DNA from: Escallonia rubra
Lineage: Eukaryota; Streptophyta; Magnoliopsida; Escalloniales; Escalloniaceae
Assembly (NCBI GenBank): GCA_033065855.1
Contig: JAVXUO010002454.1
Location: 62,001-126,000, forward strand
Length of the DNA stretch: 64,000 bases
Direction of reading: 5' to 3'
Position 1 is the stretch's first letter. Each line of letters opens with the position of its first letter. The position numbers and the translations under genes are program-made. Positions 1 to 64,000 of the stretch are shown here, piece after piece. The notes under the pieces were generated by a model. It did no database searches, was not told the DNA's origin, and worked only from the letters and a program-made list of their open reading frames with translations.

Positions 1-166
1 TATGTACCTTGAGAAAATACATATGCAGGTATCTATCTTGTTATCCTTGTAGGCAAACCATTAATAGATCAATTCTAGGACTGCAAGTAAATGTTGATTT
101 TCATACTATAGTGCGCATGGTACGATTTCATGGTCACTTACCAATATAGATACTGTTTACTTTCAG

Positions 167-241
167 CAACGACCACATACTCCGGTTCGCCCGATTCCTT
201 CGCAGCTGTGGTGCAAGAATTTTGGTAACAAGGAGTACTGA
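167..241 (+). CDS. Putative last coding exon of an upstream gene (partial)
   Basis: A pyrimidine-rich acceptor ending in tttcag at 166 is followed by 25 open codons with a stop at 239-241. The peptide begins QRPHTPVRPIPSQLW and ends NFGNKEY. The composition (Pro/Arg then aromatic and charged residues) looks like a real protein C-terminus rather than chance reading. The rest of the gene lies left of the window, so the phase of the exon cannot be confirmed. I do not recognise the family. The alternative is a chance open stretch in intergenic DNA. Confidence 0.4.
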   Translation, partial: QRPHTPVRPIPSQLWCKNFGNKEY

Positions 242-1629
242 GTTGTTTGGTGGACATCTATAAAAATTTGCTGTTGGGCAAAGAAATGTCTTGCCCAATG
301 TAGTCAATCATGAGAGTTATTTGTTTCATGCATGTATTTCTGCTGATACTTTACTTTCTGAAACAGTGCACCAGTCGTAACTGGTAACGGAATATGTAAT
401 TGAATAAGATTCATCTTGTCCTTTCTCCGAATGGCGCAGCTATGGGGTTTCCTTTTTTGCACAAATACTGGTTATTGAACTTGGTTCTGCAACTGCCTTG
501 ACCTTCTTTGCCATATGAAGTCTTGCAACGTAAAATATACCAAGTGTTTGTTTTGAGCAAATATTCACCGGTCAGTGACCACAACAACAAAACACGTTCT
601 GCGAGAGGGCATTTGTGCATCATCAGATGGGAGTTCTGCTCTATGTGCAATGGTTTTCCTTTTAATGAACTCGTCTCTTCCACAAAAGTGAAAAGAAAAG
701 ACGCATAAAGAGTTTCTCTTGGAATATTGGCCTTCATTGGAAGTAAATATATATATATAGGGGGTTGATCTGTTAACCGCGCGGGCAACTTCAACTAAGT
801 TGTCCGCGTGATCTCGTCTATATTTAAAGGACGAACGGTCCAGATTTAGTTTTTTTTAAAAAAAAAAAAAAATAGATTATGTAGCAGACGAGCATTTTGG
901 CTGGCTCTACTGCTGAAGTAGTTTTTGCCAAAAAAATGTTTGCTTTGAAGTGATTTTACCACCTGTTTGTGAAATTGTATACCACATCGGTAGAGGCGGA
1001 GCTCAAGTAAAGATGAAATGTTTTTCTCTAACCCTTTTGCAACGAGTATAAAATTATAAATGATGAAATACTCTAATTCTCTGACCCCTTTTCTCTTTTC
1101 TGCTTGAAAAGTGAGAAGAGAAAGGTTCGACTTTTTATACGGAGCATAATACTGGGCTAATGTCGTGAAATTGTAAAGTAATTTTGTTGTAACATTTCAA
1201 AAAGAAAAAATACCAAAGATTTATGCTTTCAAATAATATAGTGAGTAAATTAATAATTGTTAGCACGCAAACTGTGTCAGTATCTTCATACATACATTGA
1301 CTACAGTAGTCAACGTCCGTTATCAAAATTTAGAAAATAAATAAAACAAGAAGAACTAAAGAAAAAGAAAAGAAAACATATCGCTACGACGTCGTTGCTT
1401 TCAGTTACAGTTCAAAGTTCAAACTGAATATTCTTAAGCTTTTGCCCTCTGCAAAGCCTTTGAAACAGCCGAGAACTTGCATTATATCCATGGCAAGTTC
1501 AAATTCAATTTTGTAGCTTTAATTTCGAGGGTTTACTGGTTTCCGAGTTCAAATCCACCCCATAGCAGTCCCGCCGATGTGTGCAATCTCTGAATCTTTC
1601 ACAGTACAAAGCAGTCAATAGGGGCAGAT
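242..1629. other. Intergenic region, SEND1 upstream sequence
   Basis: AT-rich DNA between the putative upstream gene end and SEND1. It contains a short TA microsatellite near 747-760 and an A-rich tract near 855-872. No ORF with a recognisable protein was seen. The final few hundred bases before 1630 probably hold the SEND1 promoter and 5' UTR. No convincing TATA box was identified. Confidence 0.5.
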
Positions 1630-4600
1630 ATGGGTGTAAAAAACCTGTGGGACATCCTCGAATCCTGCAAGAAGACCCTCCCTCTTCACCATCTTCAGTA
1701 AGTTCCCGTCTTTTTCCCTATTCTGGAAAACCCACTTGAAATATCATATATGGGTTCACACTCATGTACTCAAGCTCACACATAATTGGTTTTCTTTCTT
1801 GGGTGATAATAGGAACAAGAGGGTATGCATAGATCTTTCATGTTGGATAGTTCAACTTCAGAATGTTTACAAGTCACACTGCCCTACCAGAGACAAACTT
1901 TATCTCAAGGGTCTCTTTCACCGCCTCAGGGCCCTCATTGCTTTAAACTGTAGCGTCATCTTTGTTACAGGTGCCCCTCTTTCTCTTTCCCTTGTTTCCT
2001 TCAGTTATATTGCCAAATGCCCTCGTTTGATTGTTTGTAGTTTAAATTTTTCTAGCTGTTCGTTCTTGTAATTATCATGGTGTAGTAATGGAAGCTCATA
2101 AAATTTTAAAATTTTGCTGCAAAATGTTAATTTTTGGGGTAGTGGACTGTTGCATCTGAATTGAAATAGAATGGTGAAAGATTTTTGGCACTCCAGGCGA
2201 AATATGTTTTAGGAGTGGCTAAGATATTGTGGATGTTAGGTATCTTAACTGATCGCTATAATTTTCACTTTACGAATTCGAATGTGCTTCTAAGTTGAAT
2301 ATCTGAGAATAATTTGAAGCAAAGAAGTAAAACTAAAATGTAATTCGTATCTTTGTGAGATGATTATATGTTGTTAGCAGTAGTGGGAGATGTCGTGCAG
2401 CACACAAGGTTCCCCCCCTCTAATATAGTGTTTTCAGGACACTGTCGTGAAGATGTCAAAACCAAGATTCTAATGTAGGGTGAGCCTTTGAGGTACTTGA
2501 GGGACACCAACTATTCTAGAATGCGTTCTACACTTCCACTTACGTTAAGAGATAAACAAGATGCCTAACATTTTTGAACTAGATAAGAGCAAAAACTGAC
2601 TAATGTACGTTGTGACCAAATAACCAAATACAAGTGGGTTAACTTAAACTTGTGACTCTTGAGGAGGAAAAGCTTTGATCTGCTTTTAATATGAACAGCA
2701 CTTGCAATAAATTCTGACAATAACTTTGTTGCACTTGAAAGTAGGAAATGCAAATTTTTCGTTGGCGGGACATAGGTCGCTTCTTGTCTTCCTTAATATG
2801 ACGGGTGGAAAATTAGGCGCTTATTGCTTTTCTGATTTTCAGTAGCTGAGTAAGTACGTTATGTTCCTATCATCTGAATTCTTGGTCAGAACCCCACTAG
2901 GGAGTCCTCTTGAAACATCAATTATCAATACCTTCATGAAAATTATATTCTTTACTATGAAAATTGAAATGTGATCTATTATATTGAGATGGGAAATTTT
3001 TCTATAATTTGGGTATTCTGTTTCAAGTTGACAGATGGATCAATTCCTGCTATCAAGTTACCTACTTATAGACGACGCTTAGATGTGCACAGCGAGGTAG
3101 GGGTTCCTTTACCAATGACAATCTTCACGTTCATCTTTTCTGAATCACCTTTGGCTATGTTTATATGACGCCAAACATATACTTACACTAATTTACTTCG
3201 TTAAACGAGGCAGGTTGCTCAAGATGAAGCGTCATACAAGGTCTCATCACTTCGAAGAAATTTGGGATCTGAGTTTTCTTGTATGGTAAAGGAGGCCAAA
3301 GTCCTTGGCACAGCCCTCGGGATTCCTTGCTTAGATGGGTAATCAGAATTAAAGCAGTAACTCTACCGATCTGCATCCTTTAATAAATTATGAATATGAT
3401 TATACAAGTAAGGAATAGTACGAACATCATTAGTTGCAATTTCCTACAGCGAGATATGTATGCACCTCTTAATAAATCAAATGGTGTTCTTTAGCCTTTT
3501 TAAGATCTACATTGGGGAGACTGATACATCATCCTTCTTCCATCTGGTTCTTCATTGAGTTTGGTGAAATTGGGAAGTATGAAAGAGGCATCTTATAGGC
3601 TGATGAGCAGGCATCACGATGTGGTTATAAGGATCTGTCTCTCCATCGGAACATGTTTCTTTTTCTTCCACTGTGTGGAGGAAAAGACAGCACTGAGGGC
3701 CAAGGAAATTGTTTTAATTAGAAGTATGAAGGGATCGTAAGGTCCAGTGGCTTATATATGATGTTCGTAATTTTGGACATTCTTTTGCTTTTGCTTTTCA
3801 TAGTTAATTAGGTGTGTGGATCCAATGGCAAACCTTGGCCTTACCATACTGTACTAGTATGGTGATTTGCTTTCTTCATAATGATGTAAAGCACCAGTGA
3901 GAAGCAAAAGTTTCATTCTCATGTGCTTCAATTTGCAAAGCCTTATGCATAGAAACACACTTTCTGGAAGTATGAGTTGGAGAAGAAATATTGGCTATAT
4001 ATAAGTATTCATGTTGATGAAAGTTGTGCAGACTAACCCTTGGTATGGCTTTTTTCTCCTCAGAATGGAGGAAGCTGAAGCTCAGTGTGCACTACTAAAT
4101 CAAGAATCTTTATGTGTAAGTGTTACATCTGCAATTTCTTTGGGCTATTGCATATATCCCATGGTTGGGAACTAATGATTGACTCGCATGATGGCAAGTT
4201 GCAATAATAGTTGTTACTGTCAAAATCAATACGGGTTAATGTCTTTATTATCATCAGGATGGATGTTTCACATCGGATTCTGATATCTTCCTGTTTGGCG
4301 CAAAAACAGTTTACAGAGAGATATGCCTTGGTGAGTACCCATTATGCAGCCGGGGTTGGGGTGGGGGGGGGTTGATCCTCCTTTTATTTTAATGCCTTAT
4401 TCCTCATAAATTGTAATATTTGCTAACCGAGTAACCGGTGACTTTTTCTTTATGATGTAGGGGAAGGTGGGTTTGTCGTTTGTTATGAAATGGCTGACAT
4501 TGAGAGAAAACTTGGATTTGGAAGGAACTCTTTGGTAATTGCCTTATGTCTCATAGATTATCTAGTAATGTGCTTCTTCTTCTTCGCCTATTTTCCTTTC

Positions 4601-7600
4601 AATTCTGTGTCTCAGGGTGATGTGCTACCCCTTAGCAGATGCTACGCTGGAGGTGCACTCATGACTTCAGTGGTGTTTTCCACCTGTATGTCATAAATGG
4701 ACTAATTTTTTGAAATGGCTGATTTGCTCTGTGGTTCGGGTCTTCACCACTAAAAAGCAACCCAAATGATGACTATATACGAATGCAGTGCCACAACAGA
4801 GTGGATAGCACGAGAAATGACTTAAATGAGGACATTGGCTATTGTTGGAGTAGGGAAGTGTAATCCATCTATAAATCCCAATCATTACATATCCGTACCC
4901 TCTATTGTCGTATTATAGTGTTCCTACTCTAACAGCTATAAATTGGAGGTGGCACACTCCGGGGGGGGGGGGGGAAGAGATTGCAAAATTGAGTTGGTTG
5001 ATATTGTGAAGGAATAGTTGACTCCTAGAATTAGGAGAGACAATGTGATCGCAATTAGACGCGAGTGCAGTTAAAGTTTTCGTTTCTACTGATGCCAAAT
5101 TTTATGGTTTAAGGCTTTAGTGGGGCTGAATTGATTGAGGAAACTTTCTACACCAACTGTTCTTCAGTTTACTGCATTGTTTAAGTGCATTTTTAGTAAC
5201 AAAAAAGTATAATGCCCTGATGAATAAATTGGTGCTTGTTGAAGTCACTGCACCAGGACTGTGCATATCAGTAGTGTCCATCTGTTCTAATCATCGTACA
5301 ACTATTGCTCCTGGAGAAATATTTTGGTTGCTGACTGGCACTATCTTGTGTTAATTTGTTCTACAGTTCTTGTTTTTATTGGGGCTTGGATATGGGTTAC
5401 CTAGTGCTAACTTTAGTTTATCATTCTCAGATTACTCTGGCAATTCTTCTTGGGAGTGATTATTCGCAGGGAGTTCATGGGGTTGGTCCGGTAAATTTGA
5501 ATAGTATTGTATTACCTCCACCCCAACCCCTTTGTCCTGCTGATCTGCAATTGACTTATTTGAAGGATGCTTATGCTTTGACATTTTGCTCTCCCGGCTA
5601 CAGGAGTCGGCATGCCAGATTGTAAAATCAATGGGTGAATATGCTGTTCTTCAACGAATTGCATCTGAGGGTCTGTCATTTGCAAAGAAGTCAAAGGGTT
5701 CCAAGAAACAGGGTCCAGTTTCGAGATGCAACGACAAAGAGAACTACTCGGATATTAATGGTAATTAGATTGGTACTTTTGTTAGGAATTTTTTTTTCTT
5801 TATCACCATATTATGGTTCATTTGTTTTTTCATATTCAAAAAACATTCGGACTTACATGAATAGAGAAAGGGTGGGAGGGAGGGAGGGAGGGGTTGATCT
5901 CTTTGTATTGGTCCAAGAAATCTTCTTATTTTCTTCTTCTTTCTATGTCTCTCTTTTTTTTTTTGAACACTAGATGTGATATTACCAAAAGGTCTGGAAA
6001 GTGATTTATAGTTCCAGATCTGGTATGTTTCTTGTAACGTTGCTTGTAACGTTTCACTTCATGTTTCTTGTAACGTTGCTCCAGTACTGTGGCAAAAAAA
6101 TTTATTCGTAGAAAAGCATTTGGACATCCCCTTCCCCAACCTAAAATGGAATTTATTTGGTAGGAGGGAAACCTGACTCTCGAAGGGATGACCGGTTCCT
6201 GCAAGTGATTGATGCATATTTGAAACCAAAATGCCACTCAGCTGACTCCGATGCTGTGCATAGGTACGATTCCGCTCTTCAGTAGACATTTTGGGTACCC
6301 AATTGGTGCAGAAAAATAGGGTTGTAAACTTGCATTTTGACATTTTTTTTTGATACACATCACTCGGAAAGAAAATGAGAGCATTTAGCAATGCAGCAGA
6401 AAGCTTACGGTAATCTTGTATCATTATGCTTAAAACTTTCTAGGATTCTTGGTCTGTATCCGTTTCAACGTACCAAACTTCAGCAGATATGTGCTCAGTT
6501 GTTGGAGTGGCCTCCTGAGAAAACAGGTACTCTCTTCTTTTATGCACTAACTCAAACATACAAGCATCATACACTTGATTCTATTCATGAACACAAAAGA
6601 TATTCATGCATATATAATGTCTCTTCAATTTTCTGGTATGGGGGAAGTGGTGGGCTCTGGAGGCAAGTTCTTGATTGAAATTGGAACAAAATGTGGAAAT
6701 AGGGATGAATTTGTAACAAGTGTCCATAAAATGAGTAAAGCTCAAACATAGAAAATGTTCTTGCCTTGTACACTGGGCCAACCATTTCTTTGTTTTTTCT
6801 CTTTTTTTTCTAGCCTGATGAGAAATTGGCTTAGAGTTCCACTGTGATGCATTCTAGTCTTGTTCACATGGATGGATATGGATCAACATTACTAGAGTAA
6901 CTCCACGGGTGGAGTTCTTTCATGTGTTCTCAGGTCTTTCCTACTTATAAAATAACAATACGAATTGAAAGAGCATGTATATAATTTCATGTTTTCGCTA
7001 AATTTCACAGGGAGGGATATGGATTCTCAGTTACTAGAACCACTCCTAGGGTGGAATTCCTTCATTTGTTCTCAATTACTACCTGCTTGTACAATTTCAA
7101 CCATACAAATTGAAAAAGCATGTATGCGCTGAATTCCCTTTTGTTTTCTAATGCCTGGGCCCCCATATAAGCACATAAAAAGTTGCACATTTTCTGATGG
7201 CTAAGATTGGCCGAGTTTTTAGTGGTTAGATGAGGGAGTTTCACATTCACAAATGGTGCCCCCCTTATTCTTCATGCTCATTTCATCACAGGAAAAAAGA
7301 AAAAATTGGTAAACTCCACTTGTAGTCTAAATTCCACAGGACGCAAAATCTGGCTGGTTCTGACAGTTATCTTTTTCATGGTTTATCGTGCAGATGAATA
7401 TATTCTTCCAAAGATTGCTGAAAGAGACTTGAGGCGATTTGCCAACTTACGTTCAACTTCATCAGAGCTAGGAGTTCGGCTTCCATTGGATGAGGTACTA
7501 CTCTTTATACAGCTTGTCTTCCTATGGCTTTATGATTCTTGTTACTTGTTTTTGTTTAACACCCTTCCTGAAAGAGTCAGTTGTATCCCACTGCAAATGC

Positions 7601-10072
7601 GAGATTGTGTTTCCACTTTCTGAGCTACACTTTTAGGGCTGGTTTGGACATTCCAAGTTAGTTGCATGAATCTTATTTTGCTCCATTTGTTTAAAGTCCA
7701 ATGTTATCTTTTGGAATGAAGCCAGTATGTGTTCCGGTAGCTATTTGAGTTGAACCCCATTCTACAAACTAGTAAAGAAAATGGGGAGCTGCAAAACAAA
7801 AGATGCTAGAGACTACATGATTGGGAATCGTATTACACATTGTACTGCATGCTAGGGAAGTTCCTCAGGGAGCAAGCTCAAGCTTTGCTTATGTTTGGAG
7901 CAGTATGCAGCAGTATAATCAAGTGCGAGCTAAAGTGGATCCATCATTTGAATATACAAATTAAACACAGGCACATATTTTATGCTTTTCCAGAACAGTG
8001 TGCTACTATATATGACCGAGAAACTGTATGTCTCTAATTCTTATGAATCTGTGGCCTCTGGGTTTATTTCAAATTGAATGAGTCTGGTTCACAGAATGAT
8101 TATGCATGCCCATCTTATTAGGCTAGAAGAGTCTTAAGCTTGGGATGCAGCTAAGCTTGATTTGCTATTTATGTTTTAGAAGGGTAACAACTTGAAGATG
8201 TATGAAAGGCTTTTATGCAGATGAGTTCCTCCTATTGGTTCTTAAGCTAACTACACCAAGATTTGAATTGTTGATAATGGTATGCCAAATTATTTTACAC
8301 TGCAGATGCCAATTACGTGTCCAATATCTGGAATTATTACGCAAAGAAAGATTCAAGGAAAAGAATGCTTTGAGGTTTCCTGGGAAGAAATTGATGGACT
8401 TCAAACGTCTATAGTACCAGCTGATCTCGTGGAAAGGTATTTCTACAGTTATACTGGTTGTTTTGGTAATTTTACGCCTTTTCGTTCGGAGTTTAATTGT
8501 TAACAGTAAGTGATTATTGCTGTCGTTTTGTCATAACCACAAAGATCTTTTAATTTCGTTTGACATTTTAAATTAAGAAAAAAATATAAGATTCGCCATA
8601 TTACTGGCTGATAATCCTGAGTTTTTTCCCTAAATAATACATATTTAATACTTAATTACCAAAATACACCATTTTCAAACTTATTTACCCGCATACCACA
8701 TTTTGGAAAATCGTGGTTTGAAACCACGTTTTCAAGGTAGAAATCGCTGTTTGAAACAGCGATTTCTACTTGATTTTTACCTTAAAGTAGAAATCGTGGT
8801 TTGAAACCACGTTTTCAAGGTAGAAATCGCTGTTTGAAACAGCGATTTCTACCTTGAAAACGTGGTTTCAAACCACGATTTCCCAAAATGTGGTATGCGG
8901 GTAAATAAGTTTGAAAATGGTGTATTTTGGTAATTAAGTATTAAATATGTATTATTTAGGGAAAAAACTCGATAATCCTTGCAGGACACTTTCTCGTGCA
9001 AATTACCAGCACACACGGTAGGGTATTCTGTTACTGAAACTGAATTCGGTGTAAGTTAGTGTATGACATCTAGGGTTGAGCGACAAATGCAGATCTATCT
9101 AGGATCACAAGGCCATCTGGTCTTTTCGGTTACTTATTGCTTTCCGCGTATCCATTACCAGAATTATGTTGTTTCGCGCACCCTTTGGACATGCAAGTTT
9201 ATGACGATTTAGCTTGCTCTCAGTACTATCAGTCGGTATTCAGCTACTCAAACCTTCAGAAGCGCTTGCATCACTTGATGCAGAGGATCTGAAATCAGTG
9301 CCGCACCGGCACGTGCTAATCTCTTGGTTGGTATACTCAGCACATGGATTACCGGTGTAGAAGCATTTTTTTCCATGCCGCTCTAATGTTTGGACAAGTC
9401 GCAAACAGAGCAACGTATTTGAAGAGCCAACCCCCCTTCCCCTCTCTCTCAAATACTAGATGTGGTTGTACATGAAAAAACAGTTGATCTGGAATTTCTA
9501 TTGCTGGTTAGTCGTATTGACCATATGGATTCTAAGTGAAAAATCTTCCATTTCTGCATATTCCCAGAGCTTGTCCCGAAAAGATTATGGAATTCGAGGA
9601 GAGAAGAGCGCAAGGGAAGAAACCAACCGTGTGTAGACCAAGACAGAAGAAGGTTAAAAATGGAGCACCCATGAGTGAAATTGATAAAAGGTTACAAGAG
9701 CTGCTTCTTGACATTGAACGTGACAGCAGTAGCACTCGTGCTGCTGCTTCATCCAGAGGTACAATATCCGAGCAGAGTAATGATCTAACCAGCATCCAAG
9801 ACCTACTGCTTGATACAGAGTCAACCAGCAAAGCTGACGGAAATGCAGCTGCAGGTTGCTACTCAACAAGTTCATCTGTTGCAAAAACAGAGTTCGTTGA
9901 TCTCTTGAGCCCTTCCCCTCCCATGCGTGGCCATAATGTTTCAAAGTGTCAGGAACCTAACGTCCAACGTGTTGCTGTGATTGATTTGAGTGAATCAGAA
10001 ACTGATACTTCACCGGAACATTCAAAGAAGGCGAAAGAGTTGAGATTGTTTTTAGCCAGCATAAAGGGATGA
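1630..10072 (+). CDS. SEND1: SEND1 / GEN-like Holliday-junction and flap endonuclease (XPG/RAD2 class IV)
   Basis: Fourteen exons: 1630-1697, 1813-1970, 3035-3096, 3214-3338, 4064-4115, 4258-4330, 4461-4534, 5431-5490, 5604-5760, 6164-6263, 6444-6526, 7394-7494, 8306-8436, 9568-10072. They join in phase to 582 aa. The N-terminus MGVKNLWDILESCKK is that of SEND1 rather than plant GEN1. The expected metal-binding acids are present: D30, D76, E141 and E143 (EAEAQC), D162 and D164 (DSDIFLFGA), D214 (GSDY, start of the H3TH region). Residues about 372-425 resemble the chromodomain-like module that follows the nuclease core in GEN1. The last exon encodes a low-complexity acidic tail ending near KKAKELRLF. 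Known role of the family: nuclear resolution of Holliday junctions and telomere stability. Predicted from sequence; no lesion seen. It ends tail to tail with MSH3. Confidence 0.93.
6874..7145. repeat. Tandem duplication (period about 141 bp) in SEND1 intron 11
   Basis: Two diverged direct copies, starting at 6874 and 7015 (both begin ggatatgga). Shared landmarks in order are a tactagA block, a ggtggaRtTcYttcat block, a gttctca block and an aaattgaaaRagcatgtat block. The copies differ at many positions and by small indels, so the duplication is not recent. It lies wholly inside the intron and does not touch exon sequence. Confidence 0.7.
8619..8970. mobile_element. Mutator-type foldback MITE in SEND1 intron 13
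   Basis: A 352-bp near-perfect palindrome. It starts gagttttttccctaaataa and ends with the complement. The arms run about 150 bp each with only a few mismatches. It is bounded by a perfect 9-bp direct repeat, gataatcct, at 8610-8618 and 8971-8979, the target-site length typical of Mutator-like elements. The arms contain five alternating small palindromes: cgtggtttgaaaccacg at 8712-8728 and 8795-8811, a variant at 8861-8877, and a 25-bp palindrome around cgctgtttgaaacagcg at 8741-8765 and 8824-8848. It has no coding capacity. The intact arms and perfect duplication argue for a fairly young insertion. It could form a long hairpin in the SEND1 pre-mRNA. Confidence 0.88.
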
Positions 10073-11149
10073 AATTTCCTGAAATAGAATGTTAAGGAGT
10101 ATGTACAATTAAGGATCATTTGTATTTACCTTGTATATCAATGTAATAACAGGCTTGCCAAGCTAAGGACTTTTGTTATATACTGTTCCTCGAATTTTGT
10201 GGGCTCAGTACTTTATTCTAAAACTCGGGTCAAGCCGAACTCGTCAAGTAGATACATGCTTAAATGCAGCCCCGAGGAGGTGACACTCAAGCTTGTGCTT
10301 AGATTCAACACAAAGGGTTAAACAAACTGCACTCTTTATATCATTGATCAAATGAAGATATACAATCAAGATCACTGTTGCCATTGGCACCCGTCTTTTT
10401 AAGTACTTACAGGGGTGGCAGGGTGGTGGTGTTTGTGGTGGGGGCGTGTAATTGTATAGCTGCCCTAGAATAGTACAACTGCAAATTGGAAGCAAAAATC
10501 AATTGCCGCCTCAGTACCTCGGTTCAAATTCAGATGACAATCCCTAGCGGTGCTACTAAGCTATTAACCTACAGTCCTGCACAGAGCAAACTCCTTAGTT
10601 ACCTGTCAACTGTAGGACAGTTTTCTTCCTCGCAAGCCATCACTCCAGCTGCATGATAGAAAAAGAATTAGGAAAAATGGGAGGGAGGGGGTGGGGCAAC
10701 ATATTATAACAATGATAAAAGCTAATCATCAAATATATGGAGGGCGGGGTGGGAATGGTATAGAACCACTTTTTCATACCAATATAATCTTTTGAACGTT
10801 AGAAGCTACTCTCACTATGATAATCCATTCCCTTCAGGATCTGCTAGTTATCTGCAAAGGAGGAGAGTGCGCATATGATTTAAAAGATGTTGAGAGTTAC
10901 GATGGCTAAAAACAAACTAAAATAACATGCATGTGCCTGCTGGATACCCTCATTGACAGTCCCGTGTCAACAAAAGTTCAATGACCTCAATGCCATAACT
11001 GTGCTAGTATAGAAGGAGATTGCCCAAGGAAATGCCCTGTGCAAATATATGTGGTTTGGGGAAGGAGGTGACCCGTAGAGAAGGAAAAAAACATGCGAAG
11101 GGTTCAAAGTTCTGAAGCTGTTGCTCATCAAAATATGTAGCTTTACCTA
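10073..11149. other. Convergent intergenic region between SEND1 and MSH3
   Basis: Holds the 3' UTRs of two tail-to-tail genes. A likely SEND1 polyadenylation region lies around 10135-10190 (T-rich, with aatgtaataa). On the other strand the MSH3 3' UTR would run left from 11150. Purine-rich runs occur near 10430-10445 and 10680-10695. No ORF with a recognisable product. Confidence 0.5.
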
Positions 11150-14100
11150 TTACTCAGCTCCTGCAGTCCTTCTAGCATGCTTCAAAATCTGGATCCTTTC
11201 TGCAAGGTCATCATCTCCTAGAAGTGCTATGTTTTGTTTCGAGAAAACTTCCCTGACAGTGTTGATAAGTTTCTCCAACCCCTCAACTCCTTCTGCCGAG
11301 GTGCAGTCAAGAGTTCTTAAGACGTCCTCTTGCACCATTTCTCCTCTATTTTCTGGCACTGTTCCTTTTAAAGACTTCTGCCTTGACCTGTTTTTCTCCC
11401 TGTTGCTTACTGCTGCTTCTAACTTCGTAGCCATGATGATGGCTCGGTTAATACACGAAGATGGCAGCTGAAATGGTGCATTCGAAACAATAAGAGAATT
11501 TCAAATAAAAGGTAAGGAGAGAAGAAGCACAATTTTTTTAAAGGATAATACATATCTTAAAGGATTCCAGTTCTGACCTAGCCTCATATAACAGTCCTAA
11601 GAGTTCTAATTTCCGAATGACTTCTTAGGTTGGTTTCCAGCTGCTTGCTCGCAAGTAATTCTCATGAGTTGGTTAATCCAGCAAGAAAAGAGAAGAAAGG
11701 CAACTAACCTGTGCAAGCTGAGCAACTTTAAACCCAAAACTCCTCTCTGAAACACCAGGCACAAGCTTATAAAGGTAAGTGACATCTTCATGATTCATGC
11801 TTTCAGCTTTCTGCTCAGAATTTGAGCCCCTGTTCTGTATATCTTTCTTTGATGTCAAATAGGATACATGATATGCTCCCACAGAACCTGATAACTCATT
11901 TTTAATATCCATTACTTTAGGGTAATGGGTGACAAAGAGGACCAAGCATCTTTTTTGCTTTAGAAGATACTGCAAGGTAGCATAAGCAATCGCTACACCG
12001 TCGTGTGTACTCGTGCCTCTCCCAAGCTCATCAATGATAACCAGCGAGCGGGCTGAGCTAGTGTGGACTATGTGAGATGTTTCACTCAGTTCTTCTAAGA
12101 AAGTGCTCCTTCCATGCTGTATACTGTCAGAAGCTCCCATTCTAGTGTGGATGCCATCTAGGACATACAGTTTAGCAGACGAAGCTGGTACAAAGGAACC
12201 AACCTAGAGGGATCAGAGGGCACGTATTGATGAATTCACAGCCATGAGAGAGTCTCTAATCGAATACAAGTAATTATGGGAACCATCCGAGTTTAACATG
12301 ATAATATCAAGTTCTCAACACCGAACACTGGTTGGTTGACTGGAACCTTTCATTTCAAAAACATTACAGAGACAACATGCTATGGGTGCTTGAAAGAATA
12401 AAAGATGCAATTAGGTAAAGACACCCAACCAGATGTCAGAAAGACCAATATAATCAAGTTGTCTCCATATATTCTTCACCTTAAGTAGCACTTTTAAGTA
12501 GAAAAAGTTATCTACCTGAAGGTAAGTACTAAGTTACAAGGTTGAAATAATAAAAAAATCCTTTTCGACTCTTTCCCCCTCACAAATGTGGTGTTGTTGA
12601 TGTAATTGACTAGAGCAAACCACATACACATTGTAGTTATTTTTCATTCAATTCAACGTCTATTTGGCAAGAATATGAAATGATAAATGGGGATGCAAGG
12701 TAGGAGGGATGAAAAGAGTTCCCTGGCGAAACGGAACATGTCTTTGCCTCATTGTGTTCGGTTTTTAGAAGGATAGAGGTTCTTTACAAACTGAGAGGCA
12801 AAGCAGCATAAAGGGGACCTTCCTTTAGCTCCTCCTTTCGTGCCCAGTTAGTTCATAAAGATCAATATCATGTTTAATTTTTCCTTTATGGGTGCGGGCA
12901 GGTTTTGTTTTGTGTGTGTGGAAATGGGGGGAAGATGGGATTAGAGAGAAGGTTTTGTTGGGAGCTGAGAGAACTCATTCCGTCTTCCTTCCTCTACCTT
13001 CTCAGATCATAATAACAAGAGAAACTTCATCTCTCTCTCTCCTCCCTTGCTGTCAAACCTTTTCACTTCTCCCTCCTTTGTACAATAACAAAGTGCAAAT
13101 ATTCAAGACATTTTGTAAACATAAGGACAAATTTCAAGTCGTGAATGGGTTTGGAAGAATACACTAGGTGCTCTAGTGGCTGTGGACATTAAACTACCAC
13201 ATCAATGTGAGGACTGATAATCTTCTACCTGAGCCATGATAGCGATGAGAGCAACTTGGCGTATATAACAACTCTTTCCACCCATGTTTGGTCCTGTAAT
13301 GATCTGACAGTACTCTTCATCTGCATGCAAATTTGTATCATTTGGGACAAAATTATCTTGCAATATAGTCTCCATAACCTGGACCAAATTATGTATTAAC
13401 AAACTAAAGTTTAATCTCCATATCGATTAAACTGTATCAGCAGCACTATAGCAAACATAGGATTATGTCATTTATGTGGATAGAAAGATTATACAAAGTG
13501 AGGCGCTGACATGAGATCTTGCATATCAAATCATACTTCAGTTTTTAACTGAACGTGGTTAGCTTTACTTCATGGGATGAGTTCAGCGTAAAATGGAGTA
13601 CAGAAAAGTAATATAACTTCCATCAGATTTATTTTCCTTTAAACTCTAGAGACCTGACGCTGTAAGATTAGGGCATGCCAGCCTGCCAAGTGCCTGACCA
13701 TAATTCTCGTCCAAGGCCCTGATTTAGGGACTTGGACAGTTCTGCCCTAAGATTAGACGTAATATTTGTGTCAAATTTTGGGCCCAATAAGCAACTCTAG
13801 GGACCTGATGCTGTAAAATTAGGGCTAGACAGGTGCCAAACAAAAATTATCCTCCACAACCCTAATTACATGACTTGGATGGTTTTGCCATGGAGAGCAG
13901 AGCAGGTTACAACTGCTCTCTTTCCAGAGTTTAGCCTTCACAAGAAAATTTCTGTGAGATATAACCTTACTGTTTAAGAGGGAAAGCGCAATATGAGGGT
14001 GTCCCGTTTTGTACCTCAGAACCTAAACCCAGTGTATGAACTCAATTTAACTTCACCAAAAGAGTTGGTCAAAATAGACGAGAAAAATAATAAGACTTAT

Positions 14101-17100
14101 TATCTACCAGGTCCCAAACATGCTCTCCCTGCTTCTTTAAGTCAAGGAAGTCATACAGCAACATCCTAGACAATGCTCTGAAACTGAATTACAAACCTGC
14201 CTAGCCTAGGAGAAGCCTAAAGGCACTATAAGTGCCTGAATGCTTGCTTGTGTGCGATTAAGACAGATGGCCGAAGTGTTTGCGTGTGCATGTAAGAGAG
14301 ACGAACAGAATTCGTACATATATTATGTACCTTCAAACTCCAGCTTCTCAGGGTTACCAAAATCAACAATTAGGGAATGTTATGGGCTACTTCCCCCACT
14401 AGAGTAGTCAAATCTTGTGTCATCTTAAGTTCTAAGTATCTAACCAATGAAGTACAAAATCTTGCTTATCCTACTGATTAGAATCTCCTTGGATGTTTGG
14501 AAAATAAATCATGTAGGAAGGCATCAGAGTTTGGCATAGTCATACTGGAGAAAACAATAATTACATGACATTTATTACCCTTAAAATGATTTACCCTTAA
14601 AAAAGTGGCAATTCTTATAATAAAAGGGCAGGACTTGACTTCTTTTCGTACAACTTGGACACTCTTCTTTTCGTACAACTTGGACACTCGATATAGCATT
14701 TATAACCATATACTTGAATAACCTATCTGAACGGTGATGGTATTGACGTAAACAAGCTGTTAAAGAACATACCGGGTGCCGACCAGAACTGATCTGTATC
14801 TGAACAGGTTCATTATTATTTACAAAAACTGGACGGACATAATTCTGCAACAGATAAGATGAGAGAATTATGAACAAATACTGCAAAATGAAACATAACT
14901 TCATAAGATCCGCCAAGATTGAACCTTGTTTCTGGAAAGAATGGCAAGTGAATGTAGACAATCCAAAGCAGCTAGTGCTTGAACAGCAGCCTGGAACTCG
15001 GGATAGTATTTACCAAATGCCTTCAGAAAACTATCCCAAGCAGCTCGGCAGGCAAGATTGAGCTCCTCATTCGCAACTGATAACTGATCTAATGCAGTCA
15101 ATACTTCTGGCGGATGATATCGTATTGTTTTCTTAGTACTATTTACCTTCACCCAGTTTGAAGGAACCTTTACATCTAATGGCAACTGAAGTAAGAAAAA
15201 AACCAAATTAGGTCCATAAAAAAAGAGAAACGGGAAATCATTTTCGGAAACTACCTACTAAAAGAAATTACAGTGCCGCAATAACCAGAAAAACACATAC
15301 AACAGAAATTTAAATTTGCAAGGGTAGAGTCTTAGAACAGAGATTGTGAAAAGTACTCAGTGAGATGCCAAAAAGAAAGAAAGTGATTTGTTTCCCAAGT
15401 TGCAACAATGGCATGTCTGGGCTACTGCAATGGCAAACTGAGGTATTAAAGGTTAATTCACCTCATACATTGTTACCACTCCAAAGAACACCCAAAAAAA
15501 AAAAAAATTCCACAACCAACTAGAGGTGAAACCAGAGTTTAGAAGTATAAAAGGTTAGATTCCAGCTGAGACAAATTGGGCTATCGCCACAGCTTTATCA
15601 AAGAGCAAGACCAGTTCTTCTACTGGCTATGTAAAATTTCTAAACCTGGCAACTCAAACATCACCCATTCCAGAAATGACTGAGTTCCCTTCCAGAAATG
15701 CTTGGAAAGAGGAAATGGAAATGAAGCACTTCGTATAAGCAGCAGAAAATATGAAAAGCATTCTTTAGCTAAAGTCAAGGGTTGGGCTACGTCCCTGTAG
15801 TCTAAGGTAGAGTTAAGTTAAAGCACTCACCACACTAAAGACATAACAGTGAACCATAAACCAACAAAGTGACAATCCTTACAGTTCTACACATTAAGAG
15901 ACTTTGCAAGCCGGACTAGAGGTGGGTTATGAAGCTGATCTATGGCATTTAGGAGTTCTATATAAAAAAGCAAACGAGAAGAATTTCTTCTCTGACAAAC
16001 TCAACTACCTCTATCAAGTGTGTAATTCCAGACACACTCGTGAATTCCAAATTACACTTTCCAAGCTGCTTTCGATACATCCCAATCAGCAAAGCTAATT
16101 CTTCCATTGCCGACTGAAGTGTTGTCTTTGCTTTAGTGACCTGCACATCACAAATTATAAGGGGGAAATGGATATAAGAATGAAAGTATACAGCACAATC
16201 AAGACAGTGATTTAAAAGATGAAACTGTTAGGGAAACCTCTGGAAACTGTCCATCAGTAGTGTTGAATAAGTTGGGCAGGTCCCTTTTATCAGCAGCATC
16301 TTTGTTTAGGGTAGACAAGAGTTTTGCAGCACTACGGATCATGCTGGAAGATGAAGCAATTGATATCAACTTTCTCAGCAACATAGAGCGCGCAGTATTT
16401 CTTCCCGCATTTGTTTCTTTGTCCTCTTCTTGAATGTGAAGTTGCTGAAGTTTTTTCCCAGCAACTAAGATAGCTTGGATGACTGCAACGAACTGTACCA
16501 TAGGATTATTGAAATAAGACATAGAAAACACTTGACTTGAGATGGCAGATGCCGTATCATCTATGCAGATTTATGGGAAGCGCTTCAGCTATGGGATCTA
16601 AATCCACGTATCTACTCTATCCACTGTGTAATCGGTCAACAATACTCAACAACTCTTGGCCATTCAAAAGTAGGAGGCCAACTTGACACAGGCCAAATCA
16701 AATGAAAATATTTTGAGGCCTATCACACCTTTGAGTCTTAAACACTATAGATTCAACACTTCAGCAAAAAAAAACATTAGATTTTTTGACACAAAATGAG
16801 ACAGCATCACCAGCCAGGTAATGCATAAACTTTGAACCCCTCCAACCACCTTCCTCCTCTTTACTTGCCAGTATCTTATGCCCCCACACATACATGCAGA
16901 CACAGAAGACACTCGGTGCAGTGAGAGGCTTTTCAGCGGTTGAGGGAACATGTAAAATCACATTTGGAAACAAGATCCATATTGTGTAACTTTGCATATA
17001 CTCAAATGTCAGCGTGTATATTGATGATAGATATGTGGACATATGGATACAAGAACACGTGAGGATGCTTGCAGAAATCCAATTGTTTACCTCAGCTGCT

Positions 17101-20100
17101 GTTGCTGTTCGATGAAAGATTCTTGTTATTCCACGCTGAATATCAGGAGACCGTCCTAAATAAGTCAAAACGGAAGAAAGCAGATGATACACTTCAGGTT
17201 GTATAATGGTGATGCCAAAGTCTCCCGCATCAGAGCCAAAACTTTGAGAAGCTCTGCTAGAACCCATAGCTTCTGCAATCTCAGAAACAGCATCAAGCCG
17301 AGCATCAATCATGGTTCTGTCACATAATGGGTGAGTCACCTGAACCAAGCAGACACCAAATCATAATGCTACTGAGAGGAACGAGTCACAAAAGCAACTA
17401 CTCAGAAAGAATTAACCGCTTACCCAATGCCTCAGAAGTCTTGAACCAAATACAGTAAGCGTATTATTCATGCACTGCAGCAACGAGCCAGACTCGGACC
17501 CATCAGAGTTATTCTTCAGAACCTAAAAGCAATTAGCCCATTTTACCCATCAACGAGAGGGAAGACAGTTCGTAACAAATAAGTCGAACCTAACCCAATT
17601 TGATGCCTTCTAACTTCAACAATTTTCAAACAAGTCTTCAGGTACTAACTTCAATAATAAAACTTTCTGATCATGGAGTGTTAATTAGGAACTAGTAATA
17701 CCACAATATATTGACTTCCTCAAATTTATCTACTGGAAGTCCTTCACACGTTTGTAATGTATAAAATTCCACGTTTGCTCTTGCCATTTTTGCACTGTAG
17801 CAGAAGTTCTAAGCCCAAATGAATGAGTGGATTTGCAACCTTGCTAGTGGCACGGTATAAAAACAGTCTAAGGTCATTTATATTCATTCTATTCCCGTTC
17901 ACCATTGCTTTGAAGGTGCTTCTATTGACAGGATGGAGAGAACAGACTTCAGTTGCCTATACAGATAACTGATGACACAATGACACATGCTAGAGCGGTT
18001 TTTGATAATGTCACTCCTTTTCACTATTTCAATGAGGCTTATAATAATGGCACATACCTCTAATTGTTGAATTGCATTAGCTGATAGGGTCACCTCCATG
18101 CTGCAAGAGAATGGCCGAAAGGAAGCTCCGGAGCAGAGAATTCTCTCAAAACCGAATTGTTTTAGATGACGAATAATTAACGCAAGAGCTTGAACAGGCA
18201 AATCAGTCATGGCCATAATTCCCTTCAAAACCGAAAGTCGGATAGCAAAAGTTTAAAAAAATGGATAAACTGATGAATTCGAGATGAAGAGGTCATAAAC
18301 TCAATAAACTGACAGAAATGTGGTAAAACAAGAAGCTCCACTTGCTTTGACTTGAAAACTTATTCTTCTACGATTAGTACGCCAAATACATGGATCTCTA
18401 CGTGCACATATACGAAAGCGCACGTAAAAAGAGTGTGTATAGAAATAATACACACACAGAGAATGAAGGGGCTTCTATACATTCAGGCACAGTTTTTGTT
18501 GGGGTGTGTGTTAGAGTGCGGGCATACGAATACATGTCCTACGCAGCATAATTTATTATGCAACTTAATGCAGTCTATATTGGCTAAACAACGTAACTAT
18601 ATTTGCAGCCATTGCTTATATACGTGTCAACTAACCGCACCCAATAGACTGATAGTCGGACTAGCAACTTAGGAGGCAGATGAAATATTTCTTTAATTGA
18701 ATCAGGCAGAATGGGATTTCCGCATAAATTGATCAAAAATACCGTTAGTGAGATGTGAGAATAAGGCACATTGAACTTCTAGAGGGCTATTTTGAAAAGA
18801 CACGCGAAGTAGCTGCCACCACGCATAACTTATTACACCCATAATGCAACACAATCGCCATGTGTATGGTGAGTTCATGAAAAACTCTGCATAAACAGGG
18901 AAAAGACTCATTGAGAGCAATACTAATCCAGTGAAGCACCCAAATAAGCATCTCCCACCAATACACTGAGGAAGGCCATGCTAGCATACATGCATTGCCA
19001 CCATGTTATTAAACACATAGCATTGTGATGGAACTATCGAGAGAATCTGCCCAAAAGCACTAACACAAAAGCATATCAGCTACTGCAAGGTCTACACCAC
19101 AAGTTAGTTGCTAACAAGCCAGCCACCAGTACACTATGAGTCGCTGCACTAAGTAGCTGCTACAAGAAACCTCTTCACTGAAGGCAATAGCCAAACTCCC
19201 TCATGACAGTGCTCTTCTGAGCCATGCTATTGCGCGCATAGCAAGTACCAGGGGCTCGACCTTATGTTCAGGGCCTGAACTCACCCACAAAGCATTCTCC
19301 AGAAACACCTGCGTGCCCTTTGCATGCAGGCTACAAACTTTCTACAATGGCTGAGGGTTTCGAACCTACAGATCAGTCTAAAAATTTATACGCACTGGCA
19401 AATAGTCGATTAACGGTCCTCCCTTAAGTCTCGCTCCCTCCCTCCCTCGCAACTTCTTCCCTCTTCTTCGAGGTTCAATTGAAACCTGTATCGCCCCGTT
19501 CTGTGACCCCTCGGCAGTACCCTACAAATTAGAATCCTCCATCTACAAAAACATGAACTGCATGCGAAGCGAACTGCGTTCAGGGTAGGAATGTATCAAG
19601 GTTAAGACGTTCCTGCAAAAAAGAAAAGCAAAAAGAAAATATTGCACCTCAACTGTCAAGCGGCTATTTCCCTGTTCTTTTCCTTCCACTTCTTGCTCTT
19701 GATCATCATTAATTAAGTGAATGTCACTTGGGCTCCAAAATGAAGACATTACTTCAGCAAGTGCACCACCATCATTGAAGCAACCTCTTGAAGCACGCTC
19801 CACACGGGCATTTGAGGCAGGTCCAGCATAGGCTAATAGCAGCTACAAATAGCATATCATATTACATCAGCTTAAAGAACTTAAAAATGTTAGATGTGAT
19901 CAGTTCACCAATCACACTAATGACAACGTTTTGATGATTGTATCTAACAAAAACCCGAACCAATCCATAGATTACTGATATAAGTAACAAACTGCTCCTC
20001 AAACATACTAAGAAAGGCAAATCAGCGGACTGGAAATGTACATAAACAATTCAACCTCTAAAGACTGGATGACAGACATCACTTGTTATGCACACCAAAA

Positions 20101-21361
20101 CAAAAGAATGTAACAACTACTTTTTAATCTGCACAAGCCCCCTCAAGAGCTTTATGGTTTCGTGAAAACTTGCAGTATGGTATTGACTAGTAACCTCCCT
20201 TTCTTGTTGGCTGAAGGAGAGTCAATTTTATCATACGTAGTTCCATTAACAGAACTAATGAATTGAAAGTTAACACGAAAGTGATAATTCACCTTGACGG
20301 CTTACAAGTTAACTATTAATGGAACTTTTACTGCTTTCACTTATTCTAACTTCTTAACACCAATGAAATTTATGCAAGAAGAAAGCCACCTTCTCGGTAG
20401 GTCTAGAGAGGGGCTCCCCAAGAAGCAACTCAGCAGGAGACAAGCTCAATATCATACCCTCAAGCCCAGCCCTTATAAAGTTATCATCAAACTCGCCATA
20501 AACAACTTCCCCGGTCGAAATCTCCACCGCGACAAACCCAATTTTCACATCAAATCCACTTTCACTCCCACTATTTACATTTCCACCATCAATTTCCTTC
20601 TCAACAACACAAATCAGATAATTACTACTCGCCCCGCACCCCTCCTCCCCAATCCCCACATCCTCCGCCGCCTCCAGCGTCGCCTTGGTGTACAATGCCG
20701 ACAACCCGCGGCCAAATGGCCCCATTTTATTGGACCCGTGGGCCTTAATTGCCGCCGTCTCGGTCTGCTTAACCACGCCCACCTTATAGCCAGCACTAAC
20801 CAGCCTCCTAACATGCACATTCAACCTAAAAGTGGGCACACTAGCTGTCAGAAAATTATGATCCATATGAGCATAAATCCCCAAAACCCTAGCGGCGTTT
20901 TCCGCATCTTGGCCGAAAAATCTATACCTATAACCTACTTCCACCATCAAAAGAACATCCGGGTAATTTTCTTTCAGCTCAACCACCTGTTGCTCTAGGG
21001 GAGTAAATTTGGAATCTTGAGTGGTGGTTCTCGAAGGAGAAGGTTCTAGAAGGTGATCAGATGGTTCTAGAAGCTTGTTGAGGAATCTCTGGTGGAGGGT
21101 GGGGTCGGGATTAGGGTTTTGGGTGGGTTCAGTGGAATTTGGTGAGGAGGGAAGCGATAGTTTGGGGATTTTGGAAGGTGGGTTCTTTGGGGAGGTGAGT
21201 TGGGTGGCTAGGAGGCGTTTGGATGGGGAGAAGGTGACGGTGGCCGAGATTTTAGGGGGTGGGGTTGGTGGTGGGTTAGGCTGGGGAGGTGGTGGGGATG
21301 AAAGGGACTTGGATTTGGGGGCGAAGAAGCGGGAAATGACCTGTTGCTTCTGCTTTTTCAT
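11150..21361 (-). CDS. MSH3: MSH3, MutS homologue 3 mismatch-repair ATPase
   Basis: Twelve exons, read right to left: 21361-20390, 19842-19648, 18222-18058, 17522-17424, 17339-17091, 16492-16238, 16140-16009, 15185-14925, 14844-14773, 13378-13229, 12203-11709, 11467-11150. Every exon is a whole number of codons, giving 1,120 aa. MSH3 forms MutS-beta with MSH2 and recognises insertion/deletion loops in the nucleus. Seen: PCNA-interaction box QQVISRFF at residues 6-13; MutS domain I around 115-225 ([20 protein letters not shown]); the lever/core domains; Walker A GPNMGGKS at 829-836; Walker [11 protein letters not shown] with D908-E909; HTH-dimer segment in the last two exons. The N-terminus is Pro/Ser-rich. 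The start is the only ATG preceding the PIP box. No damage was seen; the gene looks functional. Confidence 0.95.
13644..13889. repeat. Diverged direct duplication in MSH3 intron 9
   Basis: Two related blocks, 13644-13746 and 13795-13889, share the order ctctagRgacctgaYgctgt, then attagggc, then aattMtc, then gacttggaYRgttYtgcc. A spacer of about 48 bp separates them. They differ by substitutions and indels, so the duplication is old. No coding sequence is involved. Confidence 0.6.
14639..14688. repeat. 25-bp tandem duplication in MSH3 intron 9
   Basis: Two perfect copies of a 25-bp unit beginning cttcttttcgtacaacttgg lie head to tail. The identity suggests a recent duplication. It lies 84 bp from exon 9 (14773-14844). 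Confidence 0.8.
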
Positions 21362-23109
21362 GGCGATGGTGTGGTGGTGGCAATGCCGCTATGGCGGTTA
21401 TGGGTTGGCGGCAGTGGCTTATAAAGGGATGTTCGGTTTGGCGCGCTTCGTCTTCTTCCCCACTTTGCCTTTGATTACACCAACACTGCAATGCCTCAGT
21501 TTTAGTGTTACTGTTTCTTATCAAACCTGGAATGATCTTTTGTCTGTATGAAGTTTACTGTATAATATATATACCAACTTCTTCATAGTAGTATCATGAC
21601 ATTTCAATGGTATGTCTTCAAAAGTTGGCATTGATTTAGGGATAATGGCTATAATTTGACATTTGCCATATGCCACCCTATTGATCCTTGCCGTGTATGC
21701 TTTAGTTGAAGTTTGTGAGGTAAAATAACAAATCATAGTAATAAAATATAAGAAAAAATTTGAAAGCATTGAAATTAGAGTTATTGTTTTAAACGGTGAT
21801 AGTATATAATTGTCACATACGAATGACTGTAAGATTCGACTCGAATACCAGATGCATATACATTAGAAACGGAGACTTTACACAAGGAAAAGATAGATGG
21901 AAAAAAATCAAAATAAACTATTACGTGTAAGATATAGAGAAAGGCCAAAATAAGCAAATAGGCAGATAAAATGGATATTTATTAATTTTCTTCAGAACAC
22001 TAGTTATTATTGGTTTGAAGGTGAATATAAGTTATTGTATTATCATGTTGGCTCTTATATTTGAGTTGTGATTTAACAAAATTTAGTTATGTGATTACTT
22101 TCTTCTGAATTAACAACTCCAAGTTTGTCAAATGTCTTTTATTCTTTATTTGCATGAAAGAATATCTAATACAAGATAAATCAATAATTACATTGGGACA
22201 TAAAATGAGTACATTGGGCTTCAGACAAAACAGGCCATGTGCCTCCAAACTTGAAAGAGGTAAGCTAGCTGGGCTGTAGACAAATTAGGCTTGTCAACCA
22301 TTGAAAATAGAGTCGCAAGAGCCATGGATAATGCTTGCTCTCTCATGATCAATCCTTGTGGACTTTGCACTTAAGAAAATACTCATTGCAAACTCATACA
22401 GACAGATGTAGATTCTTTCCAGTTACGTGCACGCATACACACAGACACAATCACACATCTACAAACTCATTTGCACCAAAAAAATCTACAAACTCATGGT
22501 CACTCGTGCGCGCACATAGATGCAAAATAACATACGCACACATGCAAACATACAGATGTAGATTCACACAGATGCACGATTACACACACAAACACATGGA
22601 CGTACATTTCACACAGTCTCGGTCGCTCTAAGTATTTCTAATCGTTTTTGAGGCGGTGGCAATGGCAGCTAGGGCTAGGCTAGGACACCGGTGTTACCAT
22701 CATAGCCGCAGTGGTGGTGGAGATGGAGGGAGAGGCAATGGTTAGGGTTGAGATCCATTGAACCGAGAGAAGGATGGTGGCGGTTGGTCAAACGGATGGC
22801 ATAGGTAGTAACTTACTTAAATGGGGTATTTTCAAAAAATCAACATGTCTAATAAGGAATAAATTTCAAAAGAAACAAATCTAATGAAGCAGAGGAAGAA
22901 AAAAGACCGATATGTTATCACTCTCGTGGCATCGTCCAAATCTTTTTTTTTTAAGTGAATTCAAAAGAGAAAAACCAGTAGACATGACTCAAGTCATAAT
23001 CCTTATCGTGAGATGTAAAGTCATAAACTAAAGAAGTCATCTACTGTGTTCAATATTCAAATTTGGTCGTATAAATTAGAAAAAAAATTGACTGCTATCT
23101 CGATTAGAG
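21362..23109. other. Intergenic region: MSH3 upstream and low-complexity DNA
   Basis: The first 150-200 bp left of 21540 (reading away from MSH3) should contain the MSH3 promoter and 5' UTR on the minus strand. Around 22380-22620 the + strand is rich in scattered ACAC and cagatg/gtagattc motifs, a degenerate low-complexity stretch. Around 22650-22800 there is a short G-rich island. No recognisable protein-coding sequence. Confidence 0.45.
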
Positions 23110-23303
23110 GAATTTTTCTTTTATCCCCTATATCGCGACAATCAATCATCTCTAAATGATTCTAGTGGCATTTCATTTAGTAACACTAAAAAAATGCTGC
23201 TAATAATTGTCGTTGAAAGTGTTAGAAGAAAAACCACTAGAAACATTTAATTGCTACTAATTGTCACTATACACGGGATTGAAGGAAGATTCCTACAACC
23301 CGT
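23110..23303. mobile_element. Small MITE, copy 1 (left of RUP gene)
   Basis: The core runs 23123-23279 with imperfect inverted ends: atcccctatatcgcgacaat on the left against the complement of attgtcactatacacgggat on the right. The interior reads like other copies (agtggc, agtaacactaaaaaaatg, gtgttagaagaaaa). A second member lies in the opposite orientation at 25705-25902, and a partial end (gtgtcattatacacgggatt) recurs at about 23335-23355. Superfamily not assigned. Non-coding. Confidence 0.65.
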
Positions 23304-23334
23304 ACAACCCGAGTTATGCATATGGACTATTAAG

Positions 23335-24147
23335 TGTCATTATACACGGGATTGAAAAAATAGAATAACTATCATATTTTATGCGTATGGACCGTTAATA
23401 ATCAAAACATCACTGACTATAATAATGATGACTACTACTAGTCTTACCTTTTGGCCATGTAAGCTCTACATCGCAGCCAGCCGTTGTGACTGTGGTCCCT
23501 TTCTTCACAAAGTAAATGAAAAACTAATTAAAGGGGGCTGCTTTCCTTGGCTGTAGGATGGAGAGTGGAGACACACTCTTTGGCACACAAGAAGCCACAT
23601 ACGCACACACTTGTTTCGCTGCAGAATTGTACCAAAACATGGCTTGCAATCTGCCATGAAAGGGGGTCCTCGCTGTAGCTCGGGACGGGGACGTTTACAT
23701 CTGAACGAAAATCTTACCCTTATCCGTGACATATATTCATGACATGGCCCATATGGTAGTACTACTGCAAAACGAGAAAGGAGATCTTGAGGTGACAAAA
23801 GGCTTGCCTTTCACCACGTAACCACTAGCAAACTATACATGTTGAGGGGGGCGACAACAGCCTGTATCCACACGGCATCCGATTCTTGAAATTGAGGCAC
23901 AAATGCTTCCACCTTTCCTCTTCCTTCCTCCTCCACTTGTATCAAATTTACCATCATTAAATACACTCCCCCGTACTATCCACCAATTTTGGTAACTATA
24001 CTTCTGGAATCTAATGTACCTTCTTCATTTTCTCGATTTCTTCTTTTGGTGCAAATTAAATAGTGTAAACACCCACGTTAAAATCCTAACGACAATGTGT
24101 TGCGTGTACGGTACATTTAAAACTCGTTAGATCGTAAGTTACAAGTG
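23335..24147. other. RUP upstream region
   Basis: AT-rich non-coding DNA with a duplicated MITE end at about 23335-23355. A motif near 23365-23398 (atcatattttatgcgtatgg) recurs in diverged form near 24330-24353 (accatattttatccgtatgg). ACGT cores occur near 24074. No coding feature recognised. Confidence 0.4.
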
Positions 24148-24153
24148 CACGTG
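24148..24153. promoter_or_regulatory. G-box (CACGTG) upstream of the RUP gene
   Basis: A perfect palindromic G-box within gtgcacgtggaac, 349 bp before the RUP start codon. Another ACGT core is at about 24185. In Arabidopsis the RUP genes are induced by UV-B through HY5, which binds ACGT-containing elements; that this box serves the same role here is inference from position only. Confidence 0.4.
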
Positions 24154-24501
24154 GAACTGGATTCTCTAAACTTGAACGCACCCACGTTTGAACTTTAAGG
24201 ATGTCAAGTAGTTAATTACTTGCATGTGAATTTGTATCTTAGTCGGTTGGAGTTATATGGTAATTAAAACATCAAGGACAAAATTAGAGGGAAAAAAAGG
24301 TTAAAAGAATAGTAAAGCGAAAGAGAATAGCTACCATATTTTATCCGTATGGACGACCATATTGCATATTGAAGCCTAGAGTTAGGTTCCCAATATAGAT
24401 GGCTTTTCATTGGTTTGACAACCCAAAAAACTCCAAGGAAAGCTCCACCCCATGCCTCTACCACCACCCCATATACCCAACAGCATTCATATGAATGGGA
24501 A

Positions 24502-25635
24502 ATGAACAACTTCTCATCATCACACTTCCCTCTCCAAAGCCAAAAAGGAAAAGAAGAAGAAGAAGAGAAGGGTCAACAGCAGGCAGAAGAAAGAGCCAGG
24601 TGTGAGTGGGACTTCAGCCTCTCCGCAGTTGTCTCTTCCTCCCGCGCCGCAGCCGTCTCCGACGCGCTGGGCGCAACCGAACTCGACGCTTCCGGTGACC
24701 TCCTGGCCACCGGAGGGATTGCCAGGAAGATTAGGGTTTACTGTTTGAGTTCCTTGTTACAGAACCAGCATGACCAGGGTGGCGCAGCCTTGTTGGACCA
24801 CGCCACTGCATGTGACTACTACATGTGCACACCAGCTAAGCTTAGCAGCCTCCGGTGGAAACCCGGGTCTGGAAGTCGGGTTATCGGGTCGAGTGACTAC
24901 GATGGGGTTGTCGTGGAGTACGACCTTGAAAGGCGGGTACCCGTTTTCGAGCGGGACGAGCACGGTGGGAGGCGGGTATGGAGCATGGACTACTCGCATT
25001 GGGACCCGGTGGTGGGCGCGTCCGGGTCGGACGACGGCACCATGCAGATGTGGGACCCGCGCTGCGAGGGTGGTGTCCGCATCGCCACGGTCCGACCCAG
25101 CGGGTCAAGTAGCCCCGTCTGCTGCGTGGAGTTCAATCCGTTTGGCGGCGGGCTAATTGCCGTTGGATGCGCTGACAGACGGGCCTACGGCTATGATGTG
25201 AGGAAAATGGGCGCCCCGGTGATGGTACTGGAGGGGCATCAGAAAACGGTGGCCTATGCGAGGTTCTTGGATCATCGAACGATGGTGACGTCGGGTACGG
25301 ATGGGTGCTTGAAGATGTGGGATACAGAGGATCAGCGCTTAATTCGGACCTACAAGGGGCACGTTAATAGGAAGAGATTTGTCGGGTTATCGGTTTGGAG
25401 GAGCGGTGGGCTATTGGGTTGTGGGTCGGAGGACAACCAAGTGTTTGTGTATGACAAGAGGTGGGCTGAGCCCATATGGGTGAACCGGTTCGAGCAGGTG
25501 GGTCGGGCAGGGGGCGAACATGGGTTCGTGAGTAGCGTGAGCTGGAGGCAAGTGGGTGAAGATGGGTGCACACTTGTGGCTGGAGGATCAGATGGGATGT
25601 TGCAGGTTTTTGTGGGCAAGAGAAGGCCATTCTGA
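24502..25635 (+). CDS. RUP2: RUP1/RUP2-type WD40 protein, repressor of UV-B photomorphogenesis
   Basis: Intronless, 377 aa. The start at 24502 (MNNFSSSHFP) is the first ATG of the frame; the upstream in-frame codons lack ATG. After a short Glu/Gln-rich segment comes a CEWDFSLSAVVSSSRAA motif and then a seven-bladed beta-propeller of WD repeats. Clear blades include GVVVEYDLERR, GTMQMWDPRC, GCLKMWDTEDQ and NQVFVYDKRW. The MWDPR sequence fits the WDxR box of DDB1-binding WD40 proteins. RUP proteins bind the UVR8 photoreceptor and restore its inactive dimer, limiting UV-B signalling. RUP1 and RUP2 are similar, so the paralogue is uncertain. The coding sequence is notably GC-rich against its AT-rich surroundings. 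COP1/SPA-type WD40 proteins are the nearest alternative but are longer, with extra N-terminal domains. Confidence 0.87.
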   Translation: MNNFSSSHFPLQSQKGKEEEEEKGQQQAEERARCEWDFSLSAVVSSSRAAAVSDALGATELDASGDLLATGGIARKIRVYCLSSLLQNQHDQGGAALLDHATACDYYMCTPAKLSSLRWKPGSGSRVIGSSDYDGVVVEYDLERRVPVFERDEHGGRRVWSMDYSHWDPVVGASGSDDGTMQMWDPRCEGGVRIATVRPSGSSSPVCCVEFNPFGGGLIAVGCADRRAYGYDVRKMGAPVMVLEGHQKTVAYARFLDHRTMVTSGTDGCLKMWDTEDQRLIRTYKGHVNRKRFVGLSVWRSGGLLGCGSEDNQVFVYDKRWAEPIWVNRFEQVGRAGGEHGFVSSVSWRQVGEDGCTLVAGGSDGMLQVFVGKRRPF

Positions 25636-25704
25636 TAAGGCAAATTAGAGCAAAATGTAAGAAATTACGGACCATTTTTGTGTGAACAAACTTAAGCTCC
25701 TACC

Positions 25705-25902
25705 CGGGATGCAGGAATCTTCCTTCAATCTCATATATAATGACAATTAATAGTCGCTAAATATTTCAAGCGACTTTTCTTCTAACACTTTTAGAAACAA
25801 TTATTTTAGAAACAATTATTAACAACACTTTTTAGCGTCACTAAATAAAAGTCACTAGATTGTCGCTATATAAGGGGTAGGAGGAAGATTCTTCCAACCA
25901 TG
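25705..25902. mobile_element. Small MITE, copy 2 (right of RUP gene, inverted)
   Basis: Same family as 23110-23303 in opposite orientation. Terminal inverted repeats extend to about 35-40 bp: ggaatcttccttcaatctca on the left, and the complement of aggaggaagattcttccaac on the right. The interior shares gtcgctaaatatttcaagcg and related motifs with the other copies. Non-coding. Confidence 0.65.
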
Positions 25903-26010
25903 GTAGCAGCCAAATTTTTTTCTTTTTGTGTACCTTTTCCTTTTTCTTCTAGATATTTTCTACTAACAAATCACTTGATGTTTTAAGGTTATTGCACAAT
26001 TCATGCTTGA

Positions 26011-28110
26011 GATGTTTGGTTCACGAAATTAGCTACTCAATTTTATTTACTTTTGAAAGCGCGACCAAACCGCAATTGTCAGGTGGTCATGAAAGGCTTT
26101 CTCTCAGTGTACTCCTCGCAAAAAAACACAGTGCAACAGTGCGTGTGGGGTGGCGGCCGGTCTCTAACATCTTTTTTGCTGTAGATCTAAACCTCTTGGG
26201 TGTATATTTGTTGTTCTTTGTGAGGAGTACACCGCGAGAGGGAGGTTGAAGGCGGCGTCTCAATCTCCTGCACCCTCTCCCTAGTCCTGTGTCATCTGAG
26301 ATGGTGACTTAACAATTCGTGCTCCAATCCGCCAAATCTAGTCAGATTCAATAGGTTCTTGTGACCTATTCTAATAGATATGTCTGATCTACATTAACCT
26401 ACTCACGGTTGTTCAATCTGCAGGTCATTAATATGGAAGTTTTGATTTGGGGTTAGGTGCCTCACCATCGGCAGTGGCTAAACTTCTCACCCGCGATGGC
26501 TTGAGTCCTCACCGGTGATGGCCAATGACAGGTCGATTTTGCCGCGATAGAGGTTTTTTTTTGCTAGGTTTGTAGTTATTTAGTGCCCACTTCTGTATTT
26601 CACACAATTGTCGCTTATCGCCATTTTTTACTAAAGTTTGATTTTAGTTTATGATATAGGGTTTGTGGGGCAAAGGGTGGATCAGTAGTAGGCTTTTGTT
26701 GGGGGGGGGGGGATCCCGGCCATAGATGTTCTTAGATTCATTTGTTTCACCCTACCTTTCATTAGCTCAGGGGCGGGGGGAAATTGAATTGTGTGTGACA
26801 GGGGGGATGGGGGAGGGTCTGAGGTACTTCGGTGTGGGTAAATAGTGGGGTAAGGTGGAATGGGGTGGGGTAGGGGTGCTTAGGACCTTTAACAGTGGTG
26901 TTAGCCTCATATTGTGTGGGCTTGCTCGTATTTTCCCTTTTAGCAGCAGTGTTTTGATGGTACTTGGACGTGACGATGGATGGTTTCAGAAGTTATAGTG
27001 ATGAAGACCTGTGATTTTGTGTTGTGATTCCAAAGGATGGGTTTAGATGTTTGGCTCATGAAATTGGCTACTCAATGTTATTTACTTTTGAAAGCTCGGG
27101 TCAAAACTGTAATAGTAGGACGGTTATGAAAGGTTTTTGCAGTGTAATCCTCACAAAGAACCACTGTGCGTTAGCGCGCGTGGGGTGACGCCCGGTCTTT
27201 TGTGTCTTCTCTGTTGTACGTAGATCTAAACCTCGTGTCTGCATATTTGTTATTTTTTGCGAGAAGTACACCGCGCTCGGTCAGTGACAGAGCCAGCCGG
27301 AGGGAGGTTGAAGGCGGCGTCTCAATCTTCTGCACCTTCTCCCCTAGTCCCGTGTCATCTGAGACGACGACTTAACGATTCATGCTCCGATCTCGCCAGA
27401 TCTAATAGATTCTTGTGACCTATTCAATCTACTCGATATCTCTGATTTACATCAACCTACCCGTGGTTGTTCGATCAGGTCATTAATATGGAAGTTTCGA
27501 ATTGGGGCTAAGTGCCTCACCACCGACAGTGGCTAAAATTCTCACATGCGATGGCCTGAGTCCTCGCCGACAGTGGCCAGTGATAGGATTTTGGTGCGGC
27601 TGAGGTTCGTTTTTTGCTAAGTTTGTAGTTATTTAGTGCCCACTTTTGTATTTCACACAATTGTCACTTATCGTCTTTTTAACTTTTAATTTTAGTTTCT
27701 GATATAGGGTTTGTGGGGTAAAGGGTGGATCAGTAGCATACTTTGGGGGGGGGGGGGGGGGGGAGGGATCCCATAAATGTTCTTAGGTTCCTTTTTTTCA
27801 CTCTGCATTTTTTTCGCTAATTTGTTGTAATGAGTTAGCCATGGTGTCCTCTCGGAAGGGAGGGCGGATGGGAAATGAGGGGTGGGGGTGGGGGAAGAGA
27901 ATCTGAGGTACTTCGGCGTGGGTAAAGAGTGGGGTGGGGTGAGGGTGCTTAGGACCTGTACAGTGGTGTTAGCCTCATATTGTGTAGGCTTGCTCGTAAT
28001 TTCCCTTTTAGCAGCAGTGTTTCGACGGTACTTGAAAGTGACAATTGATGGTTTTGGAAGTTGCAGTGATGAAGACCTGTGATTTTATGTTGTGATTCCA
28101 ATGGATGGGT
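26011..28110. repeat. 1,035-bp tandem duplication, possible LINE or retroelement UTR
   Basis: Two head-to-tail units, 26011-27045 and about 27046-28110, align end to end. Both start gatgtttggYtcaYgaaatt and contain gagggaggttgaaggcggcg, a ggtggatcagtag block followed by a poly-G run (26701-26712 and 27745-27763), and gcagcagtgttt near the end. They differ by point changes and small indels, including an insertion in unit 2 near 27270. No long ORF is conserved between the units, so they look non-coding. An A-tract lies 290 bp downstream, which suggests a retroposed element, but its class is not established. Confidence 0.75.
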
Positions 28111-28412
28111 TCACTCTTGCTTCATGCGGGGGTCTGCGGGTTTATCGGTGTCCTGTAACTGTAATAATAGTCATACTTTTTTGGATCCACCAGATTTCTG
28201 GTGTTAATTGTAAATCTTTAGGGCTTTGCATGTTATTTTAAGTTAGGTTACAATATATGATATATTTTAATTGGTCTAATTGTAATGTGTCCGAGACCTA
28301 TTAGGTAGCCTCTTATTATTAACTCTTGCGGTCATTTATTACGTAGAGTAACGAGAATGTCAAGACTTATTATCAATGCAATTATCTTATTTACCAAAAA
28401 AAAAAAAAAACT
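28111..28412 (+). mobile_element. Possible 3' end of a non-LTR retroelement with A-tail
   Basis: The sequence runs on from the second tandem unit to atcaatgcaattatcttatt followed by a run of 15 A at about 28397-28411. The AT-rich tail before the A-run resembles plant LINE 3' ends. No target-site duplication was found and no reverse-transcriptase sequence is present, so this is a tentative call. Confidence 0.35.
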
Positions 28413-29465
28413 AATAGAACTAAAGGCCAATCCCATGCACGTTAAATTGAGACTTAATCGTAGAATTACTATTCACTGCTTTAAGTACCGACTCAATATG
28501 TTTTACAAAATATTATTGTATTGGGTTTTACTCAATATCCACTTCAAATTTTCCTTTAATTGGTTCACAACGAGCAATGAAACCTTTGTGAAAACATTCA
28601 ACGCTGTTTGCGTTCAGTTGTAAACCTCCCATTAATCAAGTTGTAGACAGAGCTAAACTCACTTCATAATGCAAGCTCTTTTTTGGCTTTTTCTAAAGGA
28701 CTGGACTTCTCTAAAACTGGAAATAGAGATATTGAACCAAACCTAATATTACAATTAAAGCCTTTGCTCACAAAGATTATGAATGAATTGGAAAAAGAAA
28801 CAAAGTAAATTTACTCAGGTCCAACGACGCCTGATGTTAACATTCTACAAATCACGAAAATAATCTAAGTCTAAACGAGATTTGGCGTGTTGATCGAGTT
28901 GTGTCCTTCTCTTGTATGAACTTTGCGCGTAAACAACACTGCAAATGCTGAAAACCGTCGACTGGGATGTAACTGTCCAAAATTGTCGATTGACTAACTC
29001 TCGATCAATGGTTGTAGCAACCGCTTCCACGTCTCCCGTAGTCAAGCTCCACGTCTGTCAACTAATAACTGCTACTAATCGTCACTCATCATTAACAGCC
29101 ACATGTCATTTATTGTCATTAAAGCCACGACTTTCCTCTTTAATCCATCAATCAGATCAACATTGACTTCTGTAGCGCGTGCTTCGTGTTCTAAACACGT
29201 TAACGTGTCTGCGTGTCCAGTTATCATTAATTGGTAAGCAGGTGAAATTTATATTTTACGTGCCAGCAGATATTGTATGAGTGTATATGATGTAAGTACC
29301 AAGGCAAGTATGAGTGTATATGATGTAAAGCAGAAGATGTGGTGCTCTCTCTCTCTCTCTCTCTCTCTATGTGCCATGCACATGATTGATGTTGAAGTAA
29401 AGACGCAGAATCTCAGTCTCAAAGAACTGAATCAAGAACAACAAATTTTTGGGATGCTCAGAGAT
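28413..29465. other. Non-coding DNA with small repeats
   Basis: No recognisable gene. A 20-bp motif, tatgagtgtatatgatgtaa, is directly repeated at 29276-29295 and 29309-29328. A (CT)12 microsatellite lies at 29345-29368, just left of the LINE insertion. Confidence 0.5.
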
Positions 29466-30183
29466 AAAGGGAAGAATACTACCTAGATGTGCTATGATAA
29501 TGTGGATGCTCTGCAAAAATGGCTTGAGAACCAAAGATAAATTGCAGAAGTGGAATATGCTGCAGGATGCTACCTGTGAGTTATGCAATACTCAGCAGGA
29601 GACAAGAGATCATCTCTTCATTCAGTGCTCATTTGCTAGAGGAGTATGGAATACAATCCTTAGTAAACTAGGATTGATGGTACCCTTAAACAACTGGGAG
29701 CATTTCCTGGAATATGCTGCTAAACATATAAGGGGAAAAGGTTTTAAAGCAAGATTGGGCAAGCTAGCTATATCTGCCATAATATATGGAGTATGGCAAG
29801 AAAGGAATGCAAGGATTTTTGAGCATATGCAAGCAAGCCTAGAAGGATGCTGTCGGGTGATCCAGCAATGGATAAAATGGAGAGTTAGCAGCTGGACTAA
29901 TATTCCAACCACTGATGGTAACAGGAGGCTGTGTATAGAATGGGGGATGCCTGAGAGAATTTTTCAACACTGAAGTGGAGCTGAGCAGGTTGGTGAGAGC
30001 TAAGGTACAAAATGGAGGACATCTGAGGGCATTTGGAAATGTACATAGCACAAATTTGAGAGTAGGGATATGATATACATGTATATAGTAGATGAGGAAT
30101 AACAGTGATTTGTACAGTACAAGCCATATTATTTTTTGAATGAAATACACTGGATTTTGACCCAAAAAAAAGGGAAGAATACT
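29466..30183 (+). mobile_element. 5'-truncated L1-type LINE with target-site duplication
   Basis: A 15-bp direct repeat, aaagggaagaatact, lies at 29466-29480 and 30169-30183. Between them is 688 bp ending in a short A-tail (about 30164-30171). The + strand is open to a stop at 29973 and encodes the C-terminal zinc-binding region of plant LINE reverse transcriptases (zf-RVT): CELCNTQQETRDHLFIQCSF gives the CxxC...HxxxxC pattern, then WNTILSKLG and a Trp-rich tail. The element lacks endonuclease and reverse transcriptase domains, the usual result of incomplete reverse transcription. The perfect duplication and undamaged residual frame argue for a recent insertion. Confidence 0.88.
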
Positions 30184-32439
30184 GAGAAACTACTTAAAAG
30201 GAGGTCCTCTGTGCATGTCCTAAGCAGATATACAGTCCAAATATAGACGTGGATCAAAGGTAGCTTCTCTTTAGCAGAATTTCTTCCATACAGTCTTCCC
30301 TGTCGGTTGTTACCTAGGTTTTTTTACACTCAAAAATGGTGTAGAAGATCCATGGTCTACATGCAATAACTGCAGATAACAGACACTCTCTTGCTTCGGG
30401 ACTGTACACGCTTGGAGATCAGTGCCATGTGATACTACATAAAGATTTAGTGAAAAAAACATGGACGAGTCTACAGGATCCGAACATTTAATGCTCAGTT
30501 GGTAGTAAACAGCGACCTGTGAATTGACTACAATAACAAACGAGCTTTACATGGTTTTTCCTCTGCCAACAACGCATCGCCCTATATTTGGTCTCACTGA
30601 TAATTAACATGGAAGATGGTACTGCGCTTATGAGCTCATAACCGCCATTCTACTACTCACCATTGTTATGATGAATAAAACCACGAGCTAGCTAACCTTT
30701 CCCGTCTCTTGACAGCAGGTAATTGGGCAGTTAAACATAGAAAAATGACTTTCTTCATCATAGTATCTTGGATAGATAATTGTCACATGAAAAACCCTTG
30801 TGGCTTTATTACTTGAATCCCAGTTTCCTCATTTTGGCAGACTTAAAACTCATCTACCTGCGGACAAAATTCCTGCCAGAATACATCTTAGCAAATCAAG
30901 TAGAGATACACGCAGAACAGATTGTAAAGTGGGGATAAATAACCCAATCCAGTGCGACCTGTATTCGGCTCTTCCCAGAAAAATAAGCTAGCCACCGGAA
31001 CTCAGCCAGAAGATAACGGCAGCAGCCTCTGAGCTTTGGTACAAGTCAAAAAGGGCAGGGGTTTGGGATGTTGCCAGGTTAACCGTCCTTGATATAAGGG
31101 CAACATTTAGGAAACATAGTCAAGTCAGTAAATAGGTTCACGTGAAAAATTATGTCTCAAGGACCTAATTCCTGCCGTTTACCGGGGCTTCCATTCAAAG
31201 CTTTGTTCATATATATACATTAACAACGGAACTCACCAGAGGACCCCAGACGTTGAACATTCCCACTCACAGCTTCCACCCCTGTCCCTGCGCAGGTCGA
31301 TGAATGTAGGAGAACAAGAAGAATAACCTAAAACTCTTTAGCCGAGGTTAGTTAAGCAGACGAAAGGAAGGAAAGCGCTTTTTGATTCTACACCCAAAGT
31401 CGCCTAAATATGACCGCTGAGAATGAAAATCCTCTTCGCAAAAAATTAAATACCACCTGATTCCTACCAAGCCAAATGCATCAAAGGGTACACGTATTCC
31501 GATTGAAAGCCATACATTAAATCTCTCGAGAGCTCAAGGGTTTCTTCAGCGACTCAAAACTCATCTTTTTTGTTGTTGATGGCGTCCTTGTTGCAACTTG
31601 CACAACCTTGCGTCGTCTCTACTTTCTTCTTACCCTCTTGACTATTCTACGTAGTACGTACATGGCGCCAAGTTGTTAGTTGGCCATATTCATTCGGATT
31701 AAGGTTGTTAATCTTTAGTATTATGGTATGCTTTTAGGGGAATGATAATTCTTTGCATCAGTAGATTGGGAAAATGGTTTAGTGTCGGAATATTGACACG
31801 TTTGACGTTGACTGGGCCGGTGCTCCGACAGTCGTCATTCACGGATCACTTCGGTAATTTTGTTTGTCTAAATTTAATTAATCAGAAATGCCGACTGCTA
31901 CCTGCAGTTCAAGTACACCATTGTGTTGTGTTTACTGTTGACTGCATGTGAAACAGAAGTTTTGGTTGGTACAATTATTAAAGGGACTGATGTGATCATG
32001 CGAGATGCTTTCCTTGGACCTAACAAATCATTGAGGCGTGATATATTTTAGATGACATTTGGAATATAATGGTACACCTTGATTGTCTCTGCGGTTCTAG
32101 ATACACTGTTAATGTCGGTTACGGTGTGCGCATGGTCACACTGTTGTATCTGTCTGAACAAATTAATGGTGTTTTAAAGTTAAAATTCAAATGTATTTAT
32201 TTTTTAACTCTCAAACTCGCTTTCTTTGTAAAAGTTGCGTACGGAAAAAGTTGAAATTCCATATTGTTCCGGACATATTTTGGTCGCACCCAAGGGTCCA
32301 CCAGAGACCTCGTTTTGCGCTACACGTCACACATTCAACAGTCAGTTTTTCAACGTTATCAACCGGTCAAAATGAATCTTACATCAAATGTTCGCGAAAA
32401 TTTGTGACTAACATATTTTTGTCGCCAACGTAACAACGT
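30184..32439. other. Gene-free region
   Basis: No ORF resembling a known protein and no RNA gene recognised. Composition is close to the surrounding intergenic DNA. Some of it may be decayed transposon sequence continuous with the repeats that follow, but nothing diagnostic was seen. Confidence 0.4.
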
Positions 32440-32488
32440 CAACGACGCCAACACTTGGGAAAAGCATGCAAGTGAGCGACACCACCTC

Positions 32489-32645
32489 GAGAGCTCGGCC
32501 ACCTCCCTCAAAGAGGGGGGGTCGGCCACTTCTTTAAAGAAGGGGTAGGCCACCTCCTTGAAATGGGGTCGGCCACCCTCTTTAAGGAGGGCTCAGCTAC
32601 CCTCTTTAAGGGGGGCTCGGCCACCCTAGCCTCGGAGGGCTGCTA
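32489..32645. repeat. Minisatellite with about 25-bp palindromic units
   Basis: Six imperfect units share the form tcggccaccctctttaagga. Each unit contains a near-palindrome of the cctctttaaggagg type, so single units and neighbouring units can pair. Units differ mainly in the number of C or G and in the central ttaa/tcaa. The array lies at the edge of a GC-rich block. Confidence 0.7.
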
Positions 32646-32879
32646 ACACCTTCTTTTGTGTCTCATTCAAATTCACTCTGCAATGCTCACCCATCACCCC
32701 ATGGCCGTATGACGCTCGTTGTCGCCCATGCGCCGTCGCTATAACAACCGTCGCTCGCGGCCGCCCACTATTGTCCCGGCGTCGTCTCCGCGACGACTGT
32801 TGCCAGCACTCTGTCTCCAACACTCCGCTGCGCCCATGCGCCGCGCCGCTAATACGGCCATGCCCATGGCTCCCTGTCA

Positions 32880-33200
32880 CACTACAGTGCCCTCGGCACC
32901 ATCGTCGCGCCCGCGCGCCACTTTCATGATAGGTGCCACGGCACCAGGCATTATTTCCGCGACGTTCGTCGCCGCGCCCGTGCACCACTTTCATGACATG
33001 TGCCCCCGGTACCAGGTATTGTCCTGCGATGGTCGAAACCGCGCCCATGCGCTACAATCAATGTCTCATGCCATTGGCATCACTCCCATGCACCACAATC
33101 AATGTCTCGTGCTATAGGCACCGCGCCCATGCACCACAATCATGGTACAGGTCTCCGGGCATCACACTCATTCACCACACCATGTGCCCATGCCATGGAC
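32880..33200. repeat. Degenerate tandem array, units around 40-70 bp
   Basis: Recurring blocks of the form gcgcccatgcaccacaatca plus a ggcaccgcg or ccatgccat segment appear at least four times between 33040 and 33200. Related but more diverged copies (gtgcaccactttcatgacat) occur from about 32905. Periods are irregular. Long open frames run through it in several phases, which is expected from a GC-rich repeat and is not taken as coding evidence. Confidence 0.5.
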
Positions 33201-33238
33201 GTGGAACATGTTTTGACTTACTCTTCGGAGTGTGCAGT

Positions 33239-33412
33239 ATTCTGGGGGGCTCCGTTCGTAGTGCTTCGGCACGAGGACCCTTCGCAGCGAGATGGGCTCG
33301 TTACCATAAAGCTATCGTCGTCTTTATTCCGGGGGACTCCGCTCGTAGTGCTCTGGCACGAGGCCCCTTCGCAGCGGGATATGCTCGTTACCACAAAGCT
33401 ATCGCCGCCTGG
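33239..33412. repeat. 87-bp tandem duplication
   Basis: Two copies at 33239-33325 and 33326-33412. Both contain ggctcgttaccaYaaagctatcg-like and cacgaggMcccttcgcagcg blocks. The period is exactly 29 codons, so both copies read in the same frames, but no known protein is encoded. Confidence 0.75.
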
Positions 33413-33789
33413 GGTGACTTGCATGACATTAGGCACTGAGCTGCGACCATGTCCACTCACGTTACCGGTGATCATCGGCGCCCCCAAGACGATGACCCCC
33501 GGGTCACTCTGGGACATGAGCATGTCTTTGGAGGGCATCGTGCCTAGTCCGCTTGGCAGTTGGCTACAGGGGCTACCCTCGCCGCTGTCAAGTTCTCTAC
33601 GCATCTACTGACGCACTTTTGTGGGATTCAGTAAGGGTTTGGACCGGTGGCTGGGGCAACATGCTTACTCTGATCATGCTGTCGTGTGTGGTAAGTCTTC
33701 TCAGACAGTCAAAGAGATGCTGTGTGAGGCAAGGCAGTGCGAATTTGGGAATCGGCAGTCTGACGGAGAACCAATATTTGTGGACCCCC

Positions 33790-34210
33790 TGGTAACATGT
33801 CACTCCCAGGGGATGACATGTGTCAGCTGATGACACATACACACTTTTTCCTATAAATAGGGGATTTTGGAACTCATTGAGGGAGATTTCTCTCATTTGA
33901 CATTTTCATTTTCTTTCTCTTAAAACCCATTTTCTCTGGAATTCTAGAGAGAGAAACATATTTGGACCCCTGACATCGGACCTCTGACGCTGGACCCCTG
34001 ACTCAGACCCTAACTTGGATTGTCGACTGCCAGCTCTGTTCGTCTCCGCCTTGTCTACGCAGCATTGCCAACCCTCACGGCCTGTCTGGGGAGCCTTACT
34101 CTCTGCCCTTACTCCACTCTCACTATCTCTCACTTTGCATACTTGGACGCTGATTCAGACTGCAGCCTTTGTGGCACCTCCACTTAGGTACGAACCCACT
34201 TTCTTTGGTA
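33790..34210 (+). mobile_element. Probable LTR fragment of an LTR retrotransposon (fossil)
   Basis: A canonical promoter motif, ctataaatagggg, near 33851-33863 is followed by a pyrimidine-rich leader, a ctagagagagaaac segment and a cttggattgtcgactgcc-like stretch. This order resembles the U3-R-U5 layout of plant Ty3/Gypsy LTRs. No partner LTR, gag or pol sequence was seen in the window, so it would be a solo or broken remnant. The minisatellites at 32489-33412 may belong to the same element. A cellular promoter is the alternative. Confidence 0.3.
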
Positions 34211-35032
34211 TCGCATATTTGGAAGATTAGAAAATTTACATGGGCTTACAGGTTATTATCCTTCTCGGGCTTGGTAACATGTTAATAAAGGTGGACTAAC
34301 GCACATGTAAGCGAGGCTTCGACCTAAGCCATTTCAAGGTTCATTTCGGAAACTCACCACAAAACTAGTTAACTGGAGTCTTCCATTCGAGTGAGAAAGT
34401 GAAATATGGCAAAAAAATCTTCACATTTGGAACATTGCTAAGTTCAGATCACCGTACAGAGTACATGTTAGTGAATGACGACTTTCATAATAGCCGAAGA
34501 GAAATATGATAAGTTAGTCCGTCATTGCTCATTGAGTTAGGCATCTCATTGGAACCTACTCTGAATCGAATGAATTTGGACAGTCAAATGGAGTCGTGTA
34601 ATATCACGGTACAATGACGTTGCATCGATATTTAAGGTAATTCTGAAATCTTAATTTCAACCGTTTGACTCCGATATTCTGAGGAGTACTGATCCCATTG
34701 TTATAAATTGCACTTGATTTATAGAATATATGAAATCGGAAATTCACATACTAAATATTATTATGTGATTAATTCTGTGGAGAACCGTCCTCCAGCCAGG
34801 TGAATAGACATGCAAGTCAGGCAAATGAAACCAAGGGGTCAAATAGAAAAGCAATAGAACTCAGATAGTTAAAGTACAACCAACATTCATGTTCTCAGAG
34901 TCTGGGACTCATTAGTCCTGAAGAGTAGTTGTGAGGCAAAGTTAATAACTCTGATCACTTAATCAATCAAGCACAACCAATTTCTTGTACTCTTCAACAC
35001 GCACAAGTTGCATCCATAACTCACTCCAAGTA
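34211..35032. other. Gene-free region, possibly decayed repeat DNA
   Basis: No protein-coding sequence recognised. It may continue the retroelement-like DNA to its left, but no motif settles this. Confidence 0.35.
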
Positions 35033-35196
35033 CAAAATTTTAATAATAACAATAACAGATATGACGCGGTGTAATGGACAATTAAGTAACCAGATATAGA
35101 GACTTTCAGACAATAGGAGTTAATAAGTTTTTGTCATTTATTCTAATCTGTTTGTTGTACCACGTCATATTTATGTCCATTGTATTCAAAATTTTG
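35033..35196. mobile_element. Short inverted-repeat element (MITE-like)
   Basis: About 164 bp with imperfect inverted ends: caaaattttaataataacaa ... atatgacgcgg on the left pairs with ccacgtcatatttatgtcc ... tcaaaattttg on the right (roughly 35-40 bp with mismatches). No clear target-site duplication was found. Superfamily not assigned. Confidence 0.45.
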
Positions 35197-35392
35197 TTTT
35201 TTCTTTCAAAGCCCATATACTCCTCCAAGAGCAAAATCATCGAATTCTTCCACAAACCACTAACAAAGTGCCACCCCAGGCTGATTCCCTAATCCCTAGC
35301 ACAGGGTTTGCTTCATCAAACTCCATATATCTGTGCTGGGTGCACATCAATTTATTTTCATGGTTTGATTTTGGTATTGTTTTTGCTAAAAG

Positions 35393-35430
<38 letters not shown>
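35393..35430. repeat. Compound (TA)n(CA)n microsatellite
   Basis: An uninterrupted TA run passes directly into a CA run. Such a tract is normally length-polymorphic. Confidence 0.9.
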
Positions 35431-36811
35431 AGTGCACGTTTTTAATTTGGGCAGGTTATGTGACATGGGCTTGGTCGCGCCAGGTGATCAGATGAGATTT
35501 GGGCTGTCATCGGTCCATGTGTGACCATAAGAAACTAAAGGCTTTCAGGCCTTGAGTTTGTTTGTGGATCTAGTGATTGCGGCACATAACATGATGGGCC
35601 TGGTGGTGCTTTCATCGAATTGGGCAGCCAAATGACAGCAAATGAATAACTTTTCAAGCCTTGTTGGTGTTTGTGGCGGTGGAGCTTCTAAAATTTGGTG
35701 TACATGGCCACCTTTTATGGTGGTGGGGCCTATTCCGCTACACGAATTACAACTTTTCCTTTTTTTCCTTTTAAATTGAGTTATTTATCGTTGATTGTTA
35801 AAGTTAAGATCAAATTACACTCGTTTTCGTTAATTTGAACAAATATCATTTATATCTTTTGACTAGACAGAAAACTTAAATACAAAATAGTTGTGCATAA
35901 TGACAAAAATGCCCTTATCGGTCGCACAAAATTACCCAGTCTAGATCGAATCTGGTTAAATATGTGTGTTTATGTCTAGATTCCATGGTGAATAGAGCTC
36001 TTCGCTGAAAACGTGGTCATAAACCATCGGCCACCAAGCAGCACCTGGCACCACCTGCCCACCAAGTAGCTAGACCACCCCTGCAGACCAAGCATTACCT
36101 TCCCATAACGAACTGCCCACCATGGCCACATCCCCCTACCACCGCCGCATCCTGCCCACTAACCATCATCTGTAGTGGCGCTCACGGTCGCCTGGGGGTT
36201 GGATCGGCTATGGCCACGCTGATTAACTGAGGGGGTCGACTTCCATACCTACTCCCGCTCCCTTCATCATCACTGCCAACGCCACCATCACTGCCATGCT
36301 TTCTATTAACACCAGTCACCGCCAACCATCATCCTTGCACACCATCATCCTCTATTGTCCTCCCTCAACAAGTGGGGTGTCATTCAATGATGGGTTATTA
36401 GGGCTCCTGTTAAGGGATAAAATAGGGAAATGGAAAGATTTTAATATGAAAATTAGGGTTTGAAAACTATAGCCGGTATGTACTATACATATTATGTACA
36501 TAGTGAATAGAGACTGTTTTGACATTAAAAAAATAATCATTAATGGCACTAACAAAAATGTACATTTTTTTAACAGATTAATGGTAGATGGACACGGCTA
36601 ATACAACTTTCATGTTTTAAGGTCACAGTTTGCGAGTACTTTTTTCAAACCTTGTGTCCTTAACCATAATTTTACCATAACAGTAAGAACATAGGTGTAA
36701 TTAGCTCTTTTTAATACTACTAAATAAAGATGTATATTTTCTTGGCTGAGTAACCTCTTTACCTAATTTACAATTGCCAATATCCATTTTCAGGTCTTTT
36801 GGCTATTTTTA
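35431..36811. other. Gene-free region
   Basis: No gene recognised. A C-rich, trinucleotide-like stretch (cacc/ccat) lies around 36000-36350 and is low complexity. The remainder is AT-rich. Confidence 0.4.
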
Positions 36812-37186
36812 TACTCTCTCCGTCCCACATAATTTGATCAACTTCTTCTTTTGACTCGTCTTACAAAAATTACTCATTTTCAAATTAAGAAAGATTATGT
36901 AGGTACTTTTACATATTTATCCGTTTTACACTTTTTTTTATTCAATTTCTCTCTCCACATTTAAATCTTCATTAACTCATTTTTTTTCTCTTGACCCACT
37001 TTCTTATACTTATTTATTTATTTATCTCTCCATATTCAACACTACACTAACTCATTTTCTCTCTTCTGTCCCACTATCTTTTCCTCTTCTCTCTAAATGG
37101 TAGAATGAGAAACACACAATATATCATTTAAATTCTTAATTTACGTGCAAAAAAAAAAGATCAAATTATGTAGGACAGAGAGACTA
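36812..37186. mobile_element. Stowaway-like (Tc1/mariner) MITE
   Basis: The left end reads tactctctccgtcccacata followed by atttgatc. The right end is its complement, gatcaaattatgtaggacag followed by agagacta. The element is about 375 bp, AT-rich, non-coding, and flanked by TA, the Tc1/mariner target. The CTCCGTCCC end is the hallmark of plant Stowaway-type elements. It sits about 530 bp upstream of the DUF2828 gene. Confidence 0.85.
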
Positions 37187-37638
37187 CTTCGATATATTGC
37201 AATCAAAATTTGGTTTTTTTCGAATCCGCCAATAATCAATGTAGAGGTACTGTATTTGATTATACATAATCCATATATCGTGTAAATTATATCAGACGTG
37301 GCCCTTGATTTTGGTCCAGCAAAATCACTTTAAGTAATTTAAATCACAAAAATTTAAGGAAGCTAATGCTGCCTAAAATCTCGAATTCAAAATTTTAAAA
37401 ATTAAGTGAAGATAGTTTTCTGCTTGCTGTAATAATTTTAACGATAACAATGTAATATTCTCTTATTATTATTTTAAATACACCATTTATGAACAATTTT
37501 TTATCGTTAAACATAACAACGTAGGATTCTAGACCCCCCTCAGGAAGAAAAGTACCGAAAAAGAAAAGAAATTAAAGCAACATTAGGCTTTTTTTTGTGA
37601 CCAATAGGAAATCAGTGCTTGGTCCCCAAGTAAAAGAT

Positions 37639-37650
37639 GCAAAATATAAA
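37639..37650 (+). promoter_or_regulatory. Possible TATA box of the DUF2828 gene
   Basis: gcaaaatataaa lies about 65 bp before the start codon. Position and sequence fit a plant TATA box with a short 5' UTR. No transcript evidence is available here. Confidence 0.4.
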
Positions 37651-37712
37651 GCTCACCATCGACGGCAATCAATCCGATAAATTTACAAACCTAACCCTTC
37701 ATTCAATCCACC

Positions 37713-39752
37713 ATGTCTCTCCTCGGCCCACCGGAGCTCCACCGCGCGAAGCCCTCCGCCGGCCTCGGCTCCGTCGCCACCACCGGCGATCAATTCATGG
37801 ATCTGATGGTGAAGAACTTCAACAACCCAAATCTCACCAGGCCAGACCCGCCCATGGCCCTGACAGAGAACGCGTCCCCCACCTTCCTCTCCACCGGCAA
37901 CCCGTGCCTGGATTTCTTCTTCCACGTGGTCCCGAACACGCCGGCCCAAGCCCTGACCCAGCGCCTCAGCCAGGCCTGGGCTTACGACCCGTTGACCACC
38001 CTCAAACTGATCTGCAACCTCCGTGGCGTGCGTGGCACCGGCAAGTCCGACAAGGAGGGTTATTACACTTGTGCCCTCTGGCTACACAATCACCACCCGA
38101 AAACCCTAGCCTGCAATGTTGCTTCCTTGGCCGAATTCGGCTACTTTAAGGACCTTCCGGAGATTCTTTACCGCCTCCTCGAAGGCGCTGACGTGCGCAA
38201 GGAGGCAAAGGAAGAGTGGCTGGCAAGAAAGGGAGGTAAAAGGAGGGGGGTATTAGTTGGTGGCGGAAGGTGGCGGTCCCACGGAGGCGGAAGGGGAAGG
38301 GGCAGATTGGGACCGTTTGGTTATAATAATAACAAGAAATCAAAGAGCTTGAAGGCAAAATTCAGGAGTGATAGGGAATCTAGGGTTTTGGCGGAGATGA
38401 AGAGGGCCGAAGTTGAGAAGCAAAAGGCCAGCCAGGAGAGAGAGCATAAGAAGGTGGCCATGGCAAAGAAGGCCGTCGATCGTTACACCCGTGACCCGGA
38501 TTATAAGTTTTTGTATGAACGGGTCTCGGATCTTTTCGCCGAGTGCCTTAAATCGGATATTGCGTTGTGCAATTCTGGCGAGTTTAACAAGATTAGCCTT
38601 TCTGCCAAGTGGTGCCCTTCTCTTGACTCGTCCTTTGACAAGTCAACGCTGCTGTGTGAGAGCATTGCTAAGAAGGTTTTTCCTCGCGAGTCGTACGTTG
38701 AGTACCAAGGGATTGAGGATGCTCACTATGCTTATCGTGTACGTGATCGGCTGCGGAAGGAGGTGTTGGTGCCGCTCCGGAAGGCTTTGGAGTTGCCTGA
38801 GGTATATATGGGAGCGAACGATTGGGGCTCGATTCCCTACAACAGGGTTGCATCCGTGGCGATGAAGACGTACAAGGAAAAGTTTTTGAAGCATGATAAG
38901 GATAGGTTTGAGGAGTACCTCGAGAAAGTCAAGGCTGGCAAGGCTAAGATTGCTGCAGGAGCGTTGCTTCCGCACCAGATTATCAGATCACTTAATGATG
39001 CAGATGGGGGCCAGGTGGCGGAGCTGCAATGGAAGAGGATGGTAGATGATATGGCAGAGAAGGGGAAGTTGAATAATTGTATGGCTATATGTGATGTATC
39101 GGGTAGTATGGATGGGGTAGAAGGTGAAGTGTCACCAATGGAAGTTTCAATCGCCCTCGGAGTGTTGGTTTCTGAACTGAGCGAGGAGCCTTGGAAGGGG
39201 AAGCTCATAACATTTAGTGCGAACCCTAAGCTTCAGATGGTGGAAGGAAATGATTTGAGAGCCAAGACTGACTTCGTCAGGAATATGGAGTGGGGAATGA
39301 ACACCGACTTTCAGAAGGTGTTTGATTTGATCTTGCAGGTGGCTGTGAGTGGGAACTTGAAGGAGGACCAAATGATTAAGAGGGTGTTTGTGTTCAGCGA
39401 CATGGAGTTTGATCAAGCAAATGGCAGCCGACGTGATGGTTATGGTTATGGACGTGGTTCTTTTGATTATGCGCAACCACGAAATAGCTGGGAGACGGAT
39501 TACCAGACGATAGTGAGGAAGTTTACTGAGAAGGGGTACGGATCATGTGTGCCAGAAATTGTTTTCTGGAACTTGAGGGACTCGAAGGCCACGCCTGTGC
39601 CTGGGAATCAGCCTGGGGTGGCACTTGTCAGCGGGTTTTCGAAGAATTTGATGACTCTGTTCTTGGAGGATAACGGGGTTTTGAATCCAGAGTCTGTCAT
39701 GGTTGCTGCTGTGTCTGGTGAAGAGTACAAGAAACTGGCCGTGCTTGATTGA
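37713..39752 (+). CDS. DUF2828 family protein with vWA-like domain
   Basis: Intronless, 679 aa, intact. The N-terminal half (about 20-430) matches the plant DUF2828 family (GNPCLDFFFHVVPNTP, LICNLRGVRGTGKSDKEG, ALWLHNHHPKTLACN). About residues 180-215 form a Gly/Arg-rich stretch (GGGRGRGR) of the kind that often binds RNA. The C-terminal part (about 450-679) is a von Willebrand A-type fold with a MIDAS sequence, AICDVSGSMDG, and a second strand, VFVFSDMEFDQA. A helical module followed by a vWA domain resembles Ro60/TROVE proteins; that relation and an RNA-binding role are inference. The biochemical function of the plant family is poorly known. The start is the first ATG after a TATA-like sequence. 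Confidence 0.9.
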   Translation: MSLLGPPELHRAKPSAGLGSVATTGDQFMDLMVKNFNNPNLTRPDPPMALTENASPTFLSTGNPCLDFFFHVVPNTPAQALTQRLSQAWAYDPLTTLKLICNLRGVRGTGKSDKEGYYTCALWLHNHHPKTLACNVASLAEFGYFKDLPEILYRLLEGADVRKEAKEEWLARKGGKRRGVLVGGGRWRSHGGGRGRGRLGPFGYNNNKKSKSLKAKFRSDRESRVLAEMKRAEVEKQKASQEREHKKVAMAKKAVDRYTRDPDYKFLYERVSDLFAECLKSDIALCNSGEFNKISLSAKWCPSLDSSFDKSTLLCESIAKKVFPRESYVEYQGIEDAHYAYRVRDRLRKEVLVPLRKALELPEVYMGANDWGSIPYNRVASVAMKTYKEKFLKHDKDRFEEYLEKVKAGKAKIAAGALLPHQIIRSLNDADGGQVAELQWKRMVDDMAEKGKLNNCMAICDVSGSMDGVEGEVSPMEVSIALGVLVSELSEEPWKGKLITFSANPKLQMVEGNDLRAKTDFVRNMEWGMNTDFQKVFDLILQVAVSGNLKEDQMIKRVFVFSDMEFDQANGSRRDGYGYGRGSFDYAQPRNSWETDYQTIVRKFTEKGYGSCVPEIVFWNLRDSKATPVPGNQPGVALVSGFSKNLMTLFLEDNGVLNPESVMVAAVSGEEYKKLAVLD

Positions 39753-40620
39753 TCAAATTCATGAACTTCACCTTAGGCCTAGTTTTCTCTAGTTTTTGCT
39801 GTTGCAACGAGTCTCACTACTATGAACTACTTTTTGCTGCTGCTAATGAGCCTCTGGCTCTGAAAACATAAAAGATTTCTTGTGCTTTAACTATCATGAG
39901 TTTGGTACGAATGAGGTTCAATCTCAAACCTCAGAGAGCAAAAGAAACATCAATGATTCTTACACAAAAAAAGAGGAAGGATCCAAGAGTGAAATTGAAG
40001 CTAGATCAGTTCCCAAGAATTATGTGGAACAGGAAAATAGAGAAAAAGAAAAACTGATGATCCCTTCATTCCTGAGCTGCTGCAAGAGGGTAGCCATAGA
40101 ACTATGTTATTTACACTCCCTTCTCGATCAAATGTATTTTGAAAGAGGGCATTAAGTCGGGTCAGGAATCTTTACAATTTGAGTACAATGTGCTGATCAG
40201 TCACTAGTGAAGAAGCCTCTCGCTGTCAGATCACAGGAATTGGCACCTATATGCGCAAGCTAGCTACAATCGTTCCATATTAAGATCGAGAAGCGAAGAC
40301 AGACAGGCTAGCTACAATTGTCTAGCAGCCATCTAGGTTGGGGGCAAGAGCACTGTTTGAAAAAGCCAATATTTCATCTGAGGAGTTAACCAAGAAGCAA
40401 GGTCGCTTACCAAAAAGAGGACCACTGTATCTTCCTGCTAATTTTTTACCCCTCTTAAGCATTGAACCTGGGTAGGCAAAACGCTGGTCCTTCCCAAAGT
40501 TCTGGAATGAATGAATATTGTCTACTGATCGATCTTTCCCAAACTTGCGAACATTAGACTTTCAGAGATAAACTTAGATTCCTGTTTGCATCAACTGCCA
40601 CTAAAATTCCCCATCATCTC
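39753..40620. other. Intergenic region between DUF2828 and PPR genes
   Basis: Contains the 3' UTRs of two convergent genes. A 91-codon open stretch at 39880-40155 is Ser/Lys/Glu-rich and resembles nothing known to me; it is most likely chance reading in the DUF2828 3' UTR. Confidence 0.45.
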
Positions 40621-42312
40621 CTATCCTCCAGCTCCAAGGTTTATCTCAGGCACAATAGCACTCCACCCTGTTCTCTTGCATATACTCTTCTCTTCCATCT
40701 TGTCTCTGGCACCTAAGGCCTCTTTCCACTGACCCACCGAGGCATGGAGGTTAGAATGAAGCACATAAATTACAGATTCACTTGCTTTAAGATCACGAGC
40801 CTTCTCTACCACGTGCTCTGCCAACTTGAGATCACCTATTACCCTGCAACCACTCAACAATGCTCCCCAAATAGCAATATCAGGTTGAAATGGCATCTTG
40901 CTTACCATAATATGTGCATCGTCAACCTGACCATTTCGGCTTAATAAATCAACCATACAACCATAGTGTTCAAGCTTTAGACCTGACCCAAATTGTTTCT
41001 CCATAGAAGAAAAGATCTTGCGACCTTCTTCTACCAAACCACCATGACTACAAGCAAACAAAGCAGCAGTGAACGTTTTATCATTTGGCTTCAATCCTTT
41101 CTTCTGCATTGAATAGAATATCTTGATAGCATCTCCGGTCATACCATGAATTGCTAGTGACTTGATCATAACGTTATAACAGAACACATCTTTATTTTGA
41201 ATTTTCAGAAACGTTGTAAAAGCTCTATTAACATCACCACATTTAGCGTACATTTCTACAAGCGCTGTCCCTACTATAACTCCTAACTTGGGCCAATCTT
41301 TTACTAGATAGTGTATCCATTTCCCAAACTCTAGATCACCCAACAGAGAACAAGCCGAGAGAGCTGAAACAAACGTGAAACCATCCGCATCCACCCCTTC
41401 CATCCGCATGCGGACAAAAAGATTCAATGCTTCTTCAGATTCCCCATTCTGAGTGTAACTCGAGATTAGACAATTCCAAGACACCACATTCCTCTCGGGC
41501 ATATCCTCAAAAAAAGTTCTAGCTGCTCTAAGGTCACCAAGATCGGCATGCAAACCAATCATCAAAGTCCAAGACACTACATTCTTATCCGACATCCGCT
41601 CAAACAGACCTCTAGCATTCGCTACGTCCCCTACTCGTGCATAACCAGAAATCATAGAGTTCCAAGAAACAATATCTCTTTCAGACATTTCATCAAACAC
41701 CTGTCTAGCACATTTCAAATCACCCACACTCACATACCCATAAATCAGTCTGTTCCACAGTTCTACCTCCTTAAAAGACATCTCATCCAACAACTTCCTA
41801 GCATCATTTACACACTTACTTTTGATAAATAGCACTTCACAAAAATCTGCCATCTTTAAGTAAAATCTAAAAACCGAGCAGGCAACAGAAAAGGCCCTCT
41901 CAAATCCAGCCTTTACAGCCTGACACTGCACTGCCTTACCAGTTTGACCCCAACCCAGTACAGAGCAGCCATCTATAACATATGGGTATGTAAAATTATT
42001 AGCTTTAAGTCCTCTTTGACACATTTCTTGGTACATTGAGACGCAATTGTCAAATGGGCCATTATAAGCATAGCCTCTGATCATGGCACTCCAAAGGGTG
42101 GTATTTGTTACATGATTGCTACCCAGGTGTGAAAAGACAAGCTTGGCGTACTCCATTGCACCAAATTCGGTGCTTCGGCGGAGGAATTTTAGTAGAATTG
42201 GGGGGTTTTGGTCGAGGGATGTTGTTAGTAAGGAGGCGTGTATCTGTTTCAGCTGTTTGAAGGTACATTTTTGCAAATGGTTTAAAATTTTGACGTCTAA
42301 GGGGCCAGGCAT
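40621..42312 (-). CDS. PLS-class pentatricopeptide repeat protein, E subgroup
   Basis: Intronless, 563 aa. Tandem 31-36-residue PPR motifs of P, L and S types run from about residue 70 to 500. Typical units are VELWNRLIYGYVSVGDLKCARQVFDEM-like, DIVSWNSMISGYARVGDVAN and NVVSWNCLISSYTQNGESEE. The C-terminus has E-type motifs (HYGCMVDLLSRNGQVDDA, IWGALLSGCRVIGDL) but no DYW deaminase domain. PLS proteins act mainly in C-to-U RNA editing in plastids or mitochondria. E proteins depend on partners for catalysis. The N-terminus contains LKQIHASLLTTSLDQNP, usual for this class. Around residues 150-170 the unit is irregular (FRFYLKMADFCEVLFIKSKC), a spot where a repeat has diverged or been partly replaced. 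RNA target unknown. Confidence 0.92.
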   Translation of the reverse strand: MPGPLDVKILNHLQKCTFKQLKQIHASLLTTSLDQNPPILLKFLRRSTEFGAMEYAKLVFSHLGSNHVTNTTLWSAMIRGYAYNGPFDNCVSMYQEMCQRGLKANNFTYPYVIDGCSVLGWGQTGKAVQCQAVKAGFERAFSVACSVFRFYLKMADFCEVLFIKSKCVNDARKLLDEMSFKEVELWNRLIYGYVSVGDLKCARQVFDEMSERDIVSWNSMISGYARVGDVANARGLFERMSDKNVVSWTLMIGLHADLGDLRAARTFFEDMPERNVVSWNCLISSYTQNGESEEALNLFVRMRMEGVDADGFTFVSALSACSLLGDLEFGKWIHYLVKDWPKLGVIVGTALVEMYAKCGDVNRAFTTFLKIQNKDVFCYNVMIKSLAIHGMTGDAIKIFYSMQKKGLKPNDKTFTAALFACSHGGLVEEGRKIFSSMEKQFGSGLKLEHYGCMVDLLSRNGQVDDAHIMVSKMPFQPDIAIWGALLSGCRVIGDLKLAEHVVEKARDLKASESVIYVLHSNLHASVGQWKEALGARDKMEEKSICKRTGWSAIVPEINLGAGG

Positions 42313-45300
42313 ATGTCAATGAGGTGGAATATGGGGTTTACAAGTTTACCGGGTTCATTTATGCGTAGCTTAAAGGAGCCTAAGAGAAAAAAAAGTGTTT
42401 CTGCATATTTGTAGCATTTTGCCCTCAATAATGTGGTAATGGTGCGTTTAAGTTTAGAACTTCAGGTCAAACTTTCCTAATATGCTATATTACCATTGAC
42501 AAGTGATGAATGCTTCGTTTGGTCGACGATCTGTTGTCAACTAGTCATGCTTCAAAGTATTGTAGATCATGCATCATGTTTGCCTTTCATTTATCGCACA
42601 GTTTCGTATTTGCATGGTGTAAAATGTCTAAATTTTCAATTGAGCAATCGTGAACAGAACAAGTTGAGACCTGCTACGCAATATGAATATGTGATATTGC
42701 AGAGAGGGCTGAGCTCCAAGATCAACTGCTGCTAAATGGCAAACCTTGAACAGCTCTAAGTCAGTTTCATCAGACAGTGAGGGCGGTACACATGAGGGAA
42801 GTGTTTACATAGCGTCGCTTTACTAGATGCATAGCTCTTTTTCATGTCAGCCCATAGGAATGTTATAAAATAATTGGTGGTGTCTATGTATCCCGTTCAC
42901 ATCTCGCGAAACTTGACCGCAATGGCATCACTTTTTGGATGAACTTAAACTTTACTCGTTCAAGATCAATATACAAAGGCAAAGTGAAAAGGGCTCGGTT
43001 GTTTCTGAAGGGATCTGGCTAAGAAGTCTTCGTTGACTGGTTATTTGCCGACAACAATGCTTCTGTCCCTTGTCAACGATAATGTAAACAAATTAAATAT
43101 GCAGAAGACTGCATTATATTGCAGGAACCTAGTACGGATTGGCTGAGACCGACACTGCAAATTCTACTGGTAATGGTTGCCTAATACAAAATGTTTTGAG
43201 CGAGGAAGTCTTTGTTTATTGGGTGACAATGGCTGTTGGTTTTATATTGCTGCTGACATCAAAGCTTCTGCACTTGACCTACGCTTATCAAGTAGACCTC
43301 ATGTATATTCTCATACACCTAAGGGACACACACAACTGAGTAGCCCTAGAGTTGCATTTGACGGTAACAAGTAAACGTTTACCCTTGTAAGAGGATGATA
43401 TCACAAGGAAACAGGTATATCAACTAGGGAACTTGAAAAATCCAAATTCTACAGATCTCATTTCGAGGGCCACTTTTGATTTGTTCTTTCTTCTCAGTTC
43501 CACTGCTCCAGACTTTTGTTGCATATGTTGCAATAGCACCTAAATATATGCGACTGATGCATGATGTGAGGGTCACTGTGTCCCTATTAAAAAAATCTGC
43601 TATCTTCCTTAGAAATTAAGAAATGTTAAAACATATTATGCTAAAGCTTTGAAATTGCCAGGTGACCGACCTATCACTACTTGAAATTGCCAGGTGACAA
43701 CTTAGAGATTGTTGAGCCAGATACCAGGAGTACTGCAGGCTAGAACTGCAAAACAAGGTAACCAGTTTTTGGCAAGTGAGAATAATTGTGCAGATTTACA
43801 GGATAACATGCTTATTAACAAGAAACAATGGCTGATCTGCAACTTTTAAAAGTATATATTGCAGCTCATAAACTTATTATACTAGTGAAGTAGCATTTGG
43901 TAATTATGTTTTGGACAGGGCAAAGCTAAACTTTGAATTTCGTCATTGACTCTTAAAGAAGGGACATGACATGAATTCACCCATGCTTATGCCAACTGTT
44001 GCTTAGCTAAATCTATGTTACTAAATTGTGTAGTTAGAAAAATGTAAGCATTTAATTATATGGCGTGGTCTAAGTTGCATCACCAACTCTTAACATTTTT
44101 TATGCTATATGTCCATGCTTTATGCTATATGCTATTTTTTACTCAATTAAATATCTCCTTGCAAACTTTTGGTTACAAATTGTGATTATTTTACAGTATG
44201 GCCTGTCTGCTGCGTCACCATTATTTGCAAATGTTTTGTGAAAAGGTCACTTTTGACTTGTTAAAAGACCGATGACTTAATTGATATATGATATCACTAA
44301 TCAGGGATTTTCTTTTTGTCTTTGGGTCCAAAAAACAAGCATCAATCAAGCTGGGTTCTAACGCATGGCACCGTCCAATGCATCAGATTCCTAATCACAT
44401 AGTTTGTTTCGTATTTATCAATCTTGTTTTCGTCCCGTGATCCCTTGTTTTTTTCTGACTACAAGTAGAACCTTTGAGGCATGGCTGATTGTTTGCTGAA
44501 TATGTACTACTAAAATGGTTTCTAAAGCTACATACCTTCAGTTCTTGTACTATGTAAGGAAGCACCCAAGAATCTTCATTTTCTAGGATTACCAAACAAG
44601 GAATGCCACCAAAGCTGTTTGCATATTATAACGGGATGTCTAACTGCCTTTCGATGACGGCAGAAGTTTATGCTTAGGGATAAACTATACATATATTCTA
44701 ATCGGAGTGGTATTGTTTGTCCAACAACTCCATGTTTCTCTCAAATCATTGCAGTAACATTCTCAAAGCATTCTTTACAGAGCTTATATCACCTATCGGT
44801 AAGTCGCTTTACAGGTGAACTTTCCAAGAAATGGAAGTTACATATTTGATTGTACTTGACAAGTTTACTGTTTTTAAAACATCTCTTTCTTTCTTAACCT
44901 ATGGGCTAGATATTACTGAGAAGTACATTGGATTATTGTCAATGCTGTGAGTCTAACTTTTGACTACCTCTCTTGGAACCTTTAAAGCCAGAAGGCGAAG
45001 ATAATCTGGCCATTATATTTTTTGTCAATGAAAAAATTATCCACAGCAGACTGCAAGCCTATTGGATGTTTGAGGGTCACCACTATATAATAGCCAAAAT
45101 GCACATCACACTGGAGCGGACTTGCTCACATACTTATTTCGTTCTCCATACAGGGAATTAGTCTAGCCAAATACCTAAAGGCCATTCCAGTGCAAGTGGC
45201 AATCTTACAAAGAGAGAAAAAGTCTGATTATAGTACAAAGTAAAGGTAACTGGAGCCAGTTCCCTCGTAAATCAGACTTGTGTGAAAACAGAAAATAGAC

Positions 45301-47088
45301 AGCTTGTGTTTCATCCCACTCTCTGGCATTTTATGTTAATGCTTCATTTATTAGAGTATCTGCATAACGAAGTCTTGCCTATTTCCTGCTCTAATCTCAA
45401 ATAAGTGTATATCTCTAGTTGTTTACCTGGCCGATCTTTGCTCTCTGGGACAGTATACATATGGGTAGTTAAAGTCTTTCTAATTCCACAAGTTCTTTAC
45501 CCCAATCAAAAGAAAATATATATTAGTGAACAGACATTTGAAGGAGAAGTATTCTTTCCCTTGTGCTAAAGAATCTCTTATACCCACTAGATACGACTAC
45601 AGATGTTATATGCATTCAAAGCCAAAACGACAAACAACGATTGTTATGGTAGAGCGTTATAACAATGCAACTCTTCACAAAACTGTTACCATGACTTCAA
45701 TGGATGAGGTCGATTGTCACTTTTCTTCTTGCTTTCTAATCCAACTGGTTATCCTGTTTCCTCTTGTATTTCAAAGGTTCATTGCCGCACTCGATTTTTT
45801 ATGTTTCACATGGGTAATGATTGTAAGGATTAGCATTTTATAGCTTAGAACGTGGATGGTATTGAAACAACATGCTTTCTCCTTTTATAGTTCTTGATTG
45901 ATGAAGCCTTTATAAGTAATACAGATTAGGCCAAGCCCTGATCTTGATCAACAGATATAGAGTATTCAAAGAAGCTTTTGTTTTAAGCAACTTTTAAATA
46001 GAATTTATGGTTGGTAGCTTCTATGACAATGTGGGAATTTGACATGTCGAATGAAAATATCAAAAGAAACTTTAGTTTTTACTGCATTTCGTTGATATAG
46101 ATTAGCTGATTCTATTAAGCGCATAATTGCAGTTCATAGAACTAAAGAAAGAAAGGGAGGACAAGTGATATTTCTAGTATATCTGTATACCATATTTGTC
46201 AGATTGAACCACCTGCAGTATTGATTTGTATACTTGATAACCTTGTGTAAACGTTCTTTCGAGTTTTATGAAATTAATGAGCTGTAATGTGGGAAAAACC
46301 AAAAGAGGTAAAACAAATTGAGTGGCGTTAAACTTTATACTCGAAAACTTCTTGATCTTCAAATTTTTTTTCTTTTCTTTGAAACTAATCTCAGCTTCTT
46401 GTTTATGCCAGTGAAAATATTAACAGCCCAGGTCAGAAAGGTTGAGTACTTTTTATATCAGTAATCAAGAAAGCAGGCCTGTCAAAGAATGCATTTCCAT
46501 TCCTTGCACATGTAAGTAAATAAAAGACTTGATCTGCTATTCTAGATTAACATAATAGCAAGTTGCTATGATTTGAAGTTGTTATAGTATAATAGATTAG
46601 GTAAGGAGGAAATGACTTATTAATTCTTTACGAACAAATGGGAAATCAGGTTGACATACGGATATTAGTATATTCAGAAGTTGAAGTTTCTTACATCTTC
46701 ATATTTGAGCACCACATAAAAGATTCACCATTATAAACATGTTATCTAGAAAAATAAAGTCTTTAAGGACTTTCACGAGTACTCGCAATATAGTATTCAA
46801 TTTCCTTCCTCTTTAATTTTTTAAACTTGCAAATTGCAGTGGAAAATAAGCAACAATGATTGACGATGATATTATGTTGTCCATCTCACCAAGTTATTTA
46901 TTTACAATCATGAGCTTTTCATTGATCTTGATCACAACTAGGTGTTTTAAATAGTGGAACACATGGCAAATAAAAGAATTTGTCACCGGTTTTCATATCC
47001 TGATTGGACTATCTCCCTTTCATTAGTAGCTGAATGGACAGAAACTAAATTTTCAATTTCGATTCTCTAAATCATTCTTGAGAATGAA
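42313..47088. other. Gene-free region upstream of PPR gene and LAF1-like MYB
   Basis: The PPR promoter and 5' UTR should lie just right of 42312. Beyond that no ORF longer than about 105 codons and no recognisable domain was found on either strand. Small open stretches at 43139-43374 and 45526-45843 carry no family signature. Decayed transposon or non-coding RNA cannot be excluded. Confidence 0.4.
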
Positions 47089-47260
47089 CAAGTCGATCAT
47101 TTGGTTGAGACTCTTTAAACTATGAACATCGAGAATCATGTTGGAATTAGAATGATCAAGTTGATCATTTCGGTTGAGAGTCTTTAAACTATAAGCAGCG
47201 AGAATCATGAGCTGTTCTGTTAAATGTTCCAGTTGATCATTGGTTGAGAATCTTATACAA
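47089..47260. repeat. Three-copy tandem repeat, period 68-73 bp
   Basis: Units begin at 47089 (caagtcgatcatttggttga), 47157 (caagttgatcatttcggttg) and 47230 (partial, cagttgatcattggttgaga). The first two share gtctttaaactat and gcgagaatcatg-like blocks. The third is truncated after about 30 bp. The array lies 1.2-1.3 kb upstream of the LAF1-like MYB. Confidence 0.7.
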
Positions 47261-48242
47261 AATCAAGAGCATTTCCATTAGTAATTCATGAGTCTCTTCC
47301 AGGAGGGGGTTTGCGTGTCCCGTGTGCGAGTGTACGCAAGCGTGTCCGCCGGGAAGGGAGATTTGCTGGTGTAATTGAATGACGAAAGAACCATCCGGCC
47401 AACAATTTTTCCTTCAATGCTAAATTTAAGAAACTTGTTTGGTCCTATTCCTTGAATGAACACAGAATTAATCCTATCATGTAATGCCAACATTTGTTGC
47501 ATTTTGTGTGATCCATATTAACAGAAGGTTTATCCATATTATTTGACAACACTGGAATTCACTATTACGCAAACCCTCAAATTAGTGGTCATCAATCTCC
47601 AAAAATGTTGAGGATTCTGTAAAAATAGAGGACATGCCCATTTGCTCATTTAGCAGTTTGGTTGTGTGAGCTAGAGCATGTGGCATCAGGCACTTTTGTC
47701 ACTTAGACCCCTATAGCTTGGTCGGCAAAAACAGGCTTAAGCTTCTCAGGAGACCTGAATTATAGATATGACATGTCCCACAGTTGGTCAAAAACATTTT
47801 TTCTTCCCAGTTCAAGTGTTTATCAGCAAACTGTCAACTTTTTTGAAGAATTTAACGGTTGCTTTTCTTTTCACCTTGGAATTTAGAGTAACCCTATGTG
47901 GTGTGTCAATCAATTTCGTTTCTAAGAGGTGTCATGCTATCATCATACCTCTTAAGCCTGCTTAATGACACAGCACAGTGATCCCTGAGTAAACTGCCCT
48001 CTAGAGTGGTCCTTAGGACTAACCCATATTCTCTGAAGCAGACACCGGATACCCATTGCTTATACTTTGTCTTCGTTATGACTTCTAATTTCCCAGAGTC
48101 ACTTTATACCCGGGAGTAAAACCACAGAAAATACTAGACTAACTCAGGAACTTGTTAATTGCTATGTTTCTACTATTGCAATAATAGATTTAATAAGAAT
48201 TGTTTACTGTTTAAAAGAGAGCTTAAGACAACTAATCTTCCC
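47261..48242. other. LAF1-like MYB upstream region
   Basis: Non-coding, AT-rich; presumably promoter-proximal DNA for the gene at 48414. No further element identified with confidence. Confidence 0.4.
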
Positions 48243-48250
48243 TTTAAATA
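48243..48250 (+). promoter_or_regulatory. Possible TATA box of the LAF1-like MYB
   Basis: tttaaata lies 164 bp before the start codon, followed by a CT-rich 5' UTR (ctctctctccgtccctcccc region). Position fits, but the motif is short and there is no transcript evidence. Confidence 0.35.
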
Positions 48251-48413
48251 GCAAAGCATCTACAGTGGGCTGTCCATAGCCTCGTCATTGACTCTCTCTC
48301 TCCGTCCCTCCCCCCCTCCCAAGACACAGAAAGTCAGCTCGTAACCTCAGTTGTAGATACTTGAGACTACGTTTCTTTGTTTTTCTTTTTGTCAAATTCG
48401 TCTGTCTGCATTA

Positions 48414-50056
48414 ATGGGGTGTAAGCCACTAGAGAAGCCAAAGATGAAGCACAAGAAAGGTTTATGGTCACCAGATGAGGATCAAAAGCTCAGAGATTAT
48501 ATCCTGAAGCATGGCCATGGCTGCTGGAGCTCTATCCCCATCAGTGCTGGTAAGCTAATGTAGACAGTGTTTGGACTTTAAGCATTCATGTAGCATTATG
48601 CTCGATGTGTATCACAAGGTTATCTCTTACTGGCTGAAGCATATAGCGCAGTAGTGTCACCTTACTTCAATTTTCCTACAACCTTTGGTCCACAATCACC
48701 TTTTGATGTTCGCTTGCTGTCGTTAAGTTACAAGCTGAGAAGATTATTTCATAGGGATATGGACAATAGCTCTGAAAAGACAGATAGCCAGCTGTCCTTT
48801 GTTCATCTAACATCACCTTTCTAAAGTAATTTCACCTGGAGGTACTAGGTTGCATACATCTTTGAAGGCTAGTTTGTCAATCTTAGACTGAAAAAACAAT
48901 TGATCCACTATCGCAAAAACTGAGGCATTTGCATTTTTGCCAATTTTACTTGAATTTATCTTGGCATTTTTGTGATTTAGCTCAAGTCAACAGCAAGAGG
49001 ATTTTTGTGCATTGTAGGTGTTTCAAGTGAAAGATATTGGTAGTAAATTAGTAACCCTTTTATGATGACAAAAATACCCACATAGTTGACTTTGTGGGAT
49101 TGACTTTCTGAGATTCTTGTTCATATTATTACTTGCAGGTTTGCAAAGGAATGGCAAGAGTTGCAGATTAAGGTGGATCAATTATCTGAGGCCAGGGTTG
49201 AAGCGAGGGATGTTTACCATACAAGAGGAGGAAACGATTCTCACCCTTCATCGCATGTTAGGCAACAAGTAAGCAGCATTTAATCTCAGTTTTACATTTT
49301 TTTAGTTTCCGTTTTGAATTAAAGTTTTGCTTGAGAAAAAGGGTAGGAAAAGTGTTGCGATGAAAAAACTCTATTTAGTCTTTGTATATTGTAAAAGCCG
49401 CCAAGTGAAGGCATATTTTCTCTGAAATGGTCAGGTGGTCTCAAATGGCACAACATTTGCCTGGAAGGACTGACAACGAGATAAAGAACTTTTGGCACTC
49501 TTACCTGAAGAAAAGAACAGCAAAATTTGAAAATTTTGAAGCTGAGACTCTAACTGAATATACAAGTTCAAACATGGGAAATACAAGATCTTCTTCTTCT
49601 ACTTCAATCTCAGCTACACAAAGCACAAGCTTTACTTCATTTGAACACGTGGAAGGATCGTCACCAGATGCAGATCAGAACGTTCCACAAACTCTTGACT
49701 GTACAAAAGAAGCTGGCCACAGTAATCTGCCAAAGGTTTTATTTTCCGAGTGGCTTTCGCTAGATAAATTTCAAGGCCAGGACCACTTAACCAGCGCAAG
49801 TGAGCAAGCAGTTTCCAAGGACAGTTTCGGTCACTATTCAAACTCTGAAGACACTTTCCCTCATGATTTAGTCCTAAATGGAGGATTGTTTGGTAGTAAC
49901 ACTCACCAAGGTCTGAGCAATGATTCAGTGTTAAACACATTACATACACAAATGAAGTTTGAGGATCAGATATTCGAAGGTGGTTTTGGTAACTTTCTAT
50001 GTGGGGATTATTTGTGTGGCGATTTCAACATGGACAGTGAAGTACTGTATATATGA
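48414..50056 (+). CDS. LAF1: R2R3-MYB transcription factor, LAF1/MYB18-like
   Basis: Three exons, 48414-48549, 49139-49268 and 49435-50056, join to 295 aa with the standard R2R3 splice phases. R2 covers about residues 13-63 ([20 protein letters not shown], then [11 protein letters not shown]). R3 covers about 66-116 ([20 protein letters not shown], then [20 protein letters not shown]). R3 starts with Phe in place of the first Trp, as is normal in plants. [20 protein letters not shown] and the C-terminal [11 protein letters not shown] motif match what I remember of LAF1/MYB18. LAF1 promotes phytochrome A far-red responses and is degraded by COP1. Assignment to the clade rests on memory; MYB19 and MYB45 are close relatives. 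The tail is Ser/Thr-rich, then acidic. Confidence 0.82.
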
Positions 50057-50500
50057 GCGGCATTTGTGAATAAGGAAAGGGAATTTCCAATTGCACTGTC
50101 AATAATCAGGTACCAAAAGTCGATGGACATAGGTACTGTGAGAGAAGGCCTCTGATGTAGGCATCAGGAACAATAGAAGTTTAACTAGAGGTTCTTATTC
50201 CTATGGAGTTTCTTTCTGTGTTACATTTGTACAAAATACTTAAAAATTTGTTGGTCTTTGCAAGGACTTAAGAAATGTCACATTTTGATATAATTTGCGA
50301 TAATAAGCCTTCACAATTTGGGACAACAACAAAAGAAGACTGAGGCTTAAGCACCCTGCCCTCTTTGTTCATTCACCTATAGGGTAGTCATAGTTCCATA
50401 TTGAAAGTTTACAATAATAACCAGTTGCACAGCACATCCACATATTTTATCCTTTCAAGACCAAGCTTGTAGCTTCCAATTTATACAAACATGGATGGTC
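50057..50500. other. Convergent 3' region between MYB and SEC22-like genes
   Basis: Expected to hold the 3' UTRs of both genes. Stop codons are 444 bp apart on opposite strands. No other feature recognised. Confidence 0.5.
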
Positions 50501-52224
50501 TTAAAGGATTGGTGGCACTCTGAAGTCATTTTTAATGATTGAGCTGCTCCATAAAATAACACAGGCCACAGCTAGGGAAATTGCCAGCGGTGTCCATTTT
50601 AGTGCAATCACCTGTATAGGAACTACTGAAATATGTGAATAAATACTTGGAACCACCAAAGCAATGTCTTCTTGGCACTTAAAAATGGTAATCACGCCTT
50701 GCCCAAGAGACCAATTCTCACTTACCTACTAAATCACGAACGTTCGATTATATTCCTTAGAATTGTTGACTTACAAAATATGGTCTATTTTTAAGGGGCA
50801 AGGGGAAGTGCCTGCATTTGGCTACGCTACTTGTTGATCAGTTGATGCACATACCTCCAGAGTTTTGGAGCCCCATACTGGGGAAACATTCCGAGGTGCT
50901 TCCATCATTCTTTCCAGCATTTCTGGTAGCATAAGCATGTTTTCGCAAATGGTGAAGATTATGCGCAACTTAACAGAACCAATACCAACATGATTAAGAA
51001 ATAAAAGTCTTGCCTGATCTTTGCTTTCTTTCTACAATATGGGACATGTGTTCTGTAACGATTTCTGTATCTTGTCCACTTTTAGCGTTTAACTTTGAAA
51101 GATTTGCCTGTGTCCTTGTATCCATATACTGCCTTCTTATACTGCCAATGATACTATCTGCCAATGCCATTCACATGGAACGCGAATAAGAAGAGTCTAG
51201 TCAATCTGTGATTGTCACAGATAAGTAATACATGGTTGCGAATTAAAAAACCGTACAATGTGCATTACGCGTGTACATTTCCCTAATGACACTCTCGTAA
51301 CTCGATCTATGAGATGATACACGTGTTATGCAAAACGTACTTGTGTCATTTCTGAAGGGCAACCATGTAGAACTTATCTGTGACCGTCACGGATTGACTT
51401 TTCTAAAAACTAAATAACTTCAAACACGCTGTTACCGAATTTAACAAAGCTGTATGGTTTTGTGATTTTGTCTATAAGGCTCCTCTCGAACTTCTCGAAC
51501 TCCTTTTGCAAATCTTGTAGATAATGGAATGCAAGCTTTCTTGGATATGAAGAATCACACAATGTGATGAAGCAAATTCCATTCTCAACCATGTAGCTTA
51601 AGACATTGAAGGAAAATAGATCAAACATGCTCAACTCTTAAAACAAATCAACATGTATAAGAAACTGGCAATCATAGTGTTTACAGTTCTATTTCATCAA
51701 ATTACCACATTATAACCATAACATAATCACATCTAGTTCTCCTGTACTACTAATTTCAGTACAACCCTCACTAGTTTCTTTCTACTTTGACCCACAAGTA
51801 TACATTGCCGATTCAGATATCTGGAAGTGAACTTTATCTAACTATTGAAACAAGCACATAGTCGTGCAATGAGGACGAGACGAATTTCAAGTCTAGAGTT
51901 TTTGTGAATCAAACCGCCTCGGTGAACGTTGATCAAACATTATCATGGCTATTGCATCCAGTTATAATCTAAATTGCAACGACGGAAATGAAATGAAATG
52001 TAATGTAATGGAAATGGGAGAAGAAAAGGATACCTTAAGCAATGGTGATCGACGCGAATGATCATCCTCAAAGGTGGCAAGGCCTCCCTGGAGATTTCTT
52101 GGAGTATGAACTCTCCTTGTTGCTTGTAAATGGCGAAGTTGTGGTTCTCTTCATCCACATACCTTGGACCTTTTGCAAGAGGCAAACCATCACTCACCCT
52201 CCCAACTATTGTTAGCTTCACCAT
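50501..52224 (-). CDS. SEC22-like longin/SNARE-like membrane protein
   Basis: Five exons, read right to left: 52224-52034, 51596-51436, 51157-51014, 50922-50855, 50611-50501. They join in phase to 224 aa. The longin domain covers about 1-120 (MVKLTIVGRVSDGLPLAKGP, YMVENGICFITLCDSSYPRK, LAFHYLQDLQKEFE). Exon 3 continues with the SEC22-like RRQYMDTRTQANLSKLNAK. The canonical R-SNARE helix is not preserved. Residues about 190-213 form a single C-terminal membrane anchor (LAISLAVACVILW). This layout fits the divergent plant SEC22-like proteins (Arabidopsis At5g52270 type). SEC22 acts in ER-Golgi vesicle fusion; this divergent form may have lost fusion activity. Intron 3 appears to use a GC donor (51012-51013). 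The exon 4 model is the least certain. Confidence 0.78.
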
Positions 52225-55200
52225 TACTTTGAATACTCAATGATTCAAAAAGTTGTAACATGCAAAAAAGATGAGGTCTTTGGTGGGCCGAGAGTTAAAG
52301 GAAAAGGGACCTTTATAGGTTAGAAAGGGAGAAGGAACAACGAGGCATAAGAACTTGGAGATGAAGTTATTCCTTGTGTGCTAAAATCCAACCCATACGT
52401 GGTCGAAGAAAGCTTAAGACAAGCCAAGGGTGGCCAAAAGCAGAGGGACTATCTTTGAAAGGGCATTTACATTGAGTACGACCAAAGTATGAGTGACCTT
52501 TGCACGGTATTTACTATTTGCTTTGATTTTACTTTCCTTAGGCTTTTCATTGGTTTGATAACAACTGCTTTGACGGTAGAAGGAGCCAACTAAGACTTTG
52601 CACAAAAATACGCGATGACTGCCTACGGAATTCAAACCATTCACGTTTATACAATTATGTTTATCGGAGGAAGACTCATGATCATCTAATTGTTATAGTC
52701 GCCGGACAGTTCCTAGTTTAAAGAGTAGACACGTTGTACAAAATTTGTTACGTCTATGTTGGCATCACCAAATAAATTTCAGTATCGATGGTTTAATTAG
52801 TCGATAAGGTTTGAATTGACATTGTAAGACTGCATACCTTATAAGTCGTCGGTGGTCGCTAAATGGTTCAAGACTTGACTTTAAGTAAATTGCCATCAAA
52901 TGGTTGACATAAATATGTCCAATTAATATGCATAGCACTCTTGAATGCTTTTGGCACATTTTTATGGACACTGAAGGGTCAAATTAAGCTAATTTTATTA
53001 TTTGAATTTATCTTCTCATGTGAATGAGGTTAACTTAAGTGAAACGCGCTCTTATAGTTAGGGATGAATGTTGTTGGTTATTTTTTTTAGAAGACTGTTA
53101 ACCAGTTATTTTTAATCAGGTAGTTTATCTTTTATGTGGTAGTTATTTTCTACATTTTATTTGTGGTATAAATATTAAATGCATGACTTGATATATCATT
53201 ATTAACATCAATCAGATCTATTTTCTTTTTCTTTTCAAAGCCTTCAGTTGATATTCATTTATTGAAGTATACTTTTTTTGTCAAAAGCTTTCATACATTG
53301 GTTTATTAAAAGCCTTCATAAAGTGTTAGATGTTTTCGGTCTACGTTTGAGCACATTCTCAACATCTTCATTTCGATATTTTTATTTTTTATACATTTTA
53401 AAAGAAGCCCTTAGAGAAAGGCAAAAAAGAACTGCCCTTGGAATCGAGTATAGCCTTTGGTACCATTTGATTTGAGGTTTGCAACTTGACACAAACAATG
53501 GCACGTCTGGTTCGGTGGGGGGGGGGGGGGTGGCACATGTAATTCCGGAAAGAGTGCACTAATATCTGGTTTTCATCTCTATGTTGTTGGAATGGTATCA
53601 TTATGAAAATTGCCCATATTGCTGCATAAACGGTGAAATCGATGATCTTGAAGATGAAATTGATAATCCTCACAACGTAAACTGCGATGTTTTGAGAAAA
53701 ACTTTGTATCCCCTGCGAAGTAGTATATCGCTATAAAGATGCAAAGTTACTATCAAAGTGGTTTGATCCATTGTGTAGAATATGAGAAAATCATCTCGTT
53801 GAGATAAGGCAGAATTTAGAAGATGGATATAGCATGTTCATAGTTACTTAAAGTTACTCGACTACCTTTCAAGAGGAGTCATTACATTACTACCAACTTC
53901 AAATGTTAATTCCTAGCAATTCAAGTCTGATTGGTTGTATCATGGATGAAGTTATGCCTCAATGTATGGGTTTGCCCATCAAGAGGAATCTCTCAAAATG
54001 GACAAAATGTTGGACAAGGTTAGTGTTTCACATTGGGCTCTTGAAACCAAAAATGTGATAAATCTCCCAAAGTTACCAAAACATTGCCTAAATGTGAGGT
54101 TGAAGATGTATGGCCAAATTTGATGATACATCATTTGATGTTGGAGTTGTACTTGTTTTAATAGGCCAGAGAGTCTCATGCTTGAGGGTTGGTAACCAAA
54201 TTTAATCCCATCGAGAGCCGTTGGTAACCAAATTTAAGGTACAACCATGCGATGGCCATGGTGGTATGGTATTACACTGCAATGAGAAGGATACAGCCAA
54301 TCCATTAGAGGTTTCTTCTGGTTGTCAATGATGATTCTGGTGCTTCTGGTCATCTAATTATTCTCAAGTAGCAGACCATTTCTTGGTGACGCGATGCCTT
54401 CTATTCATTGGTTAAATTTGCAGCAGCTGAACAAACCTGCACCAGCTGCAAGTTAAAGCCCACTTGAATTTTTGAAATTTTAGTGGACTTTTACTATAAA
54501 GGAAACTCAGAAGAGAGTTCAGCAGCAACTTATGGGGCAAAATTTCCACCATCGATGGTGCCACAAGCATATAGAATGCAAAGTGCATGATGCACCATTG
54601 CAATCTCCCAGTTGTCTGCAACATGATGGTACATAGAAAAATTGATCAGAACAGACATCGTAACGCAATTTATCATACGGTACTCGAAAATATTCCCAGC
54701 GACGTCGTCAGAAAAGAGACCCGTTCATGGTTTAGAAGTTGGTCAATCGATTACGAGTGAAGTTACCCATCAATTGCTACCTCATTTTGAAAATGCGGTC
54801 ACTGTCTTAGAATGAAATGTCAACTAAACGTCCATAAAATGATATGGACATTTTCATTTCTCTATGGCCACTAGACTGAAGAAAAAACTTCATTAATCTG
54901 CTCCGAGGAAGACTTTGCCTACCATTGATTGGATTCGAGGTTCGCTTGCCGGACGCAAAGCATCTAGCAGCTTTCACAGCTTGACCTTATGGCCTCTTGT
55001 GCACCTTAATCCCAGCCCCTCAATAGCTGACCCCAAGAGTATGATGCATGTTATCACACTCACCTCAATTGCATAATTTTTTACGAGGAGCCAAGTGACT
55101 ATACTTTGATTGGTCCCAAAATTATTTTTTTAAAAAAAAAATCCTTCACACATGCACGGTGTGTCCTACACATATTACATGTTTAGCTTATACTTCTAAC

Positions 55201-56145
55201 AAAGCAATAACACGAGAAGTAGTTCAACCGACAATTACACATAATTAACGTGATAGAGATTTGCATTATTCAACTACGTTTTATAAAATGGGCCAAGAGC
55301 TTGCCGTCATTATCATGACTTACGCTCGACTCAAATAATTAGATTTTTGCAATTTCACCCAAAGCTCAACCCTAACTCTGAAAAAGATATTAATGACAAC
55401 AATTATATGCACGGCATGAAGTATGAAAGTAAGACAAACAACTCGAAATGCAACTAAAATCAATCCGAAACTTGTCCTTCTCTCCAAAATAATAGTATTG
55501 ATCAGTGCGGTTGTAAGAAAGGCCCGGTAAAATCGACGGTGAATAAAAGAGTTGTAGAAACTTGACCGACTGTAGTTTACAAAACCGCCACAGCTCCACT
55601 TTGACCGCCAAACTTCTTTGACTCCTTGATGGCAAATCTAAATTTCTTTCGTGCACAAAAAGTATGAATTGCATAATCCTAGATCACTGGCCTCAACTAT
55701 TTACGGTGTCGAATCAAAGAATTAAAGTGATATAAAAAGGAAAGCTAACAAAGGAAGAAGTAATTATAGGATCATTATCCTAGATCATGTGATAACTTCT
55801 TAACTTGAACAAGGCATTATATATCCAATAAAAAATAAAAGTGCGTGATTAATGTGGAGATGATGTCCATCACCGACAATGTTTCTCAATCTTAGACTAT
55901 ATATTTATTATGGATCCGTACAGATCGCCGAGCTCTGATCCTCTGTGCCTGACAATGCTTCATCAATACGTCACCCACCCACAACAAATTTGAAAAGGCA
56001 GTTTGCTTTGTCAAAGAGACGAGGGCAAGATAGTAATAGCCACAAAAATTAGGGGCATTGTTGGAATACAAGATTCCCACCCCCCCTCTCCCACATTTTC
56101 CCTGCCACCTTAGTGAAGTACCGCGCCATCAAGTTGCACAACATC
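52225..56145. other. Gene-free region upstream of the SEC22-like gene
   Basis: The SEC22-like promoter should lie near 52225-52500. A 14-base poly-G run is at 53517-53530. A short phrase, ttggtaaccaaatttaa, is directly repeated near 54188 and 54220. No recognisable gene or conserved domain on either strand. Parts may be decayed transposon sequence. Confidence 0.4.
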
Positions 56146-56390
56146 TTGGCGACACCGTAAAAATAAATTTTTGTTGTTATTTTAATTATAAAAAAATAGT
56201 TACAGTCTTTTATATAACGACGTTTAATAATCAGTAAATATTTAGTGCTATTTTAGCTAATATTTTTAGCAAAAATTATTAACCGTACTTTTTACGTCAA
56301 TAGCTAAAAGTCATTCAAAACATATAAAGATCATTAGTTGTCTCTGTACAAGAAATTGTATTTGGCTTCCTCCGACCAGAATGACAGTTA
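56146..56390. mobile_element. Diverged relative of the RUP-flanking MITE family
   Basis: The order of motifs (cagtaaatatttagtgctat, then gctaatatttttagcaaaaa, then ttattaacc-actttttacgtca, then ctaaaagtca) follows the interior of the 25705-25902 element. The ends are degraded and the boundaries are approximate. Confidence 0.4.
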
Positions 56391-56607
56391 ATTTTTTTCT
56401 CACCAATAATATTTGACAAACGCGTGTCCTCTACTTGCACCCGCTTTAGGGGGGGTTATGCGAGGCTAAAAAACAACAAGAGTCGTCACCTTAGCAAAAA
56501 TCTAATGACTTGAGTAGTAATGTTTAGCATCTTGGCTCATTAAGCTAATGGGGTATGACAAAAGCGGTGGTGGTGTTGTTTGCTAAATTCTTTTAATAAC
56601 AAAAAAG

Positions 56608-57070
56608 TACTCTCTGTCCCAAATAAATCGTCTAGAATATAAATTTTCGTCCGTGCAATTCTAGTTATCACAATCATTTAACTAATGCACATTAGTCACT
56701 TCTTCTTCCAAAACTAGCCATGCATGCTCCTCTTAGCACAAGTGATTTTTGATCTTCTTATTTAAGGACAAAAGATGAAATTAAGCATTAGCCTTTACTT
56801 CCAAATTACATTATTTTTTAGTCATTATCATGTTAATTTTTGAAAAAATTATACTCCCTCCATCTTATATTGATCGAACCGTGTTTGACTTACACGTTTA
56901 TTTAGGATATGAGTCTCATTCTATCCAATGTAAAGAGTGGAAGAGAAGAAAGTGAGTCAGGCGAAAACGAGTTGGTGGAGGATTAAATGTGGTATAAAAA
57001 ATGTAAATATAAAAAAAAATACCTATAAAATCTTTTTAAATATAAAAAGAGTAATAGTTTTACGTTAAAA
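56608..57070. mobile_element. Fragments with Stowaway-like ends
   Basis: Two left-end-like sequences, tactctctgtcccaaataaa at 56608 and tactccctccatcttatatt at 56852, lie in the same orientation. No matching right end was found for either, so they look like partial or nested remnants. Confidence 0.4.
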
Positions 57071-57199
57071 AAAATTTGTTTTAGCGACGAAGTGAACACC
57101 GGCAATTATACCGGAGGTGCGCACGAGATCCGGATGGCGCAGAAAAGCCAAATAACGGGCGGGGAGGGTATCACACGTTTTCCTCTTTGCCAATATTTT

Positions 57200-58254
57200 A
57201 AACCCGGAAATCATTTCTCACAGTCACACTCTTTTTGTCTTCTTCAAGCAGAGCAGCAGTGAGAGAGAGTTGGCTTGGCTTCTTCTTCAAAAACCGAAAC
57301 CGAAGCTACCACGACTTTCAGCATTTTGGCCGCCCAGCTCGTGAAACCCAAGAGATGCTTGCGGCCAAAACCCCCGAATCCCTCGTCCGCATGAGCAGTC
57401 TTGTTCTGCACCTCTCCATCGCCAAGGCCGCCGTACGCTCTTTCACCGGCTTGGCCCGTCGGAAGCTCGCCAGTCTCGCTCACTGAGTCTCCGGTAAGCT
57501 TCCCCCGCCTCCGGCCACTTTCTCTTCCTCTCGTGTGTGTGTGTGTTTTTATGCACGTCACCGGCGCTGCTGCAATTTGACCGAATCCCTCTCTTCGCGC
57601 GCGCGCGCGCGCGTGTTTGTACGTATACGAGCATAAGCACGAATTTCCACGCGTACACACACACATTCGCGTACTCACGATGTGTATACTATATACCGTA
57701 TGCATCACCTGCAATGCTGCAATTTGACCAAATTTCTCTCTCTCTCTCTCTCTGCCCGTACGGGAGTGTGTGTGTATTTGTACATGTACGAGCATACGGA
57801 CTACACAACACGTACGTACACAGATATGAATTTATGTGGCGATTTGCTTCTAAGAAATTTGTTGTTATAGCACTTATTGGGCCAGGAATTGACCCATCAA
57901 GTACGTTTTTTTCAGAAATTGTCGATTTTGACATGCTTTAAAGGTGTGACGGAGTAATTTAGGGAGTACAAGTAGTAAATGCAAGTTCAGAGAAGCAAAC
58001 AAGTAGTCGATATGGTCATATACTAATGGTGATGGAGTAGTCCAGCCCTGATGCCTGTGAAAATCACTTTCGATGGAATTAATGTAGTTGAGATCCAAAA
58101 GCATTAAAGGCATTGAGATTCGATTGATCATCAGTCTCTATCCAAGTCACACACACACCGTACGTACTCTTTAATTTATCTGTCTAGGACTGGTTTCAAT
58201 TGGTCTGTGGCTTGGTTGGGGCTTTGAATGAGGAGGGGGATCAGAAGAGTGAAG
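57200..58254 (+). promoter_or_regulatory. Probable 5' leader of the second MYB gene, with leader intron
   Basis: A donor, ccg|gtaagc, at 57493/57494 and an acceptor, tctgtctag, ending at 58187 would define a 694-nt leader intron. The first leader exon would hold a 43-codon upstream ORF (ATG near 57355, stop by 57486). The putative intron contains a GC run (57596-57613), a CT run (57735-57753) and a roughly 147-bp tandem duplication. All of this is inferred from splice-like signals; an independent small transcript is possible. Confidence 0.35.
57551..57845. repeat. 147-bp tandem duplication with microsatellites upstream of the second MYB
   Basis: Two copies, aligned on tgctgcaatttgacc (57569 and 57716), each continue into a low-complexity run and then a tttgtac-gta--acgagcata block. 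In the first copy the run is GC (57596-57613); at the equivalent point of the second it is CT (57735-57753) followed by GT. The copies are diverged. Confidence 0.65.
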
Positions 58255-61155
58255 ATGGGAAGAGCGCCGTGTTGTGACAAAGATGGGGTGAAGAAAGGTG
58301 CTTGGAGTCCTGAAGAGGATGAGATCCTTGTTGACTACATTACTAAGCACGGCCATGGTACTTGGCGATCGCTCCCTCAACTTGCAGGTCCATCACCTTA
58401 CCCTTTGTTTATTCTCTGTTTATTGCTTAAACTTCCTTTTGAAAATTTTAAGTTTCATTTGGACAATAAAATCTCATTGTCAAATAATGTTTATTGTCTA
58501 CTTTCTAAATAGGCGACACCTCTATTTGGTAGACACTGATGTGTAAAACATTCTTGGAAAAATCTTCCAAACGTACTAGGTTCTAGAAGTTCTGCCCTTG
58601 TAATAAGTTGCTCCTCTCTGAAATCAAGATCTCTTTCTAGACTGTTTTTGGATTCTCGCCACAAACACAAGCACCATAAGTTCATCTGAAGTTTTCAAGA
58701 TTAGCATAAACATGAGCAGCATTAAGGACACCCATATTTTCTTTTGAAATCCATGCAATTTCATCTTTTTGTATTTGCATCTTACCCTGCTGAATTAAAA
58801 TAATTCTTGTTTCTCAGTGTCTCTTATACAATAGATTGATTAGATGAATGTTTGTGTCAATATGATCTCATATTTCCTGCTTTTATTTAGGGCATTGGTC
58901 CCTTTAGCACTTCGGTTTGGTGGCTAATAAATACTCTGGCGCTGCTAATTTTCAGAGATGTCAAGTTCTTTATGAGCTCCAGGCTCTGATTAGCAGCAAT
59001 AAGTGCAATTTAGCAAAAAGTAACCCAGGCACTAGTTGGCAGCCATATATAGTCCGGACACTTGATCAGAACCTTCAATCTTCCTACTTTACCAGTAGCT
59101 TTCTGTTTATTATTTTTTGCACCGCATAAGCCAAATGAAATTTTATATACTAGGTCTGCATCATGTGCAGAGCTTAGTATCCTCAATTTCATTGAGTTTC
59201 TTGCCGTGAGTCGCAAAGGCCATGCTTTGACGCTTCTAAGGCTTCTGTAATCTCATATTTGCTCTTTTCCATTTTATATTCGCAAGTCATGTACATTATA
59301 GTATCACTTCTGTTATGCTTTGGCAATCGCCTTCGTTCATCTTTACATCTTTGAGGGTGGCTGCAATAATCTGTCCGAAGTTAAACTTCCATAGTACTAA
59401 GTGTTAGAAACTTTTATAGGTCTCCGTCGATGTGGCAAAAGTTGTCGACTTCGATGGAACAACTATCTTCGTCCTGATATTAGACGTGGTCCCTTCAGTC
59501 CGGAAGAAGAGAACACTATCATTCAGCTGCACGGCATGCTCGGTAACAAGTAATCATTTGCTTATTTGCTCTCTTTCAACTCTTGTTCTTCCATAATACT
59601 TCCATGGAGATTGCCGGTAGTATCCCGCTTCTTACAAAGTCAATAAGTTTGAGTGTAATGTCTTGTTCACATCCAGGAGAAACAACTTTAAAAGAATAGC
59701 TTAATTTGGTTCAGACCAATCAAGAACATTGGAGAGCACAAGTATCTATTGGCATGAGATTTTTCATTGCCCTTTTAGTTTAGTGGAGTGCTATAAGCGA
59801 AGCATACTAATTTTAGATTGCACATCTCTCCAGTTTCATATGTGGGTGAGAAAGATCAGTTTCTGCGGTTATTGAATGCCTTTTAACTGAAAAAAATAGG
59901 AAATAAACGCACACTATTTTATCATGCATGCTAAGTTACAGGTATTTGTGTGCAAAAATATGCTAAAAGAACGACGTTATACTGTAACTAAACAGCAAAT
60001 CTTGTAATGTTAGCCAAGCTATAATCTCTGGTCTTAAGCCTGGCCTATGCTGTCTGAGAGTCAAAAGGCCATATGTTCTCCACATCAGTGATATAGGAGA
60101 GATAGGTCTGATCCCTTTCTTGTGAACCTAGTATGATATTGGTAACAAGTCCTTCAATGACTATAAACGAGAAAGTTGGCTTGAATGCCAGCCTTCTCCT
60201 TGATACCATTTGGAAGCATACCTGCCAATATTCATGTTCTAAAACCTCTACTACTTGTGTATTGGTGAATTTTCTTGGATACTTCCTGTGAATGTATCTG
60301 TAATCGCTATATACTGACTAAAGAACATTAGCTGCTACAATTTTCTTTATAAGACCAAAGAAGTTAGTGTACTGAGTTTTCCTTTTCTTCTCAGCTATAG
60401 ACACCAATACCTGCTCCAAATTTTATATGACATTAACTAACATTCATGTAGTGAGCCATGGTTGAAATGTTTTTGATCTTTGGGCAAACCATGCGCATGC
60501 TGAGTACTAAATTTTCAGGTGGGCTGCCATAGCATCACGCCTGCCTGGAAGAACAGACAATGAAGTGAAAAACTTTTGGAACTCTCATCTAAGGAAGCGC
60601 TCATCTGGCCTAGGTCTTAATCTGACGACCCCCCCGTCATCCTCTAGTAGCAGGATAGTGGACATAAAATGCAACTCTCCATCAACTCGCCACATGGTAC
60701 AATGGGAGAGTGCCAGAGTTGAGGCTGAGGCCCGATTGTCATTGGATTCACTGCTTCTCGACCCATCAACAACAGTTAGAAGCGATTGCGATTACTTCCT
60801 CCGTATGTGGAACTCTGACGTTGGGGAATCATTTAGAAAGCTTAAGGAAGAAGATGGAGTGGCATGCCCAAGCCCAATGTCTCAGACATCCTCGGTGACA
60901 AAATTTGAATCAGGTTCTGGAGTAACGGTGGAGGCAGAGGCAGCTAAGAACATAACCTTTTCTAGTACAGCTGCTGAAGAACAATGTATGGAGCATATGA
61001 GCTGCAAGAAGGATCGTTCAGACGACTCGATTTCATACGAAATGGACAATTCGTCAGATACAGCATTGAAGCTTCTGCTGGATTTCCCTGGTGGCAGCTA
61101 TTTGGAATTCCTAAGGGAGGAGCCAGATGGTGACTCCATATTCCTCCAACCTTAA
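58255..61155 (+). CDS. R2R3-MYB transcription factor (second MYB gene)
   Basis: Three exons, 58255-58387, 59420-59549 and 60519-61155, join to 299 aa with standard R2R3-MYB phases (intron 2 in the GNK codon). The start is [20 protein letters not shown], the conserved N-terminus of many R2R3-MYBs; an in-frame ATG at 58228 would add nine residues and is less likely. R2 covers about 14-65. R3 covers about 67-116 with [20 protein letters not shown] and [20 protein letters not shown]. The [14 protein letters not shown] linker is slightly unusual. The domain resembles subgroups 9-11 (MIXTA, MYB41/MYB102, MYB39 type), but the tail lacks a signature I can place. The tail is Ser-rich, then acidic, ending [20 protein letters not shown], a probable activation region. 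Target genes unknown. Confidence 0.85.
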
Positions 61156-61929
61156 TTTGACCACCTTGCGCATTATCTAGTCCTAGTGCCTGGAGCTGGT
61201 GCTCTGCCCCTTTTGTTATCTGTGGTGAATATCCTGTATTCAGTCTTGTTGTATTGTACAAGCCTGTGGAGCCTAGAGAAACCAAAATAGGGTTAGAAAG
61301 AAAAGCAGACAGTTTTAGTAGTATGCTTAACACTGCAAGTGTTAAACCATAAAGTAGGAATGCATGTATCCACCGACTCTTATTTACAGTGGTCGACATG
61401 GTTAATGTTATATCAGATCTTTCGTGATGGTTAAGTCGTTCTGGTTTCAATTGTGCTGATATAGGTAGCCTGCAGAACAGGCAAGCGAGCATATTGGAAG
61501 AAGTAGGCGCCAGTGATCACGTCCATGGGTCAAGTAATCTAGAGAACGCAGATTGCAGTATAGCTCGGGTAAGGCATATAGGGTTCGGCTTTACACACAA
61601 ATTGCATTATCTCCCGAGCCCCACCGCACCCTCATCGGCAGCAATGGGGGACAAGAAATATATGGAAGATATCTAAAGCTTCACAAGCATGGAAGATCTC
61701 TTTCAAAGTTGTTTCTCAGGAATGAAAGTTACAATAAATATTTTCCTGAGAGAAGGTATATCTACACAAAGTAACAAATACATCGCTATGCACACATAAT
61801 AATGAACAATAACCAACCCTCAACACCATATAAGCACACAATACACCTAAAATAACAAATAAAGCCCAATGGAAGAAATTTACAAATGCAACTTCGACAA
61901 TCATAAAATCAGAAATGGGAATTTGAGCT
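61156..61929. other. Convergent region between second MYB and remorin genes
   Basis: Expected to hold the 3' UTRs of both genes. No ORF with a recognisable product on either strand. Confidence 0.45.
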
Positions 61930-63536
61930 TCAAAAACATCCAAGGAGCTTCTTCGGAGCAGTTCCAGTAGCACGGTACTTGGCTGCGATCTCCTCTGCTT
62001 TAAGGAGCTCTTCCCCTTGCTGGGCTTCGATTATGGCCCTCTTCTCTTCCGCCGCCTTGTGGATGAAAGCGATTTTGTTCTTCATTTTCTCCACATACTG
62101 TGCCTTCTTCTTCTCCAGTTTCTCCTGTAGGCCAAAACGTATTTAACCAGAACAACATCAGCTTCCGTAATCACCTTGAAACCCAAAATCAAATATCTAT
62201 CTTTGCTGCTATTAGGATAACAATATTTGAATAGCTTCGACTCGTGTATTTTAGAAAAAACAATAACTAGAACGAAGTTATTTAACACTCGATTACAACC
62301 AAAAAAGGCTGTAAAGAGATGGAGAATATCAGAATCTTTCTTCTAAAGGTGTACCTCCATTTGTTTGAGCTCAGCCTCAATAGTTGCTTTCCTGCTGTTC
62401 TCCCATGATCCAACTGCAGATATGTTCTTGTGAGCTCTGTCCAGCAATTCCATTTGTTAGGGGACTAGTACACATGATCAACAAATTATCGACAAAAACA
62501 AGCCTCGTATCATTCTCAATAAGGCTCATAATACTTGCCCAAATGGACTATTATCGCATCTGAACTTTGAGTTTGAAACAAAAATGTAATTGCAAGCATG
62601 TATACACAAGGAAGGTGATGTTGGACGGGCTCTTGGACTACCAAAATTATGTCTGCTACTCTAAAAACACAAAACACCATCTGACTATTTCTAAGTTTAA
62701 TTTTGCTTGCAATAAGTAAGATGATTGTTAAGCAATCAGACAAATTTGGCAAATTATGACTTCCCTAAATGTCTAAGAAATTGGCAAGACATCAAACAAA
62801 GCTCTTACTTGTTCTCTGCTTTGGACTTCTCACTCTCTTCCCATGCTTTGATAAGTGATATCCTCTTGTCTGTTGCTACTCTAGCAAGCACCTTATCTGA
62901 ACAAACCATGAAGAAATTCAAAACACCCTTCAATCATCTAAATCACATAACTGTAGAAATCAAAAAGAAAATCCAACATGTAGCCATCAATATTACCTCT
63001 GTCGAGGGAGCCCTCAGAACTTTTCTCCTCAACAGCTTCAGGTGCCTCTGTTACATAAACAAAAGGTTCGCGTGTTAGAGAACAGAACAGACCTACTGAA
63101 TCCAACCGCAGAACTTTTATGCTTTTCGGTCAGACACCAGACACCACGCGGGGTGTAACGGACCCAGAAAATTTTGGAAGGGATGAGGGGTTGTTTGTTA
63201 TGGGATCTCAAAAACTATAGATCAGAAGAAAGCCTGTGAAACTTTTTTGTATCAAGAAACTTTAGTCAGCTAACTCTTGGTTTGTGTTCTGTTTTCAGCA
63301 GAAAAAGAAATTGAAACTTTCCATACATAGAAGAAAGAAAAAAAAGAGGGGCCAGGGGGGTTACTTTCTACTATGGCAAGCGCTTTGGAGTCATCGACTT
63401 TCTCTTCAGGAGGAGGAGGAGCCGGGACGACGGATTTCACCTCGGCGGGAGCTTCAACGGCGGGTTCGGGTGCCGGAGCCGGGGGAGGCTCTGAGGGAGA
63501 CTCAGTTTCCACCTTCTTTGGTTCCTCTGCAGCCAT
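61930..63536 (-). CDS. Group 1 remorin
   Basis: Five exons, read right to left: 63536-63365, 63047-62997, 62896-62809, 62436-62355, 62124-61930. They join in phase to 195 aa, a typical remorin length. The N-terminal third is Pro/Glu/Ala-rich and disordered (PSEPPPAPAPEPAVEAPAEV), then DDSKALAIVEKAPEA. The conserved remorin C region covers about 80-185 and is a coiled coil: RISLIKAWEESEKSKAENK, then ISAVGSWENSRKATIEAELK, then EKLEKKKAQYVEKMKNKIAF. The protein ends KKLLGCF; the Cys at residue 194 is the expected S-acylation site of the membrane anchor. Remorins organise plasma-membrane nanodomains and affect plasmodesmata, virus movement and symbiont entry. The particular paralogue cannot be set from the sequence alone. 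Confidence 0.93.
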
Positions 63537-64000
63537 TTTCTGTGCTTTCTTCTTCTAAGCTTTGTTGAAACGAATGTTTCGGTAAGTTGGAATCTGCAAG
63601 AGAGAATCTGTGGCAGGTGAGAGAGATGATGATGATGATGTGATACAAATACAGAGGAGAAATGCGGAACGGAGTGAAGGTGAAGGAAGATATTATAGTT
63701 GGGGGGCTTTGTGGGGGGAGGAAGGTAACTGTCGTTGGAAAGAATTAGCTGGATGATAGTTATTGATTGGCCTCTCATGCGTTGGCACAGCGAAGGAGAG
63801 AGAGGCAGACAGGAGAGAGAGGAAGGAATTCTCATTTCTTTAATCCCAAATGGATTAATGCCTGAAAGATTCTTTCGTCTCCTTATATCTCATTCGTCCG
63901 TCACATTGTAACGACGTACATACGGTTGTCTTTAATGGCACAAAAAAAATCTTATATCACAATCGTCTTTTTTTTTTTGGTAAGAAGGATATTTCATAAA
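63537..64000 (-). promoter_or_regulatory. Remorin promoter and 5' UTR region
   Basis: On the minus strand a TATA-like aactataatatc lies at about 63689-63700, some 155 bp upstream of the start. A GAT trinucleotide run at about 63627-63640 falls in the likely 5' UTR. Beyond this, no feature recognised up to the window edge; a T-run is at about 63968-63979. Confidence 0.4.

Follow-up and report, generated by a model that had tools for sequence, protein, structure and literature searches.

An intron of the SEND1 gene of Escallonia rubra contains a stretch of 352 bp that is close to being its own reverse complement, and the question it raises is twofold: what kind of element this is, and how so ordered an interior comes about. 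The answer favoured here, with good confidence, is a young, non-coding Mutator-type (MULE) foldback MITE whose core, to judge from the variation among its relatives, seems to be rewritten again and again by template switching.

A modular palindrome in intron 13 of SEND1

The window analysed is a 64,000-nucleotide stretch of contig JAVXUO010002454.1, and the near-perfect palindrome is at its positions 8619-8970. Inverted-repeat comparison gives two arms of 151 nt, the left at 8619-8769 (+ strand) and the right at 8820-8970 (- strand), that are 99% complementary with 50 nt in between. Folded as DNA, 8610-8979 reaches -180.9 kcal/mol as against a mean of -32.9 for shuffled sequence (z -31.1; 0 of 100 shuffles its equal), in agreement with a previous description, made from the letters alone, of a 352-bp element that is nearly all palindrome. 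The perfect 9-bp flanking duplication of that description is likewise real: GATAATCCT is present at 8610-8618 and again at 8971-8979, bracketing the element, with the 9-bp match scored as such and with the flanks overlapping by 9 bases in a joined-flank query. The ends of the window copy, and of the family, are GAGTTTTTTCCC.

Internally two kinds of palindrome alternate, A of 17 bp and B of 33 bp, the latter perfect, in the order A, B, 18-nt spacer, A, B, A. The sequence-only reading had recognised the alternation and the 17-bp length, whereas the modules it measured as 25 bp are of 33 bp, and a 62-bp perfect direct repeat, consisting of two A+B units (8708-8769 and 8791-8852), was absent from it. 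The left A (8712-8728, centre 8720, consensus position 94-110) and left B (8737-8769, centre 8753) are followed by the spacer (8770-8787, + strand), placed from the sequence and the aligned copies, and then by the middle A (8795-8811, centre 8803), the right B (8820-8852, centre 8836) and the right A (8861-8877, centre 8869), the A modules being placed from the sequence and the consensus. The last A-B-A modules constitute a perfect palindrome of 93 bp (8790-8882, centre 8836, arms of 46 nt with 1 nt between) that has the right-hand B centrally within it and is also present in the family consensus. Both B centres are G in the window copy; among the 26 copies aligned, 17 have C at the left one and 6 at the right one. 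The spacer is off centre and is the sole indicator of a copy's orientation.

The host gene, SEND1 (1630-10072, + strand), is modelled with 14 coding exons, GT-AG borders in 13 of 13 introns and an intact frame of 582 amino acids. Its product has Chromo_SEND1 (PF25386), XPG_N and XPG_I domains (PF00752, PF00867); among solved structures its best relative is GEN1 (5t9j). Intron 13 (8437-9567, + strand) has its GT at 8437 and its AG before 9568, with the frame intact over the junction, and the element is placed 182 bp past the donor and about 600 bp ahead of the acceptor; its previously claimed position in this intron is thus borne out by the exon model. Nothing at the level of sequence suggests that the gene has been broken by it. 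The element would be removed by splicing along with the intron, most likely without effect, and, since frame and splice sites are intact, it is most likely neutral in SEND1. A connection had also been drawn to the activity of SEND1 on branched DNA. The insertion is one copy in a family of well over 100 end-pairs, and that an enzyme of branched DNA is the host looks like chance and is best taken as such.

As regards the neighbourhood, the gene tail-to-tail with SEND1 (window 10900-21400, - strand) encodes a MutS homologue, with MutS domain V at 11673-12203 and domains I and II at 20354-21388, which from its N-terminus and length we take to be probably MSH3; two repair genes dealing with hairpin or loop DNA adjoin here. 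Elsewhere in the window are a WD40 protein (24373-25635, + strand), a single-exon frame of 685 amino acids with DUF2828 and DUF7788 (37695-39752, + strand), a PPR protein with an E motif (40621-42315, - strand) and a Myb-like protein (49409-50056, + strand).

A different role for the insertion would be as a miRNA or siRNA hairpin gene, established or in the making, that affects SEND1 or other genes. Its 352-nt RNA is predicted to fold as a near-perfect hairpin (-260 kcal/mol for the whole element; z -38.3; 0 of 100 shuffles as good), and, according to the accessible text of PMC12595863, Mutator MITEs rank among the main contributors of MITE-derived miRNAs in dicots. However, a hairpin so long and near-perfect suits siRNA more than a single miRNA, and 0 of 36 Rfam matches listed (E up to 1) reach the gathering score of their own family, for which reason the miRNA identities were set aside. 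The hairpin-gene role is regarded as doubtful.

A dispersed family of Mutator type

Inverted repeats can arise by template switching (PMC8604942, text accessible in part), and a palindrome in a single intron could be the local product of a replication accident with no transposon involved. At this locus that is hardly credible, being refuted by dispersed copies that have ends in common and 8-10-bp duplications. In the host genome (566 Mb in 3222 contigs) the terminal 39-mer has 265 matches with at most 3 mismatches (135 forward, 130 reverse), compared with 0 for a reversed-pattern control, so that the lack of other genomic copies, earlier named as what would argue against a Mutator-type element, is not what is found. 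When the element itself was used for a DNA search and the best 40 of 1114 candidates scored, all 40 were near-full-length at 94-100% identity. Among the fetched loci are 59 distinct two-ended elements, 27 of them exactly 352 bp and most others 267-385 bp, with one of 655 bp. (The sample consists of the best matches to the window copy together with the listed end matches and leans to young copies; L012/L039 and L014/L048 are same-insertion pairs, each counted twice among the 59.)

Perfect duplications of 8-10 bp flank 37 of the 59 elements, or 36 of 57 once the two same-insertion pairs count singly, whereas mispaired flanks yield 17 of 19,713; some of the 22 elements without a perfect duplication have one with a single mismatch. 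Duplications outside 9-11 bp had been named as an argument against a Mutator-type element, and the lengths do not overturn that reading, although 10 bp is the commonest (22, with 11 of 9 bp) and 4 measure 8 bp. The duplications are A/T-leaning; a target preference was considered and dropped, the difference in GC between the flanking 100 bp (37.1%) and sequence further out (39.3%) being too small to build on.

Target-site duplications of about 9 bp (8-11) and long terminal inverted repeats common to dispersed copies, here the 151-nt arms, are features of MULEs. The family is also short (under about 800 bp), non-coding and present in many near-identical copies with TIRs and duplications, as is characteristic of MITEs, and its composite inverted repeats with a variable number of modules are those of foldback elements. 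Assignment to the Mutator superfamily, which the sequence-only reading had anticipated in proposing a non-coding foldback element or MITE of this type, follows from the copies, the lengths of their duplications and the long inverted repeats.

Substitutions and centre bases were counted in 26 of the 27 copies of 352 bp, L062 (352 bp, 41 differences) being left out. These 26 colinear copies have a median of 5.5 differences from the consensus, centres excluded, and their relationships are nearly star-like. The window copy has 2 differences, one of them a B centre, and is therefore judged to be young. In the same 26 copies the outer 12 bases of each end are the most variable (52 of 624 cells, as opposed to 69 of 4524 for the core), which may reflect the element edge having shifted by one base. 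Separately, CHH sites have the most C-to-T changes (95 of 2028) and CG sites few (6 of 624), the opposite of the usual decay associated with CG methylation; the scarcity at CG is partly because CG sites are in the less-changing core.

We infer that movement was by cut-and-paste, in which case a MULE transposase from elsewhere in the genome would have acted in trans. The MULE transposase domain PF10551 is abundant, with at least 150 matches over the cut-off (150 of 150 scored, from 3309 first-look candidates). When its positions were compared by eye with about 100 of the 265 listed ends, none was so placed as to share an element, and open frames viewed by eye at the single-ended loci L044, L045, L049 and L050 included no transposase that could be recognised; L050 adjoins a long open frame resembling an NBS-LRR gene and L044 is near frames resembling retrotransposon gag, both also read by eye. 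The coding parent with the same ends that had been suggested was, accordingly, not found among the ends and loci compared. A search of the host genome for an empty site, which the earlier reading would look for in relatives, and for a paralogous one had the same outcome, the joined flanks matching only their own locus.

Of known systems, the closest in kind is FaSt (Falling Stones) of Prunus, a non-autonomous Mutator MITE of 349 bp with 9-bp duplications, copies of which also occupy introns and other gene parts (PMC12071656, PMC13359793, in their accessible sections). The inverted repeats of FaSt measure 82 bp and enclose a unique interior (accessible text of PMC12071656), unlike the Escallonia element, which is a palindrome over nearly its full length with modules that are themselves palindromic. 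The 22-nt FaSt-R primer, the only part of FaSt compared, has 9 of 22 mismatches to the element, no better than shuffled primers. Closest in architecture is Tm1 of root-knot nematodes, of Mutator/Foldback type. According to the available parts of PMC3169594, it has composite inverted repeats with modules of varying number, mostly 9-bp (8-10) duplications, and members of two classes, one MITE-like and the other with host sequence acquired; its modules are, however, tandem repeats of about 14 bp, its end motifs are asymmetric and a coding member is known, whereas the Escallonia modules are palindromic and a coding member was not found. MuTAnT of Medicago truncatula is Mutator-like, short and, with 218 copies, similarly numerous, but it targets TA microsatellites and has a known coding element (PMC4486113, accessible in part); among the 37 perfect duplications of the present family no TA-microsatellite target was seen. 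In the literature searched, from which subscription journals were mostly absent, no palindromic modules are described for elements of FaSt or Tm1 type, and a search with the end sequence and both palindromes met no earlier description, its one match being to unrelated zebrafish work.

Variation within the core

The most distinctive variation is at the centres of the 33-bp palindromes. In the 26 copies the centre base is other than the majority one in 15 of 52 cases, always with G and C exchanged, as compared with 6 of 2912 for G-C interchange at 112 other G/C sites; such a swap at a B centre is equivalent to turning the palindrome round. Genome-wide exact matches have C at the left B centre in 34 instances and G in 21. 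In the 18 elements scored for both centres the left/right combinations are CG 7, CC 6, GG 3 and GC 2. Mapped on a tree made from the other columns, the 9 minority copies at one B centre call for 8 changes and the 6 at the other for 6. These recurrence counts are to be read with the tree being weak, in that 2 of its 23 inner branches have good support, and with 5 for 5 being reached at two other sites as well. The centres of the 17-bp A modules are invariant (0 of 78); their use as a control for stem length was dropped since copying in either orientation leaves A centres unchanged.

Other variation involves whole arms and modules. Two members of a divergent subfamily, L046 and L054, have 16 departures from the consensus in common, of which 10 make up 5 mirror-image pairs with one member per arm, a pairing equalled in 1 of 100,000 random draws; in these two elements one A-module site is altered in all three A modules. 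Hybrid modules, half A and half B, account for 11 of 27 in the six elements with TAATTAATA near an end, and for 7 of 241 in the remaining 53.

Three insertions are each present in two homologous contigs with cores that differ. In L014/L048 the flanks agree at 99% and 97%, the totals are 365 vs 385 bp and the right centres are different; L053/L075 are of 655 vs 601 bp, with 0 substitutions over 133 flank bases; and L012/L039 are equal in length and centres and have 8 core substitutions. For same-insertion pairs together, substitutions number 31 of 789 in cores compared with 27 of 2518 in flanks (P 1e-6), though without L014/L048, where an indel may inflate the mismatches, P is 0.06.

Might the variants of centre and module simply be inherited, from several source elements or via recombination between copies, with any single copy remaining unchanged? 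The near star-like form of the family could hide two or more masters, and a divergent subfamily is in fact present. This is nevertheless unlikely in that all four left/right centre combinations are found, copies with derived sites in common differ in state (L005/L008, L007/L017) and, in L014/L048, the two homologous copies of one insertion have different centres and core lengths.

A serious rival is that the core differences are errors of assembly or consensus at hairpins, given that strong hairpins pose difficulties for sequencing and that, within a 33- or 93-bp palindrome, short words lose its orientation. The 17-bp palindromes, which are too short to confuse such methods, are the ones without change, and a tight clustering of substitutions marks the left arm of L039, whose right outer arm is identical to that of L012. 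On the other hand, with contigs reaching about 2 Mb the assembly looks to be one of long reads, and random error would not easily produce either the mirror-image differences common to the independent insertions L046 and L054 or modules changed in length. On balance error is considered improbable. (The cluster itself, seen when L039 614-965 is set beside L012 1501-1852, comprises 11 substitutions in left arm plus core with none in the 88 outer bases on the right, and is either a mutation cluster or a sequencing fault.)

An exceptional core is that of L053 (5958-6612 of contig C207), which includes a complete antisense 5.8S rRNA gene (Rfam RF00002, 139.6 bits) together with pieces of both its neighbours. 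The chimera junction occurs twice in the genome, in L053 and in L075 (contig C1494), and with their flanks being those of one insertion no movement is claimed for the 5.8S chimera. In that one insertion of the family carries host sequence, there is what we take to be a likeness to Pack-MULEs; the difference is that host sequence is in a single insertion only (on two homologous contigs) and none was seen in the other copies examined. Pack-MULEs are mentioned in the accessible text of PMC3169594.

A proposed role of template switching in the upkeep of symmetry

Taken as a set of sequence patterns, the variation suggests that the core is rewritten by template switching inside the palindrome. The nested inverted and direct repeats would allow jumps between them, by a replication fork or in the course of repair, with copying in the one orientation or the other, and such switching (or gene conversion) would repeatedly overwrite the repeats of the core with each other. 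It would flip the centre bases of the 33-bp palindromes, alter both arms in mirror image, swap module halves and add or remove 33-bp units. Both self-inversion of one palindrome and copying between the 62-bp direct repeats fit the data.

A bolder proposal, put forward tentatively and as somewhat less than probable, is that the core has been self-rewriting over the history of the family, repeated template switching at replication having taken it from a non-palindromic unit, the half-A half-B hybrid of the divergent subfamily, to pure nested palindromes, with the arms kept mirrored, the centres flipped visibly within one genome and the growing perfection tracking the lineage that was amplified. 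Were it true, the family would serve as a natural reporter, in many copies, of how palindromes invert in a plant nucleus.

The mechanism is already known; what may be new is a natural case in many copies in a plant nucleus. With yeast inverted repeats, template switching results in homogenisation of arms and recurrent inversion of the spacer, long arms being preferred (PMC8604942), and in plastids recurrent inversions have been linked to hairpins (PMC3123225), plastids, yeast and bacteria being where such palindrome events have mostly been described (both sources as far as their text is accessible). As an intron insertion the element is ordinary, and its value rests in the core of its family. 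There, near-identical copies let palindrome inversion, arm homogenisation and the gain or loss of modules be counted in a plant nuclear genome, and the symmetry of a foldback element can be maintained, or even made, after the element's birth.
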